64,000 nucleotides of DNA from Thalassia testudinum (Eukaryota; Streptophyta; Magnoliopsida; Alismatales; Hydrocharitaceae), in contig JAZHRO010000024.1 in assembly GCA_037157565.1 (NCBI GenBank), positions 15,134,501-15,198,500 on the forward strand. Direction: 5' to 3'. A model generated the notes under the pieces. That model was not told the DNA's origin. It saw only the letters and a list, made by a program, of their open reading frames with translations, and did not search any database. Positions within the stretch are counted from its first letter, which is position 1. The number at the start of each line of letters is the position of its first letter. Of this stretch, positions 1 through 64,000 are shown piece after piece. The translations under genes were made by a program, and so were the position numbers.

Positions 1-1295
1 CCTCTGATCATTCCAGATCAGAGGGGAAGGTTTCACATAGTCATGATTTCAAATTCTCTCCCTCTCCATATTTTCATATTCACTTCTGATTTTCCACGAC
101 CTGTTTTTCGCATTCCACCCATACATTCAGACCCAATTTCAGATCTGATTGGTTTTTAACCTCAGATCTGAAATTGGCGTCAAAAAGCACTTAAGGGGCT
201 TCCCATTCACTTCACTCTTATTCACAAAAGCCCCTGATCTGAGTTTGAAGCTATCAGTTTATCGGATTTTCTTTTAACCTGGATTTCGAGGATTTTCACT
301 CAATTGGGCTTTAACTATTTTGATCTGACAAATTGAAAAATTCTGATTTGTGTTCATTGTTGGCAAGGAATCTGAGATGTTTCTGATGTCAGAATTCATC
401 TCAGAAGAGCCATATTCTGATCTGAGTTTTATGAAGGTTTTAATGCAATGAATGCAAGATAGAACTAAGGAAAATCACTGTGGTGATTTGAAGTTTTATC
501 TTGCATCCATGAGTTTGTTTTGAATGGATGTATTGATGATTTCCTAACCTAAGGAGTTCTCAATACTACTTAAGGTTTCAGAACCTGGGTGTTGAATTAG
601 GGATTTTAATTGACTGAATTAACTCTTTCTTCATGCTGTCTATAGCATTAGGAAGAGTTAGATCAGTGTCTTTTGTTGATTTAATCTGATGTGAAGTTTT
701 TGATAAGGGTTTTTGCATTTGAATTGGTTTAGTGTTTTTTTTAATGAGAGTGAGACCCTTATCAGATGGGGGATTGAGAGAGTATTTCTTTTCTTTAGTA
801 TGAATTTATCACTTTAATCCCAGTGTTCACAGCAAGTTGCTGCATTTTGCAGCTACATTCTCCTTCTCTCCCTACTCAGATTTTATCCCAAATGGACTAA
901 CTGCAGCAGCAGTTAGACCATCTAGAATCAGATCTGAGCTGTTGCAGGGTTTGTCTGTAGAATCAATGCTGCTGCTGCTATCTAATCGAGAAGGGGTATG
1001 CTTAGGAGAAGAGAAGGGGCAGCATGTACTCCAAGCTCGACACATCTGTCCCTCGAGCCTCGACCTTGGCTGCACCTGCGGCCCACCCTCCTGGCTCTAC
1101 GTCGAGGCATCTCCTATAAGGAGACACGAACACGGAACAGAAAAGACGTCAATACTAATCGATATTCAACGAAAAAACCTTAAAACAGATGTCAAAAGGT
1201 ACGTTGTGGTGGCTACTCTAGTTACAAGCATGTGAATTGGTTATTTTCCAGCCAGTTGATTCACTTCTTGGGATGACCTTGCTCTGATACCATCT
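1..1295 (-). mobile_element. Internal leader of a minus-strand LTR retrotransposon, cut by the window edge
   Basis: The stretch lies just inside a minus-strand LTR (1296-3311) and next to an iMet-tRNA primer site (1281-1292), so it should be the 5' untranslated leader of an element continuing off the left edge. No gag, protease, RT or integrase motif is visible; the short open frames near 840-1235 look non-coding. The first 24 bases form a small hairpin (CCTCTGATC against GATCAGAGG). The iMet primer site and the LTR start TGTTACGACC are typical of Ty3/gypsy chromoviruses; the lineage is inferred by analogy, without coding domains. Confidence 0.65.
1281..1292 (-). other. Primer binding site for initiator tRNA-Met
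   Basis: On the minus strand the sequence is TGGTATCAGAGC, the complement of the 3' end of plant initiator tRNA-Met. It lies three bases inside the LTR end (CA at 1296-1297 on the minus strand). This fixes the element's orientation and the LTR boundary. Confidence 0.85.
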
Positions 1296-3311
1296 TGTTA
1301 CGACCCGATTCTCGAACCCCTATAGGACACAGGAATCAGACCGACTTGATTGATCCCAAGACCCAGCCGTCCAACAAGAAAGTAACTAAAAAGAAGTAAA
1401 ATAAACCATATTCATCATGCAAGCAACTAACAGTAACAAAAGTACAGTAGTAAGGAAAAGAACTACTACAGTACACACCATCATAACAATAGAGAAATTA
1501 AAACAGGTACAGAATATGAAGTTTACAAAGGAAGAGTACAAAAGTGCAACAAAATACTCACTACTATAGGAACGAGTACAACACAAGTAAAACTATTGGG
1601 CTCTACTAGGCCCAACACCCTCTGCAGCCGTGAGCTCTGGCTGCTCAACACCTGGTCCTGAAAAATGTGACAAATATGACATGTCAACGAAACGCTGAGT
1701 AGAGTGACTTCCCTTAGTTAATTACAAACTTTAATGCATATCTGAAATAAATGATAGATCCTAGGGTATGGCATGAATTCTAGGACCTGGAAATTAGATT
1801 GAATGATAGATCCTAGGGTGTAGCATAAATCATAGGATCTGAAAACTAGATTGAATGGTAGATCCTAGGGTGTGGCATGAATCCTAAGAATCAAAAACAC
1901 TAAAACAAATGCCTTGAATGCCTGAATTGCAGTCTTGGATAAGTAAATAGAATAATGATAATTGTCTGTAATTGGATAACAGCTGCCTGTGAAATGTAGA
2001 GTATTGTTGCTAGTAACTGTTACATGTAATTTCTGTTGGTTGAAATTAAACATGAGCTGCTTGTATATAAATTGGAAAGGAAAAGAAGTTGAATGTTGGA
2101 AATACGTACTAAATGCGAACAAACCTAAAATGATGAAATCTAGTATGGCTTGGCCTGAGAAACATGAGCATGAATCCTACAGGGAATTAGGAGTAGCACT
2201 CCTGGAAATAAATGGAATGGAATTGGAAAAGCGAATGGGAAAGTGTGTTGTCTCTGGGCACGTAGTACCAAGGGAAGCACAGGTTACCTCCTAGCGCAGA
2301 GCAGAGCCAGCCGCCCTAGGGACCCGAGGTTAGGTCTGGCCACTTTGTATCGACTTTTGGCTCTCGCATACACCGTATCAAGGAGAGCTACTAGTGTAGG
2401 GAGGCAGCTAGCCACCCCACGGGCCCCAGGGTTTAACTAGCCGTCCTACACCAACTTGTTAGGCCCACTGGGCAAACCAGGGTAGTCAGGCGAGGGTGCG
2501 CAGACTGTGGAGGGGCAAGACCCCTGTTACTGAGAGGGCTCTGCCCTATACTGGTTCCGTGCTGTGCTTTGGGCACACCCGTTAACGGAAACGACTGACC
2601 GCGTGGCAGTGCGGGGTAGCTACCTGTGCGTTTATCGCGTGTGTCGTAATCACCGTTATGCCTGTCAGCGACCTTGGGGTGGTTGACTGAGGGTAGGACC
2701 ACCACGGGGGACTCTCTCGGCCAGGAGAGCACCACGTGCTACTTCTACTTTTAGGAAAAGACTGCAATCAAGATCATTCCCACGAGGAACATTCGAGATC
2801 AAGAGAAAGACCTGAGAAATAAACCAAGAAAGAGTAAATAGATAAATAAAGGAAGAAATTAAAAACAACAGCTACTTGTCCACCTTTACTATTTTTCTTA
2901 GCTAGCTGGTTGCCACTCTACTCAGCATTTCGCCGATGTGTCATATTTGTCACCTTTTTCAGGACCAGGTGTTGAGCAGCCAGAGCCCATGGCTGCACAG
3001 GGTGCTGGGCCTAGTAGAGCCCACTAGTTTTACTTGTGTTGTACCCATTCATGTAGTAGTGAGTATTTTGTTACACTTTTGTACTCTTCCTTTGTAAACT
3101 TCATATTCTGTTCTCTACTGTTGTGATGGTGTGTACTATAGTAGTTCTTTTCCTTACTGCTGTACTTTTGTTACTGTTAGTTACTTGCATGGTGAATGTG
3201 GTTTATTTTACTGCTTTTTGGTTACTTTCTTGTTAGACGATTGGGTCTTGGGATCAATCGAGTCGGTCCGATTCTTGTGTCCTGTAGAGATTCGGGAATC
3301 AGGTCGTAACA
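1296..3311 (-). repeat. 2.0-kb LTR with long inverted terminal segments (chromovirus-like)
   Basis: Read on the minus strand, it starts TGTTACGACC at 3311 and ends GGTCGTAACA at 1296, beside the primer site. About 420 bp at each end (1296-1720 and 2890-3311) are inverted copies of each other, about 90% identical by eye, around a 1.15-kb centre. The 3311-side half and the centre match solo LTR C (9408-10950) in the same order, so this is one family. C lacks the second inverted end, so the palindromic form is specific to this copy or subfamily. The centre holds three pairs of CCTAGG-type palindromes (1760-1888). The other LTR lies outside the window, so target duplications cannot be checked. 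Confidence 0.75.
1760..1888. repeat. Three 52-bp units, each a pair of CCTAGG palindromes 19 bp apart
   Basis: CCTAGG-like sites start at 1760 and 1779, 1812 and 1831, and 1864 and 1883. Each pair has exactly 19-bp spacing and the units repeat every 52 bp. The spacer holds a conserved GGCATGAAT-like core. Later members of the pairs are degenerate (TCTAGG, CATAGG, CCTAAG). Solo LTR C has the same arrangement inverted at 10767-10892. Confidence 0.75.
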
Positions 3312-3889
3312 CTACGTATCATTACTGTCAGAATAAAACATCACTAAAGATAAGATAACTGTCCCTATAGACCCTAGTTCTTACTTTAGAATTTGTATAT
3401 AGTTTTTCTAAGGTACAGCGACGATTGTATTTGTCGCTGTAGCTATTATATATGTTACTGTATACGTTATTATATTAAATTAAGTATGGTATGTATTATT
3501 AGTTAGTATTGTATATATATGTAAATATTAGTAATATAACTTATAAGTAGATAATATAGAGTATGTCTATGAAGTGTTTGATGCTTGTTTGTAATTAGTA
3601 TTTGCAAGTATTTTAATTGATTCTTTTTGTACATAATTAAACCACTCATTCATTCATTTATTCTTTATTGTACATAAAATATATCTTTTTGGAATTAAAG
3701 AATAATCTTGGACTTAGAGAGTGATGTATATCAATAACTGCCTCCCAGTGAATGACCTGGAATAAACCAGTAAAAATTAGATAATTAAATAAAATTGACG
3801 CGATAACGGTTTGTATTTGTGACACATACTACAACGACATTTCTTTTTTTATACAAACCGCAATCCCAGCATGCAATCATCACTATTTT
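3312..3889 (+). repeat. Truncated LTR remnant preceding a tRNA-Asp primer site
   Basis: AT-rich DNA with no ORF lies between the palindromic LTR and a primer site at 3890. Its 3' end (ATGCAATCATCA, ending near 3882) sits where the end of a 5' LTR is expected. The 5' part is missing, probably displaced by the insertion on the left. Confidence 0.5.
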
Positions 3890-3907
3890 TGGCGCCGTTG
3901 CCGGGGA
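3890..3907 (+). other. Primer binding site for tRNA-Asp
   Basis: TGGCGCCGTTGCCGGGGA is the complement of the 3' end of plant tRNA-Asp (GTC). The identical 18-mer serves element B at 14159-14176. Athila/Tat-type Ty3 elements commonly use this primer. Confidence 0.8.
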
Positions 3908-4481
3908 GGCAACTCTCTATATGCCAAAATTTTTCTTTAATTCTTTATTTGTATATAATATTATTTTCATTTCATTCAAATTCATTGTTTGTACATAATT
4001 ATTTTCTTCCATTGATTAATTCTTTGTTGTATATACATTCTTTCAATCTTTTACTAATCATTTGTTATTTTTCCACAGCACTTGAGTAGGAGGAGCAGCA
4101 TCACCTTCCAGGTGAAGGTCGTCTTCCTGGCAGGCTCGCTGCGCTTCTAACCCAACATCCAGGTGGAGTGGGTGATATTTATTTCCAAGGATGACCCCAT
4201 CTTCCAAGAAATTTGTACCCGTCACTTATTTGAATGATGAGGCTCAAACCCTAGATGATTTGAAAATTGCCAATTGGAATATTAAGCTGCTGAAACCCCA
4301 TAGGTTCTTTCACGCAAAATTTCTAGCAATTTCGCACCGAAAGAGTGACAGATCTCCATTCATGTGAGAGGGTATGCAAAACACAATAGGAAGGATTTAG
4401 CACCCCCATCACTTCCGTCTCCTTCCCTCCTCTTTATTGTGAAAAATCGAGGTCTGCTACAGTAGGGGCTCCGATTGGCCA
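3908..4481 (+). mobile_element. Remnant of internal leader of a tRNA-Asp-primed element
   Basis: The 570 bp after the primer site are T-rich, then hold a short open frame of 58 codons at 4191-4367 starting MTPSSKKFVPVTYLNDEAQ. It may be the start of a decayed gag-like gene or chance; no family is recognised. The fragment ends where repeat E1 begins (TGATGTAGACAC at 4482). Confidence 0.4.
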
Positions 4482-5444
4482 TGATGTAGACACATTTAAT
4501 TAGGTTAAAATGCGTATTTATGCATGTTCCTAGGCTTAGATTTGTATTTCATATTATAAATATTACATAGCATGCGTCATTATGCATTTAGAATAGTTGT
4601 GTATATTTTAGGTTAATTGCATCCTTTTTATAGTCAGGAGGGAAGGTGATTTATTTCAGGGTCTTGGATGGACAATCTAACCGTACGAATCTGATTAAGA
4701 TGACTATCGGAGTCTAACGCCTCCGAAATCGTTGAGATCGGAATCCCGTAGCACCTTATGCGGTCTGAGGAAGATCAATGGCCAGGGGGCAATGTGTAGG
4801 TTTGGCCCTACTAGGAGGGGTGACGTAATAAATGCGGAATTGAAATATAAATAATCTCACAAATAAGCAATCACACGAGTACACAATTATTTTTAGGTGG
4901 AAACCCAAACCGGGTGAAAACCACCACCTAACCCTCTCGAGTTAGGATTTTCCGATCAACCAAGTTGATCAAAATCCACTAAACCGAATCACTTTAAATG
5001 AGGGTGATTCAACCTCAATACAACCACGCTACTTAGACGAGGGTAGCGTACCTCAACCCCTTCTCTCCACAAGAAGGATTTTGTCTCACGAAGGAGACGG
5101 GAATTCGCAAAGCGAATACCCAACCAAATAACAAAGATAAAAGAAACAACAAGTCCTATAGAGCCAACAAAGTAATTATAAACCTATCTTCTATAGGAAT
5201 TAGGAAACTCCCCTTTGCAAGGAGTGCGTCGAGTTGATGACGCGGTTCGTGTGCCACGCGACGGCGCAACTTCGCTCTCGTGAACTACGGCGGGAGAGCG
5301 GGTGCGCAAAGCTTGATGCTCTCAAGAGAATAGAGCTTGAGCTTGGAGAGCAAGAGTTAGCTAGGACACAAGAGAGTGGAACTATGTTGCTTAAGTGTGT
5401 CTTGTGTTTCTCTTGGTGTGTCTTGGTGTGTCAAAGGCTCCCCT

Positions 5445-5453
5445 CTATTTATA
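5445..5453 (-). promoter_or_regulatory. TATA box of solo LTR D1
   Basis: TATAAATAG on the minus strand lies inside the near-palindrome CTCTATTTATAGAG. The GACGTC pair array lies 115-660 bp upstream of it on the same strand, in the U3 position. The D2 counterpart is at 57387-57395. Confidence 0.6.
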
Positions 5454-5566
5454 GAGGCCTTAGGAAGGCTTTGGAAGGCTTAGAAAAGCTTCCATAGCCG
5501 TTGGGAACAAAGCCCAAGAGAATCAGCCCGAAATCAGGAACAATCATTGTTCTGACAGGCTTATCA

Positions 5567-6105
5567 GACGTCTAATTCTAGCATCAGACGTCTGGAAGTT
5601 CACTTTAAGACGTCTGATTTCAAGGTCAGACGTCTGATATTAGGCGGGTCTCTCCCTGACTTGGATCAGATCTAAACAGGGTTTTTGCGCGAGTCCATCA
5701 GACGACATATAGGACGTCTGGCACTATATCTGGACGTCTGGAAACCTACTTTTATTGTGGGAATGGATTTTCCAAACGTTGCAACGGCTAGAAAATCTTT
5801 GAGAAGAGATTTTGGGTCAGCCGAGGCAAAACGGTCAATTATCGGACGTCTGGAAAGGCCTAAGGACGTCTGATAAGGCTCTAACGGTCATAATCTTGAG
5901 TGCCTGCTAAGTTAGCCAACGGTCCACTATCTGGACGTCTGACAAGTCCATCAGACGTCTCCTAAGATGTCTGGTATAAGGTCTGGACGTCTGATTTTAT
6001 CAGACAGAACTAGCTATGCCCAGCCTAATAGATATCAGACGTCTGAAACAACAGTCAGACGTCTTAAAATACTTTATCAGACGTCTGATTTGGGAATTAG
6101 ACGTC
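5567..6105. repeat. Array of eight paired GACGTC palindromes, fixed 20-bp register (D1)
   Basis: GACGTC sites (context CAGACGTCTG) start at 5567/5587, 5609/5629, 5713/5733, 5845/5865, 5934/5954, 5966/5986, 6038/6058 and 6080/6100. Partners are always 20 bp apart, while distances between pairs vary from 12 to 112 bp. The site at 5966 is GATGTC. The 10-bp spacers inside pairs are not conserved. Confidence 0.9.
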
Positions 6106-6814
6106 TGGAAGTGCTGTTTGAACCCTATATTGGTTTTCTAAGTATTCTACAGAAAACCTAAGTATCCTAGGGTTGTGCCGGTGTTCCTACGACTACTGTT
6201 AGGGTTCTTTGAGGCTCTTTAACATAATATTCTAAGGAAATAAAAAGAGCAAGAAAATAAAGACAAGAGATACATGAAAGGATAGAAAAGAATCTATCCT
6301 ATTTTCTTGTCTTCTATCTTCAATCTGTCGCTCCACGCGAACCTCCTCTGTTCTTCATTAAGCTCCTCCAATCCATCCTGGATGCGAGCTCGAAAACACG
6401 TCCACATTTGCAATTGACCTGAAATCTAGGACTCAAATTGCAAATGTTAAATAACCCGTGTTTTGTTATCATCAAAACAAATGATCGTGGTGCTCTAGCA
6501 CCAACACAATGCAAAATCCTTAAGGGATTTGGATGAAAAATCCGACCATACGGATGGATCTAGGGCGACGATCGCAGTCCGGCAACGCGGAAATCACCTC
6601 GATTCAAACACCATGGCACCCTCTGCAAAAGAAAGAAGATGGATGGCCTAAATAGCACGACGTCGTGCCTCTAGGCCACCCAACACCAGCTAGCAGCAAC
6701 CACCCACGCCCTTCATCATCTGCACTCTTGAATCCTAGCTGTTGGATCATCATCCAACGGGTAAGAAGCCTCCACACCGAGCTCCAGAAACTTCTCGCGA
6801 CAAACCCTTAGGTG

Positions 6815-6866
6815 CAGCACAGTGGTCTTGAGGCGCGTTTCCGAAGGAGGGGCGCAAGTTCGAAAC
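6815..6866 (+). promoter_or_regulatory. tRNA-like A and B boxes (SINE-type Pol III promoter) in E1
   Basis: CAGCACAGTGG (6815-6825) resembles the plant tRNA A box, and GTTCGAAAC (6858-6866) is a perfect B box, at tRNA-like spacing. No acceptor stem or cloverleaf can be closed, so this is not a tRNA gene. The same pair is kept in E2 (22150-22200), so it belongs to the repeat. Confidence 0.45.
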
Positions 6867-7121
6867 CCGCAATGCTTCCCCCAATCCTCCAATTGGACAC
6901 TGAGGGCACACTGCAGTGCATGCGCATAGACGTGCGCTTACCGCAGCACACCTGCACCGCAGCGCACACAGTGAAATGCCAGCGCGTGCACGAGATATAG
7001 CGCGTGATACACACGCCAGCGAGGGCGAGGGTTGGCGCGGATCTTCGGTGATAGCTGGACGAATCTTTAGCAACGATTGCAGCTGTCATTAATGCCCTAT
7101 GCACGAATTCCTCCTCTTCCA

Positions 7122-7130
7122 CTATAAAAG
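7122..7130 (+). promoter_or_regulatory. TATA box of repeat E1
   Basis: CTATAAAAG is followed by a C/T-rich segment with AGCTTGTCCCAAGCTTGGGA. E2 has the same box on the minus strand at 9140-9148, followed by an equivalent AGCTTGTCCCACAC segment, supporting a promoter shared by the family. Confidence 0.55.
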
Positions 7131-7800
7131 GACCTACCCCCCTCCAATCTTCACCATCTCTTCCTTTCTTCTCCTCACCACCTCCAAGGCTCTAGAGAGA
7201 GCTTGTCCCAAGCTTGGGATGCTCCTCTAGAGTAGAATCAAGAATTTTCCTTCCTCTCATCCCAATTTGTGGAGCATCCTGCGGCCGTCTTCTTACCTAC
7301 TTCGGGAAGTAGATCCTCGCCGTGACGCCGTCCTCCAGCTTCGTACTCGTTCATCTCGCTCCTCACCACCTTCCTCCAGGGGACGTCAGAGCGAATCGTC
7401 CTCCAAGCAACCGTCGAGGGGGATTTCTCTCACTTATCTCTATCTTTATTGCTTTCATAGTATAGTTTTCCCACTTTCCTAGTTGTAATAAACATTTGAT
7501 TATAAAAATACATGATTGTTTCTCTCTCTCTTCCTATCTCTCTCTTTCTATTTTACAAGTAGATTAGCTAGAATTCGTCGACCTGATCTTTTGCCCTATT
7601 AAAATACTAAAAAAATAACAAACATAAAAACAACAAAAACAAATAAAAAGCGAAACGCGGATTTTTCAAACCAAACGTTCGCCTCCTCGTGTTTGACCTA
7701 GGACTCACCTTTGGAGTTTCAGTTAAAAATTGTATTTGATAACGTGTTTTGCGAACTACGACGATGGGTTCTCGAAACCCTGATTTTTCTTCATCGAAAC

Positions 7801-8469
7801 CCGTTCATCAGGCCATCGGGACTGATTGGAGCGCCCCCACTCTTGCTGGACTTTCCGTCCTCCCTCCGTACCTCTTCCACATCTTTGGGCTCGACATGCA
7901 AAGCTTCTAGCAGCCTGTAGTGGTCAGACACGGTGGGCGAGGTGGCGGCAGCCATAAAGGTCGTTCTTGTGGTCATACTCCTCTAATAATCGTGTGCTAT
8001 GGCAAGTGGTTCCTCTGTTTCATGCAAAGCCTCAACGTAGCTTGCTCGGAGCATGGGGCGGCATCGAGCGTGCGGCGACGTGCTCCGGTGGTGGTGCGCG
8101 ATGGCTTTGGCTATAGTCGGTCTGCACGCAACGATGTTGGCCATCAGTGGTGGCTCCGGTCGCACTCGGTCGACGCCCAGCGGCTCTAGGTGGCAATGGC
8201 CTTGGAGTTTGTCTCGTTTGGCTATTTGCAGTGTTTTGGTCTGTTGTTTGTTAGATTGGTCCTTTCTTTTTCTTTCTTTTTAGTGGTGTTTCTATTTTGT
8301 TGGGATCCACGTGTGACCCCTCGCTATTATGACCGAGATCGATTTTGACCTTTTGGTCAAGCTATTCGATTTCATCGGTGCATTTCTTCGAGATTTGTCT
8401 CGTTGGTGCTTTGTCGTTCCTACGAGCGTGAAGTCATCCTCCTTCGGGAGGTCGTCTAGTTCCCGATCT
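7801..8469. other. Junction between convergent repeats E1 and E2; no gene recognised
   Basis: Moderately GC-rich DNA has several short overlapping frames on both strands, none with a recognisable domain. A frame from ATG 7764 reads about 48 codons (MGSRNPDFSSSKPVHQ...) and may be the start of internal sequence of the E element. A GACCTTTTGGTC palindrome lies near 8347. Confidence 0.3.
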
Positions 8470-9407
8470 ACATTGTTGGACGTACGAATTGCTACGCTAA
8501 CGTGTTTGCTTTTAAAACCTTGTCGTTGTAGCTTGAAAGCGAAGAATTCGTATTCAACAAATAAAATTTATACCGAAATTGAAATTCCAGGTCGAACACA
8601 GGGGGCTACATTGATCTATATTCGCAATTATATTTTTTTTAGAATTTTTTTTGAAAAGTGAGGCGATGTAATTACAATGAAGCTATCAGACTAAAGGGAA
8701 GAGAGATAGAAAGAGAGAAAGAGAGAGAGAGAGAGAAAACATGCATTTAATATTTCAAAATGTTCATACAATCAAACCAAATAAGAATTACACTAGAAAG
8801 TGGAAAATCAGCTACACTAGAAAGCATGAAAATTCTACACTAGAAAGCTGTAAAGAAGAATGGGAGGGAGAAGTTATCCTCCTCAACGATTGCTTGGAGG
8901 ACAAGTCAGACGGGACGACGCCTGGACGAAAGAGGACGGAGCAGGACGAAGGAGGACGGAGCAGAAGAACGGGAACGGGGCAGCACGTCGTCGTCGTCGC
9001 GGGATCCACTTCCAAAGGGGGACGAAAATTTGGACTTTATCTCGTGAGGAGCATCCTGGGTGTGGGACAAGCTTCTCTTGAGCTTTGGAGAGGTAGAGAA
9101 GAGAAGGAAGGGATGAGAATTTCGTGTGGAGGGGGTCTCCTTTTATAGTTGCAAGGAGTGGGGGCAAATTGGTCATTACATCTTTAAAACATTAAATAAG
9201 GGGTCTTTAGCGACGGATAAAACCATCGCTAAAGCCCAATCGTGGGCATAGTGGGCGCTACCCGCGCGCGCCCGCTCGTCTGCTCGCGCCTAACGCTTGC
9301 CGCACGTCCAGATGATTTCAGCCGTCCGATCGCGAGATTGGACGGCTTAAATCGCGCCTTCGCCCGCCCTTGTTCGATGGCACGTCATCGCCTCACGTGA
9401 AATAGCG
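8470..9407 (-). repeat. Repeat E2, distal part (minus strand), left of solo LTR C
   Basis: Matches E1 in inverted orientation: TATA box CTATAAAAG on the minus strand at 9140-9148, AGCTTGTCCCACAC, a GA/TC run (8700-8737 on plus) and a TTCGACCTGG segment near 8590. The other half resumes at 22067 beyond solo LTR C. Its minus-strand promoter region contains a hairpin built on TTTAGCGACGG...CCATCGCTAAAG (9205-9233). Confidence 0.55.
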
Positions 9408-10766
9408 TGTAACGACCCGGTTCCCGAGTCCCTACGAGACACGAGAACCGGACCGACTCGACTAATCCCAAGACCTAGTCGTCCAACGAGGAAGTAACCA
9501 AAAGATAGTAAAATAAACCACATTCAGCATGAATATAACTAACAGTAAGAAAGTACAGCAGTAAGGAAAGAAACTACTACAGTAGGTACCACCACAACAG
9601 TAAAACAGCATTTATCATATAACAAGAACTGCAGGTAAAGAAGGTACAGCGGAAACAAAAACTACTCACTAGAACAGAAACAAAAGGGGTACAAAAGGCT
9701 GTGGTAACTCTACTGGACCCTACTCGGCCCAGCGTCCTCTGCAGCCGCCGGCCCTGGCTGCTCAACACCTGGTCCTGAAAAAGGTAACGAGTGTAACACG
9801 TCAGCAAAACGCTGAGTAGAATGGCAAACTAACTAAAGGCAACAGTAGAGTGTACAGTAGCTGTTATGTTCTATTACTTCCTTTATTCACATCTTTCAAT
9901 TTTTCTCACTATTTCATTTATTTCCCAGATCCTTTACTTGATCTCGAATGTCCTCGTGGGAACGATCTTGATTGCAGTCTTTTCCAAAAGTAGAAGTAGC
10001 ACGTGGTGCTCTCCTGGCCGGGAGAGTCCCCCGTGGTGATCCTACCCTCAGTCAACCACCCCAAGGTCACTGACAGACGTAACGGTGACTACGGCACGCG
10101 CGATAAACGCACAGGTAGCTAGCCCGCACTAGCACGCGGTCAGTCGTTTCCGTTAACGGGTGCGCCCAAAGCACAGCACGGAACCAGGGCAGAGCCCTCT
10201 CAGTAACAGGGGTCCAACCCCTCCACGGTAACCAAACCGGGGCCTTGCCCCTCCACAGTCCGCGCACCCTCGCCTGACTACCCTGGTTTGCCCTAGTGGG
10301 CCTAACAAGTCGGTGAAGGAGGCTAGCAGAACCCCAGGGCCCGTGGGGTAGCTAGTACTCTCCTAACACTACTAGCTCTCCTCGGTACTACGTACACGAG
10401 GGCCAACAAGTCGGTACAGAGCGGCCAATCCTAACCCCGGGTCCCTGGGGCGGCTGGCCCCACTCTGCACTAAACAGGTACAGGTACTTCCCTTGGTACT
10501 GCGTACCCAAGAGACAGTACAAACTACATCTCAGTTCCATTCCTTTTTCTTTCCAGGAGTTCCACTCCTAATTCCCCGTAGGGTTCCAGCTCTTTATCTC
10601 AGAACATCATATGTTTCACTTTCCAGATTCACGTTCTCAAAATCCATGATCTCAAACATGTTTCTTTATTCATAACAGGCAGCTGTTAATTCAAATTACA
10701 GGCAGCTTTATATTCCTTTCCATTTTTCCAAGACTGCAGTATTATACATTCCACTAGTTTTTCCAT

Positions 10767-10892
10767 CCTAAGATTCATGCCACATCCTAGGATCTAGCAT
10801 ACAACTAATTTTCCAGCCCTAGGATTCATGCATCACCTAGGAGCTATCATTCCATACATTTCTCATTCCTAGGATTCATGCAATGTCCTAGA
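10767..10892. repeat. Three pairs of CCTAGG-type palindromes in LTR C
   Basis: Sites start at 10767/10786 (19 bp), 10818/10836 (18 bp) and 10868/10887 (19 bp), each with the spacer core ATTCATGC. These are the inverted counterparts of the units at 1760-1888. They show the pairing is kept across diverged copies. Confidence 0.75.
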
Positions 10893-11408
10893 TTCTAGTT
10901 ATGGTTCCATACTTTAACAGATTTTAAAAATAACTTAAGCCACTCTACCAGGTACAACGGGAGTAATGGGGGCGTGATCGGGAATCCCGCGTGCCTCCGC
11001 GACTCTCAAGACTGCAACCGAACGAGGTCCTATCACAAGGATCAAACACAAGGAGTGTCTCAAAACAGTGTATAGCTACTGTAGACGGGTAGAGGAATTA
11101 ATTCTGCAACGAACGCAACTCGAATCGCGGAAAACGGAGCCCGAACGGACCCTAAACGGGTCGAAAAAGACGATACTGTGCAAAATCAGACGTCTGGAAC
11201 TCCTTCCAGACGTCTTAAAAAGTGGATCAGAGAATTACCTGTTCAGCGTGGTTTCCCAGACGTCCAGAAGTCTGTGGGGACGTCTGCCTAGATCCCAGAC
11301 GTCCGATGGTCCCTCCGGACGTCTGGAGGTCACTCCCGCCGTCTGGTACAACTTCCAGACGTCTGATTCGCAAAGGATGGCGAATCAGCGAACCTGCGCA
11401 CAGCCAAC

Positions 11409-14154
11409 TGATGAGAACCTCATCATAAGCCATAACTAGCTCATTTTGACCCAATACAAAGGATAAAAGCTCCTACATAACTCAAGGAAAGGCTTAACTC
11501 AGAGAATTCTGAGTTTAAGGAGAAAACAAGTCATAAGGGGTAAAAATGCAATTTTACCAGTATAATCTACATACAGGGTAATTCAGGGTCCAAACATAGG
11601 TCAAAGCAACCTAATAAGAATAAAAGTAGGATGAGATGATCTGACAAGGGCTACAGCAATTCCAAGGAACTAAGTGATAATCTGTAACCCTAAAACAACC
11701 CACTTCAATTCACGAGGTTCGAGGCAAAGTAAAAATATAATAAACCCTCTAAAATTCATAGAAAAATAATCTCTAGGGTTTAGAACCTTCAATTTGGCCT
11801 TCAGAACCCATTTTGACCTACATTGAGAACCATGCCCAATTAATAACTTAATTTGGGTTTTTGCATAAATTGACCGGTCAAACAAGGTTTAATATAGAAA
11901 TGAAATTCACCATCAGATTCCTTAGGTCCTAATTAATCATGTATAAAAACTTGAGCCTAAGAAGAAACCTCCTTGACCGACTTTACACTTTGGTCCTCAT
12001 ATATTTACTTTTTGGCCCTCAACTTTTGAACCGTCGCATTTTGGCCCCTAACTCTCCTTCGTTCTTTGCATTCAGGTCCCCACTGCAAAACCGGCCAGCA
12101 CCATGCTCCGGCGACCTTGCGCGGAGCATGGCGCCGCGCAGGGTGAGGGGGAAAGCCTGGCAAGTAAACCAGGGGTGCCCTGCGTTGTCAGCCGTCGCAG
12201 GGACACCCCCCTGGTCGCTGTAGCCCACCATACCGGCCGTGCGAACGCACGGACGGTATGGGTTTTCGTCTCCGGCCATCCTCCGGCAAGGGAGACACGT
12301 CGTCTCCCTCCGCCTCCCTCCCTGTTTTGATCCCTATAAATACCCCCCGTTGCTCCACCGACCGGGGCAGCTCGGATCTGACGGAGAAAACCCCCAACGT
12401 TCCTCTCTTCTCTCTCCGGCAGATGCTCACCAGCTCCGGCGGTTCCTCCCCCTCCTCCTCTTCGCTCTGCCGCAATACCAGCAGCAGAGACTTCCTCCCC
12501 TGCTCTTCCCGCGCCACGCCGCACCCAGCTGGCGCCTCTCCGGCTCTCTGCTCGCCGCCGCCCCTTTCCCTGAGCATCTTCTTCTCCGGCGACACTCGAT
12601 ACGACTGTCGCCCTACTGCTCCCCCTTCGTCCCTGCAAGTAAGTTAGAACTACTTCCCTTCCTCTCCTTTTTCTTTCCCCGGTTTCAATTTGTTCAATTA
12701 AGCCCTCGACCGACCCTGACCATCGTCACCCCCTTCGTCTCCGGCCACCCTCCGGCGAGATGTTCCCATCGCTCCACAGCCTCACACACCTCGCCGACCC
12801 TCACCGAACCTCCGCCTCATCACACTGAGCACCCCCCACCCCTCCACTGCCACTCCACACCTCCGTAACGCTCCCCCGAACAAACCCATTCCTCCGGTTG
12901 CAGTCCAACCTAGGGCTGCCGCCAGACACCACCTTGCGGCTTGCCGCGCAGCTCCTCACCTTCGCCTAGCCACGGCGAAGGTTCCCCAGTGGTTTGATCA
13001 GGCCGAGAGGCCATATTCGTGTCCGACAGGTTTTGAGGTTCGACCGCCATTAACGCACATTGAAGCAGCTTCTCCCGCGCTCCAGGCTTGAGGACTCCAG
13101 GTCTCCAGCTGCTGCGGATTACGGGGAGTCTTGCGAAGGCACCCAGCCAGCAACCTACGCAAATCGAAGCCGCAGCTGCAGAAGCTAGGCCGCGGTCTCC
13201 CAGCAGGCGCACGCGAGGAGAGGTCTGCGTTTAGTCCCACATCGGTAAGCCTCACAACCTTTCCACTGTTTAAATTGATTTTGTGCACTAGCCTTACTGC
13301 CTCAGCACACGGGGTGAGGTCCCCTTCACCCGCCCGGTTACCCGGTCTCGTTCGCGCTCACGCCCCGCGGACCTGACCCGACCCGACTTAGACTGACCTG
13401 CACTCCTCGCCCACCACGCACGCCGGTGGGCCTGGACCCGGGCGTGACCCGAACCCGATTACCCGGCAGCTCTGGGAGAGCTTTCCCAAGAGTGGTTTCA
13501 GAGAGAGAGAGACGCGGGGGGAGAGGGTAGAGTAGGTTTTGTCCTCTGACGTAAGCTCTGAAGTGTGCAGGCACAGGTGAAGAAGAAGAACCGCGGAAGA
13601 AGAAGGAAGCTGAGGGAGACACTGTAGCAACAGGCAGTTTAAGTCGTCTGATTTGGAAATCAGACGACGTCCTGAAGGGAAAAGAAGAAAGAAGGAGGGG
13701 CGACGTCCTGACTGGAAAAAGAAAAGAAGAAAGAAGGAGATCTGAAGAACAACAGAAGAAGGCGAGGCAGAGGAGAACATAAAAGAACAAGGGAAGAACT
13801 GAAAGAAGAAAAACAAAGAAGAAAGAAGAAGATCTGAAGAAAGACAGAAGAAAAAAAGAAGGAAGAGCATCACCACTGCAGAAGAAGAACATCACCTCTG
13901 CAGACAAAGGAGAAGAAGATCTGAGACGAGGAGAAAACAAAGAGAAAAGAAGACAACAAATTCTTTCTCTCTCTCTTTCTTTATTTTTTGTAAAAGAAAC
14001 ATGTATATCTCTAGAATACAACTTGCTCCCTGAGTTCGACCTCGGGAACTCTTTTATTTTCCGAGTAAAAAAAATTTATATTTGAAATGTTGGCAATAAC
14101 TGGCTATACTACAACGCTATAACAATAAAACCCGGTTGCCTACGAAGCGTTTCA
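11409..14154 (+). repeat. 5' LTR of element B
   Basis: Runs from TGATGAGAACCTC to GAAGCGTTTCA. In order it holds an AT-rich U3, a GC-rich segment with a TATA-like CTATAAATACC near 12336, a USE/TATA module (13234-13275), a hairpin of GGTGAGG with CTTCACC (13313-13330), a purine-rich GAAGAA tract (13560-13960) and a degenerate palindrome pair (GTCGTC 13643, GACGAC 13663). The LTR start is shared with elements F and G. Confidence 0.92.
13234..13275 (+). promoter_or_regulatory. snRNA-type promoter module (USE plus TATA at Pol III spacing), 5' LTR of B
   Basis: GTCCCACATCG (13234-13244) exactly matches the plant snRNA upstream sequence element RTCCCACATCG. TTTAAAT follows at 13269-13275 after 24 nt, the spacing known for Pol III-type plant snRNA genes (Pol II types have about 33-34). 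A start near 13300 would precede a GGTGAGG/CTTCACC hairpin, and the first TTTT is at 13537-13540, giving a predicted RNA of about 240 nt. Whether it is transcribed is unknown. Confidence 0.5.
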
Positions 14155-14158
14155 TTTT

Positions 14159-14176
14159 TGGCGCCGTTGCCGGGGA
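14159..14176 (+). other. Primer binding site of element B (tRNA-Asp)
   Basis: TGGCGCCGTTGCCGGGGA starts four bases after the LTR end (CA at 14153-14154), complementary to the 3' end of tRNA-Asp. Confidence 0.9.
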
Positions 14177-15274
14177 GCAACGGCTATTCTAGAGGTAAAC
14201 ATTCCTGTTTATTTTTAATTTCTGATAATCTCCTCTCTTTTGTGCAGAAAACTACAGGAAATCAAGAAGACAAGCAACCGCACGACAACCACTCCGAGGA
14301 CAGGTAAATTTTTCCTCTCGCTATTAACCCCTAAACTCTAAAGAGGAAGAAAAGAAAAGAACAAGCAATATAAGGCTAACCTGTCTTCCATACTTAGTAA
14401 CCATAAAGAGTTGCATGTTTTCAACTCATTAGTCCTGCACACTATTAAGGGTATTTAAGGGCTAACACATTCTTGCTTGAGCCCTAATTACCCAACAAAG
14501 AACTAACTGGACCAAGTAGAGCCAACATAAGATTCAACATTAGGGTTTTAGAGACACACTACTTAAATCAAGAATGGAGAAAATCCAAAAGAAGTGTGCC
14601 TAAACCATTGATTGAAAATACCTATTCAAAAGAAAAACTAAAACAATTGGCTCTCTAAACACTTGAACCCTAAAAGACAAGACCTGAAAGCTCTCAAAGA
14701 AAACAAGAGGTAAAGTTGACCCCTTGGGTCAACCAACCTTAAATTAGGTCACTCTTTGCACTTAAAAAGACTAAAGTTCAAGTGAAACCTTAAGCACCCT
14801 GATCTTAAAATTGGTAGACTTAAGAGGTCAAGATCCCCATTCTGGTCTACCTGGAACCGCAGTGACAAGAGAGGTCGGGTGGGGGAAACCCTGTAACCCG
14901 TGGGGACGCTCTACCATGTAGGGGTCTTTGCGGGACTCTCCCTCTCTGGCTGCCCAGGTAATTCTCAGGTCGACGATCTTTCTGATCAAGGGGTCCATCT
15001 GCCCCGCACCTCTATAGTCACCCAACAAATTTTTGGGTGTCTTGATTGGGTCCAGCACCTGCTTATCTCACCCAGTCCTTCAGTATTTTTCAGGAGGTCC
15101 TTGAAACCTCCTATAGAAATTCACTCTCCCCGAGGCTAAGCCTCGGCTCCTTTGTTTTTTTTTTCAAAAATCATTCACACAGCCCTTCTTTCCTCTGATT
15201 CTGAACAAAATCCCCTTCTTCCATCTTGATTCAAACCTTGAGTCTATATCTTGATTCCACCACTTGATTCAATT
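14177..15274 (+). other. Leader of element B
   Basis: Untranslated leader between primer site and ORF. The 14830-15130 part, which includes GACGCTCTACC, GGGGTCTTTGCGGGACTCTC and CTTGATTGGGTC, is well conserved in element F (36955-37200, minus strand). This suggests a functional RNA segment, such as packaging or splicing signals. No ORF of note. Confidence 0.6.
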
Positions 15275-17131
15275 ATGCAGCCTAATTACCTAGCAAGACT
15301 ACCATTCAAAAAACCTGAATATATGAGATCCATGAAAGATAAAATGATTGAGGATGCCCTTGAAATCTATGAAATCAAATATAAACCCTCAACACCAATA
15401 GGAAACATTCAGGTTGATGTTCCAACAACCACAGCTTTCATCATAAACTGTGCCCAAATTCTATTGACTGAAATTTCAAAAGGATCAACCTGAGATATGC
15501 TCATGACGGGATACATTGAGATGGAAAAATTACACCAATCTGAATACCTTCAATGCTTGACAAATCCTGTACTTTGGGAACAACACCAAGATGCCCTTAT
15601 GAAACGGGTAGAAATGATGAAATCAGTAAGACAAATTATCAACCAGAAATACCCGTATATACCAGAAACAGAGGATGCACCATCTTGGAACAGTATTAAG
15701 GAACAATCCAGTTTCCCAGATCTCGGGACTGAGGCACAAGGTGGTTGTCGACTCCCAACCCAAATAGAAGATAGCATTAAAATAGGTTGGGAAGTTGCAG
15801 GAGAACACAATGCTGAACCAACCCTAGGCCATAAATCACCAAGCTTAGAACTCCAAGACTCCTGCAATAACAAGATTAGAATTGAACCTCTGGAGGGTAT
15901 AAATTCCGCCCCTTGTTTTGATAAGGTAACCCTCGAAGGTTATTCGGACTTAGGTTCTAATAATTCTACCCACATCCTAAGCCTAGAACCTAGATCTGAA
16001 ACTTATTGGGAAGATTATGAGGCCCCTTATGAGAAAGATCAAATTTTTATAGAATATGATTCCGGGCCTCTATTTGATGAATATCCCTCTCCAACATCCT
16101 CAGGAAATCTGATCGATTTTTCAGAAAACATGCCAATTTATGATACAGAAACTGAGGAGTTGGATGAGCAAGGTTTTAATGGGGTCTATCCTACCAGCTT
16201 AGAGCTTGAACAGAACATCTTTTTGAGCCCAGAAGTGACATATAGGCTAGAACCCAGTCAGGCTGCTGATTCCACATCTGATGATTTTTGTTGTGGTGGA
16301 ATTCATGATCATTTTCGCCAACTCTCCGACAATTTCAGATCTGACTATAATTGCGGAGAGATTCCCCTTCCTGAACACGCCAGGCCTATCTACGACCTCA
16401 GTTCACATGACTCTGACTCTGACTCTGAGGTCCTGATTCCCGAGATCACTAATAACACAGAATCACTCCTTTTCGATCCTCAGGAACCAAAAATAGAAAA
16501 TGCCAAGAGTGATTACAACCAAGAATCCAAATTTTTTCTCAAATCCGATTCCTTTCATCCTACAGACACTCTTCCGGCATTTGATAGTTACCCAGAGGAC
16601 TCTCTACAGAAAACCACCTATCATCTGTTTCTAGAAGAGCCCTCATACACAATGGCCACCTCGGCCGCACACACAGAACGAATCAAAACCTCTCCCAAAC
16701 CCCGACCCGCAACCGGACTCAAGTTCTATTCAGATTCACCTCTCACCGAGCCGATTGCATTTCCACATCGGGTTTCGAACATTGATCAGACTACATACCA
16801 CGCTCTATCATTCTCTGATCACCCCTGTAGGGTTTCCGCGTCATTCATTGATTATTCTACGGGTCCCTACTCTGACCAGGCTGATTCGACTCAGCCAAAC
16901 CCTGCGTTTACACTTCCACATCCATCTGAGCTTCATAGTTTATGGTGGGTTCCACACCTTTTTATCCACATCTATCAACCCACCAGATTGATTGGGTTTG
17001 GGCTGCATCATCAGCCTGTTAATCTGAACAAGCACCTGGTTGGACCAACCAGGCTCTTAATCAAGGTGCTTGTCTTACAAAACTCTGCTGATTTGACCAT
17101 CCCCTCTCCATCGCATTTCCCGCTTGGCTGA
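15275..17131 (+). pseudogene. Long ORF of element B, broken by one stop codon
   Basis: From ATG 15275 the frame runs 618 codons to 17131, broken only by TGA at 15491-15493 (codon 73); the frame is kept throughout. Element F has an arginine codon there, so a CGA-to-TGA (CpG) transition is the likely lesion. The product is acidic and rich in Ser, Glu, Asp and Pro. Its N-terminal 120 residues (FKKPEY, VDVPTTTAF, YIEMEKLHQSEYLQC, QKYPYIPE) and its C-terminus (WWVPHL, QPTRLIGFGLHHQP, LVGPTRLLIKVLV) are best conserved with F. No CCHC knuckle, D[ST]G protease, YxDD or DDE motif is seen, and no family is recognised. It could be a diverged gag or a lineage-specific structural protein. Near its end the DNA forms a CCTGGTTGG/CCAACCAGG palindrome (about 17035-17053). 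Confidence 0.7.
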
Positions 17132-18634
17132 AGGCATCAAATTTAGCGCTCAACAGGAGGCAGCCTGTCATTCTCTTTGAAAACCTGAAACTTGTTCTGA
17201 CAGCTTTTTGCACTTGAAGTTCACACTTTAGGACAGCCGACTCCACCTCAGGTGCTTGCATCTGAGATTCATCAAAACAGCTATCCTAATGTATGAACTT
17301 AGTTGAATAAAAACCCCTAGGTTACAATGAGGACATTGCAAATCTTAGGCATGGGGGGGTAGGAAAGTACAAAAACTTGTAAGAAAAGGTTTCAAACAAA
17401 AAAATTCACATATGCCAAAAACACCATAAAAATTAAAAATTTTTCGAAAAAGAATAAGAGGAAAAGAGGAGAAGGAAATTTTGTGAAGGAGAAGAGAAAC
17501 AAAATGAAAAAGGAGCACAAAATTATAAGAAAAGGTGATAGTCATTAGTAAGGAACTAAGGAATTAACCTAAGTTCTAGACCTCATTCAAGAAAATAACT
17601 GAAAAGTACACAATGAGATTAGTAAGAATGCAAACCTTAGGCATTCTTGAATAGACTCTTAGTACCCATTAAGATCTGGACACTCCTCAAGAGGTTGAGG
17701 AAAATGAAAAGCTGAAGTATTAGGTCTAAGGCTTAGGAAGTATTTGGCCTCGTTAACTAATTTTTGGTTTACGGGACTCAGTAACCTAAGCACCCTAACC
17801 TCACACACAGCCTGGTTCAGTAAGCGTAAAAATCAGAATCACGCAGAAGCGTCGCAAAATTCTGAAAAGAACACCTAGAATAGGAGCGGCCGATCAACAC
17901 AAGTTGATTTGGACAAGTTCCCAGCGCGGAGAGGCGGGAAATCCCCTCGAAGATGCGTAACAAAATATCATCTCCTCGGTGCTTGTTTCTTAGGATATTT
18001 ACATATCCTACTGGGGGCATGTAAGCACTCTGCTGGTTCAGATTCCATGGATGGCATTATCTCGAAGTGTCAATTGCCAGGGTCTGGATTCGGCCACGGA
18101 ACACCACGGATGGGATTATCTCGAAATCTCAATAGCCAGGGTTCCGGGGGTTGCCATGGGCGGTGCTATCTCGAAGCATCGATCGCCAGGAACCCTTGAG
18201 GATTGATGATGGGAGCAAGGAATCTGATACAGACCGTGTTGAAAAGCCAATCCTAGGCTAGAACTAAAAAGAAAAAGAGAGAGAAAACTCTCCAAACAAA
18301 AAAACTTTCTATCTCTCTCTTACAAACGCACTGCGAACTGAGCCAGGGCTAAAATCATTTCAAGCACGGGTGCTTTAACCACAAAGTCCAATAAACCTTA
18401 GGTTAGTTCTTGTGGACCTTAAAAACCTTTGCTAGAGACTGAGGCTAAGGCTAGACAGATTTGGATCTTGATTGGTACTAGAGTACCTTTTAGGCCTATG
18501 GTCAGCATTCTAACCTAATCTAAGCTCAAATAAAAAAGCACTTATCTAAAGCTATTAAGAACTTCATGGTCTAGAACAAGGGTTGAAACCTTAAGTTTTT
18601 GCTAAGGGACTAGCAAAAGCTAGGCATGGGGGTA
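17132..18634 (+). other. 3' internal region of element B with triple repeat and polypurine tracts
   Basis: After the ORF come AGCGCTCAACAGGAGGCAGC (near 17152) and AATGAGGACATTGC followed by GGCATGGGGGGGT (17325-17360), then A-rich DNA. Three units near 18045-18195 share CCATGG...ATTATCTCGAA...CAATNGCCAGG; element F has the same three near 34021-34173. The polypurine tract AGGCATGGGGG (18622-18632) abuts the 3' LTR. Confidence 0.65.
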
Positions 18635-21382
18635 TGATGAGAACCTCATCATGAGCCATAACTAGCTCATTTTGACCCAATACAAAGGATAAAAGCTCCT
18701 ACATAACTCAAGGAAAGGCTTAACTCAGAGAATTCTGAGTTTAAGGAGAAAACAAGTCATAAGGGGTAAAAATGCAATTTTACCAGTATAATCTGCATAC
18801 AGGGTAATTCAGGGTCCAAACATAGGTCAAAGCAACCTAATAAGAATAAAAGTGGGATGAGATGATCTGACAAGGGCTACAGCAATTCCAAGGAACTAAG
18901 TGATAATCTGTAACCCTAAAACAACCCACTTCAATTCACGAGGTTCGAGGCAAAGTAACAATATAATAAACCCTCTAAAATTCATAGAAAAATAATCTCT
19001 AGGGTTTAGAACCTTCAATTTGGCCTTCAGAACCCATTTTGACCTACATTGAGAACCATGCCCAATTAATAACTTAATTTGAGTTTTTGCATAAATTGAC
19101 CGATCAAACAAGGTTTAATATAGAAATGAAATTCACCATCAGATTCCTTAGGTCCTAATTAATCATGTATAAAAACTTGAGCCTAAGAAGAAACCTCCTT
19201 GACCGACTTTACACTTTGGTCCTCATATATTTACTTTTTGGCCCTCAACTTTTGAACCGTCGCATTTTGGCCCCTAACTCTCCTTCGTTCTTTGCATTCA
19301 GGTCCCCCCTGCAAAACCGGCCAGCACCATGCTCCGGCGACCTTGCGCGGAGCATGGCGCCGCGCAGGGTGAGGGGGAAAGCCTGGCAAGTAAACCAGGG
19401 GTGCCCTGCGTTGTCAGCCGTCGCAGGGACACCCCCCTGGTCGCTGTAGCCCACCATACCGGCCGTGCGAACGCACGGACGGTATGGGTTTTCGTCTCCG
19501 GCCATCCTCCGGCAAGGGAGACACGTCGTCTCCCTCCGCCTCCCTCCCTGTTTTGATCCCTATAAATACCCCCCGTTGCTCCACCGACCGGGGCAGCTCG
19601 GATCTGACGGAGAAAACCCCCAACTTTCCTCTCTTCTCTCTCCGGCAGACGCTCACCAGCTCCGGCGGTTCCTCCCCCTCCTCCTCTTCGCTCTGCCGCA
19701 ATACCAGCAGCAGAGACTTCCTCCCCTGCTCTTCCCGCGCCACGCCGCACCCAGCTGGCGCCTCTCCGGCTCTCTGCTCGCCGCCGCCCCTTTCCCTGAG
19801 CATCTTCTTCTCCGGCGACACTCGATACGACTGTCGCCCTACTGCTCCCCCTTCGTCCCTGCAAGTAAGTTAGAACTACTTCCCTTCCTCTCCTTTTTCT
19901 TTCCCCGGTTTCAATTTGTTCAATTAAGCCCTCGACCGACCCTGACCATCGTCACCCCCTTCGTCTCCGGCCACCCTCCGGCGAGATGTTCCCATCGCTC
20001 CACAGCCTCACACACCTCGCCGACCCTCACCGAACCTCTGCCTCATCACACTGAGCACCCCCCACCCCTCCACTGCCACTCCACACCTCCGTAACGCTCC
20101 CCCGAACAAACCCATTCCTCCGGTTGCAGTCCAACCTAGGGCTGCCGCCAGACACCACCTTGCGGCTTGCCGCGCAGCTCCTCACCTTCGCCGTGCCACG
20201 GCGAAGGTTCCCCAGTGGTTTGATCAGGCCGAGAGGCCATATTCGTGTCCGACAGGTTTTGAGGTTCGACCGCCATTAACGCACATTGAAGCAGCTTCTC
20301 CCGCGCTCCAGGCTTGAGGACTCCAGGTCTCCAGCTGCTGCGGATTACGGGGAGTCTTGCGAAGGCACCCAGCCAGCAACCTACGCAAATCGAAGCCGCA
20401 GCTGCAGAAGCTAGGCCGCGGTCTCCCAGCAGGCGCACGCGAGGAGAGGTCTGCGTTTAGTCCCACATCGGTAAGCCTCACAACCTTTCCACTGTTTAAA
20501 TTGATTTTGTGCACTAGCCTTACTGCCTCAGCACACGGGGTGAGGTCCCCTTCACCCGCCCGGTTACCCGATCTCGTCCGCGCTCACGCCCCGCGGACCT
20601 GACCCGACCCGACTTAGACTGACCTGCACTCCTCGCCCACCACGCACGCCGGTGGGCCTGGACCCGGGCGTGACCCGAACCCGATTACCCGGCAGCTCTG
20701 GGAGAGCTTTCCCAAGAGTGGTTTCAGAGAGAGAGAGAGACGTGGGGGGAGAGGGTAGAGTAGGTTTTGTCCTCTGACGTAAGCTCTGAAGTGTGCAGGC
20801 ACAGGTGAAGAAGAAGAACCGCGGAAGAAGAAGGAAGCTGAGGGAGACACTGTAGCAACAGGCAGTTTAAGTCGTCTGATTTGGAAATCAGACGACGTCC
20901 TGAAGGGAAAAGAAGAAAGAAGGAGGGGCGACGTCCTGACTGGAAAAAGAAAAGAAGAAAGAAGGAGATCTGAAGAACAACAGAAGAAGGCGAGGTAGAG
21001 GAGAACACAAAAGAACAAGGGAAGAACTGAAAGAAGAAAAACAAAGAAGAAAGAAGAAGATCTGAAGAAAGACAGAAGAAAAAAAGAAGGAAGAGCATCA
21101 CCACTGCAGAAGAAGAACATCACCTCTGCAGACAAAGGAGAAGAAGATCTGAGACGAGGAGAAAACAAAGAGAAAAGAAGACAACAAATTCTTTCTCTCT
21201 CTCTTTCTTTATTTTTTGTAAAAGAAACATGTATATCTCTAGAATACAACTTGCTCCCTGAGTTCGACCTCGGGAACTCTTTTATTTTCCGAGTAAAAAA
21301 AATTTATATTTGAAATGTTGGCAATAACTGGCTATACTACAACGCTATAACAATAAAACCCGGTTGCCTACGAAGCGTTTCA
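18635..21382 (+). repeat. 3' LTR of element B
   Basis: Nearly identical to the 5' LTR, at an offset of about 7226 bp. It ends GCGTTTCA at 21382, followed by the duplication CCAAC. It carries the same purine-rich tract and the same degenerate palindrome pair (near 20869/20889). Confidence 0.92.
20460..20501 (+). promoter_or_regulatory. USE/TATA module, 3' LTR of B
   Basis: GTCCCACATCG (20460-20470) and TTTAAAT (20495-20501) with a 24-nt gap, identical to the 5' LTR copy. Confidence 0.5.
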
Positions 21383-22066
21383 CCAACCCCCTCCCTTAGT
21401 ACGGTCAGTCGACAAGAAGGAAGAAGGCGGAAACTCACCTTTCAGACGTCTGTATGATCTTACAGACGTCGACCTTGCCGTCTGGCTATCAATCCAGACG
21501 TCTGATTCTTGAAATTTTTCCAGAATCAGGACCCTGCTCGGCCTCCGCTCACGACGCCGCCCGCGTCGCACCTCGCGCTCCTGCTGCTCAGACCGCAGCA
21601 GGTCCCTCTCCGCGTCGCTCCGCGCCCCCTGCGCCCTCCGCCAGCCGGCCAAGCCGCTCCGGCGAGCTCGCCCTCACGGCAGAGCTCCGCCCTCGCACGC
21701 CGCACCTCCGCGCTCACTGCGGCCGCCGCTGCCACCCTCGCGTCCGCTCGCTCTCGCGCACAGGAAGGAGAAGAAGAAGGAGACGGTGGAGACGGGAGGG
21801 GAGGCGCGCCCCTTTTAACGCCGCGCGGAGAGGAGAGAGGAGGTGGCAGGCCGCCTGCAGCCGCAGAGAGAAAAAGGGGGAATATGCGGTCTGCGCGCTC
21901 AGGCGCGCAGGCGACTCGCGTGTGTCGAAAATAACGGATTTCCAGACGTCTTGAAACTATCCCAGACGTCTTATCAGACGTCTGGTTGTGATCCCAGACG
22001 TCTTGTCCGACGTCTGAGCCACCTCCCAGACGTCTTAAAATACGTCTGGGGCACACATTCGTTACA

Positions 22067-22802
22067 TAGCGCGTGGGCACTATTGGATGATTTGAGCCGC
22101 CCGCAGCCGATCGGGCGATCACCTTTAATTGTGCGTGCCCGTAGATCGCGAGTCGAACCTGCGTCTTGTGAACGTGCAACGCCTTGCGACTGCTGTGCTA
22201 CGCGAAGGAATGTGTCGCGCGGACGAATTGAGGCGCATGCGTCCACAGCCGTTGGATCAAGATCCAACGGCGGAGAAGGGCGGATCCAGGGCTTCAGCGG
22301 TTGCGTGCGGGCAATTGGGCGGCCAAGATGGCGCCACGTGGCACCATCTTTGCCGTCCATCTTCTGAATGATGTAGATGGTGCCACGGGTGTCAGATTGA
22401 CTCGATTTTTGTGTCGTTAGGTTGTGATCGTCGATCCGAATCCATCCGTGCGGTCGGATTTGTCGTTTGAAGTGTGGATTTACACCATCTTGGCTCTTGA
22501 TCTTCTAAGGTTCCCCGATCACTATCTGATGCTGCAGATGCCTGATTAGGGCGATCTTGGAATCGTTGAACTCCAATTGTCGCCCTGATCACATCTGTAC
22601 AGTTGAATTTTCGATCCGAGGCCCCGATAAAAAGTTTGCCCTGTCCAAGTACATTAAAGGAGACAATTAACTTCCATTTTATTCAAACTACTCTAAATGC
22701 AAGATGATGCATGTTATGCAATATTTATATCATGCAATGCAATCCTATGCTTAAGAACATGCATAAATAGACATCTTAAGTAGTGTAAATGTGTTTACAT
22801 CA
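22067..22802 (-). repeat. Repeat E2, proximal part (minus strand)
   Basis: On the minus strand it begins TGATGTAAACACATTTA at 22802, parallel to E1 at 4482. It keeps the CGGATGGATT-type segment, the GTTGGATC...GATCCAAC palindrome (22253-22270) and a tRNA-like box pair. It continues at 9407 across solo LTR C. Confidence 0.55.
22150..22200 (-). promoter_or_regulatory. tRNA-like A and B boxes in E2
   Basis: On the minus strand TAGCACAGCAG (22200-22190) fits the A-box consensus TRGYNNARNNG fully, and GTTCGACTC (22158-22150) fits the B-box consensus. The spacing of about 42 nt is tRNA-like. No acceptor stem can be formed. Probably a SINE head or tRNA-derived segment embedded in the repeat. Confidence 0.45.
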
Positions 22803-23239
22803 TACATACACATTCTTTTTCTTGCTCTTTTGTTTCTTGTCTCATTTTTTGTTTTTAAGTTCCCTTGTTCTACGTGCGTATTTCCCCTTTCGTGGGTGAG
22901 GTTTCTCCGTCTTTCCCTTCCCCTTTGGGACTCGTATCTTGTTTCGAGTTCTTCCCTTCAATGACAAGTTTATGTTCAAAAAAAAAAAAAAAACATTGCA
23001 CCAAAAGAGTAAGAAAAAAGTTCAAGTTTTATTACTGGAAACAATGTTTTTAATACAACAAAAGACAACACTTAGAGAGATAGCGAATAGAACGTGGGTT
23101 GGAAAATGTAAATGTTGGCATAAAAGGAACGCGCACAGTGTTGCAAATGTGGTCCCCACTTGATATATCCCTCTTTTATGTAAAAAAAGTACTCACACAT
23201 GGTGGAGTCCACTTCTGTTGAAACCAACAACAAATCAGT
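22803..23239. other. Gap with an A17 tract; no gene seen
   Basis: T- and C-rich DNA leads into a run of 17 A (22978-22994). The A tract could be the tail of an old retroposed copy, but no SINE or LINE body was recognised. Confidence 0.3.
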
Positions 23240-23830
23240 TTCGTACGGGTGCAAACCACTCAAATCACTTTTAGAACCACTTTGCATAGGTGCAATCTTA
23301 CTTTGAACTACTTTGCACTGGTGCAGTCTTACTTTATACCGGTGCAATCTTACTTTGTACCGGTGCAAAATAGTTCAAAGTAAGATTATATCGGTGTAAA
23401 GTAAGATTGAAGCGGTGCAAAATTAAATTCCAAGTATTTCTTCACCTATGACAAATAATTTTACACTTGAAAGGTGATTTTTAATTTTAGGATTTAGGGT
23501 TTCGAATTTTTCACATTAGGGTTTAGGGTCCTAAACCCTAAATCGTTAGGTGAAAAATCACCTTTCAAGTGAAAAATCACTTCTCATACGTGAAACCACT
23601 TTCCATGAACCTAAACCCTAAATCCTAAATCCTAAGCCCATAGGTCAACATCACTTTACACGGGTAAAACCACCTGTGGAATAATTTTGCGCTGGTGCAA
23701 AATGAGATTACATCGGTGTAAAGACACCTTAAAATAATTTATTACTAGTGCAAAATCACCGAAAATAATTTATCATATGTGTAAAGTTATTTATCACTTG
23801 TGCAAAGTTATTTATTACCTGTGCATTTTA
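23240..23830. repeat. Repeat tract with GGTGCAA units and telomere-like palindrome
   Basis: A unit of about 21 bp built on CCGGTGCAATCTTACTTTGT repeats near 23285-23360 and then appears inverted (23375-23420). Next comes an inverted repeat (ACTTGAAAGGTGATTTTT near 23465 against its complement near 23553-23572) enclosing head-to-head TTTAGGG/CCCTAAA motifs (23515-23545). Degenerate GTGCAAAGTTATTTAT units end the tract. It looks like a decayed fold-back element; no target duplication was found. Confidence 0.45.
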
Positions 23831-26800
23831 GTTTAAATTAATGTTATTATGTTTTTTAATGTGTTAGGACCTACCATGTAACAAACCTTACATTTTTTAT
23901 TTTTCAATTTCTCTCTCTATCATTTAACACCTCTCTCTCTTCTCTTTTTTTTCTTCTCTTATTTCATTTTCATTACACACTATTTAGCACGTACGTTTGT
24001 TTCGAATTCCGTATTCACCATAGACCTCCTTGTTTTGTGCTCTTTTATCAGAGATTAATATTGAGTAGTTTTTGCAAGAATATAAAATAATACATATCCA
24101 AAGCTAGACTATATAAATCTAATCTAAGACATAGACTATAAATCAAAATACACTGAGCAATATATTTCTCAACGCACGCTGTGCTTATATTTCAAACACA
24201 TTGATTGAAAATAAAAGAGCAACGTGTATTTTGTTGAGTTGAGACGTTTATTTACTTTTCGATTTATATATTTTAATTTTCAACCGATATGTTTCGATGA
24301 AGAACTAAAATACACTGATATATTTTAATTTTATACTGTCCTGATAAAAAATAAAAATATAATAATTAAAAATCAAAATATATCTATGTATTTTGTTAAG
24401 TGATGACATTTATTTATTTCAACTATTTTACTTTTCAATTGATATATTTCAATAGATAATTAAAATAAATCGATTAAAAATTAAAATATATTAATATATT
24501 TAATTTATTGAATGTTCCCATTGAAAAGACATTATATATATATATAAATTATGTTACTATTTATTTATTTATTTATATTCTCTCTCCATCTAGACTCTCC
24601 CTCTCACTATTATATTACAATAATTTGTTTTAATAGTAAAATTCTGATATAACTTTAATTTTTGTACTTCCACGATAGGTATCAACTCAAAACTAATTTA
24701 ATATTAATTGTAAAGTGATTGATACCCATCTTGTCTACCTGCTCCAAAGCAAGACGACCCGCCCATAGTGAAACTTCTACTTAAATAAAGGTCGAGTTGG
24801 CAAAAGGATAGAGAAAGGCATCCGCACACCTTTCTTTGTACAAGGAGTGGCACCCACTTCTTTTGTCCAGGGCAGTCATTTAGGTGTGATTCCAAAGTCC
24901 ATGATTGATATTCCCAGAGAGAAATCAAAAACAAAAGGCTGTAGTTAGGTACAGAAAACCTCACCTCACATCTCATGAAACCCCCCCTTGGGTTGTTGGT
25001 TGATTGATAAGAAGTTAAAAGTATATCTTTCAGTGGTGGATTTATTTAGACACTTGGGGGGGGGGGGGGGGGGTGTTGCTGTGTTTGAGGGCATTTGTGT
25101 GTAAATTTTTGTCTACCAAATCTCTTAAAATAATTTTTTTTTTCACACTTAAATCTACGTCACTCTTACCTTCCCAAGCTCCATTTCCAAATGTTAGCTG
25201 GTGTGTCTCCATCGATCCCTAGCTACCACCAAATCAATCAGGTCATTCAAATGCATGCATGCATCATCACGCCCACGGAACGGATTAAGATTCTCGTTAT
25301 GTTTGTTGTAAACTAATGGTTAGCCTGAGATTCTGCAGGTGCTTGATGTCACAGAGATTTTGGGAGGAATGCAATCTAAAATTGACTTGGATGTGCTTCA
25401 ATTCAACAGGGTAACCCAATCCATGCCATTAGCCAAACAAAACTCAGAAGGGAGAATTGGTGGTAGCATCGTGCAAATACATGCACATGTTGAGCGATTG
25501 GATCTAGGGTGTGTGCCACCCAGATTCCAGTGGAGGTAGTGAGCACATCAAGAATTAACATATTAGGGCAGAGGTGTATGGCATGGAGAAGTGACAACCA
25601 ACGCAGGGTTACCTGCTGATTGTTGAGGAAGGACCATAAAGAGGCTCTTAATATATGTACGTGTGTTCTCCTGAAGAGAGATCAAGCGTAAATACGAGAT
25701 ACACAGTCGGTCAGCATCGTATTATATATTTGTCTGTATCGGGGCATGGATTTGCAAGTCCTAATGCATGTCATGGTTTGCGCATGGTAATTGCATACTT
25801 GACTCCATAACATGGATTCTATTGACTCGAGGGGAGTGCTTTTTTCCAAAGGAGCAGATGACAGGGACTCATCTTATCCGTAGGCTATCCCACATGCGAA
25901 GTGGACCACATACATATATTATATATATGGTGCCATACATCACCATCAAAGTCTCCCTTTTACTTCAAATGTCATCAAGAAGAACTTTTCCACCACATTC
26001 CCACAGCCGACCAATTCGGAGCGAGCGTAGCGTGGCGTGTAGGCAACCGCGGACCTTACCATAGGCATGCCTTTATTATATTAATATATCGACAAGGGTT
26101 TTTATATGCCTATATCAACCTACGCAGTATGAATAATCTTAAACTTTGGATAAATATCAAACACATCTCACTGGAAAACCAACTAAATTGCTACGTGTTT
26201 GGAGAATACGAAGATATTCAAACTGAAGAGCAATTTTGTTTTCCAAATTATATCAACACGTGCAATGCTTAATTTTTACTAAATTTTAGAGCAAAGTCCT
26301 GTTCCCTTCCGACTGTAATTATGTTAATGCACCATCCGTGACTTGAAAGCTGGTTAATTCAAGGTAAATTGCAATGAAATTTAAAAAGTAATGCAAGTAT
26401 CACGTAAATGGTCGGATTTATCACCGTTTAAAATATTATCATTACTTCTGAATTAAAATATATGTGTGTAAATTTAAAAAATATTGGTAATTTTTTATTT
26501 CATATAATTTGATTTAAAATTAAATGTGTCGATAATTTTTAATTTTATATAGATATAATTTAATTTTAAATTCAAATACACCAGTAACTTTTAATTTTAC
26601 ATCAATATAATTTAACTTTAAATCAACGTGTACTTGTGACTTTTGATTTTATAATAGTATATTTTTATTTTCATCAGTGTATTTTAATTTATAAGTTGTG
26701 GTGAACTTTTTAAGTAATGATAGAATCCATCATACGGTAAGACTTATATTATTTCTTACATGACCTTTTGATCTTTTATACTCTTATTGTTAATTTAAAT

Positions 26801-28207
26801 TTGTTTTGTGTTGAATGATCTTGCAACGTTTTATCTTTGATTCTGCTTATATAATTATTGAACCACCGATCATTTAAGTAGATTTTTTTTTTTGTAACAG
26901 AATTGTCATTATTTAACAAAGTTGATTGAATAAATAATTTACCTACTTTCGTTGTGCTTTTTTTAACGCAAAACCCGTCTCAGTCTATTTTCTTCGTGGT
27001 TGAACTCTCAAATAAGATAATTAATGGGACATTTTTAGAAGTAAACAAAGTACAAATATGTATATTGCAACATAGAGAACACGGTGGATCATTATATATG
27101 ATAATTTTAATAGATGTATTTTAATTTTTTATCAATGAAAATTATTTTTTACATGTGAAAATTATTTTTAAAATAAAAAATCACCTTTTATAGATTAAAA
27201 AATAATTTTTTAAGTAAAAAATAATTTTTCATTGATATATTTAATTGATTTATTTTTATTTTAAATTAATATATTTTAATATTTAATTTATGTATTTTAA
27301 TTTTCATTTGATATATTTTAAGTGAGAATGGGAGTGAAGTCACATATCAAAAAAAAAATACATTGTAATATATATTTTACTGCACACGTAAAAGTATCAT
27401 CGTGGTGAAGATGGTGAGTGTGTATTTAGAATGTGCGATGGAAAGTCGAGGTCTCATCTATTTCTATATTAAAAAGTGTTCTTGCTAATTAAAAGAACAA
27501 AGGGATTTAAGAATAGCTATAATTTACAGGGAAAGTTCACACATAACTATTAGTCAACCCTGTCAAAAAGTCGAGATCCGCTCCAGCCCATCCAAAGAAA
27601 TGCTTCAATTGCACGTCCAAGGGGTTATTAACTGTAATAGTAAAGGGCTAATAACTAAATCACGATATTAAATGTGATTATGAGTATTCCTAATAATAAA
27701 TTTATGGATTATCGAACTTGAAAAACTAGTCGGAGTATCCATGTTTGGCACTCAACCACTTTGAAACCAAAGTGCCGGTGGTATCTCACCATGTACATAG
27801 GATTGTTCCACGAAGATCTAATTTTCCTTCTCTAAATTCTAATATCTTCGAAACCAATCGAGAGAAAGGAGATTGCGGCAAATTTATTATCCAAGTCAAT
27901 GCTCGGAGACATTCAAGAAGTGGTGCATCTCAGCAATGGCCAAAGGTAGACGGTTCCGTAACAACGAACATTATGTCCTCTTTTTCCAAGGACCCAAGTG
28001 CTAAATCTCAAAGTTTAGATCCCACATTGATATCAAGATCAAAGTTCATGAACCTTCACGTAATTCATCCATCCTAAGTCTCCTTTTAGCTCCCTCCCTT
28101 TGAAGCTTCCCATCCCCCACCTTCCACTTCTTTTTCCTCTCTTACCCTTCTCTCCAACTCAGACACCTCAACCACGAGTTAGAAAAGAAGAAGATCCCTC
28201 AACACCG
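23831..28207. other. AT-rich intergenic region; no supported gene
   Basis: Long AT-rich stretches (24170-24560, 26440-26720, 27100-27330) contain recurring TATATTTTAATTTTT-like words but no clear unit. A run of 18 G lies at 25056-25073. Frames near 25339-26272 and 27745-28077 show no domain and start at non-ATG codons or within AT-rich DNA. The stretch just upstream of 28208 should hold the promoter of the proline-rich gene; I see no convincing TATA box. Confidence 0.4.
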
Positions 28208-28615
28208 ATGAGCCGCAACGTCGGCACCATTGCGAAGATGAAGCACCACCTCTTCTCCGTCGCGACGGCCTCCACCGTTCTCCTCTTGCTTTCCACTTCA
28301 ATTCGATCCACCTCGAGCCAAACGTTGCCCTCGCCGGAGGTCAAGTGCAGCGGAGACCCGTGCGCCATCCCTTCACCACCTCCTCCAATCCCATCCCCTC
28401 CGCCGCCTCCACCTCCAAAGAAGCACAAGCCGCCGAAGTGCCCCCCGCCGCCTCCTCCCCCTCTGCCGCCTTCGTTGGTGGGATGCTGCGGAATTCCGGT
28501 GCCACAGGGACCCCTCTACGCGGTGGATCCAACGTTCAACATATCGGCAGCTCACCAAAGGTCGACCACGATACTCGTGACACTCGTGGCGGTTATAATT
28601 GCAATTTTAGGATAA
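28208..28615 (+). CDS. Proline-rich cell-wall / GPI-anchor-type small protein
   Basis: Single-exon gene for 135 residues from ATG 28208; an in-frame ATG at 28238 (MKHHLFSVATAS) would place the signal peptide right at the N-terminus and may be the true start (125 residues). Order of parts: hydrophobic signal segment (VLLLLSTS), likely cleavage near SSQTLP, a Cys pair (VKCSGDPC), a proline-rich region with SPPPP blocks and a KKHKPPKC break, GCCGIPVPQGPLYAVDPTFN, and a hydrophobic C-terminal tail (TTILVTLVAVIIAILG). Plant secreted proline-rich proteins of this kind have SPPPP modules, a PxGxLYxVD motif and a GPI signal; from this I infer a cell-surface or wall-associated protein. Its molecular role is unknown. 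The frame is intact and far more GC-rich than its surroundings. Confidence 0.8.
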   Translation: MSRNVGTIAKMKHHLFSVATASTVLLLLSTSIRSTSSQTLPSPEVKCSGDPCAIPSPPPPIPSPPPPPPPKKHKPPKCPPPPPPPLPPSLVGCCGIPVPQGPLYAVDPTFNISAAHQRSTTILVTLVAVIIAILG

Positions 28616-29473
28616 TCGAGGACGTTCCTTGGGAATTCTCCTCTGCTGCTTTCCTTCTTCAAACTTTCTTTTATTTTTGATCATTTCAGTTAAGTGTAAA
28701 AGAAGAAGAAAAAAAAGGAAGAAGGGATAATTAGATCCGCATATCTCATTGGATCTTCGAGTATGGAAATAAGAAAAACTTTGTGAGTAGTGTCAAAACT
28801 TCTTCGTGAGGTGTCACAACAAAACCTGAGTTGTTTCTGTCTCGATGTTAGATGATTAATTGTTCGTACAAACGTGCCTCTTAGTCAACAAATAGGACAT
28901 GGCATGTGCATGCACCTATAAGAGTAGGGATCTAACGAGAAAGCTTAACGGCAGGAATTAAGGTGCTATTTGGACACAGATCTGCAAATGCACGCCCGAA
29001 AAAATAGTTTCTTGGTGGAGCTTTAATTTTGGTTCCAATTTCTAAGATGAGTAGCACCCTTTCTAGCGTAGTTAAGCTCTCGTATGAAATTTATTTTGTA
29101 AAAATTTTCTATCTTAGATCTTCTTTATTTATTTATTTTTTTTAAATTTTCATTAATAAAATAAAAATGACACACGACACAATTTCTAAAGACAAGAAAG
29201 AAGGACATTTTTCACATCCTCGAAAAATCTTATCCCTAAAGGTTACGTTTCGAGGTACATCTATACAATTAAGCATCCCACCCGTGCCATCACAATCTAA
29301 AGTCGGGTTTTTATTCCTCGGCTACTACGATCCAGAGAAAATTGAGATGGGACTGCTTGCATATGCCACGAGATTATTTTTATTTTTATTCCTTCTTTGG
29401 CGTAAAATCTAAGCATTTTCTGTAAATTTATTTTGGTACTTTAGATGACTGGTATCCTTCGAATCAGTAGATA

Positions 29474-29522
<49 letters not shown>

Positions 29523-30129
29523 GTTCCACTTGCCATCGTGTGGATTCGCATCCTGTGACTCCTCGTAGAGAGGATGAAGAGCTTACCAACTATTGCACAG
29601 TTTGACTGTGGGAGCTAAGCTATAAGTTACACGGATGCTGTTGAGACTACTCCAATCAGCTCTATTTCCATCTTTTTTTACAATTTTGTGGTCCAAATTA
29701 CCATTACGCTACGAAGGTGGCATCGCATTTGAACACTGCCAGTAGCATAATAATAAATTTTAAAATGAATTATGGAACAAATTTATAAAGACAAATGCAT
29801 AATAAATAAATTGGTTAAAAGAATCACCTTTAAAATATTCGGGGTTTCTTCTTAGGGTTAATTTACTTGGGCCTCAATGGAATCACCGCTAAGTCCGTGC
29901 GATTCCACTGAGCATTTCCTCCTTTTCTGGTCATATTCCTGCATGGTTTGGCTGACATTTGGCAAGGTGTACATCCTAAACTCATCGCTTGAGGCTTGGG
30001 AACAAGCAAAGGAAGGAGATTATGTTAACGTCAATTCCTTAAATCTTTAGGGGTCTAACTTAAATTATCCTACATCTGACTTAGGATGGATTGGTATTTG
30101 ATCTCAATTGGATTTTATGTTGACTGAGT
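28616..30129. other. Gap downstream of the proline-rich gene, with an ATT microsatellite
   Basis: The likely 3' UTR lies in the first few hundred bases. An (ATT)n run of about 15 units lies at 29477-29522. The frame at 29167-29412 has no recognisable domain. Nothing else supported. Confidence 0.4.
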
Positions 30130-30133
30130 ATCA

Positions 30134-30445
30134 GTACTGGTATGCTAGTACTTATACTCATGACATACAGCTATAGGTTACATATTGTATGGGTACCGGT
30201 ACTGATGCCAAGTACCAGTACTCATGTGTTACTGTTAGGAATACAAGTCCAAATGAATACTCGTCCAGTACTTATCATGTACGGGTACTCATACTAAGTA
30301 TCGGTACTCAATAAGTACTAGTAGCATTCCAGGACCCGACTGGTCTCAACAAGTACCCGTACTCGTGAAGAGTACCGGTACTTGTTGAGTACTGGTAAAT
30401 TGCTTGTAGCGAACAAGTACTGGTACTAGTCACCAGTACTAGTAT
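30134..30445. repeat. Array of paired GTAC palindromes (19-bp register)
   Basis: Ten-base near-palindromes of the type GTACCGGTAC occur in pairs starting at 30193/30212, 30279/30298, 30353/30372 and 30417/30436, each exactly 19 bp apart. Additional single or degenerate sites lie at 30134, 30148, 30268, 30315 and 30389. The layout parallels the GACGTC arrays in the solo LTRs. Edges of the host repeat were not found; it may be an old LTR. Confidence 0.75.
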
Positions 30446-30869
30446 TTGTAACCTACAGGTCCTGAAGACCTAAAGCCCAGTACCTTGCCTGGGATTCACT
30501 TATACCGATATTAAACTTTAGTACCAATAATTGTTGACAGTTACATTTTATTTTCGTACATTTTCTGGAATATGAAATGGATTCTTTAACAAACATCAAT
30601 TTATGATCTAATCTACGCAAATATATGCACATATATATACTGAATCAAAACAATTTAGAGGTCTATCTTCTCTTGTATACACGAATTTGCAATATTTAGT
30701 TATCAGTTATCACAAAACATGCAATCAGTCCTAGTCTTATATGTGGGAAAGACACATACCTGTGCTTATGATGGATTCCAAGTAACAGGACTATGGTTAG
30801 AAGTCTTCCAAGAGATCCCACCTCAAATCCTGATGGACTACACAAGAAGAAGATGAAGATCTTCTCCAG
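30446..30869. other. Gap up to element F; no gene supported
   Basis: AT-rich, then a segment (about 30750-30869) that resumes at 40745 beyond element F. On the minus strand a CAG/GTATGT donor-like site lies near 30757-30762, so F may have landed in a transcribed region, but no coding frame was recognised. Confidence 0.3.
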
Positions 30870-30874
30870 CCGCC

Positions 30875-33590
30875 TGTTCGCGACGCTTTTGTGCGGTTTG
30901 TTAAAAGATAATATCGCGTTGTAGTATACCCGACAAAGCCTTCAAACAAATAGAGAATTTTATTACTCGAAAATCGGAGCATCCGAGGTCGAATACAGGG
31001 AGCAAATGAAATTTACTACTAATCAAAATGTAATTGAACACTCTAATTTACTCAAAATTTTAATTCAAATATGAATGTATGCGATTAAAAGTAATTAGGA
31101 CAAAAAATATGAAATTGGACGTCTGATCTGGTGATCAGACGTCTTAAAAGTATTTTCCCCTTTTCCTTCTTCTGATCTTGCTTTCTTTCTTCTTTCTCTT
31201 CTTTTCTTGCGAAGGCTTCTTCTTCCTGCCTTTGTATCTTTTCTCTTGTTTCTTCTCCTACCTTGCCTTCCTTCTTTCTTCTTCTTCTTCTGATCTTTGC
31301 TGTCTTCACTTGACCTCTCTTTCGTTCTCTGCCTTGCTTCTGCCTCTTCCCTGGTCTCCTTCGCTCAGTTTCTTCTTTTGCTTCTTCTCTTCTCCTTGCA
31401 ACTAAGTCTCTCCACGCTCAATCTGCCTGCACAGGAGCAAAACCTATCCTTTTCCCTCTACCCACGTGTCTCTCTCTCTCAGCAATTCACTCAGGGATGC
31501 TCTCCCAGAGCCACACGGATAATCGGGTCGGATCGTACCCAGGACCAGGCGCACCTGCAGGTGGTGTGATGCGCGAGGAGTGCTGAGGTTTAGGTCGGGT
31601 CGGATCCCGCCAGATCCGCGAGATCAAGCCGCGAACGAGGCGAGTGTGAGGGCAGGTGAGGGACCTCACCCCTGTGCTTACGAAGGCGTTAAGGTAATAT
31701 CACAAATTCAATTTATGGCGCAGTGGCGCCTTGTCTCTCCACGATGTGGGACTAAAGCCTCTGCCCTGATTTCGCGCGCGCCCGCAGACTTTGCGTGTCA
31801 TCCCCACAGCTGCTGGCTCTGCTTGCGCTCCATGCTGGACCAGGGCACTTCGCGACACTTGCACGACTACGCAGCACCTGCAGCCTGGGAACCCTGGCGC
31901 CTGGAGCTGCTACGGAGCTTCTTCAACTGTCGTCCATGGCGGAAGGAGCGTCGACACTGTCAGACACAAAACGAGCCTCTCGGCCCAATCAGACCAGCTA
32001 GAGACCTTCGTCGTGGCACGGCGAAAGGGGGTGGACGGTGCTGCAGGCCGTGGGATGGCCTAGGCGTGCGTGCCTAGGTCAACCTGTGGCCGAAGGTGTG
32101 GGGTTGGTCAGGGGGTTATTGTGGAGGTCTGGAGTGGTAGTGGAGGGGTGGAATGAGTTCCTGGTGGTGAGGCGGAGCTCACGAGAGGGTTGGCGAGCAG
32201 TGTGGAGGGGCGGAGTGGTGTGGGTGGCTCGCCGGAGGGCGGTCGGAGGCGAGGACGATGAAGGTGGTTAGGCACTGTCGGAGGGTAATTGGATAAAATA
32301 GCAGGGGGAGAAAAGAGAGGGGACTGTGGAGAAGGTATTTGGCCTAACTACAGGGATGAAGGGGGACGGAGAGGCAAACAGCAGTACCTGCTGTCGCCGG
32401 AGAAGATACTGCCCAGTGGGGGAGAACGGCGGCGACGACGGGGCTGAGGCGGCGTGCGCGGGTATTGCACGACGTGGAGGAGAATCAGGAAGATAACCCT
32501 GCCACTGGTTTTGTGGCAGAGCGAAGAGGGAGGGGAGGGGGGCTCGCCGGAGCTTGCTGGGAATTTTGGCCGGGCAGGAGGAGATGAATTGGAGGTGGAA
32601 ACTCGGCCAAATCAAGCTAAAGATGAGCGGCCGGAGGTGTAGTCTCTTTTATAGGAACTGGGTCGGTTGTTCAGGGCGTGGAAGGCACGCAATCGTTTGA
32701 GGTCGGTCGCCGGAGATGGAAAGAGTTTAGATACCCAAATCCCTCATGCGCTCGCACGAGAGATTGGGTTCACACCAGGGATCAAGATTGGCCTCAGATG
32801 GAAGGGAATTCCTCAGAGAATCTCCCTTCCATTTCTGGGAGGGGATCTCTGAGGAATCAGAGAGGATTCCCTCTCAAATCCTCGCCGGAGCAGGATTCTG
32901 CCCCAATAATGGCGGCAGGACCTGATTGCAAAGGTGGCGAGGAAGTTAGGGAGCTTTCTGTTATGCTTTTCAAAAGATAGGGACCCAACTGTGATTTGGG
33001 TGTACTAAATTGCAGAGTAGGTCAAGATGACCTCCCCTTAGGTCCAAATTTTGGTAAAAATCTAATTTTGACCTAAGGAATCCAATGGTGAAGTTGGATT
33101 TTAGGTTTGACCTCGTTTGACTGGACATTTTGTGTAAAAATCCAAATTAGGTTAATTGATGAACTTGGACCCTAATCTAGGTCAAACTGGGTTCCAAAGG
33201 TCAAATTAAGTACTCTAAACCCTAGGGGATATTTTTCCATGATTTTTAGAGGGTTTAATTGATTTTTATCCTGACCGGAACCTTGTTGAATTAAGCAGGT
33301 CTGTTTTAGGGTTACCACATGTCATTTACTTCCTATATTGCACATGAACCCATTTCTGATCGACTCAACCCACTTTTTATCTCATTTAGACCTTTTGACC
33401 TGTGTTTTGCCTCTGAGAAATCCCATTTATGTACTGCAATGGTAAAATTACAGTTTTAACCTTTAATTCATGTTTTCTTCTCAGAGCACTTATTCCTTCA
33501 TTTAGGCCTTTTTCTAGGTTATGCAGGAGCTTTTATCTTCTTTATTGGGTCAAAATGAGCTAGTTATGGCTCATGATGAGGCTCTCATCA
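30875..33590 (-). repeat. 3' LTR of element F
   Basis: Minus-strand start TGATGAGAGCC at 33590, end CGCGAACA at 30875. Contains the USE/TATA module (31711-31752), a perfect GGTGAGG/CCTCACC hairpin (31655-31670), a TTCTTC-rich plus strand (31150-31400, purine-rich sense strand) and one GACGTC pair (31118/31138, 20 bp) whose spacer extends the dyad. Confidence 0.92.
31711..31752 (-). promoter_or_regulatory. USE/TATA module, 3' LTR of F
   Basis: On the minus strand GTCCCACATCG (31752-31742) is followed after 24 nt by CATAAAT (31717-31711). The first TTTT downstream on that strand is at 31442-31439, giving a predicted RNA of about 245-250 nt if started about 30 nt after the TATA box. Confidence 0.5.
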
Positions 33591-35202
33591 TACCCCCATG
33601 CCTAGCTTTTACTAGTCCCTTAGCAAAATTTCAAAGTTTTAACTTCCATTCTAGACCCTGAGTGTCTGTCAACAATGATAGGTGCTTCTCCTTTTGTGAT
33701 TAGGTAGGAATGCCAATAATAGGCCTAAAGGTACTCAAGTACCAACCAACATCCGAGCCTGTTCTGCTTTAGCCTCAGTCCTCCGCAAAGGTTTTTACGG
33801 CCCACAAAAACTAACCCAGGGTTTGTTGGACTCCGCGATTAAAGCACCCGTGCTTGAGATATTTTTAGCCTAAGTTCAGTTTGCAGTGCGTTTTTGTAAG
33901 AGAGAGATAGAAGATTTATTTGTTTGGAGAGCTTTTCTCTCTCTTTTCTTTTTATTTCTAGCTTCGGATTAGCTTCTCAACACGGTCTGTATCGGATTCC
34001 TCATCCCCATCATCAATCCTCAAGGGTTCCTGGCTTTCGAGATTTCGAGATAATCTCGCCCATGGCAACCCCCAGAACCCTGGCTTTCGAGATTTCGAGA
34101 TAATCCCGCCCATGGCGTTCCGTGGCCGAATTCAGCCCCTGGCGATCGACATTTCGTGATAATGCCGCCCATGGTATCTGAACCAGCAGAGTGCTTACCT
34201 GCCCCCAGTAGGATATTTAAATATCCTAAGAGACAAGCACCGAGGAGACGATACGTTGTTACGCATCTTCGAGGGGAATTTCCCGCCTCTCCGCGCTGGG
34301 AACTCGTCCAAATCAATTTGTGTTGATTGGCCTCTCCTAATCTAGGTGACTTTTGTAGAACATTAAACGCTTTTGCGTGATTTGGATGTTTATGCGTACT
34401 GAACTAGACTGTGTGTGAATTTGGGGTGCTTAGGTTACCGAATCCCGCAAACCGGAGGTCAGTTAGCGAGGCCGAATACTTCTTAAGCCTTAGACCTAAT
34501 ACTTAAGCTTCGCATTTTCCTCAACCTCTTGAGGATTATCCAGATTTTAACGGATACGTGAATTTTTTAAGTTAAAGATTCTAGCCCAAGAGGCCTAAGA
34601 CCAGCATTCCCGCTAATCTCTTGTTATGTTTCCTTAGCACTTTTTCTTTTGTTTCTTTTCTTGATCCGGTCTAGAACTTTAGTTAATTCCTTAATCTTTT
34701 ACTAATGACTATTTCTTTTTCTTTTTCATTTTGTGCTCCTTTTTTCATTTTTGCTCTTTTTCTCCTCCTTATGAATATGTGGCTCACAAAATTTCCTCCC
34801 TCCCCCCATTTTTTGTTCTTTTTCATAATTTTTCAATTTTTTTGTGTTTTTGACATATGCAAATTTTTTTGTATGTGAGAATCCTTCTGATTTTTTCTTG
34901 GTTCTGTATGTATGCACTTTATCACCCCCCCATGCCTAAGTTTTGCAATGTCCTCATTGTAAACAAAGGGTGTGAATTAGTGTTGAGGTCAGGGGCTTAG
35001 AACAGGATATATCGGGTTGGTGAATGGGTCGTAAATGACTGATGCGGATGATTTCAAGCTCTGATACATGTACTAGATGTGGAATCAACTGTCTAAGGCT
35101 GGTCTCAAGGTGCAATAGACGTGGAGTCCAGATGGATAATCAAACGGGTCTCTGTGTTTGGGATGACGGGTTGCCTCCCGTTGAGCGCTAAATTTAATGC
35201 CT
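33591..35202 (-). other. 3' internal region of element F
   Basis: The polypurine tract AGGCATGGGGGTA (minus strand, 33603-33591) abuts the 3' LTR. Three units with GCCATGGGCGGGATTATC and TCGAAA lie at 34021-34173, as in B. A second G-run motif (ATGGGGGGGTG, near 34925-34935) follows AATGAGGACATTGC, and an AGCGCT...GGGAGGCAACCCG motif lies near 35168-35190. All parallel element B in order. Confidence 0.65.
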
Positions 35203-36834
35203 TCAGCTGAGCGGAAAATGGGGTGGAGAGGGAGTGGTCAAATCAATGGAATTTTGAAAAACAAGCACCTTAATTAAGAGCCTGGTTGGTCCAACCAGGT
35301 GCTTGTTAAGATCAGCGGGCTGATGATGCAGCCCGAACCCAATAAGTCTGGTGGGTTGATAGATGTAGATCAGCAGATTCGGAACCCACCATATGCATTG
35401 AAGTTCTGATTTATATGGAAGTGAAAACTCGGGTTCAGGCTGAGTCGAATCATCCTGGTCAAAGTAGGGTTCCGAAAAATTATCCATGTAAGGTGTGGAA
35501 TCCCTACAGGGGTGATCAAAGGATGGAGGCTCCTGATTTGTGGTCTGATCAGTACCCGATACCCGGTCTAGATATGGAGTTGAATCATCTGCAAACGGCT
35601 CAGTGAGAGGTGAATTAGAATAAAAATTGAGTTCGGTTGCGGGTCGGGGTGGGGAACGGGATTTGATTGGTTCTGTATATGTGGAGCAGGTGGCTTCAAA
35701 GAAGATTGACATGTTATAATCAGGAGGCAGATTTTCTCCGATGTTATGGTCAGATTCGAAATCGTCGGAGAGTTTGCGAAAATCAAAATTTGAATGAGAT
35801 TCTAGATGATGAGTTCCACCATAGAATAAATCATATGTTGTATATTCAGCAGCCTGACTGGGATCTAGCCTAAATGTTAATTCTGAGCTTAAAAGGGTAT
35901 CCTTATCTGGTAGAGGCTCAAATTCTAAGCTAGTAGGGCAGACCCAATTGAAACCCTGCCGGTCCAACTCCTCGATTTCTGTGTCGTAGATTGTCATGAC
36001 TTCCGCAAAATCGATTCGTTCCTCTGAGGAAGTTGACGAGGGATATTCATCAAATCGAGGCCCAAAATCATATTCTTCATTAAGAGATTGATTTTCTTCA
36101 TCTGGGGCCTTGAATTCTTCAAAATATGTTTCAGATCTAGGTTCTAGGCTTAGGATGTGGGTTGAATTACTAGAATTTAGGTCTGAATAACCTTCGAGGG
36201 TCACCTTATCAGAATAAGGGACGGAATTTACATCCTCTAGAGGTTCAGTTCTACTCTCATACTTGCAGGGGTCTTGGGATTCTAAAATGGGCTCATCATG
36301 GTCTTTTCCTGCATTTGGAGCTTCCCAACCTTCTTCAATATCAGTTGCATTATACTCCATCTGGGTTGGGAATCCACAACCATTTTGTGCCTCAACCCCG
36401 AGATCAGATTTATCCTCGATGTTGTCCCAAGATAGTTCATCCTCTGTTGGTGGTATGTACGGGTATTTCTGATCAATCACTTGTTTTATTAATCTCATTA
36501 TCTCTTCCCGTTTTTCAAGACTATCTTGGTGTTGCTTCCAAAGTCGAGGATTTGTCATACATTGAAGGTATTCACTATTGTGCAATTTTTCTATCTCAAT
36601 GTATGCAGTAATGAGCAAGTCACGGGTTGATCCTTTGTTGGCTTCTGCTAATAGTACTTGGGCACAAGTTATGACAAAGGTTGTGGTTGTTGGGACATCA
36701 ACCTGAATGTTTCCTACTGTTGTTGAGGTTTCTTCATTTTCATAGAATCTCATGGCATCCTCAATCATTTTATCTCTCATGGATCTCTGATATTCAGGTT
36801 TCTTGAATGGTAGTCCTAGGTGGTTTGGCTGCAT
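35203..36834 (-). CDS. Intact 543-residue ORF of element F, unknown protein
   Basis: The minus-strand frame is open from ATG 36834 to the stop at 35203. It aligns along its length with the broken ORF of B. Best conserved are the N-terminal 120 residues (FKKPEYQRSMRDKM, VDVPTTTTF, TRDLLITAYIEIEKLHNSE, QKYPYIPP), a motif SNSTHILSLEPRSETY in the middle, and the C-terminus (WWVPNLLIYIYQPTRL, GFGLHHQP, LVGPTRLLIKVL). The middle is acidic and low in hydrophobic residues, probably disordered. No zinc knuckle, protease, polymerase or integrase motif, signal peptide or clear membrane span is visible. It lies between leader and polypurine tract, where gag-pol would be in an autonomous element. It may be a diverged Gag-like protein or one acting with a helper element in trans; this is inference. 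Confidence 0.7.
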   Translation of the reverse strand: MQPNHLGLPFKKPEYQRSMRDKMIEDAMRFYENEETSTTVGNIQVDVPTTTTFVITCAQVLLAEANKGSTRDLLITAYIEIEKLHNSEYLQCMTNPRLWKQHQDSLEKREEIMRLIKQVIDQKYPYIPPTEDELSWDNIEDKSDLGVEAQNGCGFPTQMEYNATDIEEGWEAPNAGKDHDEPILESQDPCKYESRTEPLEDVNSVPYSDKVTLEGYSDLNSSNSTHILSLEPRSETYFEEFKAPDEENQSLNEEYDFGPRFDEYPSSTSSEERIDFAEVMTIYDTEIEELDRQGFNWVCPTSLEFEPLPDKDTLLSSELTFRLDPSQAAEYTTYDLFYGGTHHLESHSNFDFRKLSDDFESDHNIGENLPPDYNMSIFFEATCSTYTEPIKSRSPPRPATELNFYSNSPLTEPFADDSTPYLDRVSGTDQTTNQEPPSFDHPCRDSTPYMDNFSEPYFDQDDSTQPEPEFSLPYKSELQCIWWVPNLLIYIYQPTRLIGFGLHHQPADLNKHLVGPTRLLIKVLVFQNSIDLTTPSPPHFPLS

Positions 36835-38025
36835 ATTTGGATCAGGTGGTGGAATCAAGATGTAGAATCAGAGTTTGAATCAAGATGTGTTATGAAGCGA
36901 TTAGATCTGAATAATGAGTCCCACTGAAAATGAGTGTGTGCTCTAAAGAGAAAAGATGAGGGACTGGAGATGTTCTTGACCCAATCAAGATACCCAAAGA
37001 TGTTTGGATGACTATGGAGGTTCGGGGCGGATGGACCCCTGGATCCGAAGATCGTCCACCTGAGAATTATCTGGGCAGCCAGAGAGGGAGAGTCCCGCAA
37101 AGACCCCTACACGGTAGAGCGTCCCTACGGGTTATAGGGTTTCCCCCACCCGACCACTCTTGTCACTGAGATTCCAGGTAGACCAGAATGGGGACCTTGA
37201 CCTCTTAAGTCTATCACTTTTTTATTTCAAAGGTGCTTTTAGGGTTCTCACTTGAACTTTAGATGTTTTTGGTATTGTAACCTAATTTAGAGGTTGGTTG
37301 ACCCAAGGGGTCAACTTCACCTGACCTGTCCTATAGATGGCAGAATGATTCTAAGTTTGGAGCCTAGAGATCACCCTGATTTGACTCCCAGGTTATTAGG
37401 TCCAAAAATTTTAAAATTCAAGTGATTTTAGAGCTCAATTTTAGGGTTTGTCTTATTTAGCTCTCTTCAATCAAGGGCTTGGGTAGCACACTGATGCGGG
37501 AGGGTTTATTTCCTTTTATACAGGCATGTGTGACTAGCGCTTCAAGACCCTAATGTGGAAACCCTAATTTGGTTCTATTTTCAATCCTCTTTTTCTTTTT
37601 CACAAAAGTTCTCTTTGGACTTATAAATAAGAAGTGTGTGGTCCGCCGAGATTAAGCGTTATTTCAATTAAGCACAAGAATTTGTAGGATGGAATCTAAA
37701 AAAAATCACTCCAACTTCAAGAATATTTGCAGACATTTTCGCAAAATCAGGAAATGTTTTGCCTTAGAGATGGTGATTACTATATAAAAAAGGCAATTGA
37801 TTCCTAAATTGATTTTCTTCCTTTTGTCTTTCAAAGATTAGGGGATGATTAAGGAAGATAAGAAATTACCTGCCCTGGAGTGGTTGACTTGCGGGAGAGA
37901 TTTTCTCATGAAGTACCTGCAAGATCACATCAAAGCAAGGTAGGGCAAGTTAGTGTTCAATATGATAAAAAGAATGTAGAGACTAGTGGTAAATTTCGCA
38001 TTGCTCCCCGGCAACGGCGCAAAAA
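36835..38025 (-). other. Leader and primer site of element F
   Basis: Next to the 5' LTR the minus strand reads TTTTTGCGCCGTTGCCGGGG (38025 down to 38006). This is the tRNA-Asp site with one G missing (TGCGCC instead of TGGCGCC). The leader segment 36955-37200 matches that of B. No other ORF of note. Confidence 0.7.
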
Positions 38026-40739
38026 TGTTCGCGACGCTTTTGTGCGATTTGTTAAAAGATAATATCGTGTTGTAGTATAGCCGACAAAGCGCTCAAACAA
38101 ATAGAGAATTTTATTACTCGAAAATCGGAGCATCCGAGGTCGAACACAGGGAGCAAATGGAATTTACTACTAATCAAAATGTAATTAACACTCTAATTTA
38201 CTCAAAATGTTAATTCAAATATGAATGTATGCGATTAAAAGTAATTAGGACAAAAAATATGAAATTGGACGTCTGATCTGGTGATCAGACGTCTTAAAAG
38301 TATTTTCCCCTTTTCCTTCTTCTGATCTTGCTTTCTTTCTTCTTTCTCTTCTTTTCTTGCAAAGGCTTCTTCTTCCTGCCTTTGTATCTTTACTCTTGTT
38401 TCTTCTCCTGCCTTGCCTTCCTTTTTTCTTCTTCTTCTTCTGATCTTTGTTGTCTTCACTTGACCTCTCTTTCGTTCTCTGCCTTGCTTCTGCCTCTTCC
38501 CTGGTCTCCTTCGCTCAGTTTCTTCTTCTGCTTCTTCTCTTCTCCTTACGGCTAAGTCTCTCCACGCTCAGTCTGCCTGCACAGGAGAAAAACCTATCCT
38601 TTTCCCTCTACCCGCGTGTCTCTCTCTCTCAGCAATTCACTCAGGGACGCTCTCCCAGAGCCACACAGATAATCGGGTCGGATCGTACCTGGGACCAGGT
38701 GCACCTGCAGGTGGTGTGATGCGTGAGGAGTACTGAGGTTTAGGTCAGGTCGGATCCCACCAGATCCGCGAGATCAAGCCGAGGACGAGGCGGGTGTGAG
38801 GGCAGGTGAGGGACCTCACCCCTGTGCTTACGGAGGCATTAAGGTAATATCACAAATTCAATTTATGGCGCAGCGGCGCCTCGTCTCTCCACGATGTGGG
38901 ACTAAAGCCTCTGCCCTGATTTCGCGCGCGCCCGCAGACTTTGCGTGTCATCCCCACAGCTGCTGGCTTTGCTTGCGCTCCTTGCTGGACCAGGGCACTT
39001 CGCGACACTCGCACGACTACGCAGCACCTGCAGCCTGGGAACCCTGGTGCCTGGAGCTGCTACGGAGCTTCTTCAACTGTTGTCCATGGCGGCAAGAGCG
39101 TCGACACTGTCAGACACAAAACGAGCCTCTAGGCCCAATCAGACCAGCTAGAGACCTTCGCCGTGGCACGGCGAAGGCGGTGGACGATGCTGCAGGCCGT
39201 GGGATGGCCTAGGCGTGCGTGCCTAGGTCAACCTGTGGCCGGAGGTGTGGGGTTGGTCGGGGGGTTATTGTTGAGGTCTGGAGTGGCAGTGGAGGGGTGG
39301 AATGAGTTCCTGGTGGTGAGGCGTTGCTCACTAGAGGGTTGGTGAGCCGTGTGAAGGGGCGGAGTGGTGTGGGCGGCTCGCCGGAGGGCGGTCGGAGGCA
39401 AGGACGATGAAGGTGGTTAGGCACTGTCAGAGGGTAATTGGATAAAATAGTAGGGGGAGAAAAGAGAGGGGACTGTGGAGAAGGTATTTGGCCTAACTAC
39501 AGGGATGAAGGGGGACGAAGAGGCGAACAGCAGTACCTGCTGTCGCCAGAGAAGATGCTGCCCAGTGGGGGAGAACGGCGGCAACGACGGGGCTGAGGCG
39601 GCGTGCGCGGGTATTGCACGACGCGAAGGAGAATCAGGAAGATAACTCTGCCACTGGTTTTGTGGTAGAGCGAAGTGGGAGGGGAGGGGGGCTCGCCGGA
39701 GCTTGTTGGGAATTTTGGCCGGGCAGGAGGAGATGAATTGGAGGTGGAAACTTGGCCAAATCAAGCTAAAGATGAGCGGTCGGAGGTGTAGTCTCTTTTA
39801 TAGGCACTGGGCCGGTTATTCAGGGCGTGGAAGGCACGCAATCGTCTGAGGTCGGTCGCCGGAGATGGAAAGAGTTTAGATACCCAAATCCCTCGTGCGC
39901 TCACACGAGAGAGTGGGTTCACACCAGGGATCAAGATTGGCCTCAGATGGAAGGGAATTCCTCAGAGAATCTCCCTTCCATTTCTGGGAGGGGATCTCTG
40001 AGGAATCAGAGAGGATTCCCTCTCAAATCCTCGCCAGAGTAGGATTCTGCCCCAATAATGGCAGCAGGACCTGATTGCAAAGGTGGCGAGGAAGTTAGGG
40101 GGCTTTCTGTTATGCTTTTCAAAAGATAGGGACCCAATTGTGATTTGGGTGTACTAAATTGCAGAGTAGGTCAAGATGACCTCCCCTTAGGTCCAAATTT
40201 TGGTACAAACCTAATTTTGACCTAAGGAATCCATTGGTGAAGTTGGATTTTAGGTTTGACCTCGTTTGACTGGACATTTTGCATAAAAACCTAAATTAGG
40301 TTAATTGATGAACTAGGACCCTAATCTAGGTCAAACTGGGTTCCAAAGGCCAAATTAAGTGTTCTAAACCCTAGGGGATATTTTTCCATGATTTTTAGAG
40401 GGTTTAATTGATTTTTATCCTGACCGGAACCTTATTGAATTAAGCGGGTCTGTTTTAGGATTACCACATGTCATTTACTTCCTAGATTGCACATGAACTC
40501 ATTTCTGATTGTCTCAACCCAATTTTTATCTCATTTAAACCTTTTGACCTGTGTTTTGCCTCTGAGAAATCCTGTTTATGTACTGCAATGGTAAAATTAC
40601 AGTTTTAACCTTTAATTCATGTTTTCTTCTCAGAGCACTTATTTCTTCATTTAGGCCTTCTTCTAGGTTATGTAGGAGCTTTTATCTTCTTTATTGGATC
40701 AAAATGAGCTAGTTATGGCTTATGATGAGGCTCTCATCA
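38026..40739 (-). repeat. 5' LTR of element F
   Basis: Minus-strand start TGATGAGAGCCTCATCATAA at 40739, end CGCGAACA at 38026. Same modules as the 3' LTR, including the GACGTC pair (38268/38288). Confidence 0.92.
38861..38902 (-). promoter_or_regulatory. USE/TATA module, 5' LTR of F
   Basis: GTCCCACATCG on the minus strand (38902-38892), a 24-nt gap, then CATAAAT (38867-38861). Unchanged from the 3' LTR despite LTR divergence elsewhere. Confidence 0.5.
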
Positions 40740-40744
40740 CCGCC

Positions 40745-43700
40745 CTCCTTCTTCCTCTTAAGAGGTCTCTATCACTCCAGATTCTCTTGAAAACAATGGG
40801 GGTTCTCAGAGATTAGAGTTGGGGGTTCTCTAGGGGACCATAACCCTTTAGAGAAATGCAATTAATCTCACTAATTGCATGGATGATCTACACTTCCGTC
40901 CATCGAGGAAATATTAATAATAAAACAGGTCTTTACACATATGTTTTAAATACCACATTATTATCTTTGCATTTTATATCCATACCCTCAGTAAAATTTA
41001 AATTGATCACTCTAGTTATGGGTATTACATGACAGTTTATTAACTTATTATTATTTAATTATATCTACACGTATGTTTACACACGTAAATCCATACATTA
41101 AATTTTAATCTGACATATTACTCTTTAGACCTCTTCAAAAGATTACTGACTTCCACCATTTGGTATATCTGAGAGGAGAGGAATGCACGAGTTCACAGAG
41201 AAACAAGCAAGCCGTCAAGCATTTTAGCTAAGGACATTATTTCAAGTCCAAATCATTTGATGCAATTTTATATCTACATGTATTGTTGTATTTCATGTTG
41301 TACGGGGTGCTCTGCATCCCGACGCTGGTCGATTGACCTTTTTGAGTGAATGCTTACCCTTTACTCGGGAGAGAGAGAGAGAAAAAAAAAAGTATTGGGT
41401 GGTCGGCATACGTATGCTTGGAAAAATGTTCTCAATCAATTCGTACATTAATGGGAGGTGGACCTATTTAGATATTGCGTGTCGAAGCACAACACAGGTA
41501 GGCCGTAGCCACCTCTCTCTCCTTTTTGGATTTGGTTGGTGAAATATATAAAGGAAAGGGAAGGGGAAGTGCTCCTCAAGCAAAAGCTAAACATGTAGGC
41601 CCACGTACTAACTGTTATTGTGCCTTCCAACTATAAAGGCAGCAAATTCTCCCATTTGAGGGTTGAACTCCCTATTTTACAATTCTAATTCAGAAAAATT
41701 CCTCGTGATAACCACTCAATCAACATGGACGAAGAAATGATTATCCAAATTGCTTGAATCAAAGTTATCACGTATTAAAATCAGTCCAACACGACTTGTT
41801 GCTAAGTTAATTTGCCGAACTTGTTGTGTGATACTCTTTGTAGGAGTTTTACGATCCTTGTCTCCCAAAGTCCCAATTTGTGTACAAGCTCCAACTCCTT
41901 AAGCTATGGATTTTCCAAACTCTCGACTTCTGCCTCATAAGTAAAAATCTCCGTCCCTTGTACATGCCTTCGATGATCCCTTGCTTTGATCTCACATACT
42001 ACCTATTCTTCTTACAAAGTACATCACGAACTCTCTCTACTTTTCATGACGTGCTCATGCTTATTTGCCCTTCAATTCGGTCAATCTGATGATGTTAGGC
42101 TTTTAACCTATATTGATTGAGCCTCCGTGAACTTCTTTCTTAATCCTTTATAATATCTTTTTTTGTTAAATTTAGATGAAAATTTTCTCCCTTATCATAT
42201 CCCTAGATTTCTCTCACACCTGGCTTAGCCTTTTTATTGTTTGGGCGTTTAAACGATGCCGAGCTTCTTCGGCCTCTTATTTGTTGCTTCTGCTTGCGTT
42301 AACCTGTAGGTATTTAGAGATTATAACAGGATCGAAAGGCAACCAAAGATGATTCTTTGTTAATAAAATGCCACTCGGTAAACTCGCAGCGGGCCCATTT
42401 ATTCTTTTGCCGAGAGGCCCGATAAGAGCCCACTGCGAAAAAGTTCTGAAATTCTGATGGCAAGATCCGATGCATATATTTGATTGATGCAGGCGGAGCT
42501 TTTTATCTGGATCATTAGCTGGTTGATTTAAACTTTAATGATGTTGAAAGAGAATCGACGGTTATCGTTTTCGACGCAAAGGCTCCTTACCCGATAGATA
42601 CGTGCTGCTAATTAAGCTCATGCTTTTCGTAAGAGATTAGCGGATAGGGTTCGGATGGTTTAGTTGGGTTTTGAGAAAGGTTTGCCTGTGCGTGTGCATA
42701 ATTCCATTCTTATTAAAAGGTGGTCTAAGTAATATTACGATAACAAAACAAAAGGTTTGGCGTTCGACGTAATTAGTTTGTAACCTGCTCTTACATTCCT
42801 GTTTTTCTTTTTTCCTTTTTTTTTTGCAAGGAGCCTGTTCTTACGTTCTATTACGCCGAACTTACTTCCTGTATGATCTGTGACTCCGTTGGATCGAAGA
42901 TGGAATAAATTATTAATAAAATGTAAAGAAATGTTTTTAACATGTATAGATCGTAGGTTTGGTGAGTTTTATATCAATGCTCATCCTCTCAGAGTTAAAT
43001 ATTATCAATAATTTTTATATTTAAAATAAATATCATCGGTAATTTTTAATTTTAAATTAAATATTAATTAATTTTTAGTTATATATAAAAATTACCGATG
43101 ATTTCTTAATTATTCGATGGATGTTAAATTCTACCACATACATCGTAAGGTATGAATGATCTTCATGTGACCATAATAAATATTACTAATGATTCAAACA
43201 CACCGATTTATTTATCTGGTACATCCCAGCAGAGAGAGTAAGTATACTAGAGAAACACATGACTGGATTCTCACTTTTAAGTTATATTTTATATTATAAA
43301 ATATATTTTCCTGCCAGCATCTTAAATTATTTGCTCCACTTAGACGTTACACTACTAAAAAGTCACAACAATTGAGCATGTCTTCTTCAATTTTTACTCT
43401 CATGCCAAATTCGAACCCCCCGCCCTTTTTTTCCTCTTTCTTCAAGACTTCGACTTTGGTTTTCCAGTCTGGTGGATGGCAGTCGATTATTTCATTGGAA
43501 CCAATCAAATATGGCATGATGTGTCACCAGGGAGGAAAGCTTCCCCCACAGCTCCAACCTGGACCTACGCTGGCGTTCCTCCTCCAAAGAGAGATATATT
43601 GATTACACTACTTTCAAGTTCGCGAGCTCTTCTTCCCTCTCTTGGAAAGGGGAAAGAAGCTAATGAAGATGGCAGTTTTCTCAAAAATCACAGGCAATGG

Positions 43701-43818
43701 AGAGATGACAGAGATGGACTTCAATATGAAAGACCATCCCCCTTCTCTCCAACACAAGAAGTTGAACCGATGTCTTGCCATCTCCTCAACCACGCCAGCC
43801 ATTCTCTAGGATAGATAT
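40745..43818. other. Intergenic region between element F and a MITE; no supported gene
   Basis: The segment 40745-40960 is the continuation of the F target site. A GA run followed by A10 lies near 41367-41391. AT-rich stretches dominate 42900-43370. The frame 43476-43814 (112 residues, MAVDYFIGTNQIWHDVSPG...) starts at an ATG but matches no family I know and has no visible gene context. Confidence 0.35.
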
Positions 43819-43821
43819 TTA

Positions 43822-44183
43822 GGATTAATTTATTTGAAGAGTTAAGAAAATAATATTAAAAAATATAAAATTAATATTAATCTTTAATTATATTTACTTA
43901 TAGAGTGATATTAATATCAATTTATATTTACTTAAATTGATATTAAATTAGAATGTTAATTCTTATAATATTTACTTATTAGTGGTAAGTATTTGAATCA
44001 GAAATTACAAGAACACAATAAAATCATGGGACTTGAACATTGTCCGACACCAATAGCAACTACTGTTAAACAAATCAGTATTAAAAATTTTTAATTCGTG
44101 TTAGCTAAAATAAAATTAACCTTCTAAATAAATAAAGATTAATCCTTCAAAAAAAGAAATTAACTTCTCAAATAAATTAATCC
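43822..44183. mobile_element. Tourist-like MITE (PIF/Harbinger type)
   Basis: Inverted ends GGATTAATTTATTTGA and TCAAATAAATTAATCC (about 24 bp matching) are flanked by TTA on both sides (43819-43821 and 44184-44186), the TWA target duplication of Tourist elements. The inside is AT-rich and non-coding. Confidence 0.7.
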
Positions 44184-44981
44184 TTAAGTTTCATTTTGCA
44201 GGTGGAATCGTGAAAGTAGATAAATTGATGGAAATGATTATCTTTTCTGTTCGACTGTAGTAAGTGTGACTTTGTTCTCATGGGAGAAGTTGGAGCAAGC
44301 CATACAAGGGTTGGTTGGATCGGAGTTTGGGATGTTGAAGAAGCCACTCAGAGATATGTGAAACGACCCAATTCTAGAATTACAGACCCAATCTCAGGAG
44401 AACCATATCCCATCGTTTCCAAAAGCCGAACCCGTATTACCGGACCTATAGTCCCACCAACCAAACACAAAATTAATATCTCCTTGCTGGCTCCGATTCA
44501 CAAGCCCTACCTCTCAACACCTCTGGCTTCCAAATCATTGATATTTAATATCAAATAAATATCATTGATATTACAACAAACCATTGATCATTTTTATCTT
44601 TATAATATTTTATTTAAATTTTTATATTTTATAAAAAAATAAAAAATATATCTCTCTCTAAGATTTTTTTTTTTTAATCAAGGAAAGAAACAAATATCCC
44701 TTTTTCCGGCCCCCACTGGAGGAGGGTACCGGTAACTTTTTGTCTCCAGTGGCGCTGTCCCCTCCCCACGTCCCCGATCGTACGGCTCCCTCATACCACC
44801 ACCTTGCCGCCACGCCGCCCCCTCGATCCCCCCACCACCCAACCCAACTCCCATCCGTCCGATCCCCATCCAACGGCCTCCACTCCCCTCACTCCTACCC
44901 AGACAACAAAAACCCCCACTCGTCCCCTCCCCATCCCCTCAACAATCGCCAGAGCAGAGGTAGCAGAGCGACCCTCCTTCC

Positions 44982-45101
44982 ATGACCCTCAGCTGCAAGA
45001 GCTGTTGGGTCTGGGAAAGGCAGAGGACACGACCCGCGATCTACCCTTCAAGCACTCGAGGAGGAAGAGGAGCGCCGTTGGCACGACCCACATGGAGGTG
45101 A
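44982..45101 (+). other. Upstream ORF overlapping the GATA start codon
   Basis: ATG 44982 opens a 39-codon frame ending TGA 45099-45101, ten bases past the start (45092) of the GATA coding region and in another frame. If the transcript begins upstream of 44982, this would be expected to lower translation of the GATA protein. The transcript start is unknown. Confidence 0.45.
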
Positions 45102-46123
45102 AGGCGAAGGGCGCAGGAGGGCCGTCCGAGAAGGGCTGCTTGGATTGCGGCGCCGTCAAGACCCCACTCTGGAGGCTCGGGCCTTCTGGCCCCAAGGTTC
45201 GATGCTTTGCACCTATGTAACACAAAAAAGTAACACGACCAATTCTAGCTGCGGCGTTACCGACCACGAGAATTTTTAGTTGCACGACCAATGCACACAT
45301 ATTTTGGAGTAAAAAGATATAATTTAACCCCATTGCTTACAGTTGTTTCCATCCGGGCAGTGATGGCCAACTGTGATTTTCTTGCAGTCTTTGGTCGCTA
45401 AGGCTAGTTAAGAAATTGGTGAAACTGGTGTTTAACTCGGGTTTTTATTTATGTGTAAAATGTTGTTAAAATTGATAATAACGTGTGACATTAATTCTTG
45501 TGATGTTTATTTAAATTGATGTTAGTATTAGTTTCTTGAAAGTAAGGTTTAAGTATAGAGAAGGTACACAGTTAACATCAATTTACTAACATGGAATTAG
45601 TGTTAAGGATCTCTAAATTAGGGTTATGATCACGTAAGTTAATCCTTCAAATAAATTAGCCTTAAAATCCAAATAAAAATTGCTGCCACGGGCCTTTAAC
45701 CGTTGATAGTGTGGTAAAAGTCTTTTTATTGATATTGACACCTTGGGATTATAGAATTAGATCACACGTCCACCGTGTATGGTAAGTCTTTGCGGAAGGG
45801 TTTTTGGTCAAGTGGGTTGTCTTTGTTGTCATGGATATTGATACCTTTGTTGTGATGTTGAGACGCTGTGCAACGCGTGCGGGATAAGATACAGGAAGAT
45901 GAGAAGGAACATGGCCGGGAAGGCAGGGGACAACCCCGCTGCCGCGAGAGGAGGCGAAGCGGTGCGAATGGAGGCACTGAAGGAGAGGCAGCGGAGGAAG
46001 CAGGAAGGGCTGTGGATGCTGCTGCAGCAGAGCAGGAAGTTCACCCGGGTGTGCGGGGAGGACGAGGCGGAGGCGGCCGTCTCGCTCATGGCGATGTCCA
46101 GTGGACTCTTTGTGCATTCTTGA
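45092..46123 (+). CDS. B-class GATA zinc-finger transcription factor, two exons
   Basis: Exon 1 is 45092-45196, the intron 45197-45862 (GT-AG), exon 2 45863-46123; 121 residues. Nuclear DNA-binding factor family recognising GATA motifs. The finger runs CLDC (C16, C19), X18, then CNAC (C38, C41), split by the intron after GPSGPK; GIRYRKMRRN follows as the basic tail. The C-terminal ending DEAEAAVSLMAMSSGLFVHS resembles the LLM domain of small B-GATAs such as the Arabidopsis GATA15/16/17 group, with SLM in place of LLM. WRLGP replaces the usual WRGGP. The frame stays open upstream of ATG 45092 without another ATG, so an upstream coding exon cannot be excluded. Family members act in light and hormone control of greening and growth; that role is inferred here. 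Confidence 0.88.
45402..45661. mobile_element. Degenerate Tourist-like MITE in the GATA intron
   Basis: The right end TTAATCCTTCAAATAAATTA followed by GCC resembles the ends of the MITE at 43822-44183. The left end GGCTAGTTAAGAAATT is a weaker match. Flanking triplets are TAA and TTA, imperfect for a duplication. The left boundary is uncertain. Confidence 0.35.
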
Positions 46124-47078
46124 CTCCTTTCCACATTCTTATCGACCCGACTGCTCCAGCAAAGGAAGGAGGACTCAGACAGAAGAATAGGCAGCATATG
46201 CTAATCTAATCACATGGCACTCCTTAACAATGTTTACGTGCTGAAACTTGCAGATTTTCTGTTGTTCCGTCTAGTTTGATACACACTTGATGTCACATTG
46301 GGATGCTGTGCAGAGAGGAAGGAGAGGACTGAGGTTTTTATAAGTTATATAGATCTATGGTACAATTTAGTTGGACAATGTCTTGGTAGTATGTAAAATC
46401 AAATGGAAATGAAATGCAGTACGCCCTTTCATCCCCACGGGATTGAGGGCATGCCTCTGTTCTCTCGTGTGGTCACTCTGGTGTATGCCTATCTGTTAGT
46501 AATATGAAAATTAGGATTCCATTGGTTGGTATCATCGCCATTTTAACATCCTGATAATGGCAATCCAATAGACTACCATCTCATACCCTGCTTTACTGTC
46601 GTTGACGGCGTGGGAAGCGATGAAAACAGAAGATCCCCCAGACGGGGTATGGGCCTCAATAAAAAGAGTGTGTGTGTGTCCTTTTATAGGATATTAATCT
46701 TTTGTCTGTGCTCCTATAAACATTTGAAATATAAATGATCACCTGTGATGCTTGAGGGTCCCATCCCCCCTCACTGAACCCTAATATTTCTGTTCTAGGG
46801 ATATTCATATGAAGGTCATAGAGCCCTCGCAATAGATACAGAATGGGGTACTTCAAGGAAACGATACAGAGATGACTAATGAAATCTAAATGGCTATGAT
46901 TCTCTTCTTTACAAGGATTACAAAAAGAAAGGGGATTCTAATTCATGTACCATTGAACATTAGGACACAACATGCGACACGGTCTGTTGAGCTCGCGATT
47001 GAAACGGATCCCTTCATATTCCCAACGTTTCCATTGCTGCTACTTCTCACCTTGCTTACATCTGAATCTTTCCTTAGA
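46124..47078. other. Convergent intergenic region between GATA and TPX2-family genes
   Basis: The two genes are convergent, so both 3' UTRs should lie here. The 3' UTR of the GATA gene probably runs to about 46400. No other gene or repeat was recognised; a short TG run lies near 46670. Confidence 0.45.
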
Positions 47079-50000
47079 TTAGTATTTCCAAGTTCTGGGT
47101 TCAACTTTATCCTGCTTTAACTTTATCCTGCTTTTCGCATCCTTCTTACCGATCCTGCTGCTTGTTTCACTTGTATCAGTAATTTTATCACGCCTGGTTC
47201 TTCTTGTCTTGGTTGCAGTGGAGACCGGGGAGTGGGTCATACGTGATGGATTGAACTTGGCACGTGCTTTTGGAGTGTGTGATATTGCACCTCGTGGAGG
47301 TGTATTCGGGCTCGGCGTAGCTCTGCTTCCAGTGCTCCCTTTTGCAGGTTTTATGGATCTTACTGGGGTCTAAGTAAAAGACGACAAAATGAATCTGTAA
47401 ATCTGAGCTAAGAAGCATTTCCAGCAGTCCCTTGTTAGTCTAACTTAAAATGAGAAACTAACATACGTGAATGTACATAAGACAGAAAGGCGTGTTGCCA
47501 TTTGGTTTCATCGTAATATAACAGAATCATCTTCCTACTTGCTTCTAGGCCTTCGGGCAGGATTTCTTTGATAATCATCACATGGAAGATGATCCATCAA
47601 CGCATTTGGCCATCTGTTGTAAGGGTGATGTTGCAGGACATGTATGGAGATAGATATCACCGTAGAATTACAGAACGTTCATGGATCGGATGGTAGGATA
47701 ATGCTTTGCTGGGGTTTTGGGGTGCATAATTAAGCATGATGGTTTATTGGCTGGGGGGTAAGTCTCAGAGGTGTTTGGTTCCAGGCAACAAAAATTACCT
47801 ACAAACAATGGATCCCAAAATAGAACAAGACTGTTCTACAGAGTTACAGGTGGGTTTCCGATCTTAGTTTATAAATTGACTTAGCTATAGAGTTGATTTT
47901 AAGAAATGATTCTTAGAAATATGGTGTATAGAACTTCTTGACATGCATTTCACCTTACAGTTATTGGCTTCACTAATAAATAGTATGGCTTCCTTTATGC
48001 GTCCCATTTTATTGATGTATTTGATCATATTGGGATCTAATCGAGTTTTTGAGCCATAAATCAGATCCAATTAGATGGGCTCTAAGAGAATTTTTCGCCT
48101 ATACAGGATTGGACCATGGTGGAAATTTATGACCTGTAATCTTTGATGATAAACTTATGCTTCTTACTAGGAATGCTATTTCACATCCATGCCTCAAACC
48201 CTTTCTCATCATACTATTTCCATCTTATCTATAGGAGACGCTTCCATCACAAGCAAATTTATTCCACTTCCCTTATCATTCCCCCTCGGAAATAAGATCG
48301 CAAACATTTCAAAGTAACAAAGAAAGAAACATGCAAACATGTTTAACAATTGTTAATGTGAAATCCGATCATACAACCTGAAATTTTGTGCACCAGAAAG
48401 TCCCAATGTAAAAAGCTCAGGTTCATTTAAGCCAAAATCCCATTCAAGCCATCCACATTCCTAATTCTTATTGGATTTGAAATTTAAGGACTTTAACCCT
48501 ACTTACAATGAAGGTTAGAATCCTCAATTCATCTTAATGGAAGACATTCCTACTAAGAACTAATAACCCACCATATATGGATCATTGTACAACAGGGCAA
48601 TAACCTCTGATCGGCCTCAACAATACAAACTAGAAAGGTGATACAATCACCGGGATATATAAGAACCTCTAGATATACATGCATGGCAATACAAAAGCTT
48701 CTAATGGGAGAGGTGAGGCAACTTCTTATACCATGTTAATTTTCTGGTTAATAAAACAATCATAGCGAAGGCGTAACAAAACAATTCGTGCCAATAAGAT
48801 TTTTAGGAGCATTATTCAACGCAAATTAAAGCTACCGAGAACTAAAATAAAAATCTATACCTTGCACTGAGTGGAAGCTGTTGAAACGGGTTCACGATGA
48901 AAGGCAGACATGGGTGTGGCCTTGAAATTTAGACTGTTGGTGGAGGTGCTCATTTTAGCTGTAGCTCCCTGCATAGGATATTAAAGCCAATTTAAAGTGG
49001 AATCCACATCACATGTCTATTGCAAGAAAAAATACTAGCATGAATCGTTAATAAAATACTATAAAATCTTATTAAAATAAGATAAGAGTAAATAAAAATA
49101 CAAGGACAATGCATCATCAACGTATAGCAAAATTTGATTTGTTCTTCAGTTGATCAATGAAATGCCACCCCTTGTTTGACATTTCTGTCCTTCCTAGAGA
49201 AAAAGGTGCACTGAAATGGATAGCATGTGCTTTGATCTTCACAAGTTTTGATGATTTCATATAAGAAAACTTATAAAATGATTTGTAAGGAAAGCAAAAG
49301 ATAAGAATGGTTATCAAACGTGTTGTATCATTGAAGTGCTTAATACTTGCCAAAGATCATAATTCTTTCTTACAGTAATGGGCCATTATGTTATGGAAAT
49401 CAGTTGTGCTTCCGTGCTTTTCCCATGTTACAACTTTTGTGCCAATTCAATCTACCCCACTTTTGTATGGTATTCATTCTTGTTTGGCTCTTGGAATCAC
49501 AACCAGCAATGATGTATTAAACATAAGTCCACCTCTCACATCAAAAGGGGCATAACCAATCTCCACCTAATCTTTCACCAAATGCATGGGCTGTAAATTG
49601 CACTAAAATAAGTCAATTCACGAGTTCACGAGGAAGCCTATTCTCCCCAATAAAGAGGCGAAGAAACAAACAAAAGGGGCAGATCACAACTCAAGAAACA
49701 TATTATCCAAATCGCCCCAATCATTATACGCCTAAGGAGGCAACTACAATGTGATCAATTTTGGTACTTTTGGGGCAATCTCAAGCAAACCCAAAAAAGC
49801 CCCTTTCCAACAATGTTATCCCAAAACACTTGGTTGTCGATTTAATGTTGGAATACTCATACCAAAAGGAGAAAAACAAATGCACGTTCAGAAGAAAATA
49901 AAACTTACAAGTCTAGCCAATTTCAACTATCAATGTGTCTCCTTAGTAGATTGCAGCTTTGTCCCCCACGGGACAAACAAGGACTGGCTCCTCAAGTAAA

Positions 50001-52257
50001 ACCTTAAAATAGATTAGGACTTCTGAAGCTACCCAAACAATTGACTATCATTGAGACTCCTAAAATAATCTGATACACCTCATTCATATCCACACCTACC
50101 TCTGAAGAGAAACATTACTAGCAAAGGAATGAACATAAGCCATATGTGACCATATCTTGGTCGAACAAGTTGATGATTACTTACCTCTTTTTTCAATGCA
50201 CCTCTTTCACTAATTTCAGAATTGATGACTGCACGGCTTGCCTTCAACTCTGACTTTGATGAAGAGGTCGCCCAATTAGGCCTACAATAATTGGGTGACA
50301 AAAATAAGGTTAGTAAATGAACAAAAACCAAGTGAATTTATGGCATTAGGTACCTGCTTGGGGATTGTGAGGCTATAGTTGCTGTCCTCCCAGAGATGGT
50401 CTTCGGAATAATTGCAGCCCTTTGTGCCTTCAAATCATTTTCACTATTTGAAGAAAGATGGTTCAGTCGGAGAGAAAATGCACATAGGCTGGTTTCTGAA
50501 TTCAAAGGATGGACAAATGTACCTTTTTGTAAGTAAAGTCCTCGCCTTGAGATCCTTAGAACCCTGCATGATGATACCAAAAATTAGCACACTTTTCTTT
50601 ACATAGGAAATTAGCCACAAAATAAACAATCCGAACATATATATATAGAATTCTACAAACCATAAACATCAATGAGGAAACTGATTAAGTGCAATAATGG
50701 TACTCCAAGTAGTGAGGAATGAAAAAGTGAACTCAATGCATAAAGGAAGTATCCTCCAACCAAATTGTTCTGATACAGACACATTGCCATGTTTGAGTTC
50801 AGAATCTAGAAGAATAGTCAAGGAACTTGTATTACCTCAGATTTCATGAATCTGGAGATTGAAGGTGTAGCTGAAGATAATGGCGATTGCTTCTCTTGTT
50901 TTGTCTGGCGGGGACCATTCAGTCCAGGCTTCAATTGATTTCCCACCAATTTCTTTTCAGTTGAAGGGCTTTGCAGTGTCTTGCCATTTGATGGCTGAGG
51001 TTTTGCCTTTGATTTCACAGTTTTCTGTTCTGTAACTGGCTTCCCCTGCAAAAATAGTCCAAATGAGTACAATTAAGGGGAACTAGTGATAAAGGGTCAC
51101 AATATCCCACACTCGCGTAATGCAAATGGAAGAGCCACTAAAAATATAACCAATCTCCAAAAAATATACAGACAACATTCTACATAAAGATCTAGTCCCA
51201 CCTTGTTAGTAGCCTTTGGAGTAGCTGTCGGGCAAGGCAAATCACCAGTCTCATTCTGCAGATCAAAATTTCGAGCATCTTCTTTCCCATGGTGCTCCTC
51301 ATGTAAACTGTCCAGGGTTTCATGTTCTACAGATACTTGAGTATCAACTGTTATGCAAGAAGCATCATATTCTGACAATGCATGGTCCTGTTCTGCATAA
51401 TTCTCTATCAGGGTTTTGGATTCCAAGCCCTTCTCACCGCTGTGGATCATTTCCTCACATGGTGATCCAGAAGACAAGGCCACTTCCACTTCACCATCAT
51501 CACTCTCATGTGCAACAACTTCATCTGCAGCCACTGGATCGTCTTCACGAAGGGAAAAACCAACCCGCCCGTTCTCGTGATCCTTCAACTCGTTGCACTG
51601 CGCATCTTCCACACACCGGTTCTCACATACGTTCTCCATGAAATTTGCCCGATCCTCGCTCTCACCATCATTCCCCCGGCCCTCGCTCCCGCTCGAGCAA
51701 GAAGCCTGCCGGAAGAGACCCCTTTTTCTGAAATGGGCTTCGAAGTAAGCCTTCTTCTGGGTGACCGAGCCGGGGGTCGAGCACTTCTCCACCTCCTCTA
51801 GGTAGCGGTTGTGTGAGAACGAAGACCTCCGCTCCCACGACAACACCTCCGACTCGAACCTCCCAAACGAAATCGACCCCGTCGGTAGGTACTCCGCCTG
51901 CCAAAAATCCACACACACAAAAAGGGAAAATCCTCATGATCTAGTTCCGAAAATTAAAAAAATTCCATCTTGTTACAACACAACAACAAGAAATCCCATT
52001 TCGATCAAAGTATACAACAAGCTACCAAAAAAAATCCAAACAAAAAAAGGAAACACATGATCCAATTCGGAAAATTCAGAAAAAAAAAAAAAATCCCATC
52101 TTTTTCTAACCGAACAACAAGAACAGCCATTTCGACCGAAAAGTAAAAAAGAAAAGAACAACCAAACTACCACTTCAGAAGGCAAAAAAAAAGGGGGCCT
52201 TTTTCAGTATTAGGAGCTCACCTGGAGGCCGACGTGGTCCTCGACTTCCCCGGCCAT
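47079..52257 (-). CDS. TPX2 / WVD2-like microtubule-associated protein, eight coding exons
   Basis: Coding exons in order on the minus strand: 52257-52222, 51897-51202, 51045-50836, 50563-50523, 50443-50354, 50281-50185, 48968-48861 and 47369-47079. All introns are GT-AG, phases agree, and the product is 522 residues. It starts MAGEVEDHVGLQ; SISFGRFESEVLSWERRSS, FSHNRYLEEVEK and PGSVTQKKAYFEAHF follow, the hallmark N-terminus of the plant WVD2-like 7/MDP40-type TPX2 proteins, which bind and organise microtubules. A long acidic region (residues about 75-240) and Lys/Ser-rich exons 3-6 follow. Exon 7 carries NSLNFKATPMSAFHREP, matching the end of the TPX2 domain (KATPMPSFY). The basic, Ser/Pro-rich tail ends EPRTWKY. 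The helical KLEEK-type segment normally preceding KATPM was not found in the 1.2-kb intron 50184-48969. Gene function is inferred from the family. Confidence 0.9.
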
Positions 52258-53875
52258 CTCCACCGGACACCTCAAAGCATCACACACTCCACTCTCCACC
52301 TGTCGAACACGCGAAATCCATCAGTTTCGCACGCGCGGATCCACCAGATTCCCCTCCAAAACCTCAACGCCACAACCAGAAGGAATCGAACTCAACCTAA
52401 CGAATCCAGAGGTCGCAAGCGCTATATACCGAAATGCCGACGAGCTCGAGTCCCCCGATCCGCCGGGAAAGCCTCGAATCTCCAACCCCTCCGCCGCGGG
52501 ATTCCACCGATCCCGATACCGTGAAGCTCAAATCGAAGCGCAGAGGTTGATCTCCTCAAATCCGCGGGCAGTTGGAGCTTTCCGGGGGCCCCGGATCGAG
52601 GCGATCGCCTCCGGATCGACTTCTTCTCGGAGCGCGTGCGAGTTGGCGAGAGAGAGAAGGGGGGTGGGGGGTGGAAGAAGTGGAGTGCGTTCTCAGCGCC
52701 TCGGTGGGTGTGTGTGCGTGTGTTTGGTTTGTCAATCGTTACCCTCATCCCGCCCGGCGTAACGGCTTCTAACGGCGTTTGGGGGTTGGCGGGGACCGTC
52801 AGGGGGTGAAACGGAACGGGGAAAAGGGTTGGGACGGACGTGGCGGTGGTTCTTGGTCTGGACGTGGGGAGGAGGAAGGTGGTGGTGACACGTAGACACA
52901 TACCCTGACGCAAATCGGGTGAGCGTGAGGCCCTGGAATTTTGAGATGGGTTTGACTTCACTCCTAAAATGAATGCCAAGGTTTTGGGTGGTGAAGGGTT
53001 GTTCCCTTGGTCAACTGATGCTTCTCCAAACGAGATTTTCATCTAAATTTAACATAAAAAAAAGTCTTATCGAAGTTCAAGAAAAGTTATAAAGACCTTT
53101 GCAATAAAATGGCATAATGAAAAAAAATTTAATAATTAAAGATTCATCCTATTGATAAAAATTAGACGGATTCAACCCTAATTATGACATGGTTAGGCTA
53201 ATAGATCCATACTCTAACTTGGTAAGTCGGATTGAGCAGATAGTCGGAAAGCCAAACACTTAAATCGGCTTAGAAGGTAGATAGATAATCGGGCACTCAA
53301 GACAATTATGAAATTAGGTAAACAAACGGATGGCCATACTTGGTAAATTCTTACTGGATAGTGGTTATACTGTCCATTACTCCACCATTATGACCCCCAA
53401 CGAAAATGGATAAAGTTGATAAAAGTGCATGAGGTGGAGATAATCATTACAAGACTTTAGAAACCTTGGAGTATGGTTAATGACTACGTTACTAGGGATT
53501 TCTACCATATAAAGGAATCACAACTTTGAGACATGTGAAAGGGAGGAGAGGGAGAAAGAGCATTCTTGTATGCTTCATTTTCTTTCTTCTCATAGTGCAA
53601 AATTTCTAGGGTTTACATCCCCTCTACAGATGCACACCTTTAGAAAGGTGGAGCTAAGTAACCAAACTCATTGTTCCATTGTGTGATTATTTGTCCAATA
53701 CCTTATGTGGACGGATTCTTTTTCTACCTATAAATCAAGTAGGGTTAAGAAAGAAGAGCTTCAATTAATCATATGGTATGAGTTCGTTCTTCTAAGAAGT
53801 GAAGATTTTGTAGCTCCACTAGGCAAGATGGGTTGGTTGGTTGGTTGGAGACTGAGAGAGGAGAGGGGTTTAACC
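52258..53875 (-). promoter_or_regulatory. 5' UTR and promoter region of the TPX2-family gene, then intergenic DNA
   Basis: GC-rich DNA upstream of the start codon (52258 to about 52900) fits a 5' UTR with a CpG-rich promoter; a possible leader-intron donor CAG/GTGGAG lies near 52302. Long frames there on both strands look like composition effects. The rest to 53875 is AT-rich without a recognised feature. Confidence 0.45.
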
Positions 53876-54431
53876 TAGGGATGTCAATGGGGTGAGCTTG
53901 GGTCAGGTTTTGGTGATATCAAGCCTGTCTCTATTTAAAAACCCATTTCCCATATCTACCTCATTTACTTAGTGGTGAAAAACTACCCAATGCCCATTTA
54001 TCCATCATAGACTCGTTTACTTGACGAGTATAAAATTAACATGTTATCTCATATGCCTATCCGTACGTAGTTAAGAGGTCTTAGTCAAAGTTTATCTAAG
54101 AATTATTTAATACATATCAATAAGCAACTAAAGGAAGGTATACTTACATGTTATAAAAGAGACACATTTCTTAAATTAGGCAAATGATTCATTGTTTTAG
54201 AGATAGTTAAGAAGTGGATAGAAGTTACTTTTGAAAGGAAATCTTGCTACACACAAAATCCAACAAAACAAAAGCACTACAACTAATTAAGTATCCCAAA
54301 CGCGCAAATCTAATAAGGGATTGTTTACTGAACTCGAACCTGCCTATTTATAAAATAGGTGGGTGAAACCCTCCCCAATTCGGTTGGGTTAGGTCAAATC
54401 TCCAGTGGGAATTACCGTATTGACATCCCTA
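53876..54431. mobile_element. hAT-type MITE
   Basis: Inverted ends TAGGGATGTCAAT and ATTGACATCCCTA enclose 556 bp. Flanking 8-mers GTTTAACC (53868-53875) and GTTTAACT (54432-54439) match at 7 of 8 positions, as expected for a hAT target duplication. No transposase is encoded. These ends are common in plant hAT-related non-autonomous elements. Confidence 0.85.
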
Positions 54432-54439
54432 GTTTAACT

Positions 54440-56749
54440 TCAAAATGCACTAAGTAGGAGGAAGTCAATACAAGCCCGTAAATTATATCCTACTCCCTTG
54501 GGTAAAAATGAGTAATGTGTTAGCTCTAATGATCTAGGGACTAGAAACCTTGCCTTCTCTTCAATATGGCAGAAAGATACAAAGTAGATCATAAGATTGA
54601 GACATCATCTTGCCCTTAAGAAGGGGATGATTGGCTAGGATGCCTAAACTATATTTGACAGGAGCACATTGGTGTTGATGAGATGGCGGAGGAAGCGAAG
54701 GAATCCTTTTCTAAAACAGCCAAAATCTACTTTGGTGCAACTTGGTCCAACTTGACCCAACTCGACAGGTAGGATCTCATGCTCCTTGTTGGTTAGCTTA
54801 ATAGTGCATGGTCAGATTTCATGATTAAACCACCTTCCTTTTCATTCTCCATAACACCTTGCCACTCAACAACTACATTCTAAAGTTGAAGAACAAAGCA
54901 AAGATGCCAATCTTGATGACATGGAATGGGAAGGGGGGCAACAGGTGAAGAGCCAATCACATCATTGGGCAAGAAGGGAGGTGAAGCAAAAAAAAATACA
55001 AATTGTAAAAATTAGATTGGATTGTGAGTTAGATCTCAACCTTATTTAACCCAACTCCAATGCAGTCATACAACGGTGATATTTGTTATTATTTGTCACC
55101 CTTTCTTATGAGTGTAGTTGATGTAGAATGAGGGCATGTGAAATGTTGAGCTGAGTGGCCTTGCTAGGGTGTTCATGAGCTAGTGGTGATTGTGGGGGCA
55201 GCCTATGGCCATAATAATGTGGCCCACCCCTCTTATTCATAAAAAGAAGAATTAGCCTCTTTGACTTAAAAGGTGGAATGAACTTGTCAGAAATTGATGG
55301 CCTTAGTATGGGTCTTTTTCAAAATTGAAAACTGTTATAATTGCAATCCAGAACACCGATACTCCAAGAAGAGGTCCTATTTATTGAACATGTGTCACAC
55401 ATTATCAGATATTTTAGAACAAACATAGATCTGATTAGAAGTGCTGGATTATTTTTGTAAAGAATGGCAAAATAACATACCTGCTGTTCCAATATTGCAG
55501 AAAAAAAAAAAAAACTTGGAACTTAATTATTCAATTCAAAGGTAATATTACTCTCTTACGTCAATTATAATATATCTTATATGGTAATTTAATTTTAATC
55601 TCTTGCAAAATCGAAAGTTGGTGGGAAGCTTGTTAAAGCAAATTAAAGAAGGACCTTCTCAAATATCAACAAAGTTACAGTGCCCTAAGCACCATTAAAA
55701 ATTGTGTGAATTCATTGCTTGCTTAAAATCACTTAAAAAAAAAAAAAGGTTTTTTAAATATTGAAAATGTAACAGCTACGTATCTTATATTGACCTGATT
55801 TCCAACATACCACGGATCAAATAATCCTTAATTTATCAATATAGCTAGATCTCAAAAATGTTATATTAGAATTCTCAAAATCCCAAGTGTATCGCACTAA
55901 AATTGCCTTCTTGTCTTGCACTCCCAAACGAGGTTAAATGTTGGATAAACGTGGCACCATGCATCTAAGAAATGACAAGTTAATGATGCATTGTCCTAAA
56001 TGGAGGCATTTTCTAGCTTCCAGAGAAGGACGTGGGTCACAGCATCGGCAATGTGATGTGCCCTTGGCCTTTGGACCTGTGAGGATTCCTCCCTTGAGAA
56101 GGACGTGCCTTCCACAGGAGTGCACATGACTCGCTGCAAACCATTGGGCACCTCTGTGGCTTTGCTCTTACTTTAGGACTTCCCAATGGTCCCTTGTACC
56201 TCTGGACCCTTTCTCTATCCTCCTTTTCTTTATACCTTGCTATCCAACAAAGGAATTGTTTGATGTCAAGAGAAATGGAGAGGGAGCCATAGAGTCGACA
56301 ATCTCATGCAAGTTAAAAGATAAGGGAAATTTGTGTGGGCATTGTAATATGGAGGAGGTGTATAGGGTGTGAGAAATGGCTTTTAAGTACTTTGTGGCGG
56401 TAGAGGAAAATTCACCATGAGTTCTCCCTCCAATTTACCTACCTTGAATGGTGTCACATCATTAGGTTTAGGTTGGCAATTGGAATGGCAAACAAAAGGT
56501 GGGGATTATCCCTATTTGAAAGTTGGATTATCCCAATTTGGATAAGGCCACTTAACTCATATTAACCCATCCTAGGGATGAGATCGTATAAGCTAACATG
56601 GGTTATAGCATTGTGGATTCCTCTCTTGCAACATGTCCGACCATAGGATAGAGCATTGGCTTAACCATCTATGTATCAAACAATTGTACCCAATAGGCCA
56701 ACCCTTCTACATTCCAAATGGAAATGTAGGTTAACCCAATTGCACAAAA
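54440..56749. other. Intergenic region, no supported gene
   Basis: AT-rich with A-runs near 55500 and 55738. Short peptides near 54680 (MAEEAKESFSKTAKIYFGAT) and 55340 (YNCNPEHRYSKK) are reminiscent of decayed copia gag pieces, but too short to assign. The overlapping 63-codon frames at 55934-56129 show no domain. Confidence 0.35.
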
Positions 56750-56754
56750 GTTAC

Positions 56755-58481
56755 TGTAGGAAAATGGAAAACCTATCAGGAGGGGGTGACGTAATAAAAT
56801 GCAGAAATAAAATATAAACAATCTTACAAAAAATCAATCACACAAAGTACACAATAATTTATAGGTGGAAACTCAAACCGGGTGAAAACCACCACCTAAC
56901 TCTCTTGAGTTAGGATTTTCCGATCAACCAAGTTGATCAAATCTACTAACCGAATCACTTAAACGAGGGTGATTCAACCTCAATTACAACCACGCTACTT
57001 TATACGAGAGTAGCGTACCTCAAACCACTTCTCTTCACAAGAAGGATTTTGTCTCACGAAGGAGACGGGAATTCACAAACGAATACCCAACCAAATAACA
57101 AAATAACAAATATCCTATAAAGCCAACAAAGTAATTTTTAACCTAAGCTTCTATAGGAATTAAGATGCTTCCCTTTGCAAGGAGTGCGTCGACGACGCGG
57201 ATGTGTGAACGACGGGGCAACGTCGCTCTCGTGAACTACGGCGGGAGAGCGGATGCGCAAATGCTTGATGCTCTCTAGATGAATAATTAGAGCTTGGAGA
57301 GCAAAAGCTTTTCTTCTTAGGATCAAGAGACACAAAATGATTTGAAAGTGTATTACAAAGTGTGTGTGTGTGTAAGAGGTTCCCCTCTATTTATAGAGGC
57401 CTTAGGAAGGCTTTGGAAGACTTAGGAAAGCTTCCATAGCCGTTGGGTGCAAAGTCCAAGAGAATCAGGCCGAAATTAGGAACAATGATTTCACTGACAG
57501 GCTTATCAGACGTCTGATCCTGGCATTAGACGTCTGGAAGATCACTTTATGACGTCTGAGAACAACATCAGACGTCTGAGAACAACATCAGACGTCTGAT
57601 TTTAGGCGGGTTTCTTCCTGACTTGAATCAGATCTAAACAGAGTTCTAGTGCAAGTCCATCAGACAACATACAGGACGTCTGGCACTATGTCTGGACGTC
57701 TGGAAACCTACTTCTTTGTGGGAATGGATTTCCAAGAGAGTGCAACGGCTAGAAAATCTCTGAGAAGAGATTTTGGGTCAGCCGAGGCAAAACGGTCATT
57801 TATCAGACGTCTGGAAAGGCCTAAGGACGTCTGATAAGGCTCTAACGGTCATATTCTTGAGTGTTTGCTAAGTCAACCAATGGTCCACTAATTAGACGTC
57901 TGGCAAAGTCATCAGACGTCTTCTAAGACGTCTGGTCTAAGGTCTGGACGCCTGATTTCATCAGACAGAGCTAACTAAGTCCAGGCTAAATGTTATCAGA
58001 CGTCTGAATCAACAGTCAGAGACGTCTTAAAACATATTATCAGACGTCTGATTTTGGAGTTAGACGTCTGGAACGGCTGTTTGAACCCTATATTGGTTTT
58101 CTAAGTTCTCTACAGAAAACCTAAGTGTCCTAGGGTTGTGCAGGTGTTCCTAGGACTACTATTAGGGTACTTTGAGGCTCTTTAACATGAATCTAAGTTA
58201 CAAAAATAAAGAGCAACAAAAAAAATGAAAAATACAACGAGTACAAGAGAAGGAAATCTATCATATTCTTCATCTCCTTCCTTCTTCAATATATCTCTCC
58301 TTGCGAATCTCTTCTGTTCTCCATCAAGCTCCTCCAATCCATCATGGATGCGAGCTCGAACTCCGTCTAATCATGTCTCCATTTGCAATTTGCCTGAAAT
58401 CTAAGACTTCAAGTGCAAATGTTAAATGACACGTGTTTTGTTATCATCAAAACAAATGATCGTGGTGCTCTAGCACCAACA
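56755..58481 (-). mobile_element. Solo LTR D2 (Ty1/copia, SIRE/Maximus-like)
   Basis: A 1727-bp second copy of D1 in the same orientation, with the perfect duplication GTTAC (56750-56754 and 58482-58486). Minus-strand TATAAATAG lies at 57395-57387. It keeps the GACGTC pair array with small changes. The two copies diverge clearly, so both are old recombination products of separate insertions. Confidence 0.85.
57509..58068. repeat. Paired GACGTC array in D2
   Basis: Pairs start at 57509/57529, 57551/57571 (plus a third site at 57591), 57675/57695, 57806/57826, 57895/57915, 57927/57947 and 58043/58063, all 20 bp apart. One pair, 57999/58021, is 22 bp apart because GA is duplicated next to the second site. 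The site at 57947 is GACGCC. Confidence 0.9.
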
Positions 58482-58486
58482 GTTAC

Positions 58487-59922
58487 GTTACAATATCTAT
58501 CTAAATTAGTGAACTGGCTCTAGTAGGCTCTACATAAGAGAGAAGTACAATTTTTTTTTGAGATTAGGAGAAGTACAATTTTTGAGTTATATATTATCTA
58601 CCTCCTACTAAATTGAAGTTGTTTTGAAAGTGTTAGTCATAGAAGATCAGTTGACATACTATTCCGTATTAATTTACTTATTATTGATCTTTTGATTTGC
58701 AATTCTCAATTGCCCACATTAGTTTCCAAAGATGCTCAATGCTAGATAAATTAATTTGAACAATTGTGTAATCTTAACGAATAAAAAGTGTTAGAAATTT
58801 TGCCTTAATAATTAAAGAATTGCAATATCATTGCCTTGGTGGGAGAGAATACTAATGCACTATTATGACTTATGAAGGGTAAACTATACGATTGCTAAAA
58901 ATCAAATAAAGTTTCTTCATACGGAAACAATATTTCTACATCAACTCCAAATACAAGCATTTCTAACTACTTCTTATAGACAAAATCTAATCCTTTTTTC
59001 CCAATACCTACCCTCACACAATTTCTCTTTTTCAAAAAGAAAAACCAATTTCGTCACACCCACAACCTCCTCTTGCAATTACAATCTCTCCTCTTGGCCA
59101 TAACATTATGGCTATCATGCTAGTGATAACGGTGATCGATGTGGTTCCAGTGTAATAGTAGTGATCAAGTATCCTTTTGAGGTTATGCTTAATCAATTTG
59201 AACCAACCAGAATATCCAAGTCAATTACATAAGGAATTGTCAATTGCACATACACAAGAAGCTTTCAACATCCTACTTGAATGATGGTACATCCTATGGA
59301 AGCTGGAACTTCCAGTGCACTAAATATGGTGGTAGAGTGTTAGCTCAAAGATATGGAGCCACCTGTCTTTGGCAGGCAAATTGGCTTTCTTTTATGATAG
59401 GTGGTCCAATATGTCCATTACAACAATTTATGACATGTCACAGGGAATTAAGCCATGTCTAAATGATGACTACATGGATGAATGCCCTTGACCACACCAC
59501 ATTAGCTTCTCGAGTTTGAATAATAATGCGTCCTTTATGGCGATTTTGTTAAGGTGGTCTCATGTTATTTGATTGATGTGGCCTCCTTGAGCAAGGTTGC
59601 CCCTTCTTTAGATGAAGCCTCTTGTAAGTTTGTTGCTTGGAAGATCAAGTTTCTCTAAGGGCTATCGTAGTGATGCCCACTAGGCAATAGGTAGTTTCAA
59701 TTGAACTTTTCAGTTGGTTGAGAAGATGTCCTGGCGGCTGTTCCCTCACTGAGGAAGCCTTATTGGAGAGGTTTGGTAGGGATCTACCTAAAAGTTAGCT
59801 AAGTGCCCTTGATAGGACCTTGCTTAGTGACTTGTCGCATTGTGTCTGCTAGAGTTCTTTGGGTTTTGTTCCGTTTGATTGAATTCAAGGGATTTAGGGT
59901 CATTTGGGCCTTTCATCACATA
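58487..59922. other. Intergenic region, no supported gene
   Basis: AT-rich to about 59090, then a more complex segment with a 72-codon frame (59244-59462, MHIHKKLSTSYLNDGTSYG...) and T/G-rich DNA. No domain recognised; probably decayed repeat. Confidence 0.35.
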
Positions 59923-59927
59923 GTATG

Positions 59928-62611
59928 TGTTCATGGACGTTTCTGTGCGGATTTAAAGGCGTATTACATTGCAGTAGAACCGACAAAACGTTTAAACAAA
60001 TAATTTTATTACTCGAACAACTAGAGTATCCGAGGTCGAACACAGGGAGCAAACTCAGTACTTTGTAAAACCCAAGAATACAACTGTTAAATGCAAATAT
60101 AATTGATTCAAAGAGTTTTTAAGAAAGATGTAAAAAATTAGAATTAGACGTCTGATTTATGTATCAGACGTCTTAAATGTGATCTTTCTTTCTCTTTTTC
60201 TTCTTCTGCTTTGCCTTTCGGATCTCTTTGCAATCTTCCCTTGTCCTTCTTCTTCTTCTCCTGCGAAGACTTCTAACCTTTCTGTTTTCCTCCTTCGCCT
60301 GCGAAGACTTCTTTCTTTCTTCTTCTTCTGTCTTGCTTCTCCTTTCTTCGTTGCCTTCTTCTTCTTCTTTGTCTTGCTTTCTTTTTCTTCTTTGTCTTGC
60401 TTCTCCTTTCTTCTGCAGCGGCCACGTCCTTCTCCTGCAATCAGCCTGCCTGCACAGGGGAACAAAACCTAACCCTTCTCCCTCTACCCGCGCGTGTCTC
60501 TCTCTCAAGCAATTCACTCTAACTGCTCTACCAGAGCCACAGTCTCAATCGGGTCGGATCGTACCCGGGACCAGGCGCACCTGCAGGTGTGTGATGCGCG
60601 AGGAGTGCGTAGGTTTAGGTCGGGTCGGATCCGCCAGGTCCGCGTGGTCAGGCCGCGGACGAGGCGGGTGGGGTCAGTGAGGGACCTCACCCCTGTGTTT
60701 TCGAGGCGATAAGAATAAAGCGTAAAATCAACTTATACGTTACCTGCCGGTTGCAATCCCACGATGTGGGACTATCTGGTCTCGCCTTCACGCGCGCCTG
60801 CAGAAACCTCGTCGTGCGCTTGCCCCGCAGCTGCTGGCTCTGCTAGCGCTCCTCGGCTGGATTCGTTCACCTCGCGACACTTGCATTAGTATGCAGAACC
60901 TGTAGTCTGGAAGACCGGGTGCCTGGAGCTTCGCGGGAGCTTCATCAGAGGTCGTCCATGGCGGCAGCAGCTCGAGTCCTGTCGTACACAAAACGCGCCT
61001 CTCGGCCAAATCAGAATAGATAGAGACCTTCGCCGTGGCACGGCGAAGGCGGTGGGCAGTGCAGCAGGCCGCAGGTCGGCCTAGGCGTGCGTGCCTAGGT
61101 CAACCTGTGGCCGGAGATGGTGGGTTGGTCGGGGGGTGGTTGTGGAGGGCTGGAGTGGCAGTGGGAGGGTGGAGTGTGTTCCTGGAGGTGAGGCGGAGCT
61201 TCCGAGGTGGTTGGCGAGCCGTGTGGAGGGCTGGAGTGGTGTGGGCGGCTCGCCGGAGTGCGGTCGGAGGCGAAGACGATGGAGGTGGTTAGCGTCTGTC
61301 GAGGGTCGATCAAGGGAGATAACAGGGGGAAAAGAGAGAGGAGAGGATGGAGAACGTATCTGGGGTTGTCTGGAGTGAAGGGAGGCAGTGGAGAGGACGG
61401 CTCGTGACTGCCGTCGTCGGGGAAGAAAGACCCTGGGGGAGGAAGCGGCGACGAAGATGAGGTCAGGAGCTTGCGCGCAGGGTACAGCGCGCCGCGGAAG
61501 GAAGAGGCGGAGAGGACTCTGCTGCTGGTATGGCAGCAGAGTGACGAGAAGGAGGGAAAGCGGTCGCCGGAGCTTGTGGGTCGTTTGGCCGGAGATGGGA
61601 GGGAAGAAATTTGGAGGGGATCTCCGTCAAAATCAAGCTTAAGATGAGTGGCCGGGTCCGAGGGGTGTTTTATAGGTGCTGGCCGCTCCTATCAGAGCGT
61701 GAAAGACGCGCAATTAGGTCAGCCGGTTCGCCGGAGTTGGAAGGAAGAAAGATACCCACATCTCTCGTGCGTTCGCACGAGAGATTGGGTTCACACCAGC
61801 GAATTTGATTGGCTTTAGAAGGAAGGGAATTCCTCAGAGAATCTCCCTTCCATTTCTGGGAGAGAATCTCTGAGGAATTAGAGAGCCATCTCTCTCGAAA
61901 CTTCGTCGGAGCTCGGTTCTGCCCTAGCAATGGCGGCAGGACCGGTTTGCAAAGAAGGCGAGGAACCTAGGGGGCTCTCTACAAGGATATTCAAAAGATA
62001 GGGACCTCTTTGTGATTTGGGTGTACTAAATTGCAAAGTAGGTCAAGATGACCCCTCCTTAGGTCCAAATTTTGGTACAAACCTAATTTGGACCTAAGGA
62101 ATCCAATGGAGAAGTTAGATTTCAGGTTTGACCTTGTTTGACTGGATATTTTGCGTAAAAACCCAAATTAGGTTAATTGAAGAGCTATGACCCTAATCTA
62201 GGTCAAACTAGGTTCCAAAGGTCAAATTAAGTGTTCTAAACCCTAGAGTATGTTTTTTCATGATTTGTAGAGGGTTTACTTGCTTTTTGTTCTGACCAAA
62301 ACCTTGTTAATTTAAGCGGGTCTGTTTTAGGGTTACCAAGTGTCTTTTAGTTCTTAGATTGCACATGAACCCATTTCTGCTTGACTCAACCCACTTTTTA
62401 TCTTATTTAGACCATTTGACCCATGTTTTGCCTCTAAGAAATCCTGTTTATCTACTGCAATGGCAAAATTGCAGTTTTAACCTTTATTTCATGTTTTCTT
62501 CTCAGAGCACTTGTTCCTTTAGTTAAGCCTTCTTCTAGGTTATGTAGGAGCTTTTGTCTTCTTTATTAGGTCAAAATGAGCTAGTTATGGCTCATGATGA
62601 GGCTCTCATCA
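59928..62611 (-). mobile_element. Solo LTR G, same family as LTRs of F
   Basis: 2684 bp with the perfect duplication GTATG (59923-59927 and 62612-62616). On the minus strand it starts TGATGAGAGCCTCATCATGA at 62611 and ends CATGAACA at 59928. It aligns with the F LTRs throughout, is more diverged from them than they are from each other, and keeps the USE/TATA module, the hairpin, the purine-rich tract and one GACGTC pair (60147/60167). Confidence 0.9.
60731..60772 (-). promoter_or_regulatory. USE/TATA module, solo LTR G
   Basis: GTCCCACATCG on the minus strand (60772-60762), then TATAAGT (60737-60731) after 24 nt. The hairpin GTGAGG/CCTCAC lies near 60677-60690 and the first TTTT on that strand at 60467-60464, a predicted RNA of about 245 nt. 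Confidence 0.5.
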
Positions 62612-62616
62612 GTATG

Positions 62617-64000
62617 TATGTGTGATATTTGTGAGGGTTGATTTCTCTCTCATCAAATATTGGTGGTGATCATGATGTGGTTGCCTTTATGACATCCTGG
62701 AGGTGGAAACTATAAATGGTGATGATGGAGATAGTGTTGATGGTCATGGTAATTATGGTGATGATGGTTGCTTTTTATGAGTATTAGTGTCAAGAGGTGA
62801 TTGATAATTACCTAATCTTAGTGTCATTTCATGCATAACTTTGGTAATTTCGAGACATTTTGTAAATAAATACTCATAATTAGTATAATATTTGGTTTAT
62901 AAGCTCAAATTTCTAATTATTGCATTTTATTACTTGTAGAAATAAGGAGAATAAATTTTGTAAAGATGGAGCGCATAAGCTTTGTAGAGCTAACAGTAGC
63001 ATTCTGGAGGCCTAAGAGAATGAGAGATGGCCCAAACATTTATGGAGGAGAGATTATAGAGGAGAAACCCTATTTGAGCTCATCATATCAATTTCCATTC
63101 TTCTTAGGCTCAAATACAGTACTTAAGCTTAATCAGATCCACCAAAATCCTAATTTCCACCATAATTACCCTTTTACCCCTAAGCCTATCACATATTTAC
63201 CATCCATGACACCCTTGGACATCTTCTTTAATCCTTTTCCAACAAGGTTACATGTCCAAGAGTGGATCCCTCCCATCTCTCTCACTTTCCTTATAAAAAT
63301 CAATCAAAAAGAGAAAACTAATCCCAGTTGTATTCCTAATTATGAAATCCCTATTAGAACCAATTTAGTTTCAATTTCCCTTACCAAAACCACATGTTAA
63401 CCCTTCTCTCAGATAATCCCACATCCAATACCTTTCTCTCTCTCTTCCTTCTAAGATTTTAGCCAATCAAAAGAGAAATCCTAATCCTAATTTCGATATT
63501 CATAACATCTTGATATACCTTTATTATCTTTGCCATAACGTTCTCATTCGAAGTTCAAATTGAGTGATTCAAGTTGCATTTGAAAACTAATTTCAAAGAC
63601 TACAACTTTTTTTTATATTAAATTTGAGATTTAGAAAGTAAAAGGGCCAAAATTAGAACACAAGTCCTAGCTACCTTAAAAAGATGTTACAAAACCCTCT
63701 ATATAAACCCCTACAAGACCCATTGGTAAAGGGCCCCATCTATATTCTTCTTCCTCTCTTGTTTCTCTCTTTCTTAGTCATGGGGTCTCTATGGCCAATC
63801 TCCATCTCTCTACCACCGCAATCGTCATCCACTATCGGTCTTTCGACACCACCACCCTCACCGAGACATCCCTTTGCTCTCTTCTCTCTCTACTCTCTCC
63901 CTCTCTAGTTCCATTTTGTAATCTTGACATTTTTTTCTTAATAAAAGTTTTCTTTGATTAGTTGCTTTCATCTTCATTAGTTTAGTGTTTAGTTCATAGT
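62617..64000. other. Right edge; no supported gene
   Basis: GAT/GGT-rich DNA (62620-62780) and AT-rich DNA. A CTCTATATAAACCCC TATA-like box near 63699 precedes a C/T-rich segment, which could be a promoter or LTR continuing off the edge. The frame 62966-63400 (144 residues) begins MERISFVELTVAFWRPKRM but matches nothing I know. Confidence 0.35.

Follow-up and report, generated by a model that had tools for sequence, protein, structure and literature searches.

The question raised by this locus is why short palindromes in a long terminal repeat (LTR) should stand in pairs at a constant distance, and what could hold the two partners in register. The array concerned lies in the window (the whole stretch of 64,000 nucleotides of Thalassia testudinum DNA that was analysed) as follows:

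5565..6107, minus strand: U3 array with 16 sites in 8 pairs

As a preliminary description of this DNA had claimed, partners are 20 bp apart from start to start in all 8 pairs and the distances from pair to pair vary, although the interval given there (5567-6105) leaves out the outer bases of the two terminal sites. The exact 10-mer CAGACGTCTG is found at only 4 of the 16 sites, and the degenerate ones do keep the register, as had been noted. GACGTC is retained at 15 of the 16, the site at 5964 (GATGTC) being the sole one without it, so that seven pairs are core-exact and the eighth carries one mismatch. When 15 sites were placed at random in the array interval (20,000 trials, distances of 8-60 bp), at most 5 pairs fell at any one distance, against 7 GACGTC pairs at 20 bp in the array. 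The eight 10-bp spacers are indeed unrelated to one another, with a mean best identity of 3.54 out of 10 compared with 3.41 for shuffled spacers (p 0.30). On the plus strand the transitions among these sites (5565-6107) are one-sided, 11 of A>G or C>T against 1 in the opposite sense; changes of this kind keep G-U pairs only in antisense RNA, and the sites are possibly not independent.

Clustering by their flanks of 37 arrays taken from genome stretches gave four families (F1-F4) and three single arrays. The array at 5565-6107 belongs to F1, which is represented in the window by:

4820..6506, minus strand: copy A of the F1 LTR, a Sirevirus-type copia LTR that starts at 6506, assigned by identity to other copies, polypurine tract (PPT) and primer-binding site (PBS)
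5445..5454, minus strand: TATA box CTATAAATAG of copy A, with the array 111 bp upstream of it
56785..58481, minus strand: F1 LTR copy B, with its array at 57507-58070

Copy A is 83.7% identical to 56786-58481 and 87-90% identical to 8 further copies. The TATA box is present in all 10 F1 copies (the 9 others being those of L004, L005, L013 and L015, two each of L009 and L024, and the one at 57387 of the window), and the array spans 111-653 bp upstream of it. According to the Sirevirus rule in PMC2829016, a PPT octamer is located 10 bp upstream of the LTR; in F1 the octamer AGGGGGAG begins exactly 10 bp before the LTR (L009 5633, LTR from 5643; L024 3288-3295 on the minus strand, LTR start 3285), and the F1 linker holds several copies of it (7 in L024, 6 in L009), as in Sireviruses. 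The full F1 copy in L024 contains a copia gag domain (Retrotran_gag_2, PF14223, E 1.1e-9), present as a fragment and with no pol seen. The PBS of F1, which like the PPT was observed in the full copies of L024 and L009, is presumably of the iMet type. The host of the array, which had been called a copia-like LTR, is thus a Sirevirus-type copia LTR.

In Sirevirus LTRs the TATA box is preceded by palindromic repeated-motif (RM) boxes (Bousios et al. 2010, PMC2829016), for which that paper could name no binding protein. Since such boxes have already been described, the F1 array is a known Sirevirus feature with a new sequence: both are high-copy palindromes that precede the TATA box and occupy the upstream half of a copia LTR, and F1 has 16 palindromic sites (at least 8 define RM boxes) that begin 399 bp into the LTR and extend to 941 bp, in its upper half. 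The RM of Usier, GTCGGACGTCCGAC, is likewise centred on GACGTC (PMC2829016). The CGG-CCG core of RM boxes, on the other hand, is replaced here by GACGTC / CGTCTG, and Tnd-1 also has no CGG-CCG (PMC2829016). The same paper calls the RM Sirevirus-specific, on a comparison that comprises Ty1/copia elements only, whereas the unit described here is also found in LTRs of chromodomain gypsy and Tat-like gypsy elements. In the parts available of the Sirevirus RM literature, including PMC2829016, no mention was met of a fixed 20-bp pairing or of sharing with gypsy elements, and the literature matches to the exact 10-mer CAGACGTCTG included, by their listed titles, none on plant retrotransposons. The palindromes of maize Sireviruses, which like those of F1 are located in the LTR regulatory region but have a different motif, are able to form hairpins and have been linked to small-RNA targeting (PMC10760457, PMC5311732). 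Sharing beyond Sireviruses has one precedent, because the maize motif CACCGGACNNNGTCCGGTG has been reported from Helitrons too (PMC10760457).

The preliminary description had suggested that the spacing of GACGTC pairs be counted genome-wide, and these counts bear out the 20-bp rule. The window holds 60 GACGTC, which form 24 pairs at a distance of 20 bp and one at 19, with none at 18 or 21; distances of 12 bp (3 pairs) and 22 bp (5 pairs) are also recurrent, and neighbouring pairs too can be 12 or 22 bp apart. In a sample of 17 stretches of the same genome, each of 10 kb and placed at round coordinates, GACGTC occurs 164 times and is the third commonest 6-bp palindrome (6-36 occurrences for each of the other CG-containing ones), and its pairs number 50 at 20 bp, one at 19 and none at 18 or 21. 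Across the 4.26-Gb assembly, with the reversed pattern as a control, exact AGACGTCT pairs amount to 212,299 at 20 bp (control 6), 825 at 19 bp (control 3) and 896 at 21 bp (control 3), a ratio for which young copies could largely account and which has no calibration by ordinary rates of indels, so that the argument from spacing rests on independent units. Allowing up to 2 mismatches, pairs of the 10-mer reach 483,342 (control 186); most of these genome counts are copies of a few ancestral units. Among 100 places listed at 20 bp, the central 8 bases form 12 clusters at up to 2 mismatches and 6 at up to 3. Pairs at 22 bp are also frequent (43,822, control 2), and this frequency arises through amplification of two or three segments alone: the central 10 bases of 50 places listed form 3 clusters at up to 2 mismatches and 2 at up to 3, which match two 22-bp gaps between pairs of F1. 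Chance is rejected as the source of the 20-bp pairing by the random placement, the 10-kb stretches and the genome counts against their controls. A collection of viral contigs (viral_contigs) contained a single exact AGACGTCT pair at 20 bp, at 6926-6953 of L030 (IMGVR_UViG_3300047160_010522).

The unit is common to LTRs of Sirevirus copia, chromodomain gypsy and Tat-like gypsy elements, which appears to be new. Its occurrences in gypsy LTRs of the window are listed below, A-type units being those that contain GACGTC:

11187..11365, minus strand: array in an F2 (chromovirus-type Ty3/gypsy) LTR, part downstream of the putative TATA
21443..21504, minus strand: second part of this F2 LTR array, beyond the element at 11409-21382 that splits it
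21812..21819, minus strand: putative TATA-like GTTAAAAG of the F2 LTR, in GC-rich surroundings
21943..22048, minus strand: F2 LTR array upstream of the putative TATA, with successive distances of 20-12-20-12-20-12
13641..13670, plus strand: T-type unit GTCGTCTGATTTGGAAATCAGACGAC in the 5' LTR of the nested Tat-like element
20869..20898, plus strand: T-type unit GTCGTCTGATTTGGAAATCAGACGAC in the 3' LTR of the nested Tat-like element
31116..31145, minus strand: single A-type pair in an F3 (Tat-like) LTR (30882-33590)
38266..38295, minus strand: single A-type pair in the other F3 LTR (38033-40739)
60145..60174, minus strand: single A-type pair in a third, F3-like LTR (59936-62611)

The GC-rich F2 LTR is part of a chromodomain Ty3/gypsy element: between F2-type LTRs of L019 we found RVT_1, RT_RNaseH, Integrase_H2C2 and Chromo (PF00385, 25.7 bits for a cut-off of 25.1), together with rve at 25.5 bits, under its cut-off of 32.6. 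The Tat-like element at 11409-21382 is inserted in the F2 LTR with a target duplication of CCAAC, and its own LTRs are 99.3% identical. Its PBS, TGGCGCCGTTGCCGG at 14159, was seen in this nested element only and not in F3; we take a PBS of the form TGGCGCCGTTGCCGGGGA to be of the Tat/Athila type. The ORFs scanned in the nested element and in F3 gave no Pfam match, and among them is a 545-aa ORF of the nested element (15494-17131). The stretch 30882-40739 is a minus-strand Tat-like element with LTRs 95.8% alike; the DNA of its 554-aa ORF (35203-36867, no Pfam match) resembles that of the ORF of the nested element.

In the nested element the pair reads AAGTCGTCTG-N10-CAGACGACGT, that is, the sites are not palindromes and the pair as a whole is an inverted repeat, and for this reason the halves of the sites were counted separately in the genome. 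Units whose inner halves (CGTCTG...CAGACG) are both preserved while each outer half is broken at the adjoining base number 25,217 (control 8), those with the outer halves intact and both inner ones broken 177 (control 15). A single broken outer half is found in 21,028 and 20,551 units for the two orientations (41,579 together, controls 2 and 4), a single broken inner half in 3,690 and 3,920 (7,610 together, controls 0 and 4). These counts indicate that the constraint falls on an inward inverted repeat whose hexamers are separated by 10 bp, CGTCTG(R)-N8-(Y)CAGACG, a finding that appears to be new. A pair of independent palindromes is accordingly disfavoured, the outer halves being broken far oftener than the inner ones.

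The class of 25,217 seems to be derived from one LTR superfamily: among 50 places listed 46 are of the T-type (T...A), and all 4 of the places inspected are in Tat-like LTRs. There the T-type reads TCGTCTGA-N8-TCAGACGA, with no ACGT in the arms. Five Tat-like copies (L026-L029 and the element of the window) have identical arms and a centre of always 8 bases in aligned pieces that are 67-82% alike; the centres are of four different sequences, those of the window copy and of L029 being alike. The search pattern itself fixed 12 arm bases in the four copies L026-L029, and a looser search yielded two more Tat-like copies with one arm mismatch (L014 4743, L018 2110). An ACGT stands beside the right arm, out of register, in L029 and in the window copy, where a GACGTC starting at 13666 adjoins the right arm of the unit at 13641-13670; it is absent beside the arms in L026-L028. 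In F1 the rule is looser, the inner hexamers being within one mismatch in 5 of the 8 array pairs, while the other three resemble direct repeats of GGACGTCTG or variants of it. Units of unrelated families often have an outer flank CAGACGTCTTAAA(A) in common, with examples in F1, F2 and F3 (6036-6069, 11187-11220 and 31116-31149), and it is possible that this flank extends the half-site as TTAAG-W-CGTCTG.

The preliminary description had supposed that selection acts on the pair and had proposed a search for spacer indels across the family. Ten F1 copies, with two elements contributing two LTRs each, were aligned with MAFFT, and ungapped distances were used for the spacing. The difference per column pair is 0.034 in the cores, 0.055 in the outer site bases, 0.142 in the spacers, 0.103 between pairs and 0.088 in the flanks; CG columns differ by 0.066 in the cores and 0.165 outside the sites. 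Without the copy by which the sites had been defined, the cores remain at 0.037 against 0.100 between pairs (p 0.0001), and the spacers evolve faster than the sequence between pairs (p 0.03). The cores therefore evolve about threefold more slowly than the between-pair sequence while the spacers drift, which appears to be new, and the spacing is 20 bp in 79 of 80 pair-copies, the remaining one, in copy B, being at 22 bp (57999/58021). Slow cores and a spacing so well kept are in line with selection on the pair as one rigid unit. Elsewhere in the array the length does change: one gap measures 112, 111 or 102 bp, and extra units are found in three copies, of 20 bp in copy B (57549-57599) and in L013 and of 52 bp (20-12-20) in L005, so that part of the array growth is due to tandem duplication. 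Simple tandem duplication of a 30-bp unit with conserved spacers, which had been named as an account that would undo the pairing rule, is rejected as a general cause, because the spacers as a set are unrelated; what holds of it are local duplications of 20 bp in some copies.

In 15 array stretches of our choice, successive distances are 20 bp in 55 of 104 cases and 12 bp in 14 of 104. As several of these stretches are homologous, the other distances were tested as unique values, with three above 130 omitted. The 19 values up to 130 gave R 0.49 at a period of 10.5 (p 0.0097), and the 18 values left after dropping an 8-bp value as spurious gave R 0.63 at a best period of 10.1, for which the period was searched (p 0.0004). 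Site distances other than 20 bp are thus phased at about 10 bp, which also appears to be new. This agrees with the earlier proposal that the sites lie on one face of the DNA. The accompanying idea of two independent ACGT palindromes, each bound by a bZIP dimer, is not supported in that form, in view of the frequently broken outer halves and of the T-type arms that lack ACGT. The 12-bp site spacing (21943-22048; 5952-5973) also sets outward-facing halves 10 bp apart.

We consider it probable, from the pattern in the DNA, that several LTR lineages use the pair as a rigid site for docking a protein on the DNA. It would act as one composite site in the U3 enhancer of LTR retrotransposons, in which two inward-facing half-sites of approximately G-W-CGTCTG-R leave exactly 10 bp between their CGTCTG hexamers, and a single sequence-specific protein, as a rigid dimer or as two dimers, would hold both half-sites at once. 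Arrays of units in steps of about 10 bp would tend toward one side of the helix and, upstream of a TATA box, could recruit the transcription machinery. Under the simplest version, Sirevirus copia, chromodomain gypsy and Tat-like gypsy elements would each have come to depend on the same host factor, by convergence rather than by exchange of U3 pieces. A reading at the level of DNA is favoured because of the fixed gap, the drifting spacers, the phasing, the position before the TATA box and the tolerance of A/T mispairs. The looser rule in F1, the origin of the 25,217 class in what seems to be a single superfamily and the location of some F2 arrays downstream of the putative TATA speak against docking. 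The closest analogies in protein binding each fail a defining feature. In as-1/ocs elements, whose core is TGACG, centres are 12 bp apart, compared with 20 here, where ACGT can moreover be missing from the arms. Like our unit they consist of two sites whose spacing matters, and two dimers of TGA bZIP factors occupy them (PMC9360754). The IR7 and IR8 elements of ARF proteins (PMC10690724) likewise consist of inward hexamers held by a dimer, and TGTCTC and CGTCTG share GTCT, but they have TGTCNN with a gap of 7-8 in place of CGTCTG with a gap of 10.

The main alternative is that the pairs fold, in RNA derived from the LTRs, into hairpins with a stem of about 10 bp or more that serve as small-RNA templates or act as RNA. 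Such a stem for each pair had been suggested from the start; it is possible, but we find it rather unlikely, and less likely than a reading in DNA. Folding of 19 pairs, each taken on its better strand, gave -12 kcal/mol or below for 18 and -11.9 for the remaining one, and for 6 of 7 pairs in F2 it is the transcribed strand that folds better; in F1, however, hairpins on the transcribed strand are weak in 3 of 8 pairs (-7.3, -9.7 and -2.5), and this speaks for DNA, as does the lack of excess complementarity in most of the stem. Spacer-end bases covary as complements (93 spacers collapsed to 14 clusters, p 0.004), so that the spacers are not wholly free, whereas within the 10-bp sites real partners show no excess of complementarity over shuffled ones at 9 of 10 stem positions, the tenth giving p 0.002, in a test that took 160 distinct pairs across families and, by pooling these, overstates covariation. 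Small RNAs concentrate on the maize Sirevirus palindromes (PMC10760457, PMC5311732), but a loop does not need a length fixed to the base, a stem requires no single sequence across lineages, and hairpins do not predict the 10-bp phasing between units. The 41,579 units with one broken outer half would be mispaired (T-T or A-A) next to the core, although the inner stem remains. Strict base pairing at the level of the pair, an idea that came from the T-type unit of the window, is weakened by the commonness of mixed A/T units.

Distinctly improbable in our estimate is a classic C-box bZIP pair, a 20-bp cousin of as-1/ocs in which two TGA-like dimers would sit on two ACGT palindromes two turns apart. 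The sites recur at 12 bp, the centre spacing of as-1/ocs. TGA factors can bind GACGTC, the C-box, and tandem sites can take two of their dimers, with a dependence on spacing (PMC9360754). The inner halves are nonetheless the better preserved, the core is AGACGTCT rather than TGACGTCA, and an ACGT or TGACG in each site, found in the A-type, is absent from the T-type arms. It is very unlikely that the protein is encoded by the transposable elements themselves, as an anti-silencing factor of the VANC kind whose target would be shared by non-autonomous families in order to escape silencing. VANC is such an element-encoded factor and its targets look like motif arrays; the motif is abundant in several families and the full F1 copy in L024 retains a gag fragment only, but the units span both copia and gypsy lineages. 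We give least credence of all to the absence of any function, under which one ancestral pair or U3 segment would have multiplied by tandem duplication, exchange and amplification, its spacing simply inherited. The 20-bp duplications (57549-57599; L013) and the amplified segments behind the 22-bp pairs would fit such a history, whereas unrelated spacers, slow cores beside fast spacers of fixed length and the asymmetry between inner and outer halves do not. The odds that we attach to these readings overlap, because the bZIP pair and the element-encoded protein are special forms of DNA binding.

A more tentative extension of the docking reading, which we hold to be somewhat less than evenly probable, is that copia and gypsy elements of one plant genome converged on a single rigid composite element (CGTCTG inverted, with exactly 10 bp between) present in several hundred thousand units, and that one dimeric plant protein could be the common switch for much of the retrotransposon load. 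A unit with a rigid gap, inward orientation, drifting spacers and a presence in three LTR lineages would be a sharp bait, and its gap and inner halves predict which proteins should and should not bind. If one host factor drives several unrelated lineages, this could explain their joint activity and offer a single handle on them; hundreds of thousands of sites could also titrate the factor or rewire its own network.

Some minor features of the F2 LTRs are worth recording. In L019, a stretch at 7409-9210 that a split LTR match marks as a probable insertion lies in the array region of an F2 LTR copy and has a 20-bp pair of its own (8522/8542). Palindromic arrays may be insertion targets, and a weak insertion preference for them is reported in PMC6911290. 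Tandem repeats of 52 and 50 bp with CCTAGG cores are found at 1750-1898 and 10759-10891, two related stretches in opposite orientation, the latter of which is located inside the F2 LTR.
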